From Periplaneta americana (Eukaryota > Arthropoda > Insecta > Blattodea > Blattidae), in NCBI RefSeq assembly GCF_040183065.1, contig NC_091119.1, positions 60,436,892 through 60,500,891 on the forward strand: 64,000 nt of DNA, in the 5' to 3' direction. The notes below the pieces were generated by a model that had not been told where the DNA came from, made no database searches, and worked only from the letters and a program-made list of their open reading frames with translations. Below, one piece after another: positions 1 to 64,000 of this stretch (positions are counted from its first letter, which is position 1; each line of letters starts with the position of its first letter). The translations under genes were made by a program, and so were the position numbers.

Positions 1-940
1 TAGAAAGTTCCAAGTTCCTTATACCTTTTACTTCTAGTGTTCCAAGTGTCACTCTTAAAAAGAGTCATTATAAAATTTAAACAAAATAATGGTCGTAATA
101 CATGGTTATGTAAACTCAAAAACATTAAAATATCATAATGTAGCTCATAATTAAGTCGAAATTCTCAGTGTCTGCAAAGTTCTTCATAAAGAAAGAACTT
201 TGCATAGTCCGATAGAAACGGTATCATGTTAAGGGGTCTGTTTTTTTTTAACTAGGTAGTATTGGTTGTGGAAGAATGTGGAGTGTCTCCTACATTAGAT
301 GGATGTTTTCTTTTTTTCATAATGTTCATCACTTTCCGTCGCTCTAGATTTCTAAGCGTTTTCTTGGTACGACATTTTTTCGGGGAATTCTTAGATACAC
401 AAATCATGCTCAGTTTAAAAATTTTAAATGTGTGGTAGTGATCACAGTCTCTGGCATATTTCAGGTGTAATAAATCTGCTTCGAACTCCAAGACTTTGAA
501 AGGTTTCAAATTTCGAACAGTTTTCACAACGTCATTTAAATTTCTAAGAATGTATGAGCTGCAAACTTTTTCTATTCCAAATTGTGCCAAAATCACGGTC
601 AAAATTTAAAAAAAAAAATCTGTGGCTGTCCACAAGATACTTCTGTGTCACATGATTAAAGTGGTCATAATGTATCAAAAACATTATAAGGAAAATTATT
701 ACACGTTCTGGCCTGAGCAACTATCGGACCAAATGACTACTTTCCTCTTCAAGGACCCTTCCTTCATTTGTCAACTTCAATATGCATGACGCAGTTTCAT
801 TTGCAACACTAGGGGCAATGCTGTCATCCTACATACTCGTAATACTATCGTCCGAATTTGCAACATGTATGCCTAAATTGTAACAATTCAGTTGTCTGTT
901 ATAAAACATGTTGCTGTGGTTAAGGTTTGGAACTAGAAAT
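1..940. other. AT-rich sequence with one unrecognised open frame
   Basis: No recognisable gene. A 116-codon minus-strand frame at 252-602 is basic and lysine-rich at its end and matches nothing I know. A 27-base stretch at 164-190 recurs at 2213-2239. Confidence 0.4.
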
Positions 941-1124
941 ACCACAGTCTAGTATATACAGTCACGAAGCTCAATACGTAGTAAATTTGATCCATAGATA
1001 GTTACTAACCACTAGGATCGCTAATATCGCCTCATTACAGACAATGCGAAATAGTACAGCACAGCCTGTTGTTCCTAGCACCCTCACAACTCAAGCTTCA
1101 TAACTGTATATACTAGACTGTGGT
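941..1124. mobile_element. MITE-1, copy a
   Basis: 184-bp element bounded by inverted ACCACAGTCTAGTATATAC and its complement. Related copies are at 33534-33736 and 45765-45951. It has no coding capacity. The superfamily is not clear. Confidence 0.75.
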
Positions 1125-1340
1125 AATGCCTAGCAGGGCACATGGAACATTGCAAAGGCATCCAGAGTTAGAACATTCGACATTTCTGGGTGAATGTTCG
1201 AACTACTTACAAAGGTCTTAGGTTCATGGAACTTTCACAGTTTATCGGCAATGGCGAATGGAACACAATGAGTCAGAAAAGGAAAAATGCCAAACAATGA
1301 CACTTAGAACCTTTGCCGTATTCACTGTTTATATACAAGG

Positions 1341-2212
1341 TGTAACGAAAATAGTGGGCAAAACATCAGGTATGGATTCCTCATATGTAGAGAAGAAAAA
1401 AAGTCTATATGAACATGGGTCAGGAAATGCCTGGTTGCCGCGTTATAGGGGTTACAAGAAGGATCATTGTGCACTACAAAACTTAGGTATTAGTTGATTA
1501 ATGTTTCAGTCTGTGTACATTTGTTTACAGGAACTGTTCAAAATGTCCACCTTCTGCCTGAATACAGGCCGCAGTTCGTGGCATTGACATCCGGACCTGC
1601 TCCCAAATTCCTGGCATAGCATGTATTGTGCGACAGTGTTGCTCAATTCGCAGGCGGAGATTTCCATATCGTTATCAGGAGTTGAATACCTAAAGGACTT
1701 CAAGTGCCCGCACAAGTAGAAGTCCAGTGGGTTGAGATCTGGTGAGCGTGGAGGCCAAGCAGTTGTTCCACCTCGCCCTATTCATCGGCCAGGGAATGTT
1801 GCATTAAGATGTCTACGTTCATCCAGACTGAAATGTGTGCGAATTGAGCAACGCTGTCGGACAGTACGTGCTACACCAGGAATTTGGGAGCAGGTCCGGA
1901 CATCAATGCGACGAACTGCGGCCTGTATTCAGGCAGGAGATGGACATTTTGAACAGTTCCTGTAAACAAATGTACACAGACTGAAACATTAATCAACATT
2001 AATCAACTAATAACTTTTGTTTTGTAGTGCACAATGATCTCCTTGTAACCCTTATAGCGCGGCAACCAGGCATTTCCGGACCCATGTTTATATAATCTTT
2101 TTTTCTTCTCTACATATGAGGAACCCAAACCTGAAGTTTTGCCACTATTTCGTTACAAGAAGGATCATTGTGCACTACAAAACTTAGGTATTAGTTGATT
2201 AATGTTTCAGTC
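1341..2212. mobile_element. Palindromic mariner-like transposase relic 1
   Basis: Two inverted arms of about 400 bp (1341 to about 1720 and about 1760 to 2156). The minus strand across the centre reads GRGGTTAWPPRSPDLNPLDF, the block around the last catalytic residue of mariner/Tc1-like transposases. The plus strand of the right arm reads the C-terminus RIEQRCRTVRATPGIWEQVR to HFEQFL. So the element is built from two opposed copies of one transposase 3' end. After the right arm, 2157-2212 directly repeats part of the left arm (1457-1512), which indicates a further rearrangement. Confidence 0.65.
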
Positions 2213-2728
2213 TCAGTGTCTGCAAAGTTCTTCATAAATAAATATATAGTATATAAATTGTAACCTAATACCCTGTAGAAAGATGTCTATATGTGGTTTG
2301 GCTTTATTTTCTGAAAACTTTCTTTATAACAAGGTTTAAATGATTGGATTATCATTTCTATAACCGCTTCTGTTTTTGGAACAAATTCATAAGTTACATA
2401 ATCGAAATTCTACTGCACTGAGCATAATTAAAATAAAATGAAATATAAGGTTGAATTCTACTGCCTTACCTTGTTTGCATATTTGTAACTCCCGAAGTTT
2501 ATCTTGTAGCTAGGGAGACATAATAGATAGAATAATGGGCCCTTTGAACACACGTATGCCAACCAAGCTGACCTCAAGCGGCTATAAGGCAGAATTTCCC
2601 ATAGTCTCAGTGTTTTGAATAGGACCTGTAAAAGAAAACAAACTGTACACAATAATTGTCCAGTCATATCCAACGCGGCTCCAGTTATATTCTTTTCTGG
2701 TGTCTCAGAGCGTTGAATGTCACTCTAA
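2213..2728. other. No gene recognised
   Basis: AT-rich unique-looking sequence, starting with a copy of the 27-base repeat also at 164-190. No motif was recognised. Confidence 0.4.
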
Positions 2729-2730
2729 TT

Positions 2731-3350
2731 AACAGTAAGTAAGTAAGTAAGTAAGTGAGTGAGTAAGTAAGTGAGTGAGTAAGTAAGTAAATAAATAAAT
2801 GAATGAGTGAGTGAGTAAGTAAGAAAATAAGTGAGCAAGAAAGTAAGTAAATAAGCAATTAAGCAAGTACATAAGTAAATAAGTAAGCAAGTAAATAAAT
2901 AAATGAGTAAATAAGCGAGTAAGTAACAAGTAGGCTTAAGTAAATAAGTAAGCAGGTAATTAATTAAGTAAGAAAGTATGCAAACATGTAAATAAATCAG
3001 TAATAATTAAACAAGTAAATAAATAAATAAACACATAAGTAAATAAACGAATTAATCAATATAGAAGCACGTAAATAGCCTATATAAATAAGTGAATAAG
3101 CAAGTAAACAAATAAATAGATAAGTGAATAAGCAAGTAAACACATAAATAAATAAGTAAATAAATAAAAGTATGTAAATAAGCATATAAATAAATAAGTC
3201 AAATAATAATAAGTAAATAAATAAATAAGGAAATAATTAAGTATATAAGAAAATAAATAAGTAAAAAATTAAAAATAAATATATAAATAGGTAAAAAATA
3301 AACAAATAAGTAAAAAAATAAGTAAATAAGCACATAAGTAAATAAGACAT
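2731..3350. repeat. Degenerate (TAAG)n tetranucleotide array
   Basis: About 620 bp of TAAG/TAAA variants, cleanest at the left and decaying to the right. The Leu/Tyr-rich frames across it on the minus strand are low-complexity artefacts. Confidence 0.9.
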
Positions 3351-3500
3351 TTTATAGTTAATGGTGGGATTGGTATTTTTAATACAAAGAAATATCTGTG
3401 ATTTTATTGTGTAATAGTAGCGTGTCTGTTTCTAAAATAATTTAACTTAGAGCAACGTTTTTCTACTTATTACAAATTTCAGTAGTGCTTTTGTTATGAA

Positions 3501-3735
3501 ATTTAAAATTTAAATTATGGTTTATTTAACGACGCTCGCAACTGCAGAGGTTATATCAGCGTCGCTGGTGTGCCGTAATTTTGTACCGCAGGAGCTCTTT
3601 TACATGCCAGTAAATCTACTGACATGAGCCTATCGTATTTAAACACACTTAAATGCCATCGACCTGGGCCGGGATCGAACCCGCAACCTCGAGCATACAA
3701 GGCCAGCGCTATACCAAGTACGCTACCGAGGCCGA
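3501..3735 (-). mobile_element. SINE family C, with 13-bp target duplication
   Basis: tRNA-derived SINE on the minus strand. The tRNA-like head at 3735 has box B GGGTTCGATCCCGG, and the A/T-rich tail is at 3501-3530. Flanking duplications CTTTTGTTATGAA (3488-3500, 3736-3748) are identical, so the insertion is probably young. Confidence 0.82.
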
Positions 3736-3844
3736 CTTTTGTTATGAATTCTGAAACAAAATTAAAGAACATATAATATTGCAACAGCGTGTTTGTACAC
3801 AGTTCGTTCTGCAATCAATAAAATGACAAAGGTAAATCTTACTC

Positions 3845-4110
3845 TGCCACCAAAAGAATTCAGCTCATTCGACTGAGGAGCTTGCCTTCCGATCCGGAGT
3901 TTCTCTCGGGTGTTGGTTCGTTTCTTGCTTGGACTGATTATCTGCTTGGTTTTTTCCGAGGTTTTTCCCAACAGTAAGGCAAGTGTCAGGTAATCTGTTA
4001 CGAATTCTCAGTCTCACGTCGCCAAATGCCATCTCGCTATCACCAATCCCACCGACGCTAAATAACCTAGTAGTTGATAGATCGTTGTTAAATAACCAAG
4101 TAAAAAGTGA
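3845..4110 (+). mobile_element. SINE family B, degraded head
   Basis: Body motifs (GAGGTTTTTCCCAACAGTAA, CATCTCGCTATCACCAATCC, GTTGTTAAATAACCAAGTAA) match in inverse the SINE at 49171-49440. The tRNA-like head is degenerate. Confidence 0.72.
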
Positions 4111-4552
4111 GGGAACCTATACATTATTTTATGACAGAAAAAAATTAAAATAATTATTTTTATGTACTTCACTTTGGAAAAAGCTCTTCATTTTTGGACT
4201 CTAACACACATTTTACAAGTACTTGTCTGAAAAATGTATCTTTTTAAGCATCTGTTCATTCCCATACACTTCACACTAAGTTCTTCAAATGAGGAATGAA
4301 AGTTTGTTTTCATTTGTAACAAAGCTTTAATTGTTTCAATTTTCATTCTTGACTTTTCATCAGTCCAGATTGAGTTCACTGTGTAGAAATAAAAGTCTTT
4401 CAAATAATGAATTACTGACTGAAAGACATATGATTAATGACGCTATTTTCAGAAGATTTTCAAATGGAATGGAATTTTTTTTTTTTTTGAAATGTTGAAA
4501 AACATGAGACTACTTTTCAACTGTTGATTTGTCATAAAACTCCTAGTGTCCT
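4111..4552. other. No gene recognised
   Basis: AT-rich. A 71-codon minus-strand frame (4188-4403) matches nothing I know and is not called. Confidence 0.35.
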
Positions 4553-5067
4553 ATTCATAGACATTTCGCTAGCCCGCGCTACGAGCGTGCTAAACTAGCC
4601 CCCACTATCGACTGACTACTTGTACAGGATTCATATCATATCATATCATATCATATCATATCATATCATATCATATCATATCATATCATATCATATCATA
4701 TCATATATCGTATTGTATCGCATCGCAGCGCATCACATCACATCACATCACATCACATCACATCACATCACATCATATATCATATCAAATATCATATCAT
4801 ATAATATCATATATCATATCATATATCATATCGTATCACATATATCATATCATATCACATATCATATCATATATCATATCACATATCATATCATATCATA
4901 TCATATCATATCATATCATATCATATCATATCATATCATATCATATCATATCATATCATATCATATCATATCATATCATATCATATCGCTAACACTGGTT
5001 TATGAATATTAAAAACGTTAGTTCGCTGACCATCCACCGGAAGCCCGCGCTAAGAATGTCTATGAAT
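4553..5067. mobile_element. MITE-2 copy a with a large internal pentanucleotide expansion
   Basis: Ends ATTCATAGACATT... in inverted orientation with GCCCGCGCTA near both ends. Other copies are at 42008-42178 and 46555-46720. Those have a short TATCATATC core, whereas here the core is a long array, making the element about 515 bp instead of about 170. Confidence 0.8.
4630..4987 (+). repeat. (TATCA)n / (CATCA)n pentanucleotide array
   Basis: About 350 bp of ATCAT-type pentamers, pure at both ends and with CATCA variants around 4730-4775. The Ile/Ser/Tyr/His-rich frame across it is an artefact. Confidence 0.92.
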
Positions 5068-5533
5068 ACGGCCGTGTATTTTTAACTACTTAAAAATGGA
5101 CACTGCTGCAGTTCTAACACTTCCGCGCAAGTGAATAAAGAGAAAGATGCTATGTTCTTCTCAAAGTGTGCAGAATATCTCATACTGTGCTCTGTGGTTC
5201 TGTCTCATACTGAGAACCGTTCAGAAATGTGCATGAATCGCAGCAGTTTCATCACAATACTTAAATATTTACGTGTAAAATGTTATTGAAACAAAATTAA
5301 AGCTTCTGACGACGAAATTAATTTCCTAGGACAAAAACGGGGACATTTGCTCCCCGGGGACAGCAACTCAAAACCGGAGACTGTCCCCGGAAATCTGGGA
5401 CGTCTGGTTAGTCTACCGTGACCAGGATATAGACATCCAACGTTTTTGAGTTAAATGTCGACTTCATCGTCAGGAAATGTAGGGGAAGGGGAACACAGAT
5501 GTTAAAAGATTCTGTGTCCAGCTCTGAACATAC
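5068..5533. other. No gene recognised (downstream of lipase exon 4)
   Basis: Contains a short GC-rich repeat-like stretch (5340-5400, GGGGACAG...CTGTCCCC). I looked here for the next lipase exon with catalytic Asp/His motifs and found none. Confidence 0.4.
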
Positions 5534-5780
5534 CGCCATGATGTTGCGAAAAAGTACTAATGTCCTTAGCTCCAAGCCCGTGGGATTCCCAACGTATATG
5601 GCGGGTGCCAGGCCGACGTTAAGACTAATCTTCTGGTTGTATTCAGGCAGCTTTGACGTCATCACACTGAAGATGGAACTGCCAATTGAGTGGCCGACAT
5701 AGTATAACTGCTTATTTCCCGTGATATTGAGGATGTAGTCCACCGTGGCGGGCAAGTCATACATTCCCATTTCATGCCAG
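5534..5780 (-). CDS. Lipase exon 4: nucleophile elbow GHSIG
   Basis: Acceptor ...tgcattgcag|C. The exon encodes [17 protein letters not shown], then [16 protein letters not shown] with the catalytic Ser in GHSIG, then a [10 protein letters not shown] stretch matching the family's SLAPVAYM strand. The preferred donor is ATGGCG|GTATGT (GT at 5533-5532), which gives 247 nt and phase 0. The frame stays open to about 5408, and a weaker donor ACG|GTAGAC at 5417 is possible, but the extra residues do not resemble the family. Confidence 0.8.
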
Positions 5781-8700
5781 CTGCAATGCAGTTTGTAAAG
5801 TTAGTTGTTAGGAATTTGTGTGAGGAATGTTTTAAAACACGTAAAGTAAACCTATTTCTGACAGAGGGCTCCAGGCAAAATTCCTTGTCCACTTCTCATC
5901 GACGTTGAATTTTGACTCCGAATAATCTCTGCAGTTGAAAATCGTCCTTAACCCTTCAGTACTCGCGTGGGGAACACCTGTCAATCAACGTGCTTTTTTC
6001 ATTGTATTTCCTTGAAAGGCTTTACAACAGTGAGGCTTTAAGTACCTTCGAAACCAATCTTACATAATAACATTCTTTAGTTTCAGCATGGATGAATATA
6101 ATAGGATGCGAAACTGCGGTCAGCACAATCTGACGGAAGGGGGTTCAAATAAGATGATAGCGCTCGACGTGTGGGTGGTGAACATTATAACTATGTGTTG
6201 GGTAGATTACCCAGAGTTCTCTATTTATCCGTTCGTTCGATACGAACAGACGATGCTCGAGAAGCAAGATGGCAGCCAGAACCTTGCTAATGAGTGGACA
6301 TAAAGTGATACTAATGTAAGTGTGTGTATAAGAGTGTATGTTAAACAGTGATGTTTATGGACGTTGTAAAAATAGTGTAATGTAATAAATAGTGTAATAT
6401 AATAAATAATAAATAATAGTGTAATAAAATGGTAATATAATAAATTGAACTAAGTAGTTTTTGCAGACTTTTCCATTGCACTGTACACTAAATACCCAAA
6501 GAATACGATCCAAATCATATAATCTTTTGCTTAATTTTCTTTCTCTGTTTGGTTATATTTTAATTGGGTAGTGTAAAATAGATTCTCTCCTTTATCTTCC
6601 TGTTAACTCCGGTAATAAAAATGTAAATGTTTTATTTTAAATTGGCTTAGTTGATAATATCGAGGGCGGGAGGGAAGGAATATTTTCTGCATAGTTTAAC
6701 ATTTTCGTCACCGGGTGCGCTGCTAAATGCATGGAGTAATTAGTTTTTGTTTTCGCTACTTGGCGCGCTGCTAGATGTAATAAGTTCTCCGTCCAACAGA
6801 TGTGAGCAAGATTAGTTTATACATTAGCGCCTCTAGCATGTGTTACGGGAAACTCAGTTTCGCATCCTATTATATATTTATTCATGGTTTCAGTCTTGAA
6901 GTTGCTCGTAGACCTATAACTTCTGTAGCTAATTATTGCGATGTACCGAAGTACATATATTTCCGTGCAGGAATTCTGCGTTATAATATGATGAAAGATC
7001 GGTGGAGCAGAGAAAAATCATCTTCGGCACCGGGATTCAAACCCGGGTTTTCAGCTCTACGTGCTGACGCTCTATCCACTAAGACACACCGGATTCCAAT
7101 TCCGATGCCGGATTGAATCCTCTAAGTTTAAGCTCCACCTCATTGTTTCCCTTTAGTGGCCAACCCCCATGCACTGTGTCACAGATGTGTGACAGTGGCA
7201 CAATGTCCAACACACTAATGTGCAGAGGTGCACTCATTACGAATGACTAAGTGGCCGGGATCCGACGGAATGAGCGCCGTCTTAAGTCACTAAGTGGATT
7301 TTTCTCCGCTCCACCGATCCTTCATTCTCTAGCTAAGATTTTATTCTTCTGGGTGACAATTGTCAACCACGCTGCCTTTTACGTTACTGTTTCTGCAAAG
7401 TTTCGTTAAGCATTCATTATCACTTATGTGAATTATATAGGACTAGTATATCTTAGGGATAATTTGTTCTATTGAACTTCGAAGGACTGTGGATCTACGT
7501 TTATTCAATTCCTTCAGAGATTAGAAGGTGTTCTCAAATATTACTGGAAATACAAGAATCCGCTACGCCAACCCCAAAACAAAGGAATGGATCCAGAGGC
7601 CGTTGTTACCAATTTTGTAGGTCTCGAGACAAAATGACTAGAAATGATGTGTGAAATGTTCAAAACGGACATGTGCCGACAATTTGAGCGATATCTGTGT
7701 AAATTGCTTTTACTCTTAAATAATTTAAGACATGTCTGCAGAAAGCATTCACGTATAAAGACTTATGAAGGATATAATCCAAGGAAAATAGGACAATTGG
7801 ATGCAATTGGTATTATTGTATACAAAGATTTTCACAACACAGCAAGGATTATAAACGTGTTTCCAGTGTTAATTTTGTAGGTAAATGTAGAAAGTACTAC
7901 ATTTACACATAAATAATAATTATAAAGAGCGTTAAAAAAAGTATGGAATATTACTCATAAATTTTTAAATGTTGATTTTACAAAAAAAAAAATAAATATA
8001 TATATATACACAAAAGCTGTTGGAAATAAACCATACAATATGGTATCAGTGTTCGAAAGAAGTTATTCAGACGTACAGGGTGTGACAGCAAACTTTATTT
8101 TTTAAAAGGTACCCTATATTAAAATTTACATATTCCGAATCTCCATTAAATTTCATGTCTGAATGTGTAGAAATGTTACCCATTCACCCGTTTTATGTCT
8201 TTTAACTATTTATTAAACTTGTTTCTTTAACTTCATACTTGAGACAAATGAGTATATAAAATCATGTTGAGTAGGCATAAAACTAAACAAAACATTATTA
8301 CTAACCAAACTTTACCACAGATGCTCAAAATGAGAACCATTCCAGTCTATAACGAAAACTGTCCATTGTGATATGAGATGGAACAGATCAGTCATGTAAC
8401 TGTGAGGAAGACAATACCATAATAATATAGTAGTGAGGTCTGGACTATCCGAAACTCATATGTTCAATGCCTAACAACTGCGGAAATGAGATTTCTAAGG
8501 AGGACTGCCGGCTACAGCTTGCTTGACCACAAAAGGAATGAACTAATTACAAAACAATTGAAAATTACACCTACTTATGAACATCTCAACCACTATAGAC
8601 AAAAATGGCTTAATCATGTCAATAGGACGGACCGTTCCAGACTCCCAAGACAAATTCTCCGCTATATACCTCATGGAAGACGATCTTTGTGACGCCCCCT

Positions 8701-10201
8701 GTAAAGATGGAAGGAGACTGTAACAGGCAACTAGGCCTAATACCTGTAAGGACAATGATGATGATTCTCCGTAGTAACACATTTATGTAACCATTCATAT
8801 TGAAAGAATGTTCACATTCATTCTCTAAATTAGGAATATAACTTGGGTGACATCTGTCCCCCATGCGATTGAATACGTTACGAAAAAGTACGCGAGTACT
8901 GAAAGGTTAAATATAGGCTACTATTACTACGACTACATTCATTCCAGTGCGATATTTTCTACTCCATACTTTGTATAGCACTCATTGTGTAGGTTCATTA
9001 CGATGACAACAGCTAGAGAGAGAGATCAGAGACTCAGGTGCTTCTTGCCAGTTTTTATCTGGAACAGCCAGTGTATCTGGCAATGATTCAACTGAGGGAA
9101 GAATTACGCAAATGAAAGAAAGAAAGGACTACTCTGAAATAAAAGTAAAGTTAACCTCATGAAAGGTCATATCGGCCCACAGGATGGCGACAGGTTAAGG
9201 CTTCCGTCTTTACAGAAATCGCCATTTAATGCCAGTAGGGATGTCAGACTACATTCCAGCAGCCTTTACTCTCAAGAAAATGCTTCTGTTAGAGGCTGAG
9301 AACACTCCAGGGCCATGGTGCGGCTGGAAGGATTATATCAACAGAAAATTTACAACCCCCTCGGGAAACGGACCCGTGACTTCCCGGCTTCCAGTGTTGC
9401 TTCTTAACCGTGACGCTACCTCGCTCCCAAATCTGAAGTAATTTTTAGCAAATATAATTTACAATTACTTAAAAAATTGAGAATTTGATAATATTGCAGA
9501 AAAATATTAGGTAAATCAATAGGGAAGGTCGATAAGTATCTCACAAATTGAAGATGGGTGAGTGTATGAGTGAGTGAGTGAGTGAGTTACAAAGATCTGT
9601 AAAATCCATTATTGATATCATCTGATGAGAAGAAGATAACCATTTTGTTGTTAAAATTTTCGGTGCACAATAAATTATGCATTCAACTTCCCTTAAGGGG
9701 CTAGGTACAGCTTATAGCAGTAAAATTTTGAAAATATTCAACATTTTTTCCTCCATTACTGTATCTTATACAATAATAAAAATTGGTATGTGTAAAACAT
9801 TGCCCTTCTGCTATATGAAAAAATTATTTACATTTTTTTTTTTCAAAATTCATTTCACTGTGCAGTGATAAAGCGTTTCCCACATAACTAAAAAACTATC
9901 CAACATTCTGTGATGAATTTTTTGTGTGTATTTATGCATGTTATATCTACAGTATGATGCAAGATCACTTCTCTACCTTTGATAGGTTGTCTGATAAAAA
10001 AAAATTCATTTAAAAAATGATCAAGTTTCAGTACTTACTTCTAACACAAAATAAAAACTGTATTGAAAGAGCATGATATTGTAAATATGAGTTTCAGTAA
10101 TGAAATAAAAGAGAGAGAGAACATGAAAAAGTTAACGAGTTTATGAGTTATGAGGGAAATGCTTCATCACTGCACAGTGAACTGCCACCATTTTGAATTT
10201 G

Positions 10202-10246
<45 letters not shown>

Positions 10247-13200
10247 TTTAATCGTAAAAATATTTTTTTCATATAGCAGAATGGTAGCGTTTTACAAATA
10301 CCAATTTTCATTATTGTACAAGATATAGTAATAGAGGAAACAAATGTTGAATATTTTCAAAACTTTTACTGCTGTAAGCTGTACCTAACCCCTTAAATGA
10401 CGTAAGGCCTAATTAACCTTGCACACATTAACGATGCATGTTTTTTTTATCAAGAAGCTGCTACTCGATTTTATAACTTTTTGAAGCTTGAAATTCACCT
10501 GAAGTCCCAGAATTTCTCAGTATCTGGCGAAAGAGTCACGTGTTTGCGTGAATATCTGTTTCCTCGACTGTTAGTCAGCCAGACATCGTATCCCGCGTCT
10601 GCCAGGTTAAACGCTGAAAACAGAAAAGCACATCAACTACTTCACTTTTGGGGTGGAGAGTCGCTACGACTTAGCACTGCGACCTGATAGATCTATTGCG
10701 TTTGAGTTTATCCTCTTTCAAGGCGAATTCCCAACCCACACCATCTGGCTACATTAAGGTTCGCTGAGTATTCAGATTTCACAGGCAGCCATAATTTGAC
10801 GGAGTTACGCAATAATAGACCAAGCGCCAAAAACCTGTTTCGAGATATTGGCCATTGAAATAAATCTGTTTTATACAACATTTTATGCAAGAAGTATTAT
10901 AACATTAATACTATTATAAAAAATAGCACAAATAATACCAAAAAAGGCTAACCGATTTTTAATGAGACCAGCAGTTGAATTAATATTTCTAAGCAAAATA
11001 AATTAATTTTATGCAATAAACGAGTTTTTGCTTATAAATAGCAGCAAAATTCAGATATCATATCTTGATTTATTCTGAGTTACATTAGCTTACCATCAAC
11101 AGATTTGTGCAAATATTTATCTTTTTTTTTTTTTTTTTCAAATTGTCGATTGGTCTTATTGCGTAACTCCGTCCAATTGTCCCTAGAGCAATCATCCTTG
11201 TATCGCCAGCCAGCGATCGAAAAATGATATTGAATGATAATGGAATAGAGGTAGGACGGAATGATGTTGGTACATAAACTGGAGAAACGGGAGAAGCCCG
11301 AGAAAACCCTAACTGTGACCTGTCCGCCACGAGTGCCACTGCGAGAGTTTCAATGAAAAACTCCAGGCCTAATTGGGACTCGAACCCGAACCGTATGCGT
11401 GATATGCAGAAGATCCACCCAGTCATCGTAGGAACTGGCCAACTTCATGCTGTATCAAATTTCCTTTGTTAATTGATATATAAACGAAGTATAAATATTG
11501 CAAAAGACTATGTTTTAGCAGAAATTAAACATCAACATTGAACAGGCACATTACAGACGTTTACAAGTTCATAATAATTTTAGTAAAATTATATTTTTTA
11601 CATATATCTCATAGTTACGTCATGAATTTTACCGAATACGTAAAAATCAAGAATATCTGTTGGGTTCAGAATACAGGTTACAGGTTATTAATCTAGAATG
11701 GATTCACACTCACTTCAAAATTTATCTTCAGAGTGGAGCTTACACTTCAGTGCACATCCTGGATGGACTCACACTCACTTTGAGGATCCTCTTCACTGAA
11801 GTTTGCTGAGTTCCACAACTACATAAGAGTGCCTAGCTACTCTGCTCTCTATTTACAAGATAATGAAATGAAACTACGTAAGCAAGTAGACTTTAAAACG
11901 GAGAACCGAATTATACATTCTCCCGAAAAAGGGCCTATAGATCTATGGGCCCATTTTCTGGCTACCTCCTCAATTGTTCTTCCTCTGACACATATCGTCA
12001 AGCGAGATGTACTGCCTGATAACAGATGTACACATCAGCCAGAACCTCAATCAGAAGATCTGTTTTAGATATGAAATTAAATTCTGCTTACTTACTTATA
12101 AATGGCTTTTAAGGAACCTGAAGTTTCATTGCAGCCCTCACATAAGCCCGCCATCGGTCCCTATCCTGAGCAAGATTAATCCCGTCTCTATCATCATATC
12201 CCACCTCCCTCAAATCCATTTTAATATTATCCTCCCATCTACGCGTCGGCCTCCCCAAAGGTCTATTTCCCTCAGGCCTCCCAATTAACACTCTATATGC
12301 ATTTCTGGATTCGCCCATACGTGCTACATGCCCTGCCCATATCAAACGTCTGGATTTAATTTAGATTAAATTCTGCTACATTTGAATTATAAGAAATGAG
12401 TGTCACAAAGATCACAGATACCTACGTACTTTATAAATATGGCGTACTGTTTACCAAACTGCCGGAGTCGACTTTCCACGCTGGTAACCCGGAATCGAAT
12501 CCTGGTTGGTTCAAGTGGGATGTGTGATGGAAGAAGAGGATGCTTTATTGTAGGTTTTCACGTAGTACTCCTTTTTACCCTACCGGCATTCCACCAATTA
12601 ATTCTTCAGGTGAAACTTTTAGGGAAAAATATATATGAATTTCAAACTATGCAATATAAGTTAATTTTATCCGTTGCGACAATAGATATAGTAAGTAGGT
12701 AATTTTACAACGCTTTATCAACATCTTAGATTATTTAGCGTCTGAATGAGATGAAGTTGATAATGCAGGTGAAATAAGTCCGGGGTCCAGCACCGATAAT
12801 TACCCAGCATTTGCTCACATTGGGTTAAGGAAAAACCCCGGAAATAACCCCAACCAGGTAACTTGCCTCGACCGGAAATCGAACCCGTGCCACCTGGTTT
12901 TGCGGCAAGACGCACTAACCGTTACTCCACAGGTGTGGACAAATAGATGTAACGTAAATGAATAAGGAAAGGAACTAAGAAAAGTTGTCTATACGACGTA
13001 CATTTCGTGAACAGTTAATCGATGTTCCTTTAGCTTATTTTTACAGTAGGCCTACTTTTCTTATAAAATGAAATACATATTAACAGAAATGGTTTCCTTG
13101 TTATTTGACAGTATCTCGACACATATGAAAAAAAAAACAATGGATGGACCCAAATCGATCCAATTTGGCTCAAATCAAACCAAGTCAAAGAACGAATGAA

Positions 13201-13699
13201 CCGGCCAAGCTTACCCAATGAACCCTCTTGTCCCAGAAATATCCAAGCGCTGGAGGTCATCAGTAGCCTGTGTTGCAGGATCACAGCAGGTCTTCCCGCA
13301 TTTGAGTTGGTCCTCCCGCCAGGTATACGGAAGTGTTTAAGCACATACCCGTCCTTGGTCTCCACAGTGTGCTCTTCCGCCGGATATCCATACTTGCGTA
13401 TCACCTCGGGCTGTAGAAATATTAAAAATTGAATAATTTCCGGGCAAATGAAGAGGTGTACGTTCATGAAAAAATTTTAGTATAGCATTTTCAGAGTTTA
13501 AACTTGGTAATTAAAAACTAGATTGTGCCTTAGTCAAAGAAGTTGATTAGTTTTATTTTATTTTTATAAACTTCCTTAGGTACAGCTTACAGCAGTAAAA
13601 TTTTGGAAATATTCAACATTTTTTTCCTCCATTAAGCCTATTGTATCTTGTACAATAATGAAAATTAGTATGTGTAAAACACTGTCCTTATGCTATATG

Positions 13700-13760
<61 letters not shown>

Positions 13761-16700
13761 TACGATTTAAGAAAATTGTTTACATTTTTGTTTTTCAAAA
13801 TTCAGTTTACTGTGTAATGATGAAGCGTTTCCCACATAACTCAAAAACTATCCAACATTCTGTGATGAAATATTTTGTGTGTATTTATGCATGTCACATC
13901 TACAATATGATGCAAGATCACTTCTTTATCTTTGATAGATTGTCTGATAAAAATAAATTAATTTCAAAAATGGTCAAATATTAGTACTTTCTTCTAACAC
14001 AAAATAAAAAATATATATTATTTATTGAGGAATGTAGATGAAAGAGCATGGTATTGTAAACATGAGTTTCAGGAATAAAATAAAAGAGATAGAACATGAA
14101 AAAGTTAACAAGTTTATGAGTTATGGGGGAAACGCTTCATCACTGCACAGTAAACTGCCACCATTATGAATTTTGAAAAAAGGAATATATAAATATATTT
14201 TTTTAATCGTGAAAATACATTTTTTTCGTATAGCAGAAGGATAGAGTTTTACACATACCAATTTTCATTATTGTACAAGATACAGTAATGGAGGAAATAA
14301 ATGTTAAATATTTCCTAAAATTTTACTGCTGTAAGCTATACCTTACCCCTTAAAAGGCTGCCAAGACTGACAAAGTTTACTAGATAAATAAGGTAAGTGC
14401 ACCAAATAAGGCCATGCAGACCAATAAGGCCAATTACTGTTTTACGAAGAACTGCCAAATATTGGTGATAAACGACAGCATCTTCCTCATCCGCATGCTC
14501 TGCTAAATGTTAAGGCATATCAACCACTCGCTTGATGTCAGTTGTAGTGAATGCATATATAGGAAGAAAACTGTGCGGCCAAACCTGATTGTGTTGCTAC
14601 TACCACGCGGGAAGTGCGTTTTTGTTTAAAACTTTTTATAACCTATATTTCAGAGAATGTAGTGTGTTATGTATATCATTACAGTATATTTTATGTAAAG
14701 GATGAATCAAAAGTGTGGAACCATATAAATATCTTGCATATGCTTGATTTTCGATTATTATAGGTGTTACCAGTATTTGTACGACCAAATGCTCTATAAG
14801 GGACACATTCGATTCTAGCCCTCAGCTATCTCAAAAGCCGCCATTTTGGATGCAACTTTGAAATTTTAAATGGAAAGTGGGTCATGTAGGTTCTCTAAAT
14901 CATGTGACATTTTCTGAAAAAATTCGATGGTGCAATCCGTTTTGAAATATCTCTAATCCTTTTCAAGTTATTTAAAGATAACTGTTATAATGACACAAAC
15001 ATTAGTTACTGCATCTACAGATATTTTGTAACATGGTACAGTGCTAAGGAGAATTTGGAAAATGTATTTTATGCAATTATGGTAATTAACTTTTCCTGCT
15101 TTCCTGTTTGGTTAACCTGTGACAATTTCAATACATTGTTGTGATTATTTGAAGCTCTCCTATAACAAATTTCTTGATTTTCGTGATGGCATTATCGAAA
15201 GAGAGAAGAATTGATATCATCAATTCATTCTGGTGGGTTAAGCCATAGAAATGTTGCAGCAGATTGGACGAACAGTTCCCTGGACATTGGATTAGTCCTC
15301 GTGGACCAGTAAAATGATCGGCCATGTTTCCAGCTTTAACACCCCTTGCTTTTTTATTTTGGGATTACATAAAGAGTTTGGTATATAAAGAAAAAATTGA
15401 GAATGTGGAACATTTAAAGAACCGTATCATTGAAGCCAGTGCTAAAGTCACCCCGGAAATACTACAAAGTATTCTCTCCAGATTCTCAATTTCCTTTTCA
15501 GATACCAAGCTCTTTATGTAATCTCAAAAGAAAAAATCTAGGAGTGTTAAATCTGGAGTCCTGGCTGGCCATTCTACTGGTCCACGCCGACCAATCCAAT
15601 GTCCAGGGAACTGTTCGCCCAGTCTGCTGCAACATTTCTATAGCTTAACTCATCAGAATGAAGAAAGATATCAATTCTTCTTTCTTTCAATAGTGCCATC
15701 ACAAAAATCAAGAAATTTGTTATAGGAAAGCTTCAAATAATCACAACAATGCATTGAAACTGTCACAGATCAACCAAACAGTAAAGCAAGATAAGTTAAT
15801 TACCAGAAGTGCATGAAAATATATTTTCCAAAACCTCCTTAGTACTGTACCATGTTACAAAATATCTGTAGATGCAGTAACTAATGTTTGTGTCATTATC
15901 TGTCGCTAGACGTTGTTCTGAGCGGTTGTGTTCCCCCTGTGCTCCGTGCTCCAAACCACAGTCATTCCATAGTTGGTTCTACAAGTGCTCCGTCTGCTCT
16001 CTGTAAGCGATGTAAGTCTAAAGTTGTTAATGGAGTTAAATGCAGTGTTTGTGATAACGTTTTTCATACCAGTTGTGCAAAATTAATTAATAACGTTATT
16101 TCGATTGATGAAAATTCTGTGAAGTGTTGTGTTAATAACAGTGAATCTATTAAACATTCATTATCAAGCTACTTCTAATGTAAACAATAATGGTTATGAA
16201 CAGTATGATTCTGAGGAAAGACACGATCCTAGATTAATGACGTCGCAAGTTTCATTTGGTGAGCAATTAAAACCTTTTATCGGAAATGTAAGTGGAACTA
16301 AAAATAAGGTTGAAACTAAAGTGAATCTTGATGTGCTCCCTCCTGAACATTCCGTAAAGAAGCTAGAAGAAAAGAATCCAGTCCAAGAATCGTCAAGTGG
16401 AGTAGGTTCGAAACAACAAACGTGGTACGAGGTTGTTCGTAAAAAGACAAAAAGAATTAACGTCATTGGTAAAAAAGCTAATAATGATGCATCAGTTTCC
16501 AAATTGCATGGTGTTCCTAAGTACGTTCTACTTCATGTGTATCGTCTTGCTCCTGAGACCAAAACTGAGGAGGTGATTGAATTTATTAAACCCAGTTTCC
16601 CTGAAGTCGGCAATCATTTATGTTCAGTTTTATGAATGACAACTGCTAACGTAATATTACCTGATATAGAGAATATTATATCTAAAAATAAACGTGAAAT

Positions 16701-18800
16701 GTCTGTAGCATGTCCTTCAAGTGAGAAAAATGAATTCTTGTAATTAAAAAAAATGTGTTTCAACATTATGAGTACACATTGCAGTTGCAACAAATCAGAA
16801 ATGAAATAAAAGCTTAGAAAATAACTACATTTTTGTCTTTCAGTTTGTATAATATGTATTTACGTATCAGTATTTGTTTTTTTCTTCCAGTGCTTCGTGA
16901 CACAATATAATTCAAGTATTGTACATACTGTTTTCCCTTATAAGAAGTGAAGTTAATTTATAAGTAAATAATCATAAAACATAATTAGGCCTGTATTTCA
17001 CAAATATTTCAATTTTCAAATAATGTTAGTGCTTTATTCCTTTGTTTTTGTAGAAGTTGTTACATAAATTCATTACAATGTTTTTATTGCTGCTGATCAT
17101 TATTGTGCGTGACGTATCTCAGGCATTTATAACAGTACTTGTCTCATTTATATGATTGTGATTTCCCCTATAACTACAATCCCTTACTGTAACACTTTCT
17201 ACACCTCTGCCTGAAAGCTGTGTAGTCGTACAGATATATGCAATATTTTACGGAGGAGCACGCGGCATTCCAGGAATTACAGAATCATATGTTGTCATGT
17301 GATTTCGTGACACCACTATCTTACACGGTCAGTAATACCGATCAGATCAGTAATAATGAGTTAATAATACTGACAGTATGCATCAATATTTTAGCGACCC
17401 TAAACCGTCAGCATATTGTCAATATTTCTGGTCGGTATTAATGTGCTATTTGCCCTTTGAACAGGTGGAAGAGTTCAAATATTTTAGAGGAACAGTAACA
17501 GATATAAATTACACTCCGGAGGAAATTAAACGCAGAATAAAATAATATGGGAAATGCCTGTTATTATTCAGTTGAGAAGCTTTTGTCATCTAGTGTGCTG
17601 TCAAAAAATCTGAAAGTTAGAATTAATAAAACAGTTTTATTACCGATTATTCTGTATGGTTATAAAACTTGGACTCTCACTTTGAGAAAGGAACAAAGGT
17701 TAAGAATGTTCGAGAATAACATTCTTAGGAAAATATTTGGGGCTAAGGGGGATGAAGTTACAGGAAAATGGTGCAGTTTCTTCTCAAGCAGTTGCGATTT
17801 CATCCGTACCGACTATAGTTGCTGCAAGCCCTAAAACCAGAGGACAAAGTGCTACGAAGATATTTCTGCATAAATATGCAGACTTCAATTGAAAACGATG
17901 ATGAATTTTTTCGTTCCGTGATGTTTTCTGACGAAGCCACTTTTCATCTTTCTGGTAAGGTGAACAGATATAACCTCAGAATCTAGAAGTCTGAAAATCC
18001 GCGTACCTACGTGGAACTTGACTATAGGCTTGATGTGTGCCGTGTTACCAATGGGGGACACATTGAACATATTTAAAGTAAGGAACTGAACTTTTTGAGT
18101 TTTTCTTTCCATTGGTATTATTTTCATGCACCTCAGATTCATAGAACCTAAATTACATGTGTTCGAAACCGGAAAGGTGTTTTGTAGGAGCTCTATAGGC
18201 CTATTAAAACACAGCAAATGAACTCAATTTATTAGAATATTAAAAATAACATGAACAGAATTTATTTGACTTTAGATTCATGTTGTTGACTGTGCAGTTA
18301 GTGAAATTTATCTGGGGAATAACTTCCAGTGGATTGTTTGCCTCAATTTCCGGCGGTGTTAGTGATTCCAAATCAATGTTACTTTCAAAACTCACGCCTG
18401 CCATTTTGGATTGCTGCTTCCAAGGTTTTCAGGTTGTTGCACGTACGATATTAATCAATATCGCATATAGTTGGAAATCGATAGTTGCAATAACATAATG
18501 AATAGCAATACTTTAATGTGTGTTATTAAGATAATTACGTCACATGAAATTAGCGTATTTTACGAGTAGTATGGTAAAATAGAAACACTTTTAATTGACT
18601 ACTGTGAATAAAGGCATTCTTTTGGTTGCTAAGGACTGTGAAATGACCTTAGGTACCAGTCATGGATAAATATAATTTTTATATATTTTACTCACCGTGG
18701 TCATGAAAGCTTCGGATTCGCCTCCTGCTAGAAGGGAAGCCAATCCAGCGCTTGCTGGCCTTCCAATAAACATAAGCAAAACAAACCCTGCTAGCTGCAT
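5534..18800 (-). CDS. Insect acid lipase (lipase 3-like), four N-terminal exons, partial
   Basis: Predicted secreted neutral/acid lipase of the alpha/beta-hydrolase fold, which hydrolyses acylglycerol or cholesteryl esters in gut, lysosome or hemolymph. Four exons (18696-18800, 13215-13410, 10499-10613, 5534-5780) join in phases 0, 1 and 2 to 663 nt (221 codons). In order they give a signal peptide, the N-terminal lipase motif [16 protein letters not shown], an oxyanion region, [26 protein letters not shown], and the nucleophile elbow GHSIG. The catalytic Asp and His exons were not found and probably lie left of position 1. Full insect lipases are about 400 residues, so roughly the first half is here. 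Odd points: the normally conserved HG of the oxyanion loop reads HR (LQHRLL), and the usual WLGN reads WLTN. The gene may be active, altered or decaying; no stop or frameshift was found. Introns of 2.6-5.3 kb are full of repeats. Confidence 0.85.
6991..7325 (-). mobile_element. tRNA-like sequence inside an inverted-repeat element
   Basis: Ends ATGAAAGATCGGTGGAGC and its near-complement at 7302-7325 form terminal inverted repeats. The minus strand (about 7095-7020) folds as a tRNA: D-arm TAGTGGATAGAGC, anticodon stem TCAGC/GCTGA with loop ACGTAGA, and T-arm CCGGG-TTTGAAT-CCCGG. Position 33 is C instead of the near-universal T, so this is a tRNA-derived element, not a working tRNA gene. Confidence 0.65.
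8430..8692 (+). pseudogene. LINE reverse-transcriptase C-terminal fragment
   Basis: Reads [31 protein letters not shown], then [11 protein letters not shown] and RLPRQILRY. This is the post-RT tail common to arthropod non-LTR retrotransposons. It is 5' truncated and ends after HGRRSL. Confidence 0.7.
8911..9692. other. No gene recognised; tRNA-like head and (GAGT)n
   Basis: 9360-9425 on the minus strand has a tRNA-like GGTAGCGTCACGGTTAAG...box B region, probably a SINE head. 9557-9585 is a short (GAGT)n run. Nothing else was seen. Confidence 0.4.
9697..10392. mobile_element. Palindromic TTAA-type MITE-3, copy a
   Basis: Inverted ends GGGGCTAGGTACAGCTTATA and complement (right end GTACCTAACCCC), flanked by TTAA (9693-9696, 10393-10396). 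The arms are long and near-palindromic. A (TA)n run at 10204-10240 lies in the right arm. Related to 13575-14349. Confidence 0.8.
10499..10613 (-). CDS. Lipase exon 3: ADAGYDVW segment
   Basis: Short 115-nt exon found by matching the missing part of the family rather than by ORF length. Acceptor ...ctgttttcag|CG and donor TTCAG|GTGAAT. With one base from exon 2 it reads [30 protein letters not shown] and EKFWDF, leaving two bases. Exon 4 supplies C to make Ser and continues WHEMG. The usual G in WLGN is T here. Confidence 0.85.
10614..11121. other. Lipase intron sequence, no gene recognised
   Basis: About 10795-10840 has a short piece related to the 3' part of the SINE at 11122-11435. The rest is unremarkable. 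Confidence 0.4.
11122..11435 (-). mobile_element. SINE family D with poly-A tail
   Basis: Minus-strand SINE: tRNA-like head with box B GGTTCGGGTTCGAGTCCC near 11400-11380, a body, and a poly-A tail seen as poly-T at 11122-11140 on the plus strand. Confidence 0.75.
11436..12075. other. No gene recognised; short direct repeat
   Basis: About 11695-11740 and 11755-11800 share GGA(T/C)TCACACTCACTT-type sequence as an imperfect direct repeat. Nothing coding was recognised. Confidence 0.35.
12089..12364 (-). mobile_element. 5'-truncated LINE-A insertion with 13-bp target duplication
   Basis: Encodes the very end of a [62 protein letters not shown]. The 3' end runs into a TAAG-type tail. The duplication ATTAAATTCTGCT is at 12076-12088 and 12365-12377. 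Same family as 19099-19964 and 55722-56665. Confidence 0.85.
12440..12620 (+). mobile_element. Probable tRNA-derived SINE fragment
   Basis: Plus-strand box-B-like GGAATCGAATCC follows a D-arm-like stretch, then a T-rich body. No target duplication was found. Confidence 0.4.
12700..12937 (-). mobile_element. SINE family A, copy 1
   Basis: Minus-strand tRNA-derived SINE: GTGGAGTAACGGTTAG head, box B GGGTTCGATTTCC, then CCTGGTTGGGGTTATTTCCG and AATGTGAGCAAATGCTGG, ending GATAAAGCGTTGTAAAAT. Other copies are at 35455-35703, 38196-38380 and 56321-56567. Confidence 0.85.
13215..13410 (-). CDS. Lipase exon 2: N-terminal lipase domain and oxyanion loop
   Basis: Acceptor ...tttctacag|CCCGAG and donor CATTGG|GTAAGC. 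It is 196 nt, entering in phase 0 and leaving one base. It encodes [29 protein letters not shown] and [21 protein letters not shown]. In the family the loop is LQHGLL; the Gly after His helps form the oxyanion hole, so Arg here is a notable change. The open frame past the donor (GKLGRFIRS...) is intron. Confidence 0.85.
13575..14349. mobile_element. Palindromic TTAA-type MITE-3, copy b
   Basis: Same arms as 9697-10392 (TACAGCTTACAGCAGTAAAA and complement); the right end abuts TTAA at 14350-14353 and the left end has decayed. A (TA)n run (13700-13756) lies in the left arm. Confidence 0.78.
14354..14986. other. No gene recognised
   Basis: Intron of the lipase gene, AT-rich. No frame or repeat boundary was recognised. 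Confidence 0.35.
14987..15898. mobile_element. Palindromic mariner-like transposase relic 2
   Basis: A 912-bp near-palindrome centred near 15443, with outer ends ATAATGACACAAACATTAGT and complement. The plus strand of the left half reads [17 protein letters not shown], a stop, [19 protein letters not shown] and then [12 protein letters not shown], a mariner/Tc1-like C-terminal half. The reverse complement of the right half gives the same block ([17 protein letters not shown]). Two opposed copies of one transposase 3' end, as in 1341-2212. Confidence 0.72.
15899..16640 (+). pseudogene. LINE ORF1 with PHD-like zinc finger, frameshifted
   Basis: First part (to 16178) reads [20 protein letters not shown] and FHTSCAKLI, a C-x2-C-x9-C-x2-C-x4-H-x2-C zinc knuckle/PHD-like motif known from LINE ORF1 proteins. 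The next frame (16129-16635) continues with [14 protein letters not shown] and [20 protein letters not shown], then stops. The two frames overlap and look like one ORF broken by a shift. No reverse transcriptase follows. Confidence 0.55.
16641..17462. other. No gene recognised
   Basis: AT-rich. 17238-17441 is open for 67 codons but matches nothing I know. Confidence 0.35.
17463..17780 (+). pseudogene. LINE-A reverse-transcriptase tail fragment
   Basis: Reads [14 protein letters not shown], stops, then [40 protein letters not shown] and [16 protein letters not shown]. Same LINE family as 19099-19964, on the plus strand, broken by stops and by the mariner fragment that follows. Confidence 0.75.
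17783..18012 (+). pseudogene. Mariner-like transposase fragment
   Basis: Reads [20 protein letters not shown] and [10 protein letters not shown], the block around the second catalytic Asp in mariner-type transposases (F.DEATFH.SG.VNR.N.R.W). It is only about 75 codons with stops on both sides. Confidence 0.65.
18013..18690. other. No gene recognised (lipase intron 1)
   Basis: AT-rich. 18280-18498 is open but unrecognised. Confidence 0.35.
18696..18800 (-). CDS. Lipase exon 1: signal peptide
   Basis: Thirty-five codons starting at the ATG at 18800-18798. The protein begins [18 protein letters not shown], a short hydrophobic signal peptide ending in a plausible A-S-A cleavage site, and ends in FMTT. 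The donor is ACG|GTGAGT (GT at 18695-18694), phase 0. MTT followed by PEVI from exon 2 recreates the MTTPE(L/V)I start of mature insect lipases. An ATG ten bases upstream (18810) is in another frame and gives no signal peptide, so it was not chosen. Confidence 0.82.
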
Positions 18801-18858
18801 TTTTCTTCATACAATGCCTGGGAATTGCTTTGACACTAGTAAGTGACCAAGGCTATCT

Positions 18859-18866
18859 CTATATAA
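18859..18866 (-). promoter_or_regulatory. Candidate TATA box of the lipase gene
   Basis: On the minus strand TTATATAG lies about 60 bases upstream of the lipase ATG. A start site some 25-30 bases downstream, near 18835-18840, would give a short 5' leader, typical of insect digestive-enzyme genes. An initiator-like TCACTT (18846-18841) sits slightly too close to the TATA box, so the exact start is uncertain. Confidence 0.5.
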
Positions 18867-19029
18867 GAAGGCCTCGGAGTGACTCACTGTGGTTTCCTTA
18901 TAGATAATGCTGTCATTGTCAATTCTTTCCCCTAATTATTGTAATGACGAAATCCTAAGTTCATCATTTCAATTTCTGAAAACAGATCTAAGAGTGTGTT
19001 TCTGTATCGAACTCCATATCAGCAACATG

Positions 19030-20165
19030 CATATCGTCGTTGTTCCTGCAATAACTCCTATGTGACTTATTCACACATTTTCAGATTTTTGTCCTATACT
19101 TACTTACTTACTGGCTTTTAAGGAACCCGGAAGTTCATTGCCGCCCTCACATAAGCCCGCCATTGGTCCTTATACTGAGCAAGATTAATCCAGTCTCTAC
19201 CATCATATCCTACCTCCCTCAAATCAATTTTAATATTATCTTCCCAGCTACGTCTCGGCCTCCCCAAAGGTATTTTGCCCTCCGGCCTCCCAACTAACAC
19301 TCTATATGCATTTCTGGATTCGCCCATACGTGCTACATGTCCTGTCCATCTCAAGCGTCTGATTTTATGGTCCTAATTATGTCAGGCGAAGTATACAATG
19401 CGTGCAGCTCTGTGTTGTGTAACTTTCTCCATTCTCCTGTACCTTCATCCCTCTTAGCCCCAAATATTTTCCTAAGAACCTTATTCTCAAACACTCTTAA
19501 TCTCTGTTTCTCTCTCAAAGTGAGAGTCCAAGTTTCACAACCATACAGAACAACCGGTAATATAACTGTTTTATAAATTCTAACTTTCAGATTTTTTGAC
19601 AGAAGACTAAATGACAAAAGCTTCTCAACCGAATAATAACACGCATTTCCCATATTTATTCTGCGTTTAATTTCCTCCCGAGTGTCATTTATGTTTGTTA
19701 CTGTTGCTCCAAGATATTTGAATTTTTCCACCTCTTCGAAGGATAAATCTCCAATTTTTTATAGTTCCATTTCGTACTATATTCTGGTCACGAGACATAA
19801 TCATATACTTAGTCTTTTCGGGATTTACTTCCAACCCAATCGCTTTACTTGCTTCAACTAGAATTTCCGCGTTTCCCCTAATCGTTTGTGGATTTTCTCC
19901 TAACATATTCACGTCATCCTCATAGACAAGAAGCTGATGTAACCCGTTCAATTCCAAACCCTCTGATTTTGTCCTATAAATAGCTTAAATAGTGATACAG
20001 CAAATAATAAAATCTCCTATATGTAATTATATTTCGTTTCGAAAATGTAATAATTCACAGTCTCCTATGTACGGCTGCCATAGGATGAATAAATGTGTTT
20101 TCACTTCCTACTGAAAAAATTTATATTTTGCACATAGGAGTTATTGCAGGAATAACGACGATATG
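19030..20165. mobile_element. MITE-4 with a LINE inserted inside
   Basis: Inverted ends of about 35 bp (CATATCGTCGTTGTTCCTGC and its near-complement ending at 20165). Without the LINE insertion it would be about 255 bp. Confidence 0.8.
19099..19964 (-). mobile_element. 5'-truncated LINE-A insertion with target duplication
   Basis: Minus strand reads [78 protein letters not shown] and [20 protein letters not shown], with small frame breaks. This is the end of the reverse transcriptase and the C-terminal tail of a non-LTR retrotransposon. The 3' end is a (TAAG)n tail at 19099-19112. The duplication GATTTT(T)GTCCTATA is at 19084-19098 and 19965-19978. Confidence 0.85.
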
Positions 20166-20569
20166 AGAAGCCTAGTATCAAAGACGGACAAGAGCCATTT
20201 TTATTATTTGTCAGTAGAGTCATATTTTTGTTTCGTTATGATAACTACTAGTATGAAGTATGCAAACTTTTGTGTGTCATATTGGTAACTTTGGTAACAA
20301 AATAATTAGGTCTCCACTTAAAAATATTCCTTTAAGGCACATTAAAACATACCTTAAAATGACATTGTCCAATATTGAAACTAAGATTGACTTTTGTACG
20401 TTTTTTAAACAAACGAAGATGCAAGTGTCCATTTTTGAAACTCACAACTTAGAATCAGAATAATGATAAGAAAAACTCATTGAAGTTATGATTTTATTCC
20501 AAAACTAATATTTAACTGGAAAAATTAGAAAATTAAATTTAGAATGTTACTTTTATTCAATTCTTTAGT

Positions 20570-21480
20570 TCTTATTTTACTTCAATTCTGCACAGATAAC
20601 TTGTGGTTCATTTAAAGGGTTTTCAAAACAATCACATTCATTATGGCTGTCTACATTTGCATCAGAACTTTGGATTATAGTACTATACCACTGAAGACGG
20701 GGGTTTTCCTTCCTCTCACTTCCAAAATGTTTACTTAATAACTGCTGAACATCCGCAAGTTTCTCTGGATTTACTTTGACCCCTATTTCAATTGGTGAAG
20801 GATTAATTTCCATTCGTTTTTCTTTAGCACGTTTCCATTGTTCAGGATTAAATTTACATTTTGTAGTCAGTATTTACCACAAAAAGTGCCTATTAAGGAA
20901 CAGAAGCTTAATGACATTCCCTCTCTCCTGCCATATACAGGGTGTTTCGGAAATATTTTAACAAACCTTGGAGCATTTTCCTCACACAAAACAAGAAAAA
21001 AATTAATGTAAATTTATATACGAAAATCCTTAGTTTCATGGAATCAATAAATGGTTTAGCTGTGATTGTGCCCATTCTCGGAACATTCTTTCCTCTTGTT
21101 TGCTCTGAAACGCAATTTCTTTTATAAAACTCCTGCCACCAATTTTTGAAATACATTATAGCCACAGTCTGTACTTCTTTTACAGTAAACTTCCTTGAAT
21201 CTCTGCTTGTAATAATGATCTCTGTGAGTTGGTTTACTGAGAAAAGCTTGTCATATTTCCTCAGAGCTCTCTTAATGTTTGAAAAATCCCTGTCGTTTGG
21301 TACAAACGAATGGCCTGTTACTGGATAGTATTGTTCAAATTTATCATTATCAGTAAGGGCAAGGAACAGGCTACTTAATGCATGAATTTTCTGAGTCAGT
21401 TATTGTGGCAGACAGCTAAAACGTTCTAAGTCTGGCATAAAATCTTTTTGCGTGCATTGACAATTTCAATAGGCCAACAC
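20570..21480 (-). pseudogene. Fragment of a transposase-like ORF, family not assigned
   Basis: Minus-strand pieces read YYPVTGHSFVPNDRDFSNIK, IMYFKNWWQEFYKRNC and INPSPIEIGVKVNPEKLADV. The GHSF.P.DRDF and FK.WW....Y motifs recur in a transposon-encoded protein I have seen in many insect genomes without a firm family name. Frames are interrupted, so it is not a working gene. A CAGGGTGTTTCGG mariner-like terminus at 20939 suggests a further insertion. Confidence 0.45.
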
Positions 21481-21574
21481 AGTGCTATAGAGGCATCTGA
21501 CGTAGAATATTTTTGCTAAAAACATAAAATTACTTAGTTAAAAAGTGTTAAAATTTTAAAAAAAGGTATATACC

Positions 21575-21640
21575 TTCGACAGACGGCCCGTTTCGACGTG
21601 ATGTCACGTCTTCTTCAGTGTCTCCTGAACTACTGGTGAT
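21575..21640 (-). ncRNA. Hammerhead-ribozyme-like motif in the Penelope-like element
   Basis: On the minus strand: CTGAAGA core (21618-21612), an extra A, stem II GACGTGA/TCACGTC, core GAAAC (21594-21590), stem III ACGG/CCGT, then GTC with the expected cleavage site after C at 21582. Stem I closes as TGTC/GACA (21581-21578 with 21622-21619). The extra A before stem II departs from the consensus. Hammerhead ribozymes are known in Penelope-like elements, and this lies at the expected place near the element end. Confidence 0.68.
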
Positions 21641-21727
21641 CTTGAATTCTGCGATGTGCATTTGTCGATAGTAGGGGTGGGGGTGTGTTGTTCTTATGGT
21701 GGGGGCTGATTGTTTGTGTGTTATGAC

Positions 21728-24564
21728 CAGACATCGGATTCTAGGGTAAATGCCTATTTTGTTTCTTTAGGAGAAAAGTAAAAATAATTATTAATATTTG
21801 TGTTTCATGGAAATTGAAAGGTATTCAAAGAGTTTTGTAGTGCCCTAAAATTCCCTAAAACGGTTATTAGAGCCTAATTTGTTAATATTCGCCTAAAAAT
21901 GCCTAACTCACTGTAAAGTTTCGCATTTTACTCTTACTTTTTATAATTTATACATGCATTCACAGCGAAATTTAAGGCATTTAAAAAGTGGAAAGTTTGC
22001 TTCACACCGGCCATGAAACCATTGATAAAGGAAACAAAATGTTTTGAATCTCACGACACTCGCAATAGATTTCACCGAATTTAACATGTTTGGAGGCATA
22101 AATGCCGACAAAGAACAACCTTAGTTTTGAAGCAGGCAACAATCACAACATGTGCTGCTACCGATTCAGAGATATACTATGCTATAAAAATGACTGTTTT
22201 CGGTCTGAAACCGATTAGCTGTACTGCCCTTCAGAGTGTCATAAAATCACAATTTTTGGAGAAAGAGTGTTTTTGAAATATTTATGAAAAGTCGTAAAAC
22301 TGCGAATTAGTAGGGTAAACCGTTACAAAATATTTAAAAGAATGGGCCTCCTAGTGTTAACACTACCAGGAAATGCAACAATAAGTGGAACTTTGTATTT
22401 TTGTCCAATTGAATCTCAATAACAACGGTTCATTTGAATGCTCGTTAACAGTTGCTCTTACCCTCACCTTATTTGTGTTGAGAAGTTTTGAGCGGTAGGA
22501 CGTTTTCCTGTGAAGTTTAACGCGATAATGCCGAAAAATATAAGTGCAAAATCTACATTGATCCGGCAATGGCTAACAGAATATTCAGAATTCACTTATG
22601 ATGGAAAAATAATATTCTGCAAGATTTGTAGCAAACAGGTATGTAACAATAGTTGAAATATATAAATTCTATTAATTTTAATGAGTAGGCCTATAATATT
22701 TATACATTGACTGAGCTATCCTGAGGTATAATTCTTTTTAAGACCACTACACTTTAACCTTTTAAATTCCGATAGTTAAAGTATTAGCAGGTCATTAAAA
22801 TTTTGATTGTTCGAACCCACTAACTTTGTGATAGAAATACGGCAATACAACAATTAGGATTTTATTTTAATTCAGTTTACTTTACATTTTTAGATTTCGC
22901 AAGAAAAGAAGTGCCACCTAAAGCAGCATGTGCAAGGAGCGGCTCATAAGGCTAAAGCTCAGCAGAAAAATCAACTGCAACAAACTTTACTAACACAGCC
23001 CACTTCATCCAATCTCAGCAGCAATTTCTATGCTGATTTAACCAGAGCGTTTGTTGCTGCTAACATTCCCTGGAATGCAATTGAAAATCCGGTTTTAAGA
23101 CAGTTTTTACAAAAATACTGCAAACAAAATATCCCATCTGAGTCGACCCTACTTAGACAGAATATACAATGAAACTTTAGCTTCCATTCGGGAGGATATA
23201 GGTGATTCTTACATATGGGTCTCTGTGGATGAAACCTCAGATCCTATGAATAGGTATATAGCAAATATGGTAGTAGGAAAACTTAGTCCTGATGGACCTT
23301 CGATTCCACACTTCGTATGTGTTAAGGAACTTTCGAAAGTGAATAGCTAAGCCATTGCTTATTTTGTAAATAAAGGCCTAGTCTTTATACTCAGGTAATA
23401 TAGACGATTCTAAAGTTCTGTTGTTTTGTACTGATGCTGCCTCATACATGGTTGCTGCAGCTCCACTTCTTAAAACATTTTATCCTAACCTCACGCATGT
23501 AACCTGTCTAGCACATGGCCTTCACAGGGTTTCTGAAACAATCCGGAATGAATTTCCTCTTGTCAATTCGTTTATTTCTAACACAAAAAAATGTTTTTGT
23601 AAAGCCCCATCCAGGATTTCAATATTCAGAGAGAACTTTCCAGATATCCCACTCCCACCTCAGCCGGTTGTTACACGATGGGGAACCTGGATTCAGTCAG
23701 TGGTGTATTATTCTAAGTATTTTAAAGAAGTGGTCACAGTTATTGATAAATTACCTGAAAGTGATAGTGCAGCGTGTGTGAAAGCAGTGAAAGATTGTCT
23801 GAATGACTCACGAGTGAAAAACGATATTGCCTACATAACATCAAACTTTTCTTTCATACCTGCAAGCATTGAACAATTAGAACATGAAAAACAATCTCTT
23901 TGTAGCCAAATAGCAATAGTAAAGGAAGCTCAAGTGAACATACATTCTGCTTTGGGCGAAACTGGGAAAAAAGTTAAAAATAAGTGGGACAACGTATTAA
24001 ATAAGAATGTAGGATTTTCATTGTTGGAAAAAGTATCAAGAGTGATATCGGGGGAAAGTGTAAATGTTCCAGTAAGTATTGATGTTTCTATTGTACCTAA
24101 TTTAAAATTTGGGCCTCTCACATCAGTTTCGGTTGAAAGAAGTTTTTCTGCTTTCAAAATGATTCTCAGTGACAAAAGGCAAAGGTTAACTGTGGAGAAT
24201 TTAGAAAAAATTCTGGTGGTGTACTGTGCAGATAATTATAATAAAGTCTGAGCATGGAACTGAATTTCAATAACTTAAAATGAGTAATCTTGATATCAAT
24301 AATCATTATTTCATTAGTTTCAATATATTAAATTTGTGCAGCTCTGTTTATACATATAATATAGTATTCTTTTTTAATGTTTAAACATACTTTTTTGTGC
24401 GTATTTTAGTGTATAATTAAAAATTTCAGTGAAAGAAATAAGTATGATACCTTGATGTGCCTAAAATGCCTATTTTCAATAAAACAGAGCCTAATTTTAC
24501 AAATTTTGAGCTTATTTTAGGCGCCTAAAACTGCAATTTTTAGTGCCTAAAAATCCGATGTCTA
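21728..24564 (+). mobile_element. Complete hAT element 1 with 8-bp target duplication
   Basis: Terminal inverted repeats (C/T)AGACATCGGATT, flanked by identical GTTATGAC (21720-21727 and 24565-24572), the 8-bp duplication of hAT transposons. The 2837-bp element carries a decayed BED-finger/CGGBP1-like transposase gene. It interrupts the Penelope-like element. Confidence 0.92.
22528..24251 (+). pseudogene. hAT transposase (CGGBP1-like BED finger), decayed
   Basis: Exon 1 from ATG 22528 reads MPKNISAKSTLIRQWL and IIFCKICSKQ, then donor GTATGT. Exon 2 after ttttag (about 22893) gives KKCHLKQHVQGAAHKAK, completing a C-C-H-H BED-type finger as in CGGBP1-like proteins. Then VAANIPWNAIENPVLRQFLQ, and in another frame VSVDETSDPM (a catalytic Asp region), VLLFCTDAASYMVAAAPLLK, VTCLAHGLHRV, VVTRWGTW and the hAT dimerisation block SVSVERSFSAFKMIL. 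There are frameshifts near 23140 and 23390 and a stop near 23350, so it cannot make a full transposase. The last 276 codons are intact. Confidence 0.82.
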
Positions 24565-24888
24565 GTTATGACGTATCATGACGTCAAATAATGTGTGGGT
24601 ATTGAACTGTAATTGTGTGTTAAGTATATGTTGTGGGTATGTTATTGTATGTTTATATATTTCGTATTGTTCTAGGATGTTTAACTTTGAACTTTTTGGT
24701 GTGATGTGTAAAATTTCCATACCTGTTTCCATATTATTGTAGTCATGATTATTGTTGATAATGTGGTCTGCATAATTTGATGTGATGTAGGGTTTAGTTA
24801 TAGCTTTAATATGTTCATTATACGAGTATCTTGTGTGAAAGGATCTTCCTGTCTGTCCTATGTAAAAATGTGGGCAACTATTTCATTT

Positions 24889-25654
24889 AAAAAAAATGTA
24901 GTATTGGTTACGTATTCTTTGTCTTGCTCTTCATAGTCAGTCCTCTTTAAGATACGACACGCGGTAGAACATCTACACCGTAGGTGAGTTCAACATCTAA
25001 ATTGTAGTAATGTCCATTCCTCTAATGTATTTCTTATTGTACTTATAGTATAAGAACATATGTTCTATTTTTGAAACTTCTTTTTAAAAAATTTTTTAAA
25101 ATCAGTTTTTAACTTCATTGATGTTAATTTTTAATTTCAAATATTTTGGAATTAATAACATTCACATCTTGTCATTCATATTCTACAATATTTTGATATT
25201 TTAACATTATTCGTGGGACACCATCAGTATTACTTAAGATTTATACATTGTATTATTAGAATTGTATTATATATATTCCTTCCATAAGATATCATTTAAA
25301 AATATTTAATAACTATTCTTCAAACTCATTCTTAATTAAGTTTATAATGAAATTTCAATTCAATACATGGGATCATTTTACTTTTTAACGATGTTGTCTT
25401 AGGCTTTGTATTTTATAAATTTTATAATTTTGTAGTATATTCAAGATCTTTATACATTACATTCTCTTGTTGCAGTCGTGGTACAACCACTGATGATGGG
25501 GGAGCACAGTCCCCGAAACATGGTTTCTAACCAATTTTATTTATTTTATTTATTTTATCAATAAATAGTGTTCAGACAACTGTAATAATTATCTCCATTA
25601 TTTTTAATCTTAACTTATGAACACTGTTGTATTTCGACCTTCTAAGTATTTAAT
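24889..25654 (+). mobile_element. 766-bp insertion inside the GIY-YIG region
   Basis: Flanked by TATTTCATTT (24879-24888) and TATTGCATTT (25655-25664), a probable 10-bp target duplication with one difference. It starts with A8 and contains a hammerhead-like core on the plus strand. It interrupts the endonuclease frame of the Penelope-like element exactly. No coding frame was recognised. Confidence 0.72.
25472..25533 (+). ncRNA. Second hammerhead-like core (weaker)
   Basis: Plus strand: CTGATGA (25490-25496), one extra base, stem II GGGGA/TCCCC with a loop, GAAAC (25515-25519), then ATGGTT. Stem I could close as TGGT/ACCA with an internal loop. Stem III is at most 2 bp and the cleavage triplet is unclear. 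Confidence 0.4.
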
Positions 25655-25954
25655 TATTGCATTTTAGTTCGTAAACGCCAGTTGAATTATATTTATTTGA
25701 ATGTTTAATGTGATTATTTAGATATTTCTGTGTTGTGTTATTTGTTTTGTATGCTATCTTGTATTTAAGTTTTCTGAATGAAGTTGCAATTTTGTGAGTA
25801 TTGGTATTGTGATATGTTAATGTTATGAATTTATTCTCACGTGGTGTTTGTGTTGGTTTGTTCTGTTTTTGTTTTGCCTTTTTTATTAGTGTGTCTATTA
25901 TGTTAGGGTTATATCCATTTTTGCTCAGATTGATGTATTGACATTAAGAGTATG

Positions 25955-26601
25955 CATTTCAGTCCCTTAAAACCTTAAAAAAAAGAATTGACTTAGAACG
26001 TTTATGCAGCCCATGATTCAAATACAGATTAAAGCAGTGACCTGGCGTCCTTGTAAGAGTTGGTAGCGTTGTTGTGCTATCTTAGCCTTTGTTAAAACGT
26101 AATGGTATTATCAATCCATATCCTGTTACATTGCGAATATTATCTAGCCTTAATGCTGCTTCGAAATTACAATACTACTCTATCTTTTTGCGTACTGCAG
26201 GTCACGCCACAACACCTGACTAACACGACGTAGTCTATGATAAGGATTTTAAGACCATTTAGAATACAACATTTTGTTTACGTATTATGTTCTTACTCTG
26301 TGCTGTGTAGATACTAACGTCGACATATTTTAACTTATATAAAATTATTATTTGTAACAATTGCCTTAGAACTTATGCATGATTTTATTTTAACAGTCAG
26401 TTAAGATTTTTTTTTGTCTGTTTCAATTAAACATTTTATCGTTCTAGTTCTGTCCAGTAATAATAATTATTATACATTCAACGAAACAATAATATTATAA
26501 TTTCCTGATTCATGCCAATTGTTGTTATAATAATGTTTATGTTCAACGCACAAAATTAACCGTCAAATTATGATCTGTTATTAAGGGCGTGAGTTTATAG
26601 T
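25955..26601. other. No gene recognised
   Basis: AT-rich intergenic sequence. Confidence 0.35.
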
Positions 26602-26704
26602 GACTATTACACTCTTACTACGTCATACTACTTTTGACCAATAAAACGGTACGAAAGGACGTATTTCAACCAATCATGGCTGCTTATCGCACAATTTTAT
26701 CGCG

Positions 26705-26780
26705 TCCCTAGCATTTGTTTAATTTTATCGCGTCCCTAGCATTTGTTTAATTTTATCGCGTCCCTAGCATTTGTTTCTTT
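26705..26780 (+). repeat. Triplicated 30-bp unit
   Basis: Three tandem copies of TTTTATCGCGTCCCTAGCAT plus TTGTTTAA inside YR-repeat copy 1. Other copies of the family have one or two. Confidence 0.85.
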
Positions 26781-26822
26781 GTTTGCCAACATTTGAAGCA
26801 GCGCTGGTCTGGACGTCACAAA

Positions 26823-26826
<4 letters not shown>

Positions 26827-26875
<49 letters not shown>
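26827..26875. repeat. (TA)n microsatellite
   Basis: About 49 bp of TA inside YR-repeat copy 1. Confidence 0.95.
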
Positions 26876-26881
<6 letters not shown>

Positions 26882-27859
26882 CAAACCACTCCAGTCGATG
26901 CACAGCAGTTTCAAATATGACTCGCATTGGCATTCAACAACAAGAATTAATAAAAATCACTGATCATACCTATGCATCTTCTGAAATCCGATTTACAAAT
27001 AAATGAAGAGCACCATTCGGAAATCCTAAATAAGTTGAATACACCATGTAGGCCTAAATCAACGAGTTCCACTTCTATTACGCACACGTCCAATATAACA
27101 TCAATTGAACCACCAACCACATTCAAATTTGAAAACTGTACATTCAATAATTATTCCTTTTAAAATTATTCATTCGGAAATTCTGAATAAGTTGAATACA
27201 CCATGTAGGCCTAAATCAACGAGCTCCACTTCTATTACGCACACGTCCAATATAACATCAATTGAACCACCAACCACATTCAAATTTCAAAATTGTACAT
27301 TCAATAGTTATTCCTTTTAAAATTATTCATGTTTATTTTTTATGTCATCGTCGTTAATTAAAACTTTTCTAACACTTGTGTATATTAGTTAGGTTATGTT
27401 ATAGCTTCTGCTATATGATATTATGGATAGTCACGTATCAGAGATTGTTTAATATTAAGATTTATTGGAAATCATCTGCCAAGTGACGTTGATTACTGGG
27501 ATTCGGATAATTGAAGTGGAATGTTGCATTTTAATAAAAATGAAACTGAATCAACAAAGTCTTCTTGACTAGTAACATTGCCATCGTGTATAATAGATCG
27601 AGAACTTCTCAACGAGAAGGCATTGCTCACTACTGCCATCTAGCATGCATTTAGCGTAATATTTGTAATGTTGAGATGGTACAATAATACATTTGAAGAC
27701 AGTTGTATTTTCATAAGTCAATTAATATTTTATTGTATTGGAGTACTTCGTTACTTCTAATCTTTATATACTTTTTTCTAATCGTGTAATAATCAATTAA
27801 ATCCCACTCGAGTTTTGATTTTCTCTAGATAAATAAAAACCTCTAGTGAGATTACTGTT

Positions 27860-28509
27860 GACTATTACACTTTTACTACGTCATACTACTTTTGACCAAT
27901 ACGAAAGGACGTGTTTCAACCAATCATGGCTGTTTTTACTACAATTTTACCACATTTCTAGCATTTGTTTATTTTCATCACTTCCCTAGCATTGTCAACA
28001 TTTCAAACTGCAAATTCTTTACGGTACCGGTACTATAAAACATGCTTTGCGATCGTCATTTGTTACCCTGCATAGATAATCGACTGAAAATGGCGGGGCT
28101 CTGTTCAAACTTTTTGGTGAAGGTAACATTAGTGAAATATAATTTTAGTAAGTCAATTGATATCTATTTTATTTTATTATAGTACTTTATTTCTTCTAAT
28201 CTTCATATACTTTTTCTGTTTTTATTACCTTCCTACCATTTGTTTCTTTGTTTGCCAATATTTCAAACTAAACATTCTTTACTGAACTGTAAAACATACT
28301 TTGCGATCGTCATTTCTTTACCGCATAGATAGTCAAGTGAAAATGGCATCTCCGTTCAAACGTTTTGGTGAAATAGAATTTTAGTAAATCAATTAATATT
28401 TTATTGTATTAGAGTACTTTATTTCGTCTAATCGTATAATAGTCAATTAAATCTCACTCGAGTTTTGATTTTCTCTAGATAAATCGAAACCTCTAGTGAG
28501 AATACTGTT
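27860..28509 (+). mobile_element. YR-repeat family, copy 1b, directly abutting copy 1
   Basis: Begins GACTATTACAC immediately after the ACTGTT end of copy 1 and ends with the same hairpin and ACTGTT. It lacks the recombinase piece. It has two imperfect copies of a segment containing ATGGC(A/G)... followed by GTTCAAAC(T/G)TTTTGGTGAA, possibly the start of the parent ORF (MASPFKRFGE in the second copy, about 28342). Confidence 0.7.
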
Positions 28510-28764
28510 GATTATTTTACCCTGACTTTTGGTGATTAAAATTGTTTCATTTCGGTCAATATTACAAAAAACAGTTTCGTGCATATTTTGTATCCTAAAG
28601 AAACTTGAAAAGGAATAAAAAAACATTTTTTAAATTATTATTGAAACAATTGTTTAGAATTCATTTTAAGTTCCAATAAGTCAAGTATCAACAAATAAAA
28701 AAAACAGATAATGTTCAGTCATATGACTTATTTTTAATGTAAAATATTATGGTAGTAAATTTAC

Positions 28765-28835
28765 ATTACATTATTGATATTGTGAACGTTTTCGCCTAAT
28801 CTAGGCTCTTCAGACATAAATGTGTTAACAAATAC
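28765..28835 (-). ncRNA. Third hammerhead-like motif
   Basis: Minus strand: CTGAAGA (28813-28807) directly followed by stem II GCCTA-GAT-TAGGC, then GAAA and the self-complementary AACGTT, then C as the predicted cleavage base (28784). Stem I pairs TGT/ACA and, after an internal loop, ACATT/AATGT. Core and stem II fit the consensus without insertions; stem III could only form well in a dimer, as reported for some retroelement hammerheads. No Penelope-like coding sequence was recognised next to it. Confidence 0.6.
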
Positions 28836-28839
28836 AAAG

Positions 28840-29433
28840 CATGTTGTAGTTAAAAAGTTAAAAAAAAACATTATTAAAGATGGAAGATAAAAAACTAATT
28901 GTACATGTGACATCACTACATGTTGTATAAATAATTATGTATATTTAACTAAGTATGTGGCGATGTTGTGCATAGTAGCACGGATAATTATTGAGTAATA
29001 TAAACATGAACAAGGCAACCTGATTTTGTGAATATAAAAAAACTGTTATACGACAAAGACTTGTTAAATGTGCATATTTTTACATATGTAATAAGTTGAA
29101 ATATATGATAGTTGATAGTGATGTTAAAAAAACTATAATATAGTATGATGAACTGACCCTGTAATTAAAAAGTAATTTGATTGAAATCTACTTAGTAATG
29201 AATTAATAAAGTATAATTTTTACATATAAACATACAATTTTTAATATAATTTCTAAACTTAACTACTTGATATAAGATGTTCTAGCGATTAGTTTTATGC
29301 AAAACTCAACTCATTTTAGTATGTTGATACAATTAGTCTTTGTTCACTTGTCTAAGATGTACTTCACGTTTCAATCAGCAATGTGCAGCTATCATATATA
29401 TATCTTCCATTATTCTAATATAGTTAAAACTTT

Positions 29434-29471
<38 letters not shown>

Positions 29472-29769
29472 TTATTTTGTTTATTAATAGTAATATTCAA
29501 AAACTAAACCTTTTTTCTTATCCATTTTTTTCTCATTCAATTCTAGATATTTCAATTATTTTTCCATTCTAATTTTTTTGGTAAAAAAATGATGCAGACC
29601 TATTTGTCTTTGTAACTTTACGTTATTATCATTCATAAGTTTTCTTATAGCTATATCTTTATTCATTTGTAGGAACTTTTCATTTATAAATTTCATCCGT
29701 ATATCTTTTGTATAATGTTATTCAAAAACAATATGAATGTCATCGTCTCTTTGTCTAATAAAATATAGA
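28840..29769. other. AT-rich, no gene recognised
   Basis: Contains a (TA)n run at 29437-29468. The frame at 29297-29572 is Phe/Ile/Tyr-rich low complexity. Confidence 0.4.
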
Positions 29770-30085
29770 ATAAATAATACAATGTGATAAACTCAAAGAA
29801 AAATGTAAGAAGTCTGAAATTGATTTACGTAAATAAATATATGACTGGTGTCTAAAAATCTAAGGAACGTAAAAATATAAAATAAATAATACAATGTGAT
29901 GAACTCAACGAAATGCGTAATAAAATTGAAGTTGATTGACGTACATAAATTTATGATTGGTGTCCAAAAGTCTAAGGAACGTGGAAATATAAAATAAATC
30001 ATACTCAACGAAATACATAATAAATTTCAAGTTGATTGACATAAATAAATTTATGACTAGTATCCAAAAATCTAAAGAACGTAAA
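29770..30085. repeat. Three tandem copies of a 90-115-bp unit
   Basis: Units start near 29770, 29877 and 29993, each with ATAAAATAAAT, AACTCAACGAAAT and CTAA(G/A)GAACGTAAAAA. The divergence is enough that these are not recent. Confidence 0.8.
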
Positions 30086-30423
30086 AAGCACACAATAGAT
30101 AACAAATAGAGATGAAGTTAATTGTTTTTATGTTTAATAAGTCTTTGTATCGGTGAGTATGTGTTTCGTTATTTCTCTAAATAATTGCAACAACTACGTT
30201 AACACTCGCAGGTGTTTATTTCCTGTCCTTCTTACTATTAGACCTATATAACATTTTTATTGCCTTTTTCATAGTTTTTTTTTACTGTGTGGTTTTGTGA
30301 TTGCTATTAGGTGTTCGTCCTAATGAAGGGATAGTTCAGTATGCGAAGCTAAAATTGCTAGGAAAACATGCCAAGGATGTTGCAAATGCAATAGAAAAAT
30401 CATTTCAAATCAAAATGTAATAT

Positions 30424-30427
<4 letters not shown>

Positions 30428-30471
<44 letters not shown>

Positions 30472-30758
30472 GTTTATTTAACCTGGCAGAGTTAAGGCCA
30501 TATGGCCTCATCTAACACTCAACCAGGAGTAAAACTGCGTTACAAAAAACACTACAAATTTACAAAGCACACTACAATTTTACACATAAAACTGAATAAG
30601 ATAATAATAATAATATAATGTAAACAACTAGAAATCAGACATAATATATAACATACAGAAAGAAAGGAAAAAGCATAATAAAATGTGAAAAACAGGTCAA
30701 AATAAATGAGACATACAAAGTATAAAAAACAAGACAATTATTGATAACAATAATGATA

Positions 30759-30794
<36 letters not shown>

Positions 30795-31385
30795 GTAATA
30801 AAATAGTGAAGTACAAAGCATAAAATGAATACAATATTTTTAGGTACACACAGTAAGGAAAATTCAATACAACACTTGTCATAACAGTAAGTTAGTTTGG
30901 CAACTCGTCGTAAGATAATTTTCTAACTCGGATTTGAAAGATTTCAAAGTTCGGCAGCCCTTGACTTCAGGAAGCAGAGAGTTCCAGTGACGAGAGGTAG
31001 CAACAGTGAAAGATGAGGAATACAGAGAAGATGTGTGAAGTGGAATTTCTAGCGTGTTATCACGTTGTGATCGAGTATTAATATTATGATAGCGAGAGAG
31101 AGTATGAAAACGGGCGAATAAATAAGAGCTGGATGAAGTGTGCATAATTTGATATAAGAGAGAAAGCGAGTGCAGATTTCTCCTCTCATGTAACCTAAGC
31201 CATGATAACTTCTCGAAAGAAGGTGAGATATAATCATAGTATCGAACATTACATTTATGTAGTGTATAAAGATCTAATTTTATTTTGTTGAAACATATAA
31301 AAGGTTTAGAACACCTACTACAGTACACTGAAGTGTTGCGGGCTGCATTCGGCAGTGATTCGGCGCTACCTATTGCTTTGATCAT
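30428..31385 (-). mobile_element. Jockey/CR1-type LINE 3' end
   Basis: Minus strand reads YYDYISPSFEKLSWLRLHER, LHSLSLLYQIMHTSSSSYLF, NINTRSQRDNTLEIPLHTSS and FTVATSRHWNSLLPEVKGCR, then stops at 30879. This is the conserved tail after the reverse transcriptase of many insect LINEs (RR..H.LSLLY.I, WN.LP..I..). About 400 bp of 3' UTR containing CCAGGTTAAATAAACC leads into an (ATT)n tail at 30428-30471. The 5' part is missing. Confidence 0.8.
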
Positions 31386-31486
31386 ACACAGTTATGTTCA
31401 TTAATCAGTGAAGTGAGATGCTACCTTAGTTCATACAATTTTGCAAGCCTGGGTGAATGTCGTGATGTAATATATTCTGTGTTCTC

Positions 31487-31693
31487 TTATAGGCTTGTGT
31501 GCGGGCGACACTTGTGACACAGCAGCTCCCCAATGAAGGCGAGGATCGAGGCGAGGATCCCCAGGTACAGCAGATACAGGCTGCCCTCGATGTGGCGGTA
31601 CTGCAGCTTGGTGGGTCCGTGGTCATCGCTCGAGCTTCTACGACTCTGCGTCACAGCCCGCTGAACGCGCATGGGCAGGAAGGCGCTCACTAC
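31487..31693 (-). CDS. IR exon G: last transmembrane segment and stop
   Basis: Acceptor acgtgcgcag|GTAGTG in phase 0; 68 codons plus TAA at 31489-31487. It encodes VVSAFLPMRVQRAVTQSR, KLQYRHIEGSLYLLYLGI, LASILAFIGELLCHKC and an eight-residue tail. H(I/V)EG..LL.LG......F..EL is the usual IR TM3. The frame is open further upstream to an ATG, but that part is intron because exon F joins directly at Q|VVSAF. Confidence 0.83.
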   Translation of the reverse strand, partial: VVSAFLPMRVQRAVTQSRRSSSDDHGPTKLQYRHIEGSLYLLYLGILASILAFIGELLCHKCRPHTSL

Positions 31694-34600
31694 CTGCGCA
31701 CGTACCAGTTCACGGTAACGAACCATTCTAATCTCTCTTATGTCTGCCTGTATTGGTCCTAATTTTTGGGTTATAATGTAGAGTAAGAAGAAAATGATAT
31801 CTTCAAAATACTCGTATGTTTAAGATTCCTACAAATGATTAAAACTAACTCTAATAGGATATAATCAGGGATAGGTATTTATGGAGATTGAGACAGGGAA
31901 ATCAAAAACTCCCTAACTCCAAAAAAATTATTATTTCTCTTACTAACTGTAAATATTATACATTTATCTATTAATATTGTGTAAAGTTACATTATTTATC
32001 AATTAAATACTTCAAAACCTAAATTTTTACATTATCTTAGGCTACAATTTGAAATAAACACTGCTGGAGTTAGTGGTTTTCTGACTTCCACAGTGTATGA
32101 ATTAAGAAAAGTGAATAAATATAAGCCATGTGAAGAAAAAAATATAAGTATATCATAATTCACCTATGAAACATTGGAATATACGAGAAAATGGAAGTTT
32201 ATTATTAAGATTAACATTGCTACATTTTTTTTTAAATTTCAAATATATGAGACAGACAATCACAAATTACCATAAAGCACATCAAAATACACAAATAAAA
32301 CTACAAACAATATTTAAATGTTAACACAGTCTCATTCATGTTACAGATTCTGTTTTTTTTTCTCACTCTCATGTTCTTCCTGTGCATCTAGATTCTAGAT
32401 TATTATTGTCCGCAAACAGAGTTTGATAATACATCCTACTTTCCTCAGAAATAAACTGCATTAAATTTTGCAAGTCCTTTTGCTATCTTCTTTCAATGTC
32501 AACTTTAGTTGAATGGGGAATGATGCATCTGTATTTGGTTTCTGAAAGTTAATCGACTCGATATTGTGCCTATAATAGTCTTACTTACGTGGATTTTATA
32601 GAGTTTTGTGACATTCTGAATACCGTATCGTATCCCTTTACTCAGCTGGTTGAGCGATAGTGTTGCCACCTACCGGGAAATGGAGCTTGGAATGCAAAAA
32701 CTCTCTTATTCCGTGGAGTAAGTGGAGTTCTGACTTCCACGAGTTTTAAAACAGCCCCCAGAATGCAGAATGTCGATATTAGTGTATTCTTGCCTTCCAC
32801 GCATGCGGGACAAACTAAAAAGCACCATCCAGCCCATAACTCAATTTTGTCAAAAATTGGAGTTAGTGGGTTTTTGATCTCCTGTCTCATTTGATGAAGG
32901 AATGATGATTTGTTTGAATGCTAAAGTCATTGTGGATGTAAGCTATAATTAGTAGTATTCTTGATTGGATGAAAAAATGGATGCTGATTTGTTTGAATGT
33001 TGAATGTCATTATGGATGTGAACAATAATGAGTATTATTCTTAATTAGAATTAAAATTTAGTCGTATAATTGTATATATGAACCACTTTTTTTTAGTATT
33101 ATATAAAATATGTTTGTACGCACTAACTAGAAAACAGAAGATGAGAAAAGAAATTAATGACGTGTACAGTATATTTAAGTATAAAAATGTAGGGATGCTA
33201 TTTGGAATTTCAAAATCGAGGTGATTGGGGGTAAGGGGTGAAATCTAAAATGTAATTAAACCTGGTTTCAGATTTCTCTCTCATTATCTAAATTCACGTG
33301 TTTCTGTTTAAATTGAATTAAATTTAAATAAATTAGTTATTAAGACTGGGAAGTTTTGAAATGAAAGCCGTGTATGTGCAGTAAGCACCTTATAATAACT
33401 CTATTGGCGGCTGGGGTCGTAGCAGTAACGTCGAAGAAAATGTGAAATTTCCCTTCATCCTCCGATATTTTCCACCAAAATTATAATTGCACCCAATACG
33501 AGACTAACGGTTACACTGAACTGCCGGAGTATAACCACAGTCTAGTATATACAGTCGCGAAGCTCAATACGTAGTAAATATATTTGCAAATATATATGCA
33601 GACATTAGATAGTTGCTCACCACTAGGATCGCTAATATCGCCTGATTACAGGCAATGCAAAATAGTACCGTCACAGTCTATTGTTTCTAGCACCCTCAAA
33701 ACTCGAGCTTCGTGACTGCATATAGTAGACTGTGGTATAACCTTAAATTTTCGAATGTTGCATTATACAAAGAATTTATTATGGATGTCTACGCAACAGT
33801 TCTACGCTGCAGATTACCTGTTCCTCCCATTTGAGCATAAGGCCCGAGTCCATGAGCCGGTGGATGAGTTTGTTGAGTCTGACGATGTAGGGCGAGCCCT
33901 TGCGCACCATAGTGGGCACGTACTCGTAGTACAGGTCCTGGTTCATGAGGCGCAGCTTGGTGGACACAGCCTTCTCAGTGATGTAGTCCCCTATGGCGTA
34001 GTGCCCTGCGTGATAAGAACATAAGCAATAGTAACTATATTACAATACAAAATTGAGAAATGCTTTTTACAAAATCGAGGAAAAGTTTGAAAAACGAGCA
34101 GAGCGAGTTTTCAATTTCCGAGATTCTGTAATACACTTCATAAACGTATATTGTACAACATTCTTTGCATGATCATATTTTTAAAATTACAGATACAATA
34201 TACTTTGTATTAAAACTTTGAGTAACATTATTTCTAAGCCTTCTCAAAACTGGACTGTAATGGTAAGTAAGTAACAATAAATGCACTGTAATGAGTAGAT
34301 AGTGGATGCGGGATGACTTATCGTTGAATGTAGGTGCACATCTACCATATGTTACATTTTTTTTCATTCAGACCATTGGCTCAACAGGTTTTAAACGTAA
34401 AAAAATGACGTCAACATGCTACTGTATCTCCGTACAGTCAGAAGGAAAAGAAAAATAACGTACTGTAGTACTGTAGTACATACCATGCAAGTTCAGTCCT
34501 AGTCACCATTGATGCAATTACCAGCGTTGCAGTAAACGACGATATATTCTCGTAAGTTGTCGAACTGAATCGTCTTCGCCTATCGCTTAAACAGGTTTTG

Positions 34601-37600
34601 TATCGAGAGAATTTCTGAAGAAAAACTCTAAAATGGGGATCACTCAATTTCTTTAGAGGAATATTTGCACTGAGCATCATGTTGCACGTGTCGTTTAGAC
34701 CCGCACAACTAAACGATGATGATGATGATAATGGTTCCTCAGATTTCATTTCAATCCATTTTCTGTGCGATGTACTGTTTCTCTATAGCCTGAGTTGTTC
34801 TGGTTTGTATTTCAATTTTACATACATTACACACGATATTGTCTTCGTTAATACATAAAATGTCACTCTCATACTTCTTAATAGCATTTCGTATCTCTAA
34901 GCGAATTTAACGTTTTGACTTCGACATTATGAATGGATCAGCACTACACTATTCAACGCGTTGCGGATTCCTTCGTTATGTACGCTGCTGTACTCGCCAG
35001 GTACACAAAAGACGGACGACGCGGCACATGCCATAAACTCCGATACGAAACAACTTCACTTTTCCTTAAGTCATCCAGCATACACAGTCTGGAAATGAGT
35101 CTATTTCAGTACTGTTATGTAGAAAGGCTTTCCTAGCAACAAGTTTCTGTGTGGGAATTCTAATTTTTAAGACCTTAAACAATAGCTGTAAATACAGCAA
35201 AAAACACGATCGTGCAAAACCGTCAATAAGACTTCATGAGACAACTAAGTCAGGAGGTAATGGGATAGAATGGCCAGTTCCGTTTTCCCTCCATTGCATA
35301 CATCGCTGACTAGTAACATATTACAATAATCGGACTTCAGAAAATGGATATGTTTCTTAATTAGAGGGAAAGATACAATATTTTAATCGAAATATCTCTC
35401 TACAGGAGACAAGATATTTGGATTTTTGATAACCATCCTGGATGTGACAAAGATTAATTTATTAGGTTATTTTACGATGCTGTATCAACATCTCAGGTTA
35501 TTTAGCGTCAGAATGAGATGAAGGTGCTAATGCCGGTGAAATGACCACGGGGTCCAGCACCGAAAGTTATCCAGCATTTGCTCGTATTGGGTTGAGGGAA
35601 AACCCCGGAAAAACCTCAACCAGGTAACTTGCCCCGACGGGGATTCGAATCCGGGCTACCTGGTTTCGCGGCCAGACGCTCTGACCGTTACTCCACAGGT
35701 GTGGACTGTGGCAAAAATATAGAAAACAAGATAAGCCAAGGAAGAATAGCAATTAAGCAATTGAAGAGATAAGAATGATATAGTTCTAAGCCACATACAA
35801 AAAATTTTACAGGAGAGCGTATTAAAGGTTTAGAGTACAATGTTATCATAATTTCTTCGGAGTATACTTATGTTATTTGTTGAGTAATTTTTTCAATATT
35901 TTACTACGTAAGAAATTAACTTACACAGAAAACCATTTTCGTTAAAATGTGGCTTTGGACTATCTCATTCCCACCCCTTCAATTGTATGGTTTATGATGG
36001 AGTAAAGGACTGAAAAGCCCCGCGCAGTAGCATCATGGTCTAAGACAGCGGTCATCAGCAGTGGATGGCTATGTATCTATTAGCTCTACTTTAGGGCAGC
36101 GCACCTCCTCCACCTCCAAACTCCCCTATAGCCTACATCAGGGCTTCACAAATGCTCAAAATTGCACGCGCGCAAATAGCAAGGCAACAGTACAGTGCAC
36201 GGTGCAACGAGGTAAAGAGTACTGCTGTGAGTTATCCAAATACATCTTCCGCGAGTATTGCAGTAAGTCAAGGGGGCGGAACTAGACGGCGGAGCCTGAG
36301 TCGAATAGTGTTGTTTAGATAAATAAAAAAATAACGTTTGTTATGTTTGGTTAGGCTATATTAGATAAATAAATTGTTAGGTTGGCACAGCATGTAAAGA
36401 TAATTGTGTGGTATCGATCACTGAACTGAGCTTAACTTGTTTATTTTAAGTTTTACTCAATTTGTATATGTGAACGATATTTTTCTGTCTTCAAGTGTAC
36501 AAAAACAAAATTGCGGTCGAGTATTTCAGATGCTAATTTAAACCATATTCTCAGGGTTTCTGTCAATCATGCTTTGTTCCTGATATAACTGATATTATCA
36601 ACAGTAATCTCACTAGAGGTTTTGATTTATCTAGAGAAAATCAAAACTCGAGTGGGATTTAGTTGACTATTACACGATTAGAAAAAAGTATATAAAGATT
36701 AGAAGTAACAAAGTACTCCAATACAATAAAATATTAATTGACTTACGAAAGTACAACTGTCTTCAAATGTATCTTCATCTCAACATTACTCTAGATGGCA
36801 GTAGTGTTTTATGGTTAGCTGTTTCCTTGTTGTCAGTTGTGCCAACTATGGAATCTTCATTGAACTCTGTGGACGGTTACTAGTCAAGAAAGCTTTGTTG
36901 ATTCAGTTTCATTTTTATTAAAACATTTGCATTCCACTTCAATCATCCGGATCCCAGTAATCAACGTCACTGGACAGATGATTTTCAATAAATCTTAGTA
37001 TTAAACAATCTCTGATACTTGACTATCCATAATATCATATAGCAGAAGCTATAACAAACATAACCTAAATAATATAAACAAGTGTTAGAAAAGTTTTAAT
37101 TAGGGATGATGAAATAAACAAGAAAAGTTTTAATTAACGATAATGAAATAAAAATAAACATGAATAATTTTAAAATAAACACTTATTGAAAGTACAATTT
37201 TCAAGTTTGAATGTTTTAGTGGTTGATGGTTCAGTTGATGTTACATTGGATGTGTGCCTAAAAGAAGTGAACTCGTTGATGTACATGGTGTATCCCTCAA
37301 CTTATTCAGGATTTCTGAATGGTGCTCTTCATTTATTTGTAAATAGGGTTTCAGGGAAGATGCATAGCTATGACCAGTGATCTTTATTAAATCTTGTTCT
37401 TGAATGCCAATGCGAGTCATATTTGAAAGTGTTGTGCATCGACTGGAATGGTTTGTAATTTTATGTTTTTTGATGTCTAGACAAATGCAGTTTGAAATGT
37501 TGGCAAACAAAAAACAAATGATAGGGTAATGATAAAAATAAACAAATGCTAGGGATGCTATAAAATTAAACAAATGCTAGGGACGCGATAAAATTGTGCG

Positions 37601-40600
37601 ATAACCAGCCATGATTGGTCGAAAGAGTCCTTTCGTACCGTTTTACTGGTCAAAAGTAGTGTGACGTAGTAAAAGTGTAATAGTCGCAAAAACAACGAAA
37701 GAAACATCAATAGGCTACGTTTTATGTTAAGTGTTATGTTTCTGTCAATAAAAAAAACATTCAACTTAGCTCAATACACTTACTGTTAAATATTACTTAA
37801 TAAAAACAAAAATTTTACATAAATATGTAACTTACATTTATTTATTTCGCCGTCACGTATACAGTTTGCACTGACAGCCCCTCAGTTTTGTTTTGTTAAT
37901 GCACGCGCGAAGTGCACTGCGCGGTGCAGTGCACTCTGTGAAGCACTGGCCTACATGATCCTTTTATCTTTCCACGTAGGCCTCACCGCGGTCCCTCAAC
38001 CCCGGTCTCACGAGTTACCATGAACCCAGTGAGAGCCCACGGTGCAAAGCGCTACCACCAACAACGAATGATCACATACATATCCACAAGGTCAAAGTTC
38101 GGCGCGGTCCGCAGCCGACTCAACATTGGAGCAAGCCCGGAAACGAAAGAAACGGAGATGATGATGATGATGATGATGATGAATGAGGGGGAAATGTAAT
38201 TATGATGGCGAAATGAATCCGAGGTCCAACACCGAAAGTAACTCAGCAATTCTGCTTCGATTGGTTGAGGGAAAACTTCGAAAAAAATCTGAACCACGTA
38301 ACTTACCTCAACAAGGACTTGAACCCGAACCCGAACTCGTTTCACGATTAGACGTGCTAATCATTACTCCACAGAGGAGGACGAAATGGATGACAGACTT
38401 TGTCTTTATGAACGACATTTTGATGCGTACGAATGACCTATACAGGGTGTTAAAAAGTATCCAATATTTTAGGAGGTGATAGTATGCATCAAAACAAGAC
38501 AAAATTGTCTAATAAACATGGGTCCTACAACACATACTTTCTGAGATCTGAACACTTGTTCATAGGAAGTGTTCAATGTGACGTCTATTCGTGACAATGG
38601 ATTCCTCTGCCCTTCGGCATAAGGAATCACGCAGTCTTTGAAATTGACCTGGTTGTTCTTGATAACCAAAAGTCTAGAGGATTTAGGTTTGGGGAACGAA
38701 CAGGCCAAGGTGTGGGACCTTCCCGATCAATCCAACGGTCCTGAAATGTCAGCGTCAGGTGTTCACACACATTACGGAGAAAATGTGCTGGTGTGTCATC
38801 GTGCATGAACCACATCTGTAGTCTTTGCTGACATGGCACATACGCCAGCAAGGAAAGTCCTGATAACGATCCCCAGTTAATCTCTGTGGTAGCACTATGG
38901 CTCTTAATCTATCACCAAGAACGCCTGCCCAAACGTTGATTGAGAATCGGTGCTGATACCTTATTTCTTCAACTGCATGGGGATTTTCATCAGCCCATAC
39001 ATGCTAATTACGAAAATTCACAACACCATCTCTGCTAAACCCTGCTCATATCCGCAACGAAACTTTTGCTTTCAGTATTCCTTGCGACGCATCAGTATTC
39101 CATCAATTACGGTATGATTATCTGGTAGTCTGCTGTATTGTAAGGCAGAGGAATGCATTGCCATAAAGGGATGTCACATTTAGCACCTCCTATGAAGAAG
39201 TGTTCAACTCTCAGAAAGTATGTGTTGTAGGACCCATGTTTATTAGACATTTTTTCTTGTTTTGATGTATACTACCACCTCCTAAAATATTGGATACTTT
39301 TTTGACACCCTGTATAGTTCATGTTACCATGTTTTTTTGCAACATTGTCTTCATATTGTGCCGGTTCCTAATAATAAGTAATGCAGGTACTTAGGAATGA
39401 CTCAGATTGGAGCATGTGACTAAGGCATCTGTTAGACATTAGACATTCTAGTATAAAAGACAGAATTACAGTGAAGTGAGGCTGAAACTAAAACTTGCCG
39501 GCCGGTAGTCGCTCGATGGAGAAAGCAGTGTCCCCCATGAAGGAGTGCCTCTCCATATCCTCGCTCTTCATGACGCGGAATTGTGAAGTTATGTGGAGCG
39601 TCAGTGGGTCGCGGCCCTCACGGAGAGAGAACATCCAAGCTGGGTGCGTTGCGGCCCACGGGATGTTGCTGGCTGCCAGGTCGGGCACTGTCTCTATCGG
39701 ATGTCCAAACCTGTGACATTTACCATGTTCATATTTTACTTTATATTGCAGTGGTGATAAGTTCAGATGAAGCACGAATAAAAGCTTGTGGTAAGATGTG
39801 ACTGACAATTCTGCGACGCATTTAATATGAAACGTGAGTTTTCTTTTCTTTTTTTTTTTGCTAATTTCGGCAACGCAGCCTGAGGCTTATTGTACAAGGT
39901 GCGGCAAAGGAGTTGCACGGTTTTTAAATGACTATTACACTATTACTACGTCATACTACTTTTGACCATTAAAACGGTACGAAAGGACGTCTTTCAACCA
40001 ATCATGGCTGCTTGTCGTACAATTTTATCGCTTTCCAAGCATTTTTTATCACTACCGTAGCATTTGTTTCTTTGTTTGCTAACATTTCAAACTGCACTGG
40101 TCTGGACGTCAAAAAACAGAAAATTACAAACCACTTCATTCGATGTACAGCAGTTTTAAATATGACTCGCATTGGCATTCAAGAACAAGAATTAATAAAG
40201 ATTATTGGTCATAACTATGCACCTTCCCTGAAACCATATTTACAAATAAATGAAGAGCCCCATTCGGAAATCCTGAATAAGTTGAGGAATACAGCATGTA
40301 CATCAACGAGTTCCACTTCTTTTACGCATACGTCCAATATAACATCAACTGAACCACCAACCACTAAAACATTCAAATTTAAAAGTTATACCTTCAATAA
40401 TTGTTCCTTTGAAATTATTCATGTTTACTTTTTATTTCATCGTCCTTGATTAAAACTTTTCTTGTTTATTTCATCATCCCTAATTAAAACTTTTCTAAGA
40501 CTTGTTTATATTATTTAGGTTATGTTGTAGCTTCTGCTATATAATATTATGGATAATCACGTATCACAGATTGTATAATATTAAGATTTATTGAAAATCA

Positions 40601-43600
40601 TGTCAAGTGAGATTGATTACTGGGATCCGGATGATTGAAGTGGAACGCAACTGTTTTAATAAAAATGAAACTGAATCAACAAAGCCTTCTTGGCTAGTAA
40701 CCGTCCACAGAGTTCAATGAATATTCCAAAGTTGGCACAACTTATAACAAGAAAAGAGCTAATCATAACACACTACTGCCAGCTAGCGTAATATTTGTAA
40801 TGTTGAGATGGTACAATAATGCATTTGAAGACAGTTGTATTTTCGTAAGCCAATTAATATTTTATTGTATTGGAGTACTTCGTTACTTCTAATCTTTATA
40901 TACTTTGTTCTAATCGTGTAATAGTCAATTAAATCCCACTCGAGTTTTGATTTTCTCTAGATAAATCAAAACCTCTAGTGAGATTACTGTTAAAATAGCA
41001 AAGTGGTTATGTACATCAGAACAAATTTATTAATGCCGAAAAATCTGGCTATGTGTGCCATTTGGAATTCGTACATAAATTCCATTCATTCATTCAAAGG
41101 AGAAGAGAAGTGAAGAAGACTAAAAGAAGAGCAGACAAGGAGAAAATAATGATAGGTTAAACGTCAGAAGAATGAAGTAAAATAAAGGAAGAATGGAGGA
41201 AGGGAGAGAGGGAGAAACATAGAAATAAAGTAAAGGAAGATGAGAACACATTTGTCTGCACCTTGGCACGGTGAGGATGGAGGCGAGGCCGCTGCCGTAG
41301 CTGGTGGTGATGAGCAGGAACATGATGGTGAGCCACACCAGCACGTGTCTGTTCGGACCTTCTAGACGTGTGGAACGGCGCTCGTCGGGCGGCGTCTGCA
41401 GAACGAGTAGGCCCAGGGCGTTGAACGCGCAGTCCCCCAGCGAAGTGTAACGCTGCGACCCCGCTACCGACACCAACTCTGCGTACAGAATGTTACTTGT
41501 ATTCTATGACAGTAGAACTCAGACTTCTTCATACCATCTTTTCAATCGATCTGTCAAGAAGATCTTGGGCAAATCGCAATATAGCGAACGTAGAAACTCC
41601 GCCCACGACCCCTTCCACTTTTCCCCTACTAGCTCACTAGACACTCTACGTGATAGGCGAGTGCTGTGTCGAATGCACATTTCATGTGGGCGGGGATAAC
41701 TTCCCCTACTGGCGTTCGCTATATTGCGATTTATCCAAGATCTTCTTTAGATATTCAAATGATACCAGCCAGAGTTGTACACGTAATTTATGAACACACT
41801 ATCCCTGTTCCTGCTTTTAAATTTTCATAGCAGTCTTATCTTGCTTCTATACCAAGGATATTATTAATAGCATCCTAAGCATTCTTTCATGTTTTATAAT
41901 ATTTTTTGTTGATCTATCTGGATTCATATATCTTCTGCCCATTATCACGAACATTTTCTTTTAATTGCTTTTTATTGTTCACTTCTGCACTGGATTAAAA
42001 CTACATGCATAGACATTTCGGTAGCCCGCGCTACGAGCGTGCTAAACTAGCCCCGGTTATCGAGTGATTACTTGTACAGGATTCATATTATATCATATCG
42101 CTAACACTGGTTTATGAATACGAAAAACGTTAGTTCGCTGAACATCCACCGGAAGCCCGCGCTAAGAATGTCTATGAATATAGCCCCTAGAGTATTTTAA
42201 CGTTTTAACTCTAGAAAGTGTTATAGTTTTCTTTTATGTTAAATTTTTGTTGTTCCTGACGTATTATTATATTGCGGACAAGGTCTCTCAAGGTAGGCCT
42301 ATATGTAGTTTGCTATGCATCTTTAAAAGCACAATTCTGTCTACTCTATTTTTTGTGTTTAATTTAAGGGTCAAATTCAATTTTCATAAGTACAAACATC
42401 GCCAATATTGTAGAAAATGTTTAGCATTATATTCTTCCTTGCTTTATACTTCAAAGTTACTTGAATTGTTCCACATATTTGTTGTACTTGTATAATTTCT
42501 GTTCTAGATATTTCCATACTCATAAGATACACTGCCTAAATAATTGAAAGTGTGGAGTTCTTCCATTATATTATTATTTAATACTATTTTGGGTTTTCTG
42601 GATGTTTTCCTCTGAAAGCCATCATTTTTGGATTTACTGCAATTGTAGTTTTAAGAACTTCTTGTAAATCAAAAGTATCAGTTTTAAATTGACTTCAGAA
42701 TCTGTAAGAATTACTTAATTGTCAGCAAATAGCACAGTACAGTCAACTCTGGATATAGTGAACTCAGTTATAATGAACCTAAATCGTTGGTCCCGACCCA
42801 CATACATTAAAAAGTACATTAATATTTCCGTTTATAGTGAACCCTCGCTTCGCTTATAGCGAACCTTGTATCCTGACAAATTCTTATTTGAAGTCAGACC
42901 TTCTTGTATAAAATTTAAAGAATGTCTTGAGAACAATATTCTAAGTTTCTTACGCCTTTAGTCAAAGGACAAAGGTAGGATTAGTGACTCCTAAGACAAT
43001 GAGCTATGCTGTAAATCCACGCAACGCGTGACGACCTTGCTTCACTCCACCGTCGAAGGGTTCTTAGGCACACTACTCTTCCGTTATTTCTAATCCTCTA
43101 CCGTCAAAGGCTTGCCTTTTGTTCCCAGAAACATTTCCATTATGACTGATAGCATCGAAACAACGGAAAATGGCATTGCCTTCTTTTTTTAAAAGGGAAC
43201 GGACATTATGTCCACAGCACAAACGAAGGTAAGATTTCGATGGCTTTCAAACTCCATCAACGCTCTCTGTTTCTATTAAGTGACCCGGGAAATTCCAACG
43301 CTGAGTACGCAGTCACACCATAACAGCGTTTGTCATTTCTACCTGATCTAGTGTTCCAACAGTGAATGTACTGTATAAAAATGTTGGAGCATAGTGTTTT
43401 CTTTGGAAGATAAGGCGAATATTATAAAGTGACATTGAACATAGTCTTTCGCAAGCGGAAGTGGGTCGAAGTGTAGTTTAAGTAAATCAACTGTGAGTAA
43501 CAGTATACAGTTTAATCATTCCACAAAAATGAAATATTTTATTTTCTTGTTCACAATTCCATTCATTTCTATCATTTAAGGTTAGGAGAGAGACACTTCG

Positions 43601-46132
43601 GATATAGTGAACGAAATATGCAAGTCCGCAGAGGTTCACTATATCCGGAGTTGACTGTGTTTAAAACTACTGACCCTAATTTAAAATTATACCCCAGCTG
43701 TTAGGTGATTCTTTTGAATAGCTCGTCTATATAAATAAGGTAGGAGATATGGGGCCGCTTTGCCTCGCTCCTTGCTTAATTAATTAATTTCCTTGAATTG
43801 ATTATTAGACAATACATGTTATTCCTGCACTTATAACTTTTATTACTTTCATCAGGCGTTCTAGATATCCTGTAGTTTTTCCGTACTCTATTTCTGATTA
43901 ATAGTATACATAGCGCCTGTACACATATATAATATACGTATATTCCGTCACGCTACAGCCCTATAAGGGCACAGACCGACCAGCCGAATGTTGGCCACAT
44001 ATTCGCATGTCGAAGCAGAGGTGGACGATCATCCAGCCAGATTGGAGATATCATGTGGTTAGCACGGTGATCCCTCCATCCGTTCTAGATGGCTTTCTTA
44101 ACCGGATTTCACTATTTATCGTAACTCGCCAAGTATATAACGATGCTTGATGGGAACCGGTCCCATAAACTGGCCGAAATTTCGTGAGAAAATTTCCTTC
44201 CCCATAAGGACTCGAACGTGAGTCCTAGGCAGAATGCCTTAGGTCATGGCGCGGGACCTATTTCTGATTACGAGCTATTCCATCTCATATCGATCGAAAT
44301 ATAGAGAAACTTGACCTTACAATTTCTAAATACAAATACATTTTTTTTGTACATAGAGAACTGTGATACAATGCTTTGTGCAAAGTTTGAGGCATCAGAA
44401 CTTCATTGTGTTTAAATTTAAAATATTTAAATTTATCGTATTTTCATAAAATTAGCAACTTTCAACTGTTGTAGCTCCGAAACCCTTTCACCCAATGATC
44501 AAAATCATGGTTTATTTTCTTGCTGAGAAATTAAAGTTTATATTGACATATAAACAGATTTTCTTACTTTTTATGGAACTGGAGAAATTTAGATTTTTCC
44601 TCATTAAGACGCCTTTGGCTAGGAAGAAATATTTTTAAAATATATACAGTAGTAATTCTACATTGAAAGTACAAATAAATACATATTTTTTACTGATGGT
44701 ATGTTGATAAGAAAGTATTGAAAATATCAAATAAAAAAAATTATAGTACGCGCGTGAAGTAATCAGCTGACTGTAAGACGGGAGCTTAGCCGAGATAAGC
44801 AAGGCCAGAAGACAAACACGTGATGTGTCGTCTAGCAGTCATGGCTGTGCTAGCTTTATCACAGGTTTTCATAAACACAGGAGTAAAATGACGCCCAACG
44901 CTCGCTTATCTTCAGCTGTCGGCCAGTGCGTGCGGTACTGCTCCGTTCAAGTCTAGGCGTGTGAAAATAATCTATTTAATACCCTCGAAACTTATTGCCG
45001 TACCACTAAGCAAACAATGCCGAATCCCTCTTAATAATGCAAGGTTTTTTCTCAATATTTTTTTTACATTTTTACAAATGGCCAAAATGCCTAAAAGTAA
45101 GTAAAATCAGATTATCTGTCTCTCTGTATACAATAAAAATAAGGATTACTTCTTAACATAACCTACCAAATGTCAGCTTCAAAATAAGCTCTCGCTCAGT
45201 GTTCTGCAGTAAATGGTTCCAGAGTTCTGAGCGCTGAAAGAGGCTTATTTTTATAAAATACGCAAAATTTGTCGCTCAATAATACGAAAACCGTTTGACT
45301 TTCGATAGTATATTTTTGAAAATGCACTCCTCTCAGCACCTTGTATAAGTAGGGAAAAAATTAGAGTATAAAAAATGCGAGGTTTTTTACTAATCGATTT
45401 CATATGGAATAGCCCTTACCATGTAAATCTTAGGAGTATAAAATAATCGTACTGTAACGTTTGAACTCTCTTACCGGAGAACATGTCTGTTGCTTTGGTG
45501 ACAAGGAAGAGGGACAAGGCGGCAGCTATCACTGAGGCACCCACTGCGGCCCAGCACGTGAGTGTGAAGGGCAGGATGGGCGTGAGCCACCCGGGCAGGG
45601 GCAGCGGGCGGGGCGCCACGCACGTGATGCCCGTGCGGATGTAGGGCACGGAGTAATCCACGAAGTGGTACTCGTAATTCCACAGGTAGATCGCCCCGTA
45701 GCCCAGCTCGGCGCGGTCCTCCGCCACGGCCCTGCAGCCACCAGCGTCATCATTATCAAGGTATCATCACAGTCTACTATATACAGTCACGAAGCTTGAG
45801 TTGTGAGGTTGCTAGGAACAATAGACTGTGCCGGTACTATTTCGCATTGTATGTAATGAGGCGATATTAGCGATCCTAGTGGTTACCAACTATCTATGGA
45901 TGCATATTTACTATGTATTGAGCTTCGTGACTGTATATACTAGACTGTGGTATCATGATAATCCAAGGACGTAGTCAGGAAATGAGCAGAAGGGACATCC
46001 CATGTCAACTCAAATGCTGAAATTTATTAAAAAATTGATATAGTCTACACAGTGGCGTACGCAGAATTTTGTCAAGGAGGATCATTATTAAAATTGTTTA
46101 TAATTTACATTAACGACATTTTAAATGTAATA

Positions 46133-46189
<57 letters not shown>

Positions 46190-49100
46190 TTCGATGTTCT
46201 GCCCAAGAGCAGGTCTTTCACTGCAAACCCAGGTTTCTCCAATCTTTCCTATTTTCTGCCGTCCTCTTTGTTTCCTCATTATGATTCATATATGAAGAGT
46301 CCACTGCAAGAATGATGGATGTCATTTGGAATACATTTTGCAGGAGAAGCAATTGAAAGTTTGAAATGCTTAGCGCTCAAAGCTTAACTGTAATTTTCCG
46401 ATCATTACTGGACAATGACTATCATGTTAATGCCATATAACTCTCTATCTACGTCCTATATGTCTTAAGCTATGCATTGACAGTCTTGGTTCATTTTCGA
46501 CAAGAAAGTGACATCCATCATTCTTGCAGTGGACTCTTCATATCTTAGGACCATATTCATAGACATTTTTAGCGCGGGTTTCCGGTGGATGATCAGCGTT
46601 TTTCGTATTCATAAACCAGTGTTAGCGATAGGATATGATTTGAATTCTGTACAAGTAACCAGTGGATAGCCGGGGCTAGCTTAGTACGCTCGTAGCGCGT
46701 GCTGCGAAATGTCTATGAATAGCACCCCATATGTCTTCTATGATCTGATATCTTGTTCTGCCCCGAACTTTTCTCCTGTTCACCATTCCTTCCAGTGCAT
46801 CCTTCAATAGGCAGTTTCGTCTCAGCCAGTGACCCAACCAATTTCTTTTCCTCTTCCTGATCAGTTTCAGTATCATTCTTTCTTCACACACTCTTTCCAA
46901 TGCAGCTTCATTTCTTATTCTGTCTGTCCACTTCACACGATCCATTCTTCTCCATATCCACATTTCTAATGCTTCTAGTCGCTTCTCTTCACTTCTTTGT
47001 AATGTCCATGTTTCTGCCCCATACAATGCCATACTCCATACAAAGCACTTCACTAGTCTCTTCCTCAGTTCTTTTTCCAGAGTTCCGCAGAAGATGCTCC
47101 TTTTTCTATTAAAAGCTTCCTTTGCCATTGCTATCCTCCTTTTAACTTCCTGGCAGTAATAGTGTACTCGTATCCCCGTTGAAGAAAATAACAATTACAA
47201 GTTACCAGTTATTCTAACCATAATAATTTTTTTGCAAAATAAATGAATAAAAGATAACGCCATACACAGATACGAACCTAAAAAATACACTTTCATTACA
47301 TTGAAAACTTTTAGAAAAACTTCACATTAACACAATATATTATATTCATAAAAATTATTCCTAAACATCTGTAACTATTTCTAACTTGCAGTCCAACATC
47401 AACAAACAACTCTTTTTGATTTCATTGATGCAAAATCTTCAATTATATCATCAAAATTTAAAGACCTAGCAAGATCGCTCTCCAGACTAAGAAGGCCAAG
47501 GTTACTCGGTCGTTCTTGACACATTATTTATCTGAATACATTTTTTATTTCCTTCATTTTGTTGAATAATCTTTCAGCATCAGCAACTGTCACAGGAATT
47601 GTATAGAATATTCTAATGGCTATACAAATATTTGGAAATAAACGTCCAGCATTAATTTTCTCAGAATATTTAGGAGTTTCATAGGTTTCAGTGGGGTTGG
47701 CCCTAAATTAATGGCACGAATTGATTTTAAATATTTCGGCTCATCACTGGTCTCTTTGTTAATGTCTTCATAATATTTTTCACGCAGTCTAGCATCCATA
47801 TTAATATCTTCCAATTTTTTCTGTCTCTCCTTGTGCTTCTCAGCTCCCGACTTATGCCTGTACTTGTCCATTGTGCAGTTAAACTATAACTGGTAACATT
47901 AATGAACAGAATTTACTAGACAAACGACAACGAAAAGGCGAAAGTTTCGACACGAAACATACAATGTAGGTACTGAAAAGGAAACGTCATCCTGCGACTT
48001 CGGTTTGGGAGAGTCCACTAGCATATTGTGGTGTGCCAGCGGGGGGTTGGTAGTTACAAAGGACAAGCCAATAAATAATTGAACGTGTTCAGTACAAGCG
48101 ATGGGAACATAGTTCAGGCAAATGCCGAGGCCCTCAAGTGACATGTCGGTGAACGTTAATGCGGGAAACGGATATTCTACAGTATTATGTAAATTCAAAT
48201 ATTTACATATGAAGTGGTAATTTGTATTAATTCTATTATTGTTGAGTTAATATGTCAAATTTATGTAACAAAATATTCTTACAAAATTTTATAGTGCCCA
48301 TATGTAGGGTAAACTAGGTAGTTATTGACCAGTATACGGTGATTGGCCGGTTCCTTTTTTCAAGTATATTGTGAATAAACCACGATCGTGATTTCACTTT
48401 TTGCTGCATATACCTCTAGTAACAACCCTTATTTGTGGTTAGTTGTCGCTGTTCATCCCACTGAGTTAGTGTCTGTTGTCTGAGAGGACTGAAATCGATT
48501 GGAAATGCAACTGAACTTAAACAAGTGTAAGTAACTAGAGAAATTGCTAAGAATAATGCACGCAATAATTTATTTATTCTGCGAAGGATACATAAATTCT
48601 GATGCTCGTTTTTACACTCACAGTGTGAGAAAAGGTATAAGGTTTCCGTCCACAGAATATTATTTTGTAAAAGTTTTTATATGACATAAAAATGCTCCGT
48701 GGTCAATCACTATAAAGTGTATGTCCGCAAACTACAGTGATTGGTCGTTCATAAATTATTTGTTAGAATAATGACCAATGTGCTTCAATTCTATATATGT
48801 TATCGGTTAAATGATGTGGATTTTTACAGGACTGATACTATATTATAATGCCTAAGCCAGGTAAAGTGCATTATACAGGGGAAGCTTTACGAAACGCTAC
48901 AGAACCTGTCCGCAGTGGATTTGATTTAAATGAAGCTGCCAAGAAGTTTGGTGTCCTAAAAGCAACCTTAGCGTCCAGAAACAAATATCCCGTTGAAGGA
49001 AAAGTGTTCCTTGGTCCTCGTCCAGTGCTGGGTGAAGCCATTTGTAATAACATCAGAGAAATGACACACACTTGCTTTTGATAAGGCACAAAAGAGAAAA

Positions 49101-50634
49101 ATGGAAGAAGAGGCAAGAGAAGAAAGGAAGCTAATAAGAAATGAAAGAAAAGGCAGCGAGAAGAGTTCTTTTCTTATTTTTTTTAACTTGGTTATTTAAC
49201 GACACTGTATCAACTACGAGGTTATTTAGCGTCGATGGGATTGATGATAGCGAGATGGTATTTGGCGAGATGAGGCCGAGGATTCGTCATAGATTACCTG
49301 AAATTTGCCTTATGGTTGGGCAAAACCTCGGAAAAACCCAACCAGGTAATCAGCCTAAGCGGGAATTGAACCCGCGCCCGAACGAAACTTCGGATCGGCA
49401 GGCAAACACCTTTGCCGACAGAGCTACGCCGGTGGCGAATAGTTCTTAATGAAAAAGATCAGAAGAAGAGAAACGAAACAGACAAGAAAAAAGTGAAAAT
49501 TGTGAAAATGTGTTGTTCAATCACTAATAAATGAGTATTCAATAACTGTGCAGTAGACGGTCAATCACTAATAAGCGTGTGGTCAATAACTGTGCAGTAG
49601 ACGGTCAATCACTAATAAGCGTGTGGTCAATAACTGTGCAGTAGTCGGTCAATAACTGTAAAAGTGGACTTGTTGTGTTTATTTAATTTATCTTTGCATT
49701 AAAATTTTATTTTTTCTTTTGTTTATTGATTTTGATTTGTTTCTGAATATTCACTTGACCCAATGCCTTTAAAATTCTCTCAATAAGTTACCACTGTTTT
49801 CCGCTATTTCATTGTTTTATTATTCATTAGCTTAAGTGATCAATCACTATACAGTTTACCCTATCTGCGAATAATTATTCATGTTAATAAAAAGTAATCA
49901 GGCTCACTTAATCTGACGGGCCCTCATTGCTCACGGGCCCATATGCACTCGCCCCCTCTGCCCCCTTTCTCGGCGGCCCTGGCAGTAGTAACAGTAGTGG
50001 TGCTAGTAAAAGTAGTAAAAGGCCTACTGCTATAGTAGTAGTATTAGTAATGACAGTAGTAGTATTATTGATAGTAGTACTGATATTAGTAGCAGGAGTG
50101 GCAGTAATAGCATTAGTAGTAGTAGTGGCAGTAGCGGTAGTAGTATTAGAGGTAGTAGTAGTGTTTGTAGTACTATTAGAGATAATAGCAGTAGTGTTTG
50201 TAGTACTATTAGTGATAGTAGCAGTAGTGTTTGTAGTAATATTAATGGTAGTAACAGAAGTGTTTGTTGTAGTATTAGTGGTAGTAACATTAGTGTTTGT
50301 AGCAGTATTAGTTGTAGTAACATTAGTGTTTGTAGTAGTATTAGTGCTAGTAACAGTAGTGTTTGTAGTAATATTAGTGGTAGTAGTGTTTGTTGTTGTG
50401 TTACTGGTAATAGCAGTAGCGTTTGTTGTAGTATTAGTGATAATAGCAGTAGAGTTTGTAGTAGTGTTAGTAGTGGTAGTATTAGCGGTAGTAGCAACAG
50501 TGTTTGTAGTAGTATTAGGTTGTTTTGTGGTCGTAGTAGCAGCAGTTGTTTGTAGTAGTGTTAGTGGTAGTAGCAATAATAGTGATAGTATCAGTAGTAC
50601 TGGTGATAGTTGTAGTAGCAGTAGTAGTAGTAGC

Positions 50635-50681
<47 letters not shown>

Positions 50682-50886
50682 TGTCGTTGGTTGTTTTGGC
50701 AGTAGTGGTATAGTTGTGGTGTTAGTAGCAGTAGTGATAGTAACAGTAGTGATAGTAGTAATAGTAGTAGTGGTGGTAGTAATAACACTAGTGATAGTAG
50801 TAGTAGCAGTAGTGATATTAGTAGTAGTAGTAATATTAGTAGCAGTAGTGATAGTGATAGTAGTAGTGGTAGTGGTGGTGGTAGTT

Positions 50887-50930
<44 letters not shown>

Positions 50931-53900
50931 TGTGGTGGTAGTTGCAGTAACAGTATTAGTGTAAGCTGCAGTAATAGTAGTGATAGTATTAGTAGTAGTA
51001 TAGTGATGGTAGTATTAGTGGTAGTGTTAGTAGTGATAGTAATAGCTGTAGTGGTAAAAGGTAAAAGGTAAAGGTATCCCCGTAACATGCCATGAAGGCA
51101 CTTGGGGGGCATGGAGGTAGAGCCCAATGCTTTCCATGACCTCGGCACTAAGAATGAGGTGGTGTGGTCGGCACCACGCTCTGACCGCCTTTTACTCCCG
51201 GGAAAGACCCCGTACTCAATTTTATAGGAGGCTGAGTGAACCTCGGGGCTCTTCTGAAAGTTTGGCAACGAGAAAAAAACCCTGTCACCACCTCGGATCG
51301 AACCCCGGACCTTCCAGTCCGTAGCCATCTGCTCTACCAACTGAGCTACCCGGCCGCCCAGCTGTAGTGGTAGTAATAGAAATAATAAAATGGTGATGGT
51401 AATGTTGAGAATGATTATTTCTTTAGTCGTGATGACGATGATGATGATGGTGATGATGATGGATGATGATGATGATGATGATACGGATTGGTAATGACAT
51501 TGGTAGGCCTAATGATGGTGACGGTATGAGAATGATGATTGTGGTAATGATGGCAGTGGTGATAATGACAGGGTTGATCACGCACCCCAGGATGCCGTTG
51601 CCGGTGTCGTTCTCGTATATCTCGCCCCACTCATTCTCGGCATCGACGCTGGCGCCCCACGACGCGTTGAGCTTCTTACAGAACTCGAGGGCGATGCGGG
51701 TCTCAGTGCCGTCGAAGACGGGAGGCTCTGCGTCCATGTCCACGATGCTGTATGGCCGGTATGTGAAGGTCGCCATCACCAGGCGCTTGCCCATCAAGTT
51801 GGCCACCTTGTCCGGGTACAGATCTGCCCCTCGCACGAAGCCGGCACTCCCATCAGACCTGCCATGCAATCGGTAGTCTTCGTTTAACATATCTTTCTAG
51901 TTACACAAACGTTCACATAAGATGCTAGTTCGACAGTGCAGTAATGGTGAAATGATGAAAGCAGTAGCGAGTGCCGCTCTAGTAATAAAGGTTCAAATGT
52001 CGATTTAACTACAGGTTTATGTATATATTTACCTATTACTTACGTCATATTACCATATTTTTTTTTTTTGCAATTTTTGAAGTTAATTTTGGAACGATGG
52101 TAGCAACAAACCAAATAGCCTGAATTTAAGTAACTCAATATTCATTATCTTGTGTATCAGTGCTCTGGTCTTCTATCATGCGCAGTGTCTTACATCTCAG
52201 ACTTAAGAATATTCCATCGTCTCATTCCTGTTTTGAGGAATTGTGCATTCGCTGTGTGATAGCAACTGCGTAGTTAATGGGTGTATCGGCAGTGTGTAGA
52301 CATGTGTTTGATGTTTGGTACGTTAATTGTGGAGTTATTGTGAAGTTGAAATAAATCTGTAAATATATCATAAATGGAGGGATTTTCTAATACACTATTG
52401 CATAAAATTGTGAACGAGTTGGGCTCTAAGCACTCTATCTGTTGACAGATAGAGAAACCATGCAGGTTCTCATTCAAAATACTGACCACTATGTTAATAT
52501 GATGGTGTATTATGTTTTTGTTTTACATAATTTTTCATTTCATTTATTGTTGCAGTGAATAACAAACCCATTTTCAAATTTTCAAAGGAGAATGATTGCC
52601 TGTTGCTAGAAAACACAGCCTTATATCTACACGAACTTCGTTCCACTTCTGCAGAAACAATGAGGACATATTTGAAATGTTTTACACAAGCATTATCTGT
52701 CTCAAAATCTGTATCATTATTATAAATTTCCTCATTTGAAATTGTCACAAAGTTTACATAGAGCTAAATATCCATAATGTGTGTCCAGTATTTTTTTCAT
52801 CTTTTTGGTGCATTTTTTCCTATTTCGTGTTCCAACTATTCTGTTAGTCACAATATCATTGACTACATACTATTTTATATCTGTAGAAAATACATCTAAT
52901 ATGACATTGACAAGTATCAGCATTCTTATTTCACTATGTTAATATGATAATCTATTACGTTTTTTCTCAGCATAGCTCAGTAACTTATGGAACGAAAGGA
53001 CTTAACCATTCTTTAACAACAACTTTTAACCAACTTCCTTTAGAATTAGAATTTTACGAAAATGCCGGTGTATTAAGAATTGTATAAAAATATCTTTTTG
53101 GGAAGATTATTTATTTTAATTTCCAGTTGATTTATTTATTTTATGGTTTCAAATTTGTTATTCTTTCTGCCCAAAACTTTATTTTATCTTACTATTAATT
53201 TGTTCTTATTTTGCTTTATTTCTTTAATAAATTCTTGTGTTATTGTTTGTTTTCACAGACTGTAGTTTCATGACTTTTTCAATTACATTGTATAACATAT
53301 GTATGTGTTCTTGTATAACTCTACATATGAGTTATACTCGTTGGGACATACTCAATAAATTAAATAATTTTTTTTTCATAATATATTGTTGCAGTGAATA
53401 ACAAACCGCATTTTCAAATTTCAAAGGAGAATGATTGCCTGTTGCTAGAAAAGAAAACACAGCCTTATATCTAGGGGAACTTCGTTCCACTTCTGCAGAA
53501 ACAATGGAGGAATATTTGAAATATTTTACACAAGCATTATTATTTCAAAATTTGTATCATTGTTACAAATTTCCTCACTTGAAATTAAGTCACAAATTTC
53601 CTCCTCGGCATCTTGCTATTATTCTTCTTTACAGGACGTTGAATGTTGCCTGTTACGAATAGCAGTATTCGGTCGTATTGTAACCGATCAACTGACGTTC
53701 ACTGCTGAACGAAGCACACTGAAATCCCCCACCCCAACGCAATTACGTACTGGTACCTAAAGTCAAAGGCGCATGAAGCACAATGTAACGGCATACAATT
53801 CTTAGCCCTAGTAATCAATATTGTCACAGGAGTTTTCTCCAGAAGCAGTCTTCTATGACGTACCCTGGGCAACGACATGTTTAGTGAAATCTTTATTGTC

Positions 53901-56900
53901 AATTATTAAAGAAATTATGTTAGGTAAAATAATCAGATTTTATAAAATTGAGCATCGATATGTGATGAAATATCCATTTCTGGAAAGGCTTTCTGAGAAG
54001 AAAATTTTTCTCAGACATAGTGGATAATTGAGGGATTATTGTCCGTACTTCGCCAATAAAATATTTGAATAATTTCAAGGGAAAAATTGTTCCGGGGCCG
54101 GGTGTCGATCCCGGGACCTCTGGTTGAACGTACCAGCGCTCTTCCAACTGAGCTACCCGGGAACTCCACCCGACACCGTCTCAACTTTTCCCTTTTATAT
54201 CCCGGGATCGATAGCCGGCCCCGGAACAATTTTTCCCTTGAAATTATTCAAATCTGCTTTACAGGGAGCTTCACCTGAAAGACTAGATTTGAATAAAATA
54301 TTTGATTGCGTAATTTAAGAGAGGAAGAACGGGGATCAAAGACGAACAAAGTTGGAAAGTCTGCGTCTCTGTGACTACTCTTGGAAATATTGGTGTTGCG
54401 CATGACATGATTTTGGAGGCTTGACAAATTGGGCTCATACGTATATCAGACACTTAGAAAATTTTGTATGAACGTATCTTTCACATCATGATTTGGGTAT
54501 GAGAAAATTATCTGCTAAATGGATCCTTAAATGCCTGAACGCTGATCAGCTACGTCTCAGAGTGGCAAATTCCAAGCCGCTTTGTAGCCTTTTTGTAGAG
54601 GATTCTTCTAATTGATTTGGTATTATTGTAACTATGGATGAAACATGATCCACCATTACGATCCAGAAACAAAATAACAATAAAAAGAAAGGAAACACTC
54701 TGGTTCTCCACTGCAAAAGAAATTTCTCGTTCAAAATTTGGTAGGGAAGGTCCTCGTATCAATTTCATGGAACAAGAACGGAATAATTATTTATTATAAC
54801 AGACTATTCACAACAGGGTAAAACTGTGACGGAAGTGTATTATTTTAATAATCAAGCTTCGGGGAAAATTTGTGGAGAAAAGTCTTGGTAAAATTTTCAA
54901 ACTTGTTGCACGGCCGACTTGATGTTCCCTTCGCTTTTTTGTACAAGGCCTTGACAATAGTAATATTTTCTTGAAATTGGATAATTTCTCAATTCCACCA
55001 CGAGGCGCTGTCTGCCAAGCTCTGGTGTCCACAGAAGAAATACTCAATATGAATTAAAATAAATGATTAAAGAGTAATAATAACACTTATAAATACGCAT
55101 TCTTCGAAGGAACAGGATTTTCAGTTAAAGCTGCTGCAATGTTATCTAGAAACGGCTTAACAAATTTCACAGTAATGATATTAGCAAAGTCTGAACACAA
55201 ATTTTCTAATATACGGTATTCTTGTTTGGTATTCTCTTTGGATGATTAAGCAGCTGATCTAGAATCAATTTTGCATGAATACTGCCTTCATCAGCCTCTT
55301 TACATACATTTTCTTGTTCTTTATGTAACGGATCTCTTTAAATTAGTTGGAGTTTTTCGGTTGTTTTCTTTATCTCATCTTCAACTGGCAAGAAGGGACT
55401 GTCATTAACTGATGCTGAGCCACTCGGAACATCTTGTTCGAATAGTTAAAAACCAATCTTACTAAAAGATTTGCGTTTCTTGGGTGGAGGGAGATCAGTT
55501 TTAGTAACTGTTCGTCATGGTCTTCTGATATCTGTCACTTATACCTAGGATAATGAGAGAATATTGTTGGCACAACATTTGGTTTTAATAGTCTAAATTT
55601 CCCATTATTAGAATAATCTTCTTCCCTGAAATGTAAAATACAAACGACTGAAGATGGGGAGTTGCTTTAGAAACAAAGTCTCGGCGTGAAATCACTTTAA
55701 GCCATTTTCGCATCTTTCCCTTACTTATGGCTTTTAAGGAACACGGAGGTTCACTGTCGCCTTCACATAAGCCCGCCATTGGTCCCTATCCTGTTTAAGA
55801 TTAATCCAGTCCCTATCATCATATCCCACCGCCCTCAAATCCATTTTAATATTATCCTCCCATCTACGTTTAGGCCTCCCCAAAGGTCTTATTTCCTCTG
55901 GCCTCCCAACTAACACTCTATATGCATATCTGAATTCGCCCATACATACTACATGCCCTGTCCATCTCAAACGTCTGAATTTAATGTTCCTAATCATGTC
56001 AGGTGAAGAATACAATACGTGCAGTTCTGCGTTGTGTAACTTCATCCATTCTCCTCTAATTCCTTCGTTCTTATTCTGAAACACCCGTAATGTCTGTTCC
56101 TCTCTCAAAATGAGAGTCCAAGTTTCACAACCATACAGAGCAACCGGTAATATAACTGTTTTTATAGATTCTAACTTTCCGGTTTTTTGACAGCAGACTA
56201 GATGACAAAAGCTTCTCAACCGAATAATAAGAGGCATTTTTCATGTTTATTCTGCGTTTAATTTTCTCCCGAGTGCCATTTATATTTGTTAATGTTGCTC
56301 CAAGATACTTCAATTTTTGTCCACACCTGTGGAGTAACGGTTAGCGCGTCTATCCGCGAAACCAGGTGGCCCGAGTTCGATTCCCGGTCGGGGAAAGTTA
56401 CCTGGTTGAGGTTTTTTCCGGGGTTATCCCTCAACCCAATATGAGCAAATGCTGGGTAACTTTCGGTGTTGGACCTTGGACTCACTTCACCGGCATTATC
56501 ACCTTCATCTCATTCAGACGCTAAATAGCCTAAAATGTTGATAAAGCGTCGTAAAATAACCTAATAAAATAAAATAAAATATTTGAATTTTTACACCTCT
56601 TCGAAGGAAACAACTCCAATTTTTATATTTCCATTTCGTGTAATATTATGGTCACGAAATATAATCATCTCTCCCTGTCAGTCGGAAATTTGTGGAATGA
56701 TATTGCTCCTTCACTCTTTTTTCTATTCGAAGTACACAATAGTATACAACAATACGTCATTTTGAATCATACCACAACAAACTCACGTACCAGTAGAAAG
56801 AAGCGCAATATTACTAATTATAATCGTACAAGAAACCATACACACATTCCTCAGTGAACCTTGGGAATCAGGACCATCTGGCGGGAATTTAATATTTTCT

Positions 56901-59900
56901 CGATTACAGCTTTAACACAGGGATCAAAAGGAATTGTCAAGGCCGGTAAAGGAGAAGCGAAGTGAGCACATCAAGTCGGCCGTGCTTGTTGTTGGGGATT
57001 GCAAAGATAACCCACCAGATGGTGGTAAAGATCCATGGTTGTCATTTGTTTTGAGTTGTGTAGTTGCCACTAGACGGCAGAGTAATTAGTATGTAGAATA
57101 AAACACGGAGGAATTACAAGTGTGAGTCAACGTAAAGATTAATTTTTTGGTCCTACAGAATATATCTATTATGGCTGTAGATTGAACTTCGGCGTAGCGC
57201 TTGGTACGTAGAACCAAGGACCCGGGTTCGATCCCCTGCACCGGAGCGAATTTTTCTCCTCTAATACCAAATGTGAGTCAGTTTCAGTACCCACATTTTC
57301 CACGAGTGTGCTGTTCTTGCAAGGCAATGACTTCGCTTTACAGGTCCCTGATTGCTTTGCAGAAAATTGATGAAGTTGGCTTTGAATTAATTGACCTTCC
57401 TTGATATTCGCCAGATTTAGCCCCGTCAGACTATTGCCAATTTCTGAAACTTAAAAAAATATATATAATATTGAAAGAAAAGAAGTCTCCATTCAACGAA
57501 GGTGTAATAGGTACGATGGAAGAATGGTTTTCATGTCAAGACAAAACAATTTTAGGGCTTCAAATTGCTTTATGACGTTTGTAAATTTATATATCACGAA
57601 TATAAATCTGTAACTAGGTAACTCGATATTTTCACGGTTTTGAGTTAGGTATATACTTCAGTGACTTATAGAAGCTTATGGTTTTTAAGCTAAATAATTT
57701 ATTTAAAAATCTGCTACACAGCATTACTACACATGCAGACAATAGGTTCGAAGCACAAAAGCGATTTTATAAATATCTCAAAACATTAAATTTGCAGTTA
57801 CCTAGTTAGACCTCTAGTACTAGACCCGCGATTAGAGTGATTATGTTGAACAGTGGCGTGCGGTGACATTCATCGATACCCCAGCAAAAAAAATGTTTAA
57901 CATAATAGTGAATAAGTGCAATATTAATCGTCTTAAATATATTAATATAAATATTTAAAATACTTACATAATGCAGGTATGTTATGGGATAACTGTACGC
58001 CAGGAATGAAAGTGCTGTTTTGTTACTTAATGGTGAACTCCATTCTCCTGTCCTGCACAGCAAAGAAACCTACAGTCCTTTCGAAGAATGTGTCCTTTTG
58101 CCTGATTTCTTCAAGAAGATCTGCTTCAATTGACAGTAACGCCAGATTTGATAGTCTTTTTTCGCCAGTCCTGTTTCTTGAATATGTTTTAATTCGTTTT
58201 AATGCTGAGAAAGACCTCTCGACTGAAGCTGTAGATACTGATATTGTACATATTAGTGAAATTAACTTTGAAAGCTGGGGAAAACATGTCGAAATGGATT
58301 TGTCTGACATTATTTGTAATAACTCAAATGAGTTTTTTTCTTTAAAATCATCAGCAGCATGGAACACAGTTAGCTCATTTCGCAACCTGACTTCCTCAAA
58401 ATGGTTACCATAGGCGCTAAGTAAGTTAGAGAATTCAATCTGTGGGAACTGCTTTTGATAAATGTCATATTTTCCATTCTCACTTGATATTAGTCCTAAA
58501 CAGCCTAGCTACCATAGTCTTGGAATCGACTTTCTAGATGGCTGTCAACATTGTCAAATATTTCATAATATATTTGTTTGTAATTCACATTTCTTTTGCA
58601 CGGTTCTCTGACTTCATCTGCTGTTTCTGCAAAAACAGTTTCAAATTCATTTCTCATGGCTGATATTTTTCTGCGAGTTTCATCTACTTTCTTCCAACAG
58701 AAGGCAATGTCAAAAGATTTGCTTTGAAGAATGCTATATAGAACACTAGTAAATGCAAATATTTTGTCAAAAGTTCTCAGCAGAAAACAGAAAGTGAAGT
58801 CTCTCAAATTTAGAAGGTAACCCTTTACAGGTGCCAAAATATCTTTCTCAATTTCACTTGAATTGTTTAGCATTGCATCAAACACCTTATATAAGTCATT
58901 TCTATGGACATAGACTGTATTTACCAATCTCTTTGTATAATTCCATCGAGTTGGTGCAACACTAGGTAGCCTCCTCTGTAGAAACGCATCTAGGAACTTG
59001 GTTCTCTTGGGTGACCGGGAGAAGAAGGCAGCAATGCCACTCAGAGTACTAAAAAAAATTTTGCATTCTTGTATGTTATTGACTGTGTTTGATAGTACCA
59101 AATTTAGACAGTGCGCATAACAATGTACAAATAACGCCTGTGAATGTGTCTGTTTAATAAGTGCTTGTACCCCGTTTATACGACCTGCCATTGAGGCCGC
59201 TCCATCATAAGACTGTGCGATTAGTTTATCATTGCTGTCAAATTCCGTCAAGTATTGTCTTATTAGCTCAGCAATCTCTGGAGCTGTGCGATTTTCACTT
59301 ACATCTTGAAAGCCAATAAACCTTTCTTTTGTTTGGCCATTATGTACGTATCGAAGTACAATGGAAAATTGTGCAGTATTAGAGACATCTGTTGTTTCGT
59401 CAACTAAAACTACAACATAATTGGCTAATTTTATTTCTAATTTTATTTCTTCTAATAAAGATTTGGCTACTGCTTCTATTAGATCATTTTGTATTCTATT
59501 AGACACGTCTTTGAATACTGTAGAGGTTTCTAAGTGTGCTTTCAAGAGGGGATCGTATTCTGCAGTATATTTCAGAAGTTCAACATATACTGTTTTCGCT
59601 GTAAGAAAAATCCTAATGTAAACACAAGCACGTTGCTCTCATACCCGTGATTGGCTCCCAGTCGAAATACTCACATGACGCAGGAAAATACAGTTCGTAT
59701 TTGGAAACCACAATAAAACATTGAATTCTAGTTGTTAAATACGATGAAATATATAACTTCACTCATATGTAAAACGCTATGTAAAAGAAAAACTACTTAC
59801 ATATTTTGTTATGTACTATGAACGCGGATGAATACCAACAGTAATACCGAGGTAGTCTGTTCTTGTAACAAGCTGGCGTCACTTGAGCTCGTAGTTTTTC

Positions 59901-62900
59901 ACGTAAGCACGTGGTACTGAAGTATGGCTTTTGCATCCTCAACTGTCCATTGTGAAGACATAAGACTTAAAAATAATTTAATTACAGTAATTATAAAGTA
60001 AATGTTTCCTAAGCAAACGAATGCACAGTAGTGAGGTTAGGCCTACTTGACGAGTAACGGGAAATGTTTAACATGAAACAGAATGTACAACAGTAGATGG
60101 GAACACGTACTGAGAATCTATGGCGCCAAACAGCGGCCAATGAAGCCTCACTTCAGTCACGTGCTATTGTTTATATTAGGATTTTTCTTGCAGCGAAAAG
60201 ATTATAGTTACCCCTATTAATGGAAGTACTGGATTCATCATGGCCTCTGAATGCAAGTTCTTGCTTGCTTAGAAAACACACAGCATGAATAAATCTCTTA
60301 AGGAGTTCCCTGTTTTGCTCAACTTTCTTATTATGAAAAGTTATTTCATTTTTAAGCTGGTCACTTAGTTGCATGTCAACCCGAACTCTTCCAAAAGAGG
60401 CAATTAAATAGGATGCTTTAATGTGCCCAACAGATTGCTCATGAGAAACTGCTGCTTTTGTGAAGCTCCCTAAGTTAATGTAACCTGATTTTGTCCAGCT
60501 GGTATTTCTATCTTGGCCAAATAACAGACAATTCCAACAAAATAGAGAGTTATATTTTCTGCTTCCAGCTAGCCATAAATATTTCTCATAAGAAGAAACT
60601 GTAAAATGTCTGGTACAATTTTTAGATTTATGTACCAAATCTGGCAACTCAGGGGTTGGCCTACCTTCCTGTATAATGCTCTTCTTTTCTTGAAAAGGCC
60701 TCGTTGAAAACGGTCGCTCATGTAGCTTCTCAATTATGCACTCCAATATACTCATTTTTCATATAAATTACAAATGTTCTTAATAAAATTAATATAACAA
60801 CTATAATATTTCAATGACAATGCCACAAAGCGAATTGCATTAACTACCTTTAACTACTTCGCGACATGTGTAAATTCTAAGCGTAAACACAAATTCAAAT
60901 TGTAGTTGGCCACGCTTACCAAGTTAATAAACTGAATGCAATAAAAGTCAGTCCAGAAATAACTACATTATAAAACACATTAAATAAATTAACTATGTAG
61001 GCCTACTGTTTATTAACAAGTTTACATTCCAGCTAAAAGGTAACTTCCAACTTGATACGAGTAAAATATGTTCAATAATATTATCATCAATATTTTTAAA
61101 ACCTTCCGCCAATTCACCATTTATACCTCTATGGCTCCACGCGCTAAGAACAGTGAGCTCTCACTGGATAAGAATTCTGACGTCACCTACCGCCAGCTTG
61201 CAGGATTTCTTACATTATACACGACTAACCCCCTCTCACTCTCTTACCCACAAAACACACCCGAAATATAGAGAGCGCATGCGCTAACTCAGCAAATTCA
61301 GTATTGCTGGGTCTGGCGAGCTCTCATCTGACAACACATCATAGTGGATTCGCGCGTGGGAAATTCAAACTAGATTAATGCAACAATGAATATAGTATAG
61401 TAAAACAACGGTGTATAGAAATTACTTACCCCAGCAGTGCTGGGGTTGCTGGGGTTGACTGCACGCCACTGATGTTGAATAATAATAAAAAAAAAAAAAT
61501 GTTTTTGAGATACAATAAATTTTTCTATGTTAGGCTGAGAAATTTTCAATGCCGCCTCATAGGCCTATTAATTCGTTTTTTGAGGATATCTGAATATGCT
61601 TCATTTCCCTGTTTACGTGCCGTACCGCAAAGGATAATATTAATTTTATAAAATAGTTCGGGTAGGTATATTTATGTATCTTGTCAACGATGTGTGCAAT
61701 GGAGTGGGAAAGGAATTTGCTACCCTACCCCATTATCTCCTGGCTTAATTGCCTCATGAGTGATGTCATTAGTGTTACTTATAAGGTTCAGACCTGTCTT
61801 TGGACAGTTGACTGAAAAACAAACAACAGGTATATTTAAGCTCCAAATTTTATAGCAAGAAAATGTTTTATTGAAGATAATAGTATTATGTAAGTAACAC
61901 CCTAGATCGTATATATAAAACAGATTAGCACTTTGAAGGGAACAACCGCCAGGATCGCCACTCGTCCGCCGTAAACGAACACGAGATGGCAGTACAGTCG
62001 CTAATGCAATTCAAATGGGAGTTATGACGTGACTCCTTACGTAACAATTAGATGGTAGCATAGTAAACCTGACAAAAGTTGTTACCGTCAAAAGATCGAG
62101 CAATCTGTGTACAATATGATCTAGGGCAGCGGTCATCAGCACAGAGCACCCTGGGGCTAGCGTCTCTTACCCGCGGAGAACACACTACACTATGGTACAT
62201 TCGTAGCTGCTAGCGGGTATGCTCTCTACCGCTTCCTGTTGCACGACGGGGCACACGGGACGGCTCCGCTTACCCTTTACCCATTTCAGCGAGTGCTGAC
62301 GACCACTGATCTAGGGTAACACTTAATCCTGTGATGTGAACATATGTGAGAATACACAGAGTAGGCTACATAATTTCTTTCGTCACAGAATCTTATGTGA
62401 GACGTTAAATTAAAAATGAAATAGAATCGATCGACTAAATCGCTATTTTGTTTTTTCATTTAGAATAAATATCCATGTTACCAAAACTTATTACATTTCA
62501 TGTTTGAATTGACTTGTATATATCGAATGTGAATAATAGTTCAGCAGAAATCGCTGTCCACGAACAGACAGATGGCTTGGACACAACCATGTTTTTGATA
62601 TCAGGTTCGCTAAAACGTTTATTTCGGGAAAATCTCTAAATCGACTTTTGCTGCATCGCAACACGTTCTCTAATGACAGTAATAACCAGGCTTCGGTCCT
62701 GGGCACAAAAACGCATGAAGTTCAGAACGCACGGACGATAGTTGGTCGAGTGGATTGGGAGATGGAGCGCGTCGTTACTTCGCGTCTCAACATGTAAACA
62801 GTCCGTCATAGTACGGCACAAAATATATTTCACCCTGTACAGATGCCGTATATATAGACAATAAATGTCTATCGTTAAAGTATTAACGTGAGTTGTTACC

Positions 62901-64000
62901 TTCAATCAGGTGTCCCTATGCCGAAGTCTGTTACACGTACCACAGCCAAGCAGCAATACACACAACGGTAATGCACATTACGGACCCACCTGTGCTGTTA
63001 TAGTCACCTCTCCACACGGGTCATGACGTCATTTATACTCTGTGTACTCTAAACCTCATACTGGTTACTCTGTGTCCCTAGGCCGAAGCCTGGTGATAAC
63101 TTAAACAATTTTGTAGCCACGGGCGTAGCCCATACGATGGCTCGTTTGTCTTCTAATCCGGAACTGCACCCGAGTGTGCCTTAGATTTTAGTTTGGGCTT
63201 TTAACCTGAATGATTTTTTCCTCCGATCTTTCGCCTAAATGTAAGGCGAAGTAATGACACAAAATCCTAGGCCTTGGCTCTCCAAATAATATCTCGCTAA
63301 CATCTTTTGCCATGGACGACAGTATTTGTTACAGCGTCGTTAAATATCTGAATAAAAAAAATTGTGCAAGACCATGAAAAACAAACCTTTCTGTCCAGAT
63401 GTCCAAGACGACTTGATCCTTGTACGAAGTCTCCCCTACAAATCTGTGAGTTACCAATTCTATCCTGGCAGGTGAACTCGCGTTCTGCGCTTCGAACCTT
63501 GCCATCACCAGATCGGGAAAGAAGTTCATCTCCCTCATAGCGAGAACTTGATCCACAGCCCGAGAGTATTTGGCGTGTCTATCCTTCTTCACTTCTGTGG
63601 TGGGAACATCTACTGGGATGAAGAAAAACCTCCTGTTGGCGCGTGCCAGCGACCGCCTCGAGAGTCTCGTCACCGCCTGAACCATTGCCACAGGGTCCGA
63701 CACTTGGAAGATCAACCCGTGACACTTTTCGTCCAGTGCCTTCAGAATTATATTGTCTACGAGTTGTTCATCTTCGATGTCCAAGCGATAGCCGTCTATG
63801 CTGGCCGCGATGTAATCTTCTGTGTTGTGTGACTTCTCTGTCACTAGAAGGACGCAGCGAAAATTGGAGAAATACTTCAGAGATATTTCTCTCGCCATGT
63901 GGCTCATCATCACTTCGTTGTTATTTCTATTCTTCTCGTAGTTATTCATCTTACAGCAAACATATGATATGTACAGTATTGTTAAAAGTGACACAATCGT
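31487..64000 (-). CDS. Insect ionotropic receptor (IR) gene, seven exons, 5' end off the window
   Basis: Ligand-gated cation channel subunit of the insect IR family (divergent ionotropic glutamate receptor relatives), acting in sensory dendrite membranes for smell, taste, temperature or humidity. Exons 63387-64000, 51586-51858, 45475-45731, 41262-41478, 39499-39710, 33818-34005 and 31487-31693 join exactly (phases 2,2,1,2,1,0) to about 655 codons. In order: N-terminal extracellular region, S1 ligand half (ATFTYRPYSIV, FDGTETRIALEFC, GEIYENDTGNGILG), TM1, pore loop, TM2 with SYGSGLASILTVPR, S2 half and TM3 before a short tail. Aligning VDYS to the iGluR DFS motif, the position of the S1 glutamate-binding Arg seems to be Glu, as expected of divergent IRs. 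Which IR this is cannot be settled by eye; an Ir21a-like identity is only a guess. Introns of 1.5-11.5 kb are packed with transposons. Confidence 0.88.
31889..32889. mobile_element. 1-kb element with TGAGACAGG inverted ends
   Basis: Left end TGAGACAGGGAAATCAAAAA and right end (complement) TGAGACAGGAGATCAAAAAC, both followed by ...CTAACTCCAA. The interior is AT-rich and noncoding. It lies downstream of the IR stop only in coordinate; in transcript order it is in intron F-G. Confidence 0.65.
32890..33533. other. IR intron sequence, no gene recognised
   Basis: Nothing recognised. Confidence 0.35.
33534..33736. mobile_element. MITE-1, copy b
   Basis: Inverted ACCACAGTCTAGTATATAC ends as at 941-1124, with a slightly longer centre. 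It ends 81 bp from the donor end of IR exon F. Confidence 0.78.
33818..34005 (-). CDS. IR exon F: second part of S2
   Basis: Acceptor tcacgcag|GG and donor GAACAG|GTAATC; 188 nt, ending in phase 0. It encodes HYAIGDYITEKAVSTKLRLM, NQDLYYEYVPTMVRKGSPYI and LNKLIHRLMDSGLMLKWEEQ, which matches the IR S2 pattern of a Y..Y.P...RKGSP strand followed by a helix ending in W. Confidence 0.86.
34438..34930 (-). pseudogene. CGGBP1-like hAT N-terminal fragment
   Basis: Minus strand from about 34928: MSKSKR then a stop, IRNAIKKYESDILCINEDNI, VCNVC (BED-finger Cys pair), and later MMLSANIPLKKLSDPHFRVF and LQKF, parallel to the VAANIPW...LRQFLQKY of the hAT at 22528. Stops and a frameshift after LQKF show it is dead. 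Confidence 0.6.
34931..35454. other. IR intron sequence, no gene recognised
   Basis: Nothing recognised. Confidence 0.35.
35455..35703 (-). mobile_element. SINE family A, copy 2
   Basis: Full-length minus-strand copy, box B GGATTCGAATCC-like in CCCGGATTCGAATCCCCG. Flanking TGTGACAAAGAT and TGTGGCAAAAAT may be an eroded target duplication. Confidence 0.85.
35704..36130. other. IR intron sequence, no gene recognised
   Basis: Contains GCAGCGGTCATCAGCA-like sequence near 36046, resembling one end of the MITE at 62127-62308; no partner end was found. Confidence 0.4.
36139..37948. mobile_element. Non-autonomous hAT element with 8-bp target duplication
   Basis: Ends CAG(G/T)GCTTCACA in inverted orientation, flanked by GCCTACAT at 36131-36138 and 37949-37956. 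It contains a nested YR-repeat (36600-37685). No transposase of its own. Confidence 0.88.
36600..37685 (-). mobile_element. YR-repeat family, copy 2, with recombinase motifs
   Basis: Minus-strand copy nested in the hAT element. It encodes (about 37500-37260) ITNHSSRCTTLSNMTRIGIQ, EQDLIKITGHSYASSLKPYL and QINEEHHSEILNKLR. This carries the HxxR, GH and catalytic-Tyr motifs of the C-terminal half of a tyrosine recombinase, most like Crypton/DUF3504-type proteins. The N-terminal half with the first catalytic Arg is absent. Confidence 0.75.
38159..38183 (+). repeat. (ATG)n microsatellite
   Basis: About 25 bp of TGA/ATG repeats. Confidence 0.9.
38196..38380 (-). mobile_element. SINE family A, copy 3, degraded
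   Basis: Recognised by TCCTCTGTGGAGTAATGATT, a box-B-like GGTTCAAGTCC, AACTCAGCAATTCTGCTTCG and CCGAGGTCCAACACCGAAAG. Diverged from the other copies. Confidence 0.7.
38443..39312 (-). mobile_element. Mariner-like element with about 150-bp terminal inverted repeats
   Basis: Ends CAGGGTGT...ACACCCTG, flanked by TA (38441-38442, 39313-39314). The inverted repeats extend about 150 bp (TATCCAATATTTTAGGAGGT and complement). Minus-strand coding: WADENPHAVEEIRYQHRFSI, NVWAGVLGDRLRAIVLPQRL, MWFMHDDTPAHFLRNV and DREGPTPWPVRSPNLNPLDF, i.e. the middle and last parts of a mariner-type DDE/D transposase. The N-terminus is missing and frames are broken. Confidence 0.85.
39499..39710 (-). CDS. IR exon E: first part of S2; ends at a GC donor
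   Basis: Acceptor tgtcacag|G; 212 nt. It encodes FGHPIETVPDLAASNIPWAA, MFSLREGRDPLTLHITSQFR and FMGDTAFSIERLPA. The only donor that keeps frame with exon F is GCCG|GCAAGT (GC at 39498-39497), the consensus form of a GC-AG intron. The nearest GT, two bases further on, leads into a stop after joining to exon F. Confidence 0.85.
39930..40991 (+). mobile_element. YR-repeat family, copy 3, best recombinase fragment
   Basis: 1062 bp, same ends as the other copies. A plus-strand frame (40012-40449) includes ITNHFIRCTAVLNMTRIGIQ, EQELIKIIGHNYAPSLKPYL and QINEEPHSEILNKLRN, with HxxR, GH and Tyr in the right order and spacing for a tyrosine recombinase. About 220 bp downstream of IR exon E's 5' end, in the D-E intron. 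Confidence 0.78.
40992..41261. other. IR intron sequence downstream of exon D
   Basis: Purine-rich on the plus strand (GAAGAGAAG...); nothing recognised. Confidence 0.4.
41262..41478 (-). CDS. IR exon D: pore loop and second transmembrane segment
   Basis: Acceptor gtacgcag|AG and donor GTGCCAAG|GTGCAG; 217 nt. It encodes ELVSVAGSQRYTSLGDCAFN, the pore-loop region ALGLLVLQTPPDE, then VLVWLTIMFLLITTSYGSGL and ASILTVPR. SYGSGLASILT is the IR counterpart of the iGluR SYTANLAAFLT gate helix. Confidence 0.87.
41556..41747. mobile_element. 192-bp MITE-5 near IR exon D
   Basis: Near-perfect inverted ends of about 34 bp: AAGAAGATCTTGGGCAAATC and complement AAGAAGATCTTGGATAAATC, both followed by GCAATATAGCGAACG. 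It starts 78 bp upstream of the exon D acceptor in transcript order. Confidence 0.85.
42008..42178. mobile_element. MITE-2, copy b (unexpanded)
   Basis: CATAGACATTTCGGTAGCCC to GCTAAGAATGTCTATG, 171 bp. Its core has only TATCATATC where the copy at 4553-5067 has a 350-bp array. Confidence 0.82.
42179..42739. other. IR intron sequence, no gene recognised
   Basis: AT-rich. 42247-42495 is open for 82 codons but looks like low-complexity Leu/Phe-rich noise. Confidence 0.35.
42740..43657. mobile_element. Tigger/pogo-type non-autonomous element
   Basis: Ends CAGTCAACTCTGGATATAGT and complement CAGTCAACTCCGGATATAGT. The sequence is typical of pogo/Tigger-type termini. Left flank TA, right flank TG (one mutated base of the expected TA duplication). 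A second TATAGTGAAC/TATAGCGAAC pair lies inside. No transposase. Confidence 0.8.
43901..44257 (-). mobile_element. SINE family E with 13-bp target duplication
   Basis: Minus-strand tRNA-derived head (CATGACCTAAGGCATTCTGC, box B CACGTTCGAGTCC) and a long body. Flanked by identical CTATTTCTGATTA at 43888-43900 and 44258-44270. Confidence 0.85.
44272..45415. mobile_element. 1.1-kb element with GRGCTATTCCAT inverted ends
   Basis: Left GAGCTATTCCATCTCATATC and right complement GGGCTATTCCATATGAAATC. The interior is noncoding and AT-rich with a GC-richer patch at 44750-44960. Its right end lies 60 bp from the exon C donor. Confidence 0.6.
45475..45731 (-). CDS. IR exon C: end of S1 and first transmembrane segment
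   Basis: Acceptor ggctgcag|G and donor TTCTCCG|GTAAGA; 257 nt. It encodes AVAEDRAELGYGAIYLWNYE, FVDYSVPYIRTGITCVAPRP and then TM1 (LTPILPFTLTCWAAVGAS, IAAALSLFLV). The S1 sequence continues exon B without a gap. GC content is much higher than in the surrounding AT-rich intron. A MITE end lies only about 33 bases upstream of the acceptor. Confidence 0.87.
45765..45951. mobile_element. MITE-1, copy c, beside the exon C acceptor
   Basis: Same termini as 941-1124. Its left end is about 33 bp upstream (transcript sense) of the exon C acceptor, so it may contribute branch-point sequence. Confidence 0.78.
46289..46543. mobile_element. MITE-6 inside LINE-D
   Basis: Inverted ends of about 35 bp: TATGAAGAGTCCACTGCAAG and complement. 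255 bp. Confidence 0.82.
46555..46720. mobile_element. MITE-2, copy c, inside LINE-D
   Basis: ATTCATAGACATTTTTAGCG to AATGTCTATGAAT, inverted relative to 42008-42178, with an unexpanded core. Confidence 0.8.
47380..47871 (-). pseudogene. Internally deleted ZMYM1-type hAT transposase relic
   Basis: N-terminus MDKYRHKSGAEKHKERQKKL is followed within about 250 bp by the hAT C-terminus YTIPVTVADAERLFNKMKEI, LGLLSLESDLARSLNFDDII. The whole catalytic core is missing, and there are stops after KNVFR and near the end. Terminal repeats were not identified. Confidence 0.65.
47872..48306. other. No gene recognised
   Basis: A 99-codon minus-strand frame at 47899-48198 may be part of the neighbouring hAT element's flank; it matches nothing I know. 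Confidence 0.35.
48848..49081 (+). pseudogene. Pipsqueak-type HTH fragment of a pogo-like transposase
   Basis: MPKPGKVHYTGEALRNATEP, VRSGFDLNEAAKKFGVLKAT, LGPRPVLGEAICNNIREM. The pattern (Y..EAL..A...V..G..L..AAK.FGV...TL) is the psq HTH DNA-binding domain found at the start of pogo/Tigger and jerky-type transposases. It stops after 77 codons, then an E/K-rich stretch runs into the SINE. Confidence 0.75.
49171..49440 (-). mobile_element. SINE family B nested in the pogo-like element
   Basis: Minus strand: tRNA-like head GCGTAGCTCTGTCGGCAAAG, box B GGGTTCAATTCCCG, tail GTTAAATAACCAAGTTAAAA. The duplication AGTTCTT is at 49164-49170 and 49441-49447. Confidence 0.85.
49515..49665 (+). repeat. 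About three tandem copies of a 48-bp unit
   Basis: Unit GGTCAATCACTAATAAGCGT plus GTGGTCAATAACTGTGCAGTAG. Each unit resembles the element's own subterminal GGT..TTATTGACC, suggesting amplified transposase-binding sites. Confidence 0.85.
49980..51055 (+). repeat. About 1.07-kb (AGT)n-type trinucleotide array
   Basis: Long interrupted array of AGT/GTA/TAG triplets with GGT, GTT and AGC variants and several pure runs (50620-50680, 50890-50920). It creates long Val-, Ser- and Leu/Thr-rich frames on both strands that are not genes. It lies in the IR B-C intron about 530 bp from exon B's donor. Confidence 0.93.
51056..51362 (-). mobile_element. SINE family F
   Basis: Minus-strand tRNA-like head: GGTAGCTCAGTTGGTAGAGC, then TCCGGGGTTCGATCCGAGG box B, body, and a GGTAAA-type tail at the left. 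It directly abuts the trinucleotide array. Confidence 0.82.
51428..51560. repeat. (GAT)n microsatellite beside IR exon B
   Basis: GATGAT runs ending about 25 bp from the exon B donor at 51585. His-rich and Ile-rich frames here are artefacts. Confidence 0.85.
51586..51858 (-). CDS. IR exon B: S1 ligand-binding half
   Basis: Acceptor gcatggcag|G and donor CTGGG|GTGCGT; 273 nt, phase 2 in and out. It encodes DLYPDKVANLMGKRLVMATF, YRPYSIVD, FDGTETRIALEFCKKLNASW and WGEIYENDTGNGILG. This is the classic IR S1 layout in which a TF.Y.PY strand is followed by DG.E..IALEF. The frame running past the donor into the (TGA)n intron repeat is not coding. Confidence 0.87.
51859..52549. other. IR intron A-B sequence, no gene recognised
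   Basis: Nothing recognised besides a short poly-T at 52062-52072. Confidence 0.35.
52550..53605. repeat. Pair of about 205-bp direct repeats enclosing 635 bp
   Basis: 52550-52755 and 53388-53605 share GTTGCAGTGAATAACAAACC, AGGAGAATGATTGCCTGTTG and AACTTCGTTCCACTTCTGCA. The arrangement could be two LTR-like ends or a simple segmental duplication. The interior is AT-rich without recognised coding. Confidence 0.6.
54063..54253 (-). mobile_element. 191-bp inverted-repeat element with tRNA-like core
   Basis: Inverted ends of about 52 bp with only a few mismatches (ATTTGAATAATTTCAAGGGA to CGATCCCGGG). The minus strand reads as a tRNA: GGGTAGCTCAGTTGGAAGAG, anticodon stem CTGGT/ACCAG with loop ACGTTCA, T-arm CCGGG-ATCGACA-CCCGG, and a partial acceptor stem GTTCC/GGAAC. 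C33 and an abnormal T-loop argue against a functional tRNA gene. Confidence 0.75.
54254..55710. other. IR intron sequence, no gene recognised
   Basis: Several open frames of 60-80 codons on the minus strand (54546-54768, 54808-55047, 55585-55779) show no motif I recognise. It may be an old transposon. Confidence 0.35.
55722..56665 (-). mobile_element. LINE-A insertion carrying a SINE
   Basis: Minus strand reads MKYLGATLTNINGTREKIKR, PVALYGCETWTLILREEQTL, RLRWTGHVVCMGEFRYAYRV and [20 protein letters not shown], with frame breaks. The TAAG-type tail is at 55722. The flanks CATCTTTCCCT (55711-55721) and CATCTCTCCCT (56666-56676) form a target duplication with one change. A SINE sits at 56321-56567. 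Confidence 0.85.
56321..56567 (+). mobile_element. SINE family A, copy 4, inside LINE-A
   Basis: Plus strand: TCCACACCTGTGGAGTAACG, box B GAGTTCGATTCCCG, AATATGAGCAAATGCTGGGT, and tail GTCGTAAAATAACCTAATAA. The LINE sequence TT(C/G)AATTTTT is duplicated at both sides. Confidence 0.88.
56677..57180. other. IR intron sequence, no gene recognised
   Basis: Contains a short open frame with VGNLWNDIAPSLF that loosely resembles a LINE tail; too weak to call. Confidence 0.35.
57181..57250 (+). mobile_element. tRNA-like SINE head
   Basis: GGCGTAGCGC, anticodon stem TTGGT/ACCAA with loop ACGTAGA, box B GGGTTCGATCCC. The D-arm is too short for a real tRNA. Confidence 0.55.
57325..57600 (+). pseudogene. 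Mariner transposase C-terminal fragment
   Basis: Reads ALQKIDEVGFELIDLP, stop, YSPDLAPSDYCQFLKLKKYI, the block around the third catalytic Asp (PYSPDLAPSDY). Several stops. Confidence 0.72.
58023..60755 (-). pseudogene. ZMYM1-type hAT transposase, interrupted
   Basis: Would cut and paste the element. N-terminal part from ATG 60755: LPDLVHKSKNCTRHFTVSSY, then a TTF-type finger region (FCWNCLLFG, VSHEQSVGHIKASY). It is interrupted at 60204-59588 by an insertion. Then LLKYTAEYDPLLKAHLETST, VVVLVDETTDVSNTAQFSIV (catalytic Asp), LIAQSYDGAASMAGRINGVQ, VHCYAHCLNLVLSNTV and TRWNYTKRLV. A one-base shift near 58507 ends this frame; the next gives LRNELTVFHAADDF and the dimerisation block ASVERSFSALKRIKT. 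With only two lesions, this is a recently lost gene. Confidence 0.87.
59588..60204. mobile_element. 617-bp TA-type MITE inside the hAT transposase
   Basis: Ends TACTGTTTTCGCTGTAAGAA and complement TAATCTTTTCGCTGCAAGAA, with more matching sequence inward. TA duplicated at 59586-59587 and 60205-60206. Removing it and one TA restores the frame NRGNYVELLKY, which confirms the boundaries. Confidence 0.88.
61480..62118. other. IR intron sequence, no gene recognised
   Basis: AT-rich with a short poly-A at 61485-61500; nothing else recognised. Confidence 0.35.
62127..62308. mobile_element. 182-bp hAT-type MITE with 8-bp target duplication
   Basis: Ends CAGCGGTCATCAGCAC and complement CAGTGGTCGTCAGCAC, flanked by identical ATCTAGGG at 62119-62126 and 62309-62316. 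Confidence 0.9.
62686..63092. mobile_element. Possible MITE with ACCAGGCTTCGG ends
   Basis: Left AACCAGGCTTCGGTCCTGGG and right complement CACCAGGCTTCGGCCTAGGG. A third related piece (GTGTCCCTATGCCGAAGTC) lies at 62911. No clear target duplication. Confidence 0.5.
63113..63361 (+). mobile_element. SINE family G, abutting IR exon A
   Basis: Plus strand: degenerate tRNA-like head GCCACGGGCGTAGCCC, body, and tail CAGCGTCGTTAAATATCTGA plus A7 ending at 63361. The tail ends about 25 bp from the exon A donor, on the opposite strand to the gene. Confidence 0.65.
63387..64000 (-). CDS. IR exon A: N-terminal region, partial at window edge
   Basis: The frame is open to the right edge, with hydrophobic SLLTILYISYVCC near the start that could be the end of a signal peptide. 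The ATG therefore probably lies just outside the window. The exon encodes about 204 residues of extracellular N-terminal domain, including FRCVLLVTEK, CHGLIFQVSDP and RRFFFIPVDVPT, and ends VVLDIWTE followed by AG. The donor is AAAG|GTTTGT (GT at 63386-63385), phase 2, completed by exon B to Arg. Confidence 0.8.

Follow-up and report, generated by a model that had tools for sequence, protein, structure and literature searches.

A Crypton-like tyrosine recombinase transposon family of Periplaneta americana with a DIRS-like internal complementary region at its ends

The stretch of Periplaneta americana DNA analysed here (NC_091119.1; 64,000 nt, hereafter the window) contains four copies of one repeat family, family A, and one of the four lies on the minus strand. 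Copies A-D share the 5' start GACTATTACAC. The complement of this start lies about 65 bp from the 3' end, followed by a hairpin and the terminal ACTGTT. This layout had been proposed from the letters of the window, and all four copies were found at the proposed positions; the strand of one copy (36600..37685, minus) and the internal complement of two others (1 mismatch each in copies A and B) had to be corrected.

Copy A (26602..27859, plus strand) is non-autonomous, and contains the 3' part of a tyrosine recombinase (YR) gene with a broken frame. It starts with GACTATTACAC (26602..26612, plus strand), which pairs with the internal complement of the left end (27784..27794, minus strand). This complement forms the left part of an internal complementary region (ICR); the right part, the hairpin loop, and the right end follow (27795..27859, plus strand). 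The interior has 28-bp tandem repeats close to the 5' end and an (AT)n run. Copy B (27860..28509, plus strand) adjoins copy A head-to-tail. It is a non-autonomous copy of another kind, which has kept the start of the YR gene; the YR half is absent. Its interior has a TATA-like stretch, and the start codon is present in two units. The first (28090..28137, plus strand) has a disturbed frame, and the second (28343..28384, plus strand) reads MASPFKRFGEIEF before a stop; the majority reading of such units genome-wide is MAAPFKRFGEGNISEI. The internal complement of the left end (28434..28444, minus strand) again precedes the right ICR, hairpin, and right end (28445..28509, plus strand).

Copies C and D are non-autonomous, with the C-terminal half of the YR open. 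Copy C (36600..37685, minus strand) has its 5' end at 37685. Its catalytic half (37295..37462, minus strand) reads KITNHSSRC ... ITGHSYASSLKPYLQ ... NKLR; the internal complement is at 36665..36675 (plus strand), and the right ICR, hairpin, and right end are at 36600..36664 (minus strand). Copy D (39930..40991, plus strand) has the catalytic half KITNHFIRC ... IIGHNYAPSLKPYLQ ... NKLR (40120..40287, plus strand), the internal complement at 40916..40926 (minus strand), and the right ICR, hairpin, and right end at 40927..40991 (plus strand).

A chance origin of these repeats was ruled out by the end-sequence counts, the shared layout, the folding compared with shuffles, and the genome-wide candidates. 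The window contains 9 matches to GACTATTACAC (at most 1 mismatch), against 1.3 expected, and none of 100 shuffles reached 9; eight matches are inside copies A-D and one is at 3409. In each of the four copies, the last 65 bases at the 3' end form a more stable fold than their shuffles (z -2.6, -3.9, -4.9, and -4.6). A tandem arrangement like that of copies A and B recurs, with an element 3' end directly preceding 6 of 66 element starts.

The YR half (HxxR-GH-Tyr) had been predicted in three copies. It is present in copies A, C, and D, but the frame is open only in C and D; in copy A, the frame is disrupted by a 2-bp deletion, and DH stands in place of GH. Translation of the window in six frames gave three HxxR..GH..Y motifs, two of them those of C and D, whereas mononucleotide shuffles averaged 0.23. 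Taken alone, the fragments have weak database backing. Pfam PF00589 matched them at E 0.0056, 0.01, and 0.1, all below its cut-off, although the matches extend to profile position 170-172 of 172. A PDB search found Cre at E 0.6-1.8, which is not significant, with the HxxR motifs in register; the aligned Cre residues are presumably the catalytic ones. For the fragment of copy D, a PDB search gave a single unrelated match (E 0.4). Searches of viral contigs (with the copy C peptide, the hairpin, and the full YR) and of plasmids gave nothing useful, and a genome contig collection searched with the full YR gave 31 pattern matches, none of them confirmed.

A full-length parent was sought in the 3.2-Gb genome, and was found outside the window. 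The DUF3504 search of the genome gave 27 matches among 43 candidates, and 12 loci were cut out. Six copies of about 2.07 kb (L087-L091 and L095; 2,027-2,068 bp, 96.8-99.7% identical) have the ends of copies A-D, starting with GACTATTACAC (GATTATTACAC in L089) and finishing with ACTGTT. A 410-aa open stretch is present in two of the six, L090 and L095. The L090 element (2,068 bp) has a single ORF of 398 aa, a complete DUF3504/CryptonA-type YR. In Pfam, this protein matched DUF3504 (E 6e-10) and Phage_integrase (E 5e-6, just below the cut-off); the two remaining matches were at E 0.14-0.17. No Pfam match to Rep/helicase, reverse transcriptase, RNase H, or gag was found in the 398-aa protein. It also matched QRICH1 (PDB chain 9hjt_H, E 8e-4), and its R, HxxR, GH, and Tyr are in alignment with two bacterial Xer-type proteins. 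We take these R-H-R-Y residues to be catalytic. By family match, the parent YR can be assigned to the DUF3504 or ZMYM-QRICH1 type of the CryptonA group, and a YR with R-H-R-Y residues appears to be the sole enzyme encoded by L090. The CryptonI families of P. americana were rejected as parents, sharing just 17-25-bp matches with family A (E 0.2-0.8).

Copies A, C, and D retain the 3' part of the parent YR gene, and copy B retains its start. The reading MAAPFKRFGEGNISEI was obtained from B-type units before the parents were known; the parents have MAAPFKRF, MAAPLKRF, or MATPFKRF, followed by GEANISEI. The YR fragment is not limited to a handful of copies; the YR-half sub-family has 5,835 first-look DNA candidates in the genome (40 scored), and the copy-B type, which holds the other end of the same gene, has 1,322 (40 scored). 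Three of the five longest-open-frame matches among 150 scored were examined, and were ordinary derivatives; the query was 56 aa of copy C, from upstream of the YR half to ...ITGHSYASSLK, without the tyrosine. Selection on the YR gene is not clear, because the dN/dS values (0.3-0.97 in six pairs of four parent copies) rest on few changes. Four of the six complete parents have identical flanks. A larger repeat may therefore have multiplied a single insertion, and these four do not contribute independently to the ICR count given below. In the original prediction, the mix of helentron-like ends and a YR would be new provided that it is one element and not a capture. Copies A-D and the parents are judged from their sequences to be one element, because the parent shares their ends and has a complete YR gene, in whose protein Pfam found no further domain.

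The insertion sites read TTAnnnT^GATAA, a target preference within TTAnnnTGATAA with the cut at T^GA. Among 29 left flanks, T26, T23, and A18 were counted at -7 to -5, and T25 at -1; the 30 right flanks gave G27, A30, T17, A25, and A27. Empty relatives were examined for five copies, and were clear in L008, L021, L028, and L040. In L018 they were mixed, with two relatives disagreeing at the cut (GA and TT). The empty relative has GA in L008 and L028. In L021 and L040, which lie in one host repeat, G is at +1 whereas the empty relatives have A, and the base after the cut was apparently taken from the element in these two cases. A 2-bp GA duplication made by a DDE transposon was ruled out, because the two occupied sites in this host repeat have GA and the empty relatives AA. 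Neither a DDE-type duplication nor T^T was seen at the empty sites. The sites thus examined point to a conservative exchange with a short shared sequence and no DDE-type target duplication.

Immediately inward of the 3' end lies a stretch whose sequence is inverse-complementary to that of the 5' and 3' ends when these are joined. Three YR-only families, two of them CryptonI-type, passed the ICR test with scores of 28-66. In 14 of 15 copies of these families, none of 500 shuffles did as well, against 3 of 500 in L089. Family Ia was first tested on L065, a copy lacking part of its ICR, with a score of 29 against a shuffle maximum of 27. In a fourth, CryptonA-like family with diverged ends (A2), the ICR predicted the 5' end, which was then located, with compensatory changes. 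Three base pairs differ in both partners when family A is compared with A2 (end and ICR of A2 taken from L086, right arm from L092), although with G-T allowed the mismatched end/ICR combinations still pair 8 and 10 of 11. In single-strand folding, shuffling the 5' end only made the fold weaker by an average of about 8-11 kcal/mol, and in each of four tested copies none of 100 versions shuffled in this way folded as well. A boundary-free scan recovered families A and Ib, and missed family Ia (L063, L064). It found no ICR in L072, L078, L079, L086, or L092, the top match in L078 being a TAA microsatellite; these blanks carry no weight because the scan also missed family Ia. Family A has an 11-bp subterminal repeat only, and no long inverted terminal repeats. 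The core between its complementary arms (AATTA versus TACTGTT) is not complementary, and the symmetry of the circle-junction arms is only partial.

The family match of the YR, the ends, and the target sites suggest that the copies are deletion derivatives of a CryptonA-like, DUF3504-related transposon, with an ICR, and with putative YR-mediated end joining and exchange at T^GA (probability about 0.87). The YR would join both ends into a circle junction ...GAGATTACTGTT/GACTATTACAC..., predicted to contain ...GAGATTACTGTTGACTATTACAC..., and this junction would recombine with the target, the exchange taking place around T^GA. The ICR might act as a splint, which brings the ends together in a single-stranded copy to give a folded recombination site, or it might be a second, inverted YR site for excision or copying. 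The non-autonomous copies could use the parent YR in trans, because they retain the end sequences.

Three other explanations were considered against this transposon model. The copies could be HINEs with a captured Crypton gene or fragments, mobilised in trans by a Rep/helicase. Their anatomy does match the HINE description, as far as the available part of that paper goes (PMC4067079), in the subterminal inverted repeats, 3' palindrome, and central tandem repeats, and the helentron likeness that had been pointed out holds only in shape. However, the complete YR gene is at a fixed place and orientation in the full-length copies, with no other Pfam domain in its protein, and insertion occurs at T^GA inside TTAnnnTGATAA rather than at T^T, with which the empty sites concur. 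The same layout is also found in two CryptonI families of unrelated sequence and in family A2, and repeated capture would not readily give one layout in several families. From the target site, the empty sites, and the parent, a helentron with a captured YR is judged highly improbable. An origin from a DIRS1-like retrotransposon through loss of the reverse transcriptase, the ICR being a relic or serving reverse transcription in trans, would explain why the ICR is laid out as in DIRS1, close to the 3' end and with no target duplication (PMC3266345, in the sections available). The 2.07-kb parents have one long frame with only YR domains in Pfam, and lack the long inverted terminal repeats. Moreover, one pair of families has a DUF3504-related YR and two others have a YR of the CryptonI type, so that reverse transcriptase loss would be needed more than once, and we regard this origin as very unlikely.

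A less remote alternative concerns the ICR itself, which might have no role in end joining and serve merely as a second site for binding, or as a cruciform for YR regulation or transcription termination. The 3' hairpin alone accounts for the complementarity to the right end, and terminators and regulatory cruciforms are common. Nevertheless, the left end is complementary too, beside the hairpin arm and in the order fitting joined ends, in four families. The folding cost of 5'-end shuffles and the paired changes between families A and A2 also speak against this reading, and a purely regulatory ICR seems unlikely.

How Cryptons mark their ends and how they move is poorly known; the present sequences define the ends as well as the target site and the cut. 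The ends of family A hold the same unusual device as the DIRS1 retrotransposons. A Crypton with a DIRS-like ICR at its ends is, on this evidence, considered real and new, as seen in one genome, that of P. americana. A broader reading is offered only tentatively, and may well not hold: animal Cryptons might generally carry a DIRS1-like ICR, move as a folded single strand that pairs its ends on the ICR, and be ancestral to DIRS1, with some HINE/DINE-like MITEs being Crypton derivatives. The ends lying side by side on the ICR would form a duplex-like YR site and be recombined into the target, as in integrons, and DIRS1 would have inherited the ICR when a Crypton gained a reverse transcriptase. 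If the ICR is general, it would provide a structural character linking Cryptons and DIRS1, help to locate Crypton ends and the many small derivatives (first-look candidates number in the thousands in P. americana), and offer a concrete, testable model of end joining by a YR-only transposon. Elements with subterminal inverted repeats and a 3' hairpin are not necessarily helentrons.

Family A resembles the known CryptonA and CryptonI elements in being YR-only and about 2 kb long, with a DUF3504-related YR carrying R-H-R-Y and many non-autonomous derivatives (PMC3212892). No terminal repeats were reported for animal Cryptons in the 2011 survey (Kojima and Jurka 2011, PMC3212892), and the 2022 curation guide, in its available part, lists nothing but a short direct repeat to distinguish their ends (PMC8969392). 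In contrast, the ends of family A combine an inverted repeat in subterminal position with a hairpin at the 3' side and, internally, a copy of the two ends as joined; its target preference, which has short inverted arms, is also defined here.

Compared with DIRS1, as described in the accessible portion of that work (PMC3266345), the ICR is alike in lying near the 3' end, with its left part complementary to the left end and its right part to the right end; a YR and no target duplication are also shared, and the DIRS1 circle junction is the proposed integration substrate. Family A differs in having no reverse transcriptase, RNase H, or gag (Pfam on the L090 protein), and in its size of about 2 kb. 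DIRS1, to the extent that its description was available, has long inverted terminal repeats (66-316 bp) and a 3-bp junction, whereas family A has only the 11-bp subterminal repeat and a junction core that is not complementary. The origin of DIRS1 from a Crypton and a reverse transcriptase is an open proposal in the excerpted text (PMC6681497).

Helentrons, HINEs, and DINE-1, as far as the available description shows, likewise have subterminal inverted repeats, a 3' palindrome, central tandem repeats, and microsatellites, and the distance from the subterminal repeat to the 3' end is 38-60 bp in HINEs and about 65 bp in family A (PMC4067079). By the same partial source, the YR replaces the Rep/helicase/endonuclease, and T^GA within TTAnnnTGATAA replaces T^T (PMC4067079). 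The six full-length copies found with family A ends encode a YR. Integron attC and similar single-strand sites fold to a duplex-like YR site with an unpaired core. The proposed fold in family A would differ from attC in joining two transposon ends.

The four repeat copies of the window are very probably (about 0.87) derivatives of a Crypton-type tyrosine recombinase (YR) transposon that carries the same ends and would insert at T^GA. Copies A (26602-27859), B (27860-28509) and D (39930-40991) lie on the plus strand, and copy C (36600-37685) lies on the minus strand, with its 5' end at 37685. As the original prediction stated, all four begin with GACTATTACAC and have its complement inside them towards the 3' end, together with a hairpin and ACTGTT. 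The end motif has nine matches in the window, against 1.3 expected by chance, and the 3' hairpins are more stable than shuffled sequence. A YR half (HxxR-GH-Tyr) had been predicted in three copies; it is carried by copies A, C (37295-37462) and D (40120-40287), but is frameshifted in A. Copies C and D share 87% identity along their full length. Because 10 of the 15 base differences between their YR halves change the amino acid and copy A is frameshifted, the fragment is under no visible selection in these copies. Support from a Pfam search with the fragment alone was under threshold.

Copy B has the same ends but another interior, consisting of two units, with a TATA-like stretch and an ATG. 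When 35 such units from genomic loci were compared, the majority sequence was MAAPFKRFGEGNISEI, which continues into the common 3' part; we take MAAPFKRFGEGNISEI to be the N-terminus of a Crypton-type YR. The expected parent would therefore combine a start of this type with the known C-terminal half between these ends. The comparison suggests that the two derivative kinds (A/C/D and B) come from one gene. The 3' flanks of copy B (28510-28650) and of the genomic locus L003 (2595-2740) are alike (GATTATTTTACC...), which reflects either one host repeat hit twice at the same site or an extended element. Judged by eye, minus-strand frames elsewhere in the window resemble ionotropic receptor parts (45416-45763 and 51423-51896) and hAT-type transposases (23382-24251 and 58023-60758).

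The surrounding assembly (3.23 Gb, 91 contigs) gave 5,835 first-look candidates with copy C as DNA query (40 scored, 46 matches), 12,192 with a 56-aa peptide of copy C that includes part of the YR half (150 scored), and 1,322 with the interior of copy B (40 scored); all of these are candidates, not confirmed copies. An open HxxR..GH..Y stretch is kept in 25 of 36 aligned A/C/D-kind copies. Copy A has three units of a 28-bp repeat, AATTTTATCGCGTCCCTAGCATTTGTTT, close to its 5' end. In another copy (L034, 663-1416) this array has expanded beyond 20 units, which means that the element contains the seed of a satellite.

A Pfam DUF3504 search of the assembly gave 27 matches among 43 candidates, and none in 14 control prokaryotes. 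Twelve loci (L084-L095) were cut out, and six of them (L087-L091 and L095) hold the complete element, 2,027-2,068 bp long, with pairwise identities of 96.8-99.7%. They start with GACTATTACAC (GATTATTACAC in L089) and end with ACTGTT. The full-length parent called for by the original prediction was thus found, and its YR gene lies between the same ends, which argues for one element and not a capture. L090 and L095 have an open stretch of 410 aa, whereas that of L089 reaches at most 338 aa and those of L087, L088, and L091 at most 322-323 aa. The L090 protein has 398 aa, from the ATG to ...FKFENCTFNNCSF. The parents' N-termini are MAAPFKRFGEANISEI (L089, L095), MAAPLKRFGEANISEI (L090), and MATPFKRFGEANISEI (L087, L088, L091), and the N-terminus expected from the B-type units is present in them. 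In L093 and L094, the 5' end is kept and the 3' end was not found within the piece cut out. The YR frame is broken off at the same point (...TPCTAVKRKS) in L081, L093, and L094, with the same foreign sequence joined there; these are perhaps a third derivative class.

The L090 protein matched Pfam DUF3504 (E 6.1e-10), Phage_integrase (E 5.4e-6; 26.7 bits, under the cut-off of 27.1), and the QRICH1 chain 9hjt_H (E 8e-4). In an alignment with the Xer-type bacterial proteins L061 and L062 from the same assembly, its R, HxxR, GH, and Tyr motifs are in register with theirs. Four of the five CryptonI-type proteins in that alignment have R, HxxR, GW or RW, and Tyr; in the CryptonI-type L078, the first R and the Tyr are both altered. 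L061 and L062 are two XerC/XerD-like frames lying together on one contig (C85), which is probably bacterial sequence (symbiont or contaminant) within the assembly. The dN/dS values among four parents were 0.3-0.97, with few changes. Four of the six complete parents (L087, L088, L091, L095) have near-identical flanks, the last 50 bp of which also occur in L093 and L094. A larger host repeat seems to have multiplied one insertion, giving parents with common flanks.

Flanks were collected from the window copies and L002-L028 (29 left, 30 right); those consisting of another element end were left out, and L027 contributes two left flanks, since it has two starts. The left flanks have T26, T23, and A18 at -7 to -5 and T25 at -1; the right flanks have G27 (A3), A30, T17, A25, and A27. 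The target is thus TTAnnnT^GATAA, in which short inverted arms flank a 6-bp centre, a form that a YR site can take. When the joined flanks of 55 copies were compared with all other fetched sequence, seven copies gave a match across the join, five of them informative; the joins of copies A and B matched only their own second record (L041) or L003, which has the same 3' flank. L008 is inserted in a sibling's hairpin loop, and the empty form (62 subject matches) is TTTATCTA|GAGAAAATC. The single empty relative of L028 has GA; those of L018 disagree, with GA in L031 and TT in L021. One host repeat was hit at a single position in both L021 and L040, and these two insertions read GATAAA, whereas the empty relatives have AATAAA or AATAAG (one more has a gap there). 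From this difference, the first base after the cut seems to be supplied by the element. There is no DDE-type duplication at these sites. Head-to-tail junctions (ACTGTT/GACTATTACAC or a near form) were found at 6 of 66 element starts. Copies inside a sibling's hairpin loop, in inverted orientation, were seen in L008 (1474 and 1500) and L053 (1323 and 2492). Either strand of the loop TTTTCTCTAGATAAA resembles the target, and the loop may serve as a landing site.

The complement of the right-end/left-end junction lies inside the element near its 3' end, as an internal complementary region (ICR). In the CryptonA-like family of the window copies (family A), the left end is matched by GTGTAATAGTC, and the adjoining ~30 bp pair with the right end as the hairpin. 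Every copy with both ends defined (15 copies of three families) was scored against 500 Markov shuffles each. The scores were 28-42 in family A (six copies, four with common flanks), 46-66 in the CryptonI family Ia (seven copies of 12 loci), and 60 and 55 in the CryptonI family Ib (two copies of three loci). For 14 copies, no shuffle scored as high; for L089, whose left end is mutated, three did. Other stretches of these elements scored at most 20, except for 84 in L066, which is longer than the others. There is no nucleotide similarity of note between family A and the CryptonI loci, or between Ia and Ib; despite this, the right ends are TACTGTT (A), TACTATT (Ia), and TACTATT (Ib). Several families of CryptonI type are represented among L063-L080, their YR frames reaching 396 aa, and family Ia has head-to-tail pairs in L069 and L076. 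For L090, L095, L063 (ends cut one base off), and L077, the 5' end was folded together with the final part of the element as one DNA strand. Both ends pair on the ICR, side by side, and the core between the two arms is left open. With only the 5' end shuffled, the mean loss was ~8-11 kcal/mol, and in each of the four copies none of 100 shuffles was as low.

In a second CryptonA-like family (A2; L086 and L092), ACGAAATAGTC stands where family A has GTGTAATAGTC; if it belongs to an ICR, the A2 left end would have to be GACTATTTCGT. A 17-base form of this predicted end was searched with up to three mismatches in the window and all loci, and the predicted end is present in L086, where its first 11 bases match exactly at position 589, 1.1 kb upstream of the YR half. 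The 17-mer with three mismatches also had chance matches in L062, L063, and L080, among the matches listed. The exact 11-mer occurs three times in 694,156 bases on both strands, namely the L086 left end and two ICRs. The 100 bases after this end scored 47 against the family A leader (0 of 500 shuffles; maximum 37). The left arm is 11/11 paired, like that of family A, with three pairs changed on both sides; swapped end-ICR combinations of A and A2 pair at 8/11 and 10/11, with G-T allowed. A2 was pieced together from two loci, L086 being without the right arm; the right hairpin of L092 is 22/24 paired, G-T included.

As far as sequence can establish, the element has one YR gene between its ends, T^GA insertion without DDE-type duplication, and an ICR complementary to both ends. 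The YR would join the two element ends, and would recombine the end junction with the target. The ICR might splint a single-stranded copy, so that a folded recombination site forms. Otherwise it might be a YR site of its own, the second in the element and inverted; such a site could even flip replication, as in the yeast 2-micron plasmid. We lean to the splint and folded site in its general form, a tentative preference at below even odds: the left part is short and exact, paired changes match it, and the order is that of a splint. Integron sites are folded single-strand recombination sites, and the folded-site reading parallels them.

The alternative to one element was a helentron-like repeat with a captured YR fragment. 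The ends of non-autonomous helentrons (HINEs), as described in the available text of Thomas et al. 2014 (PMC4067079), have the same outline as those found here; T^T insertion sets HINEs apart from family A, and a Rep/helicase partner would do so too. Confidence in the Crypton-type origin is slightly lowered because the empty relatives of L018 are mixed and a helentron partner keeps a small probability. For Cryptons, the accessible portion of Kojima and Jurka 2011 (PMC3212892) gives terminal repeats as not found in animal Cryptons, and compares 50 copies drawn from a single CryptonI family and its derivative. In the accessible part of a curation guide (PMC8969392), short direct repeats are the only entry for Cryptons, and an ICR is given for DIRS. 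Cryptons with terminal repeats, hairpins or ICRs were not reported in the accessible text of the literature searched, which included PMC3212892, PMC3266345, PMC4157794, PMC5753468, PMC6681497, PMC8969392, and PMC8498967, with subscription reviews and Repbase Reports outside it. Within that literature, and for the one genome studied, the ICR-bearing Crypton ends would be new. The DIRS1 ICR is described in the accessible text of Piednoel et al. 2011 (PMC3266345), and the splint reading parallels the proposed formation of the DIRS1 circle.
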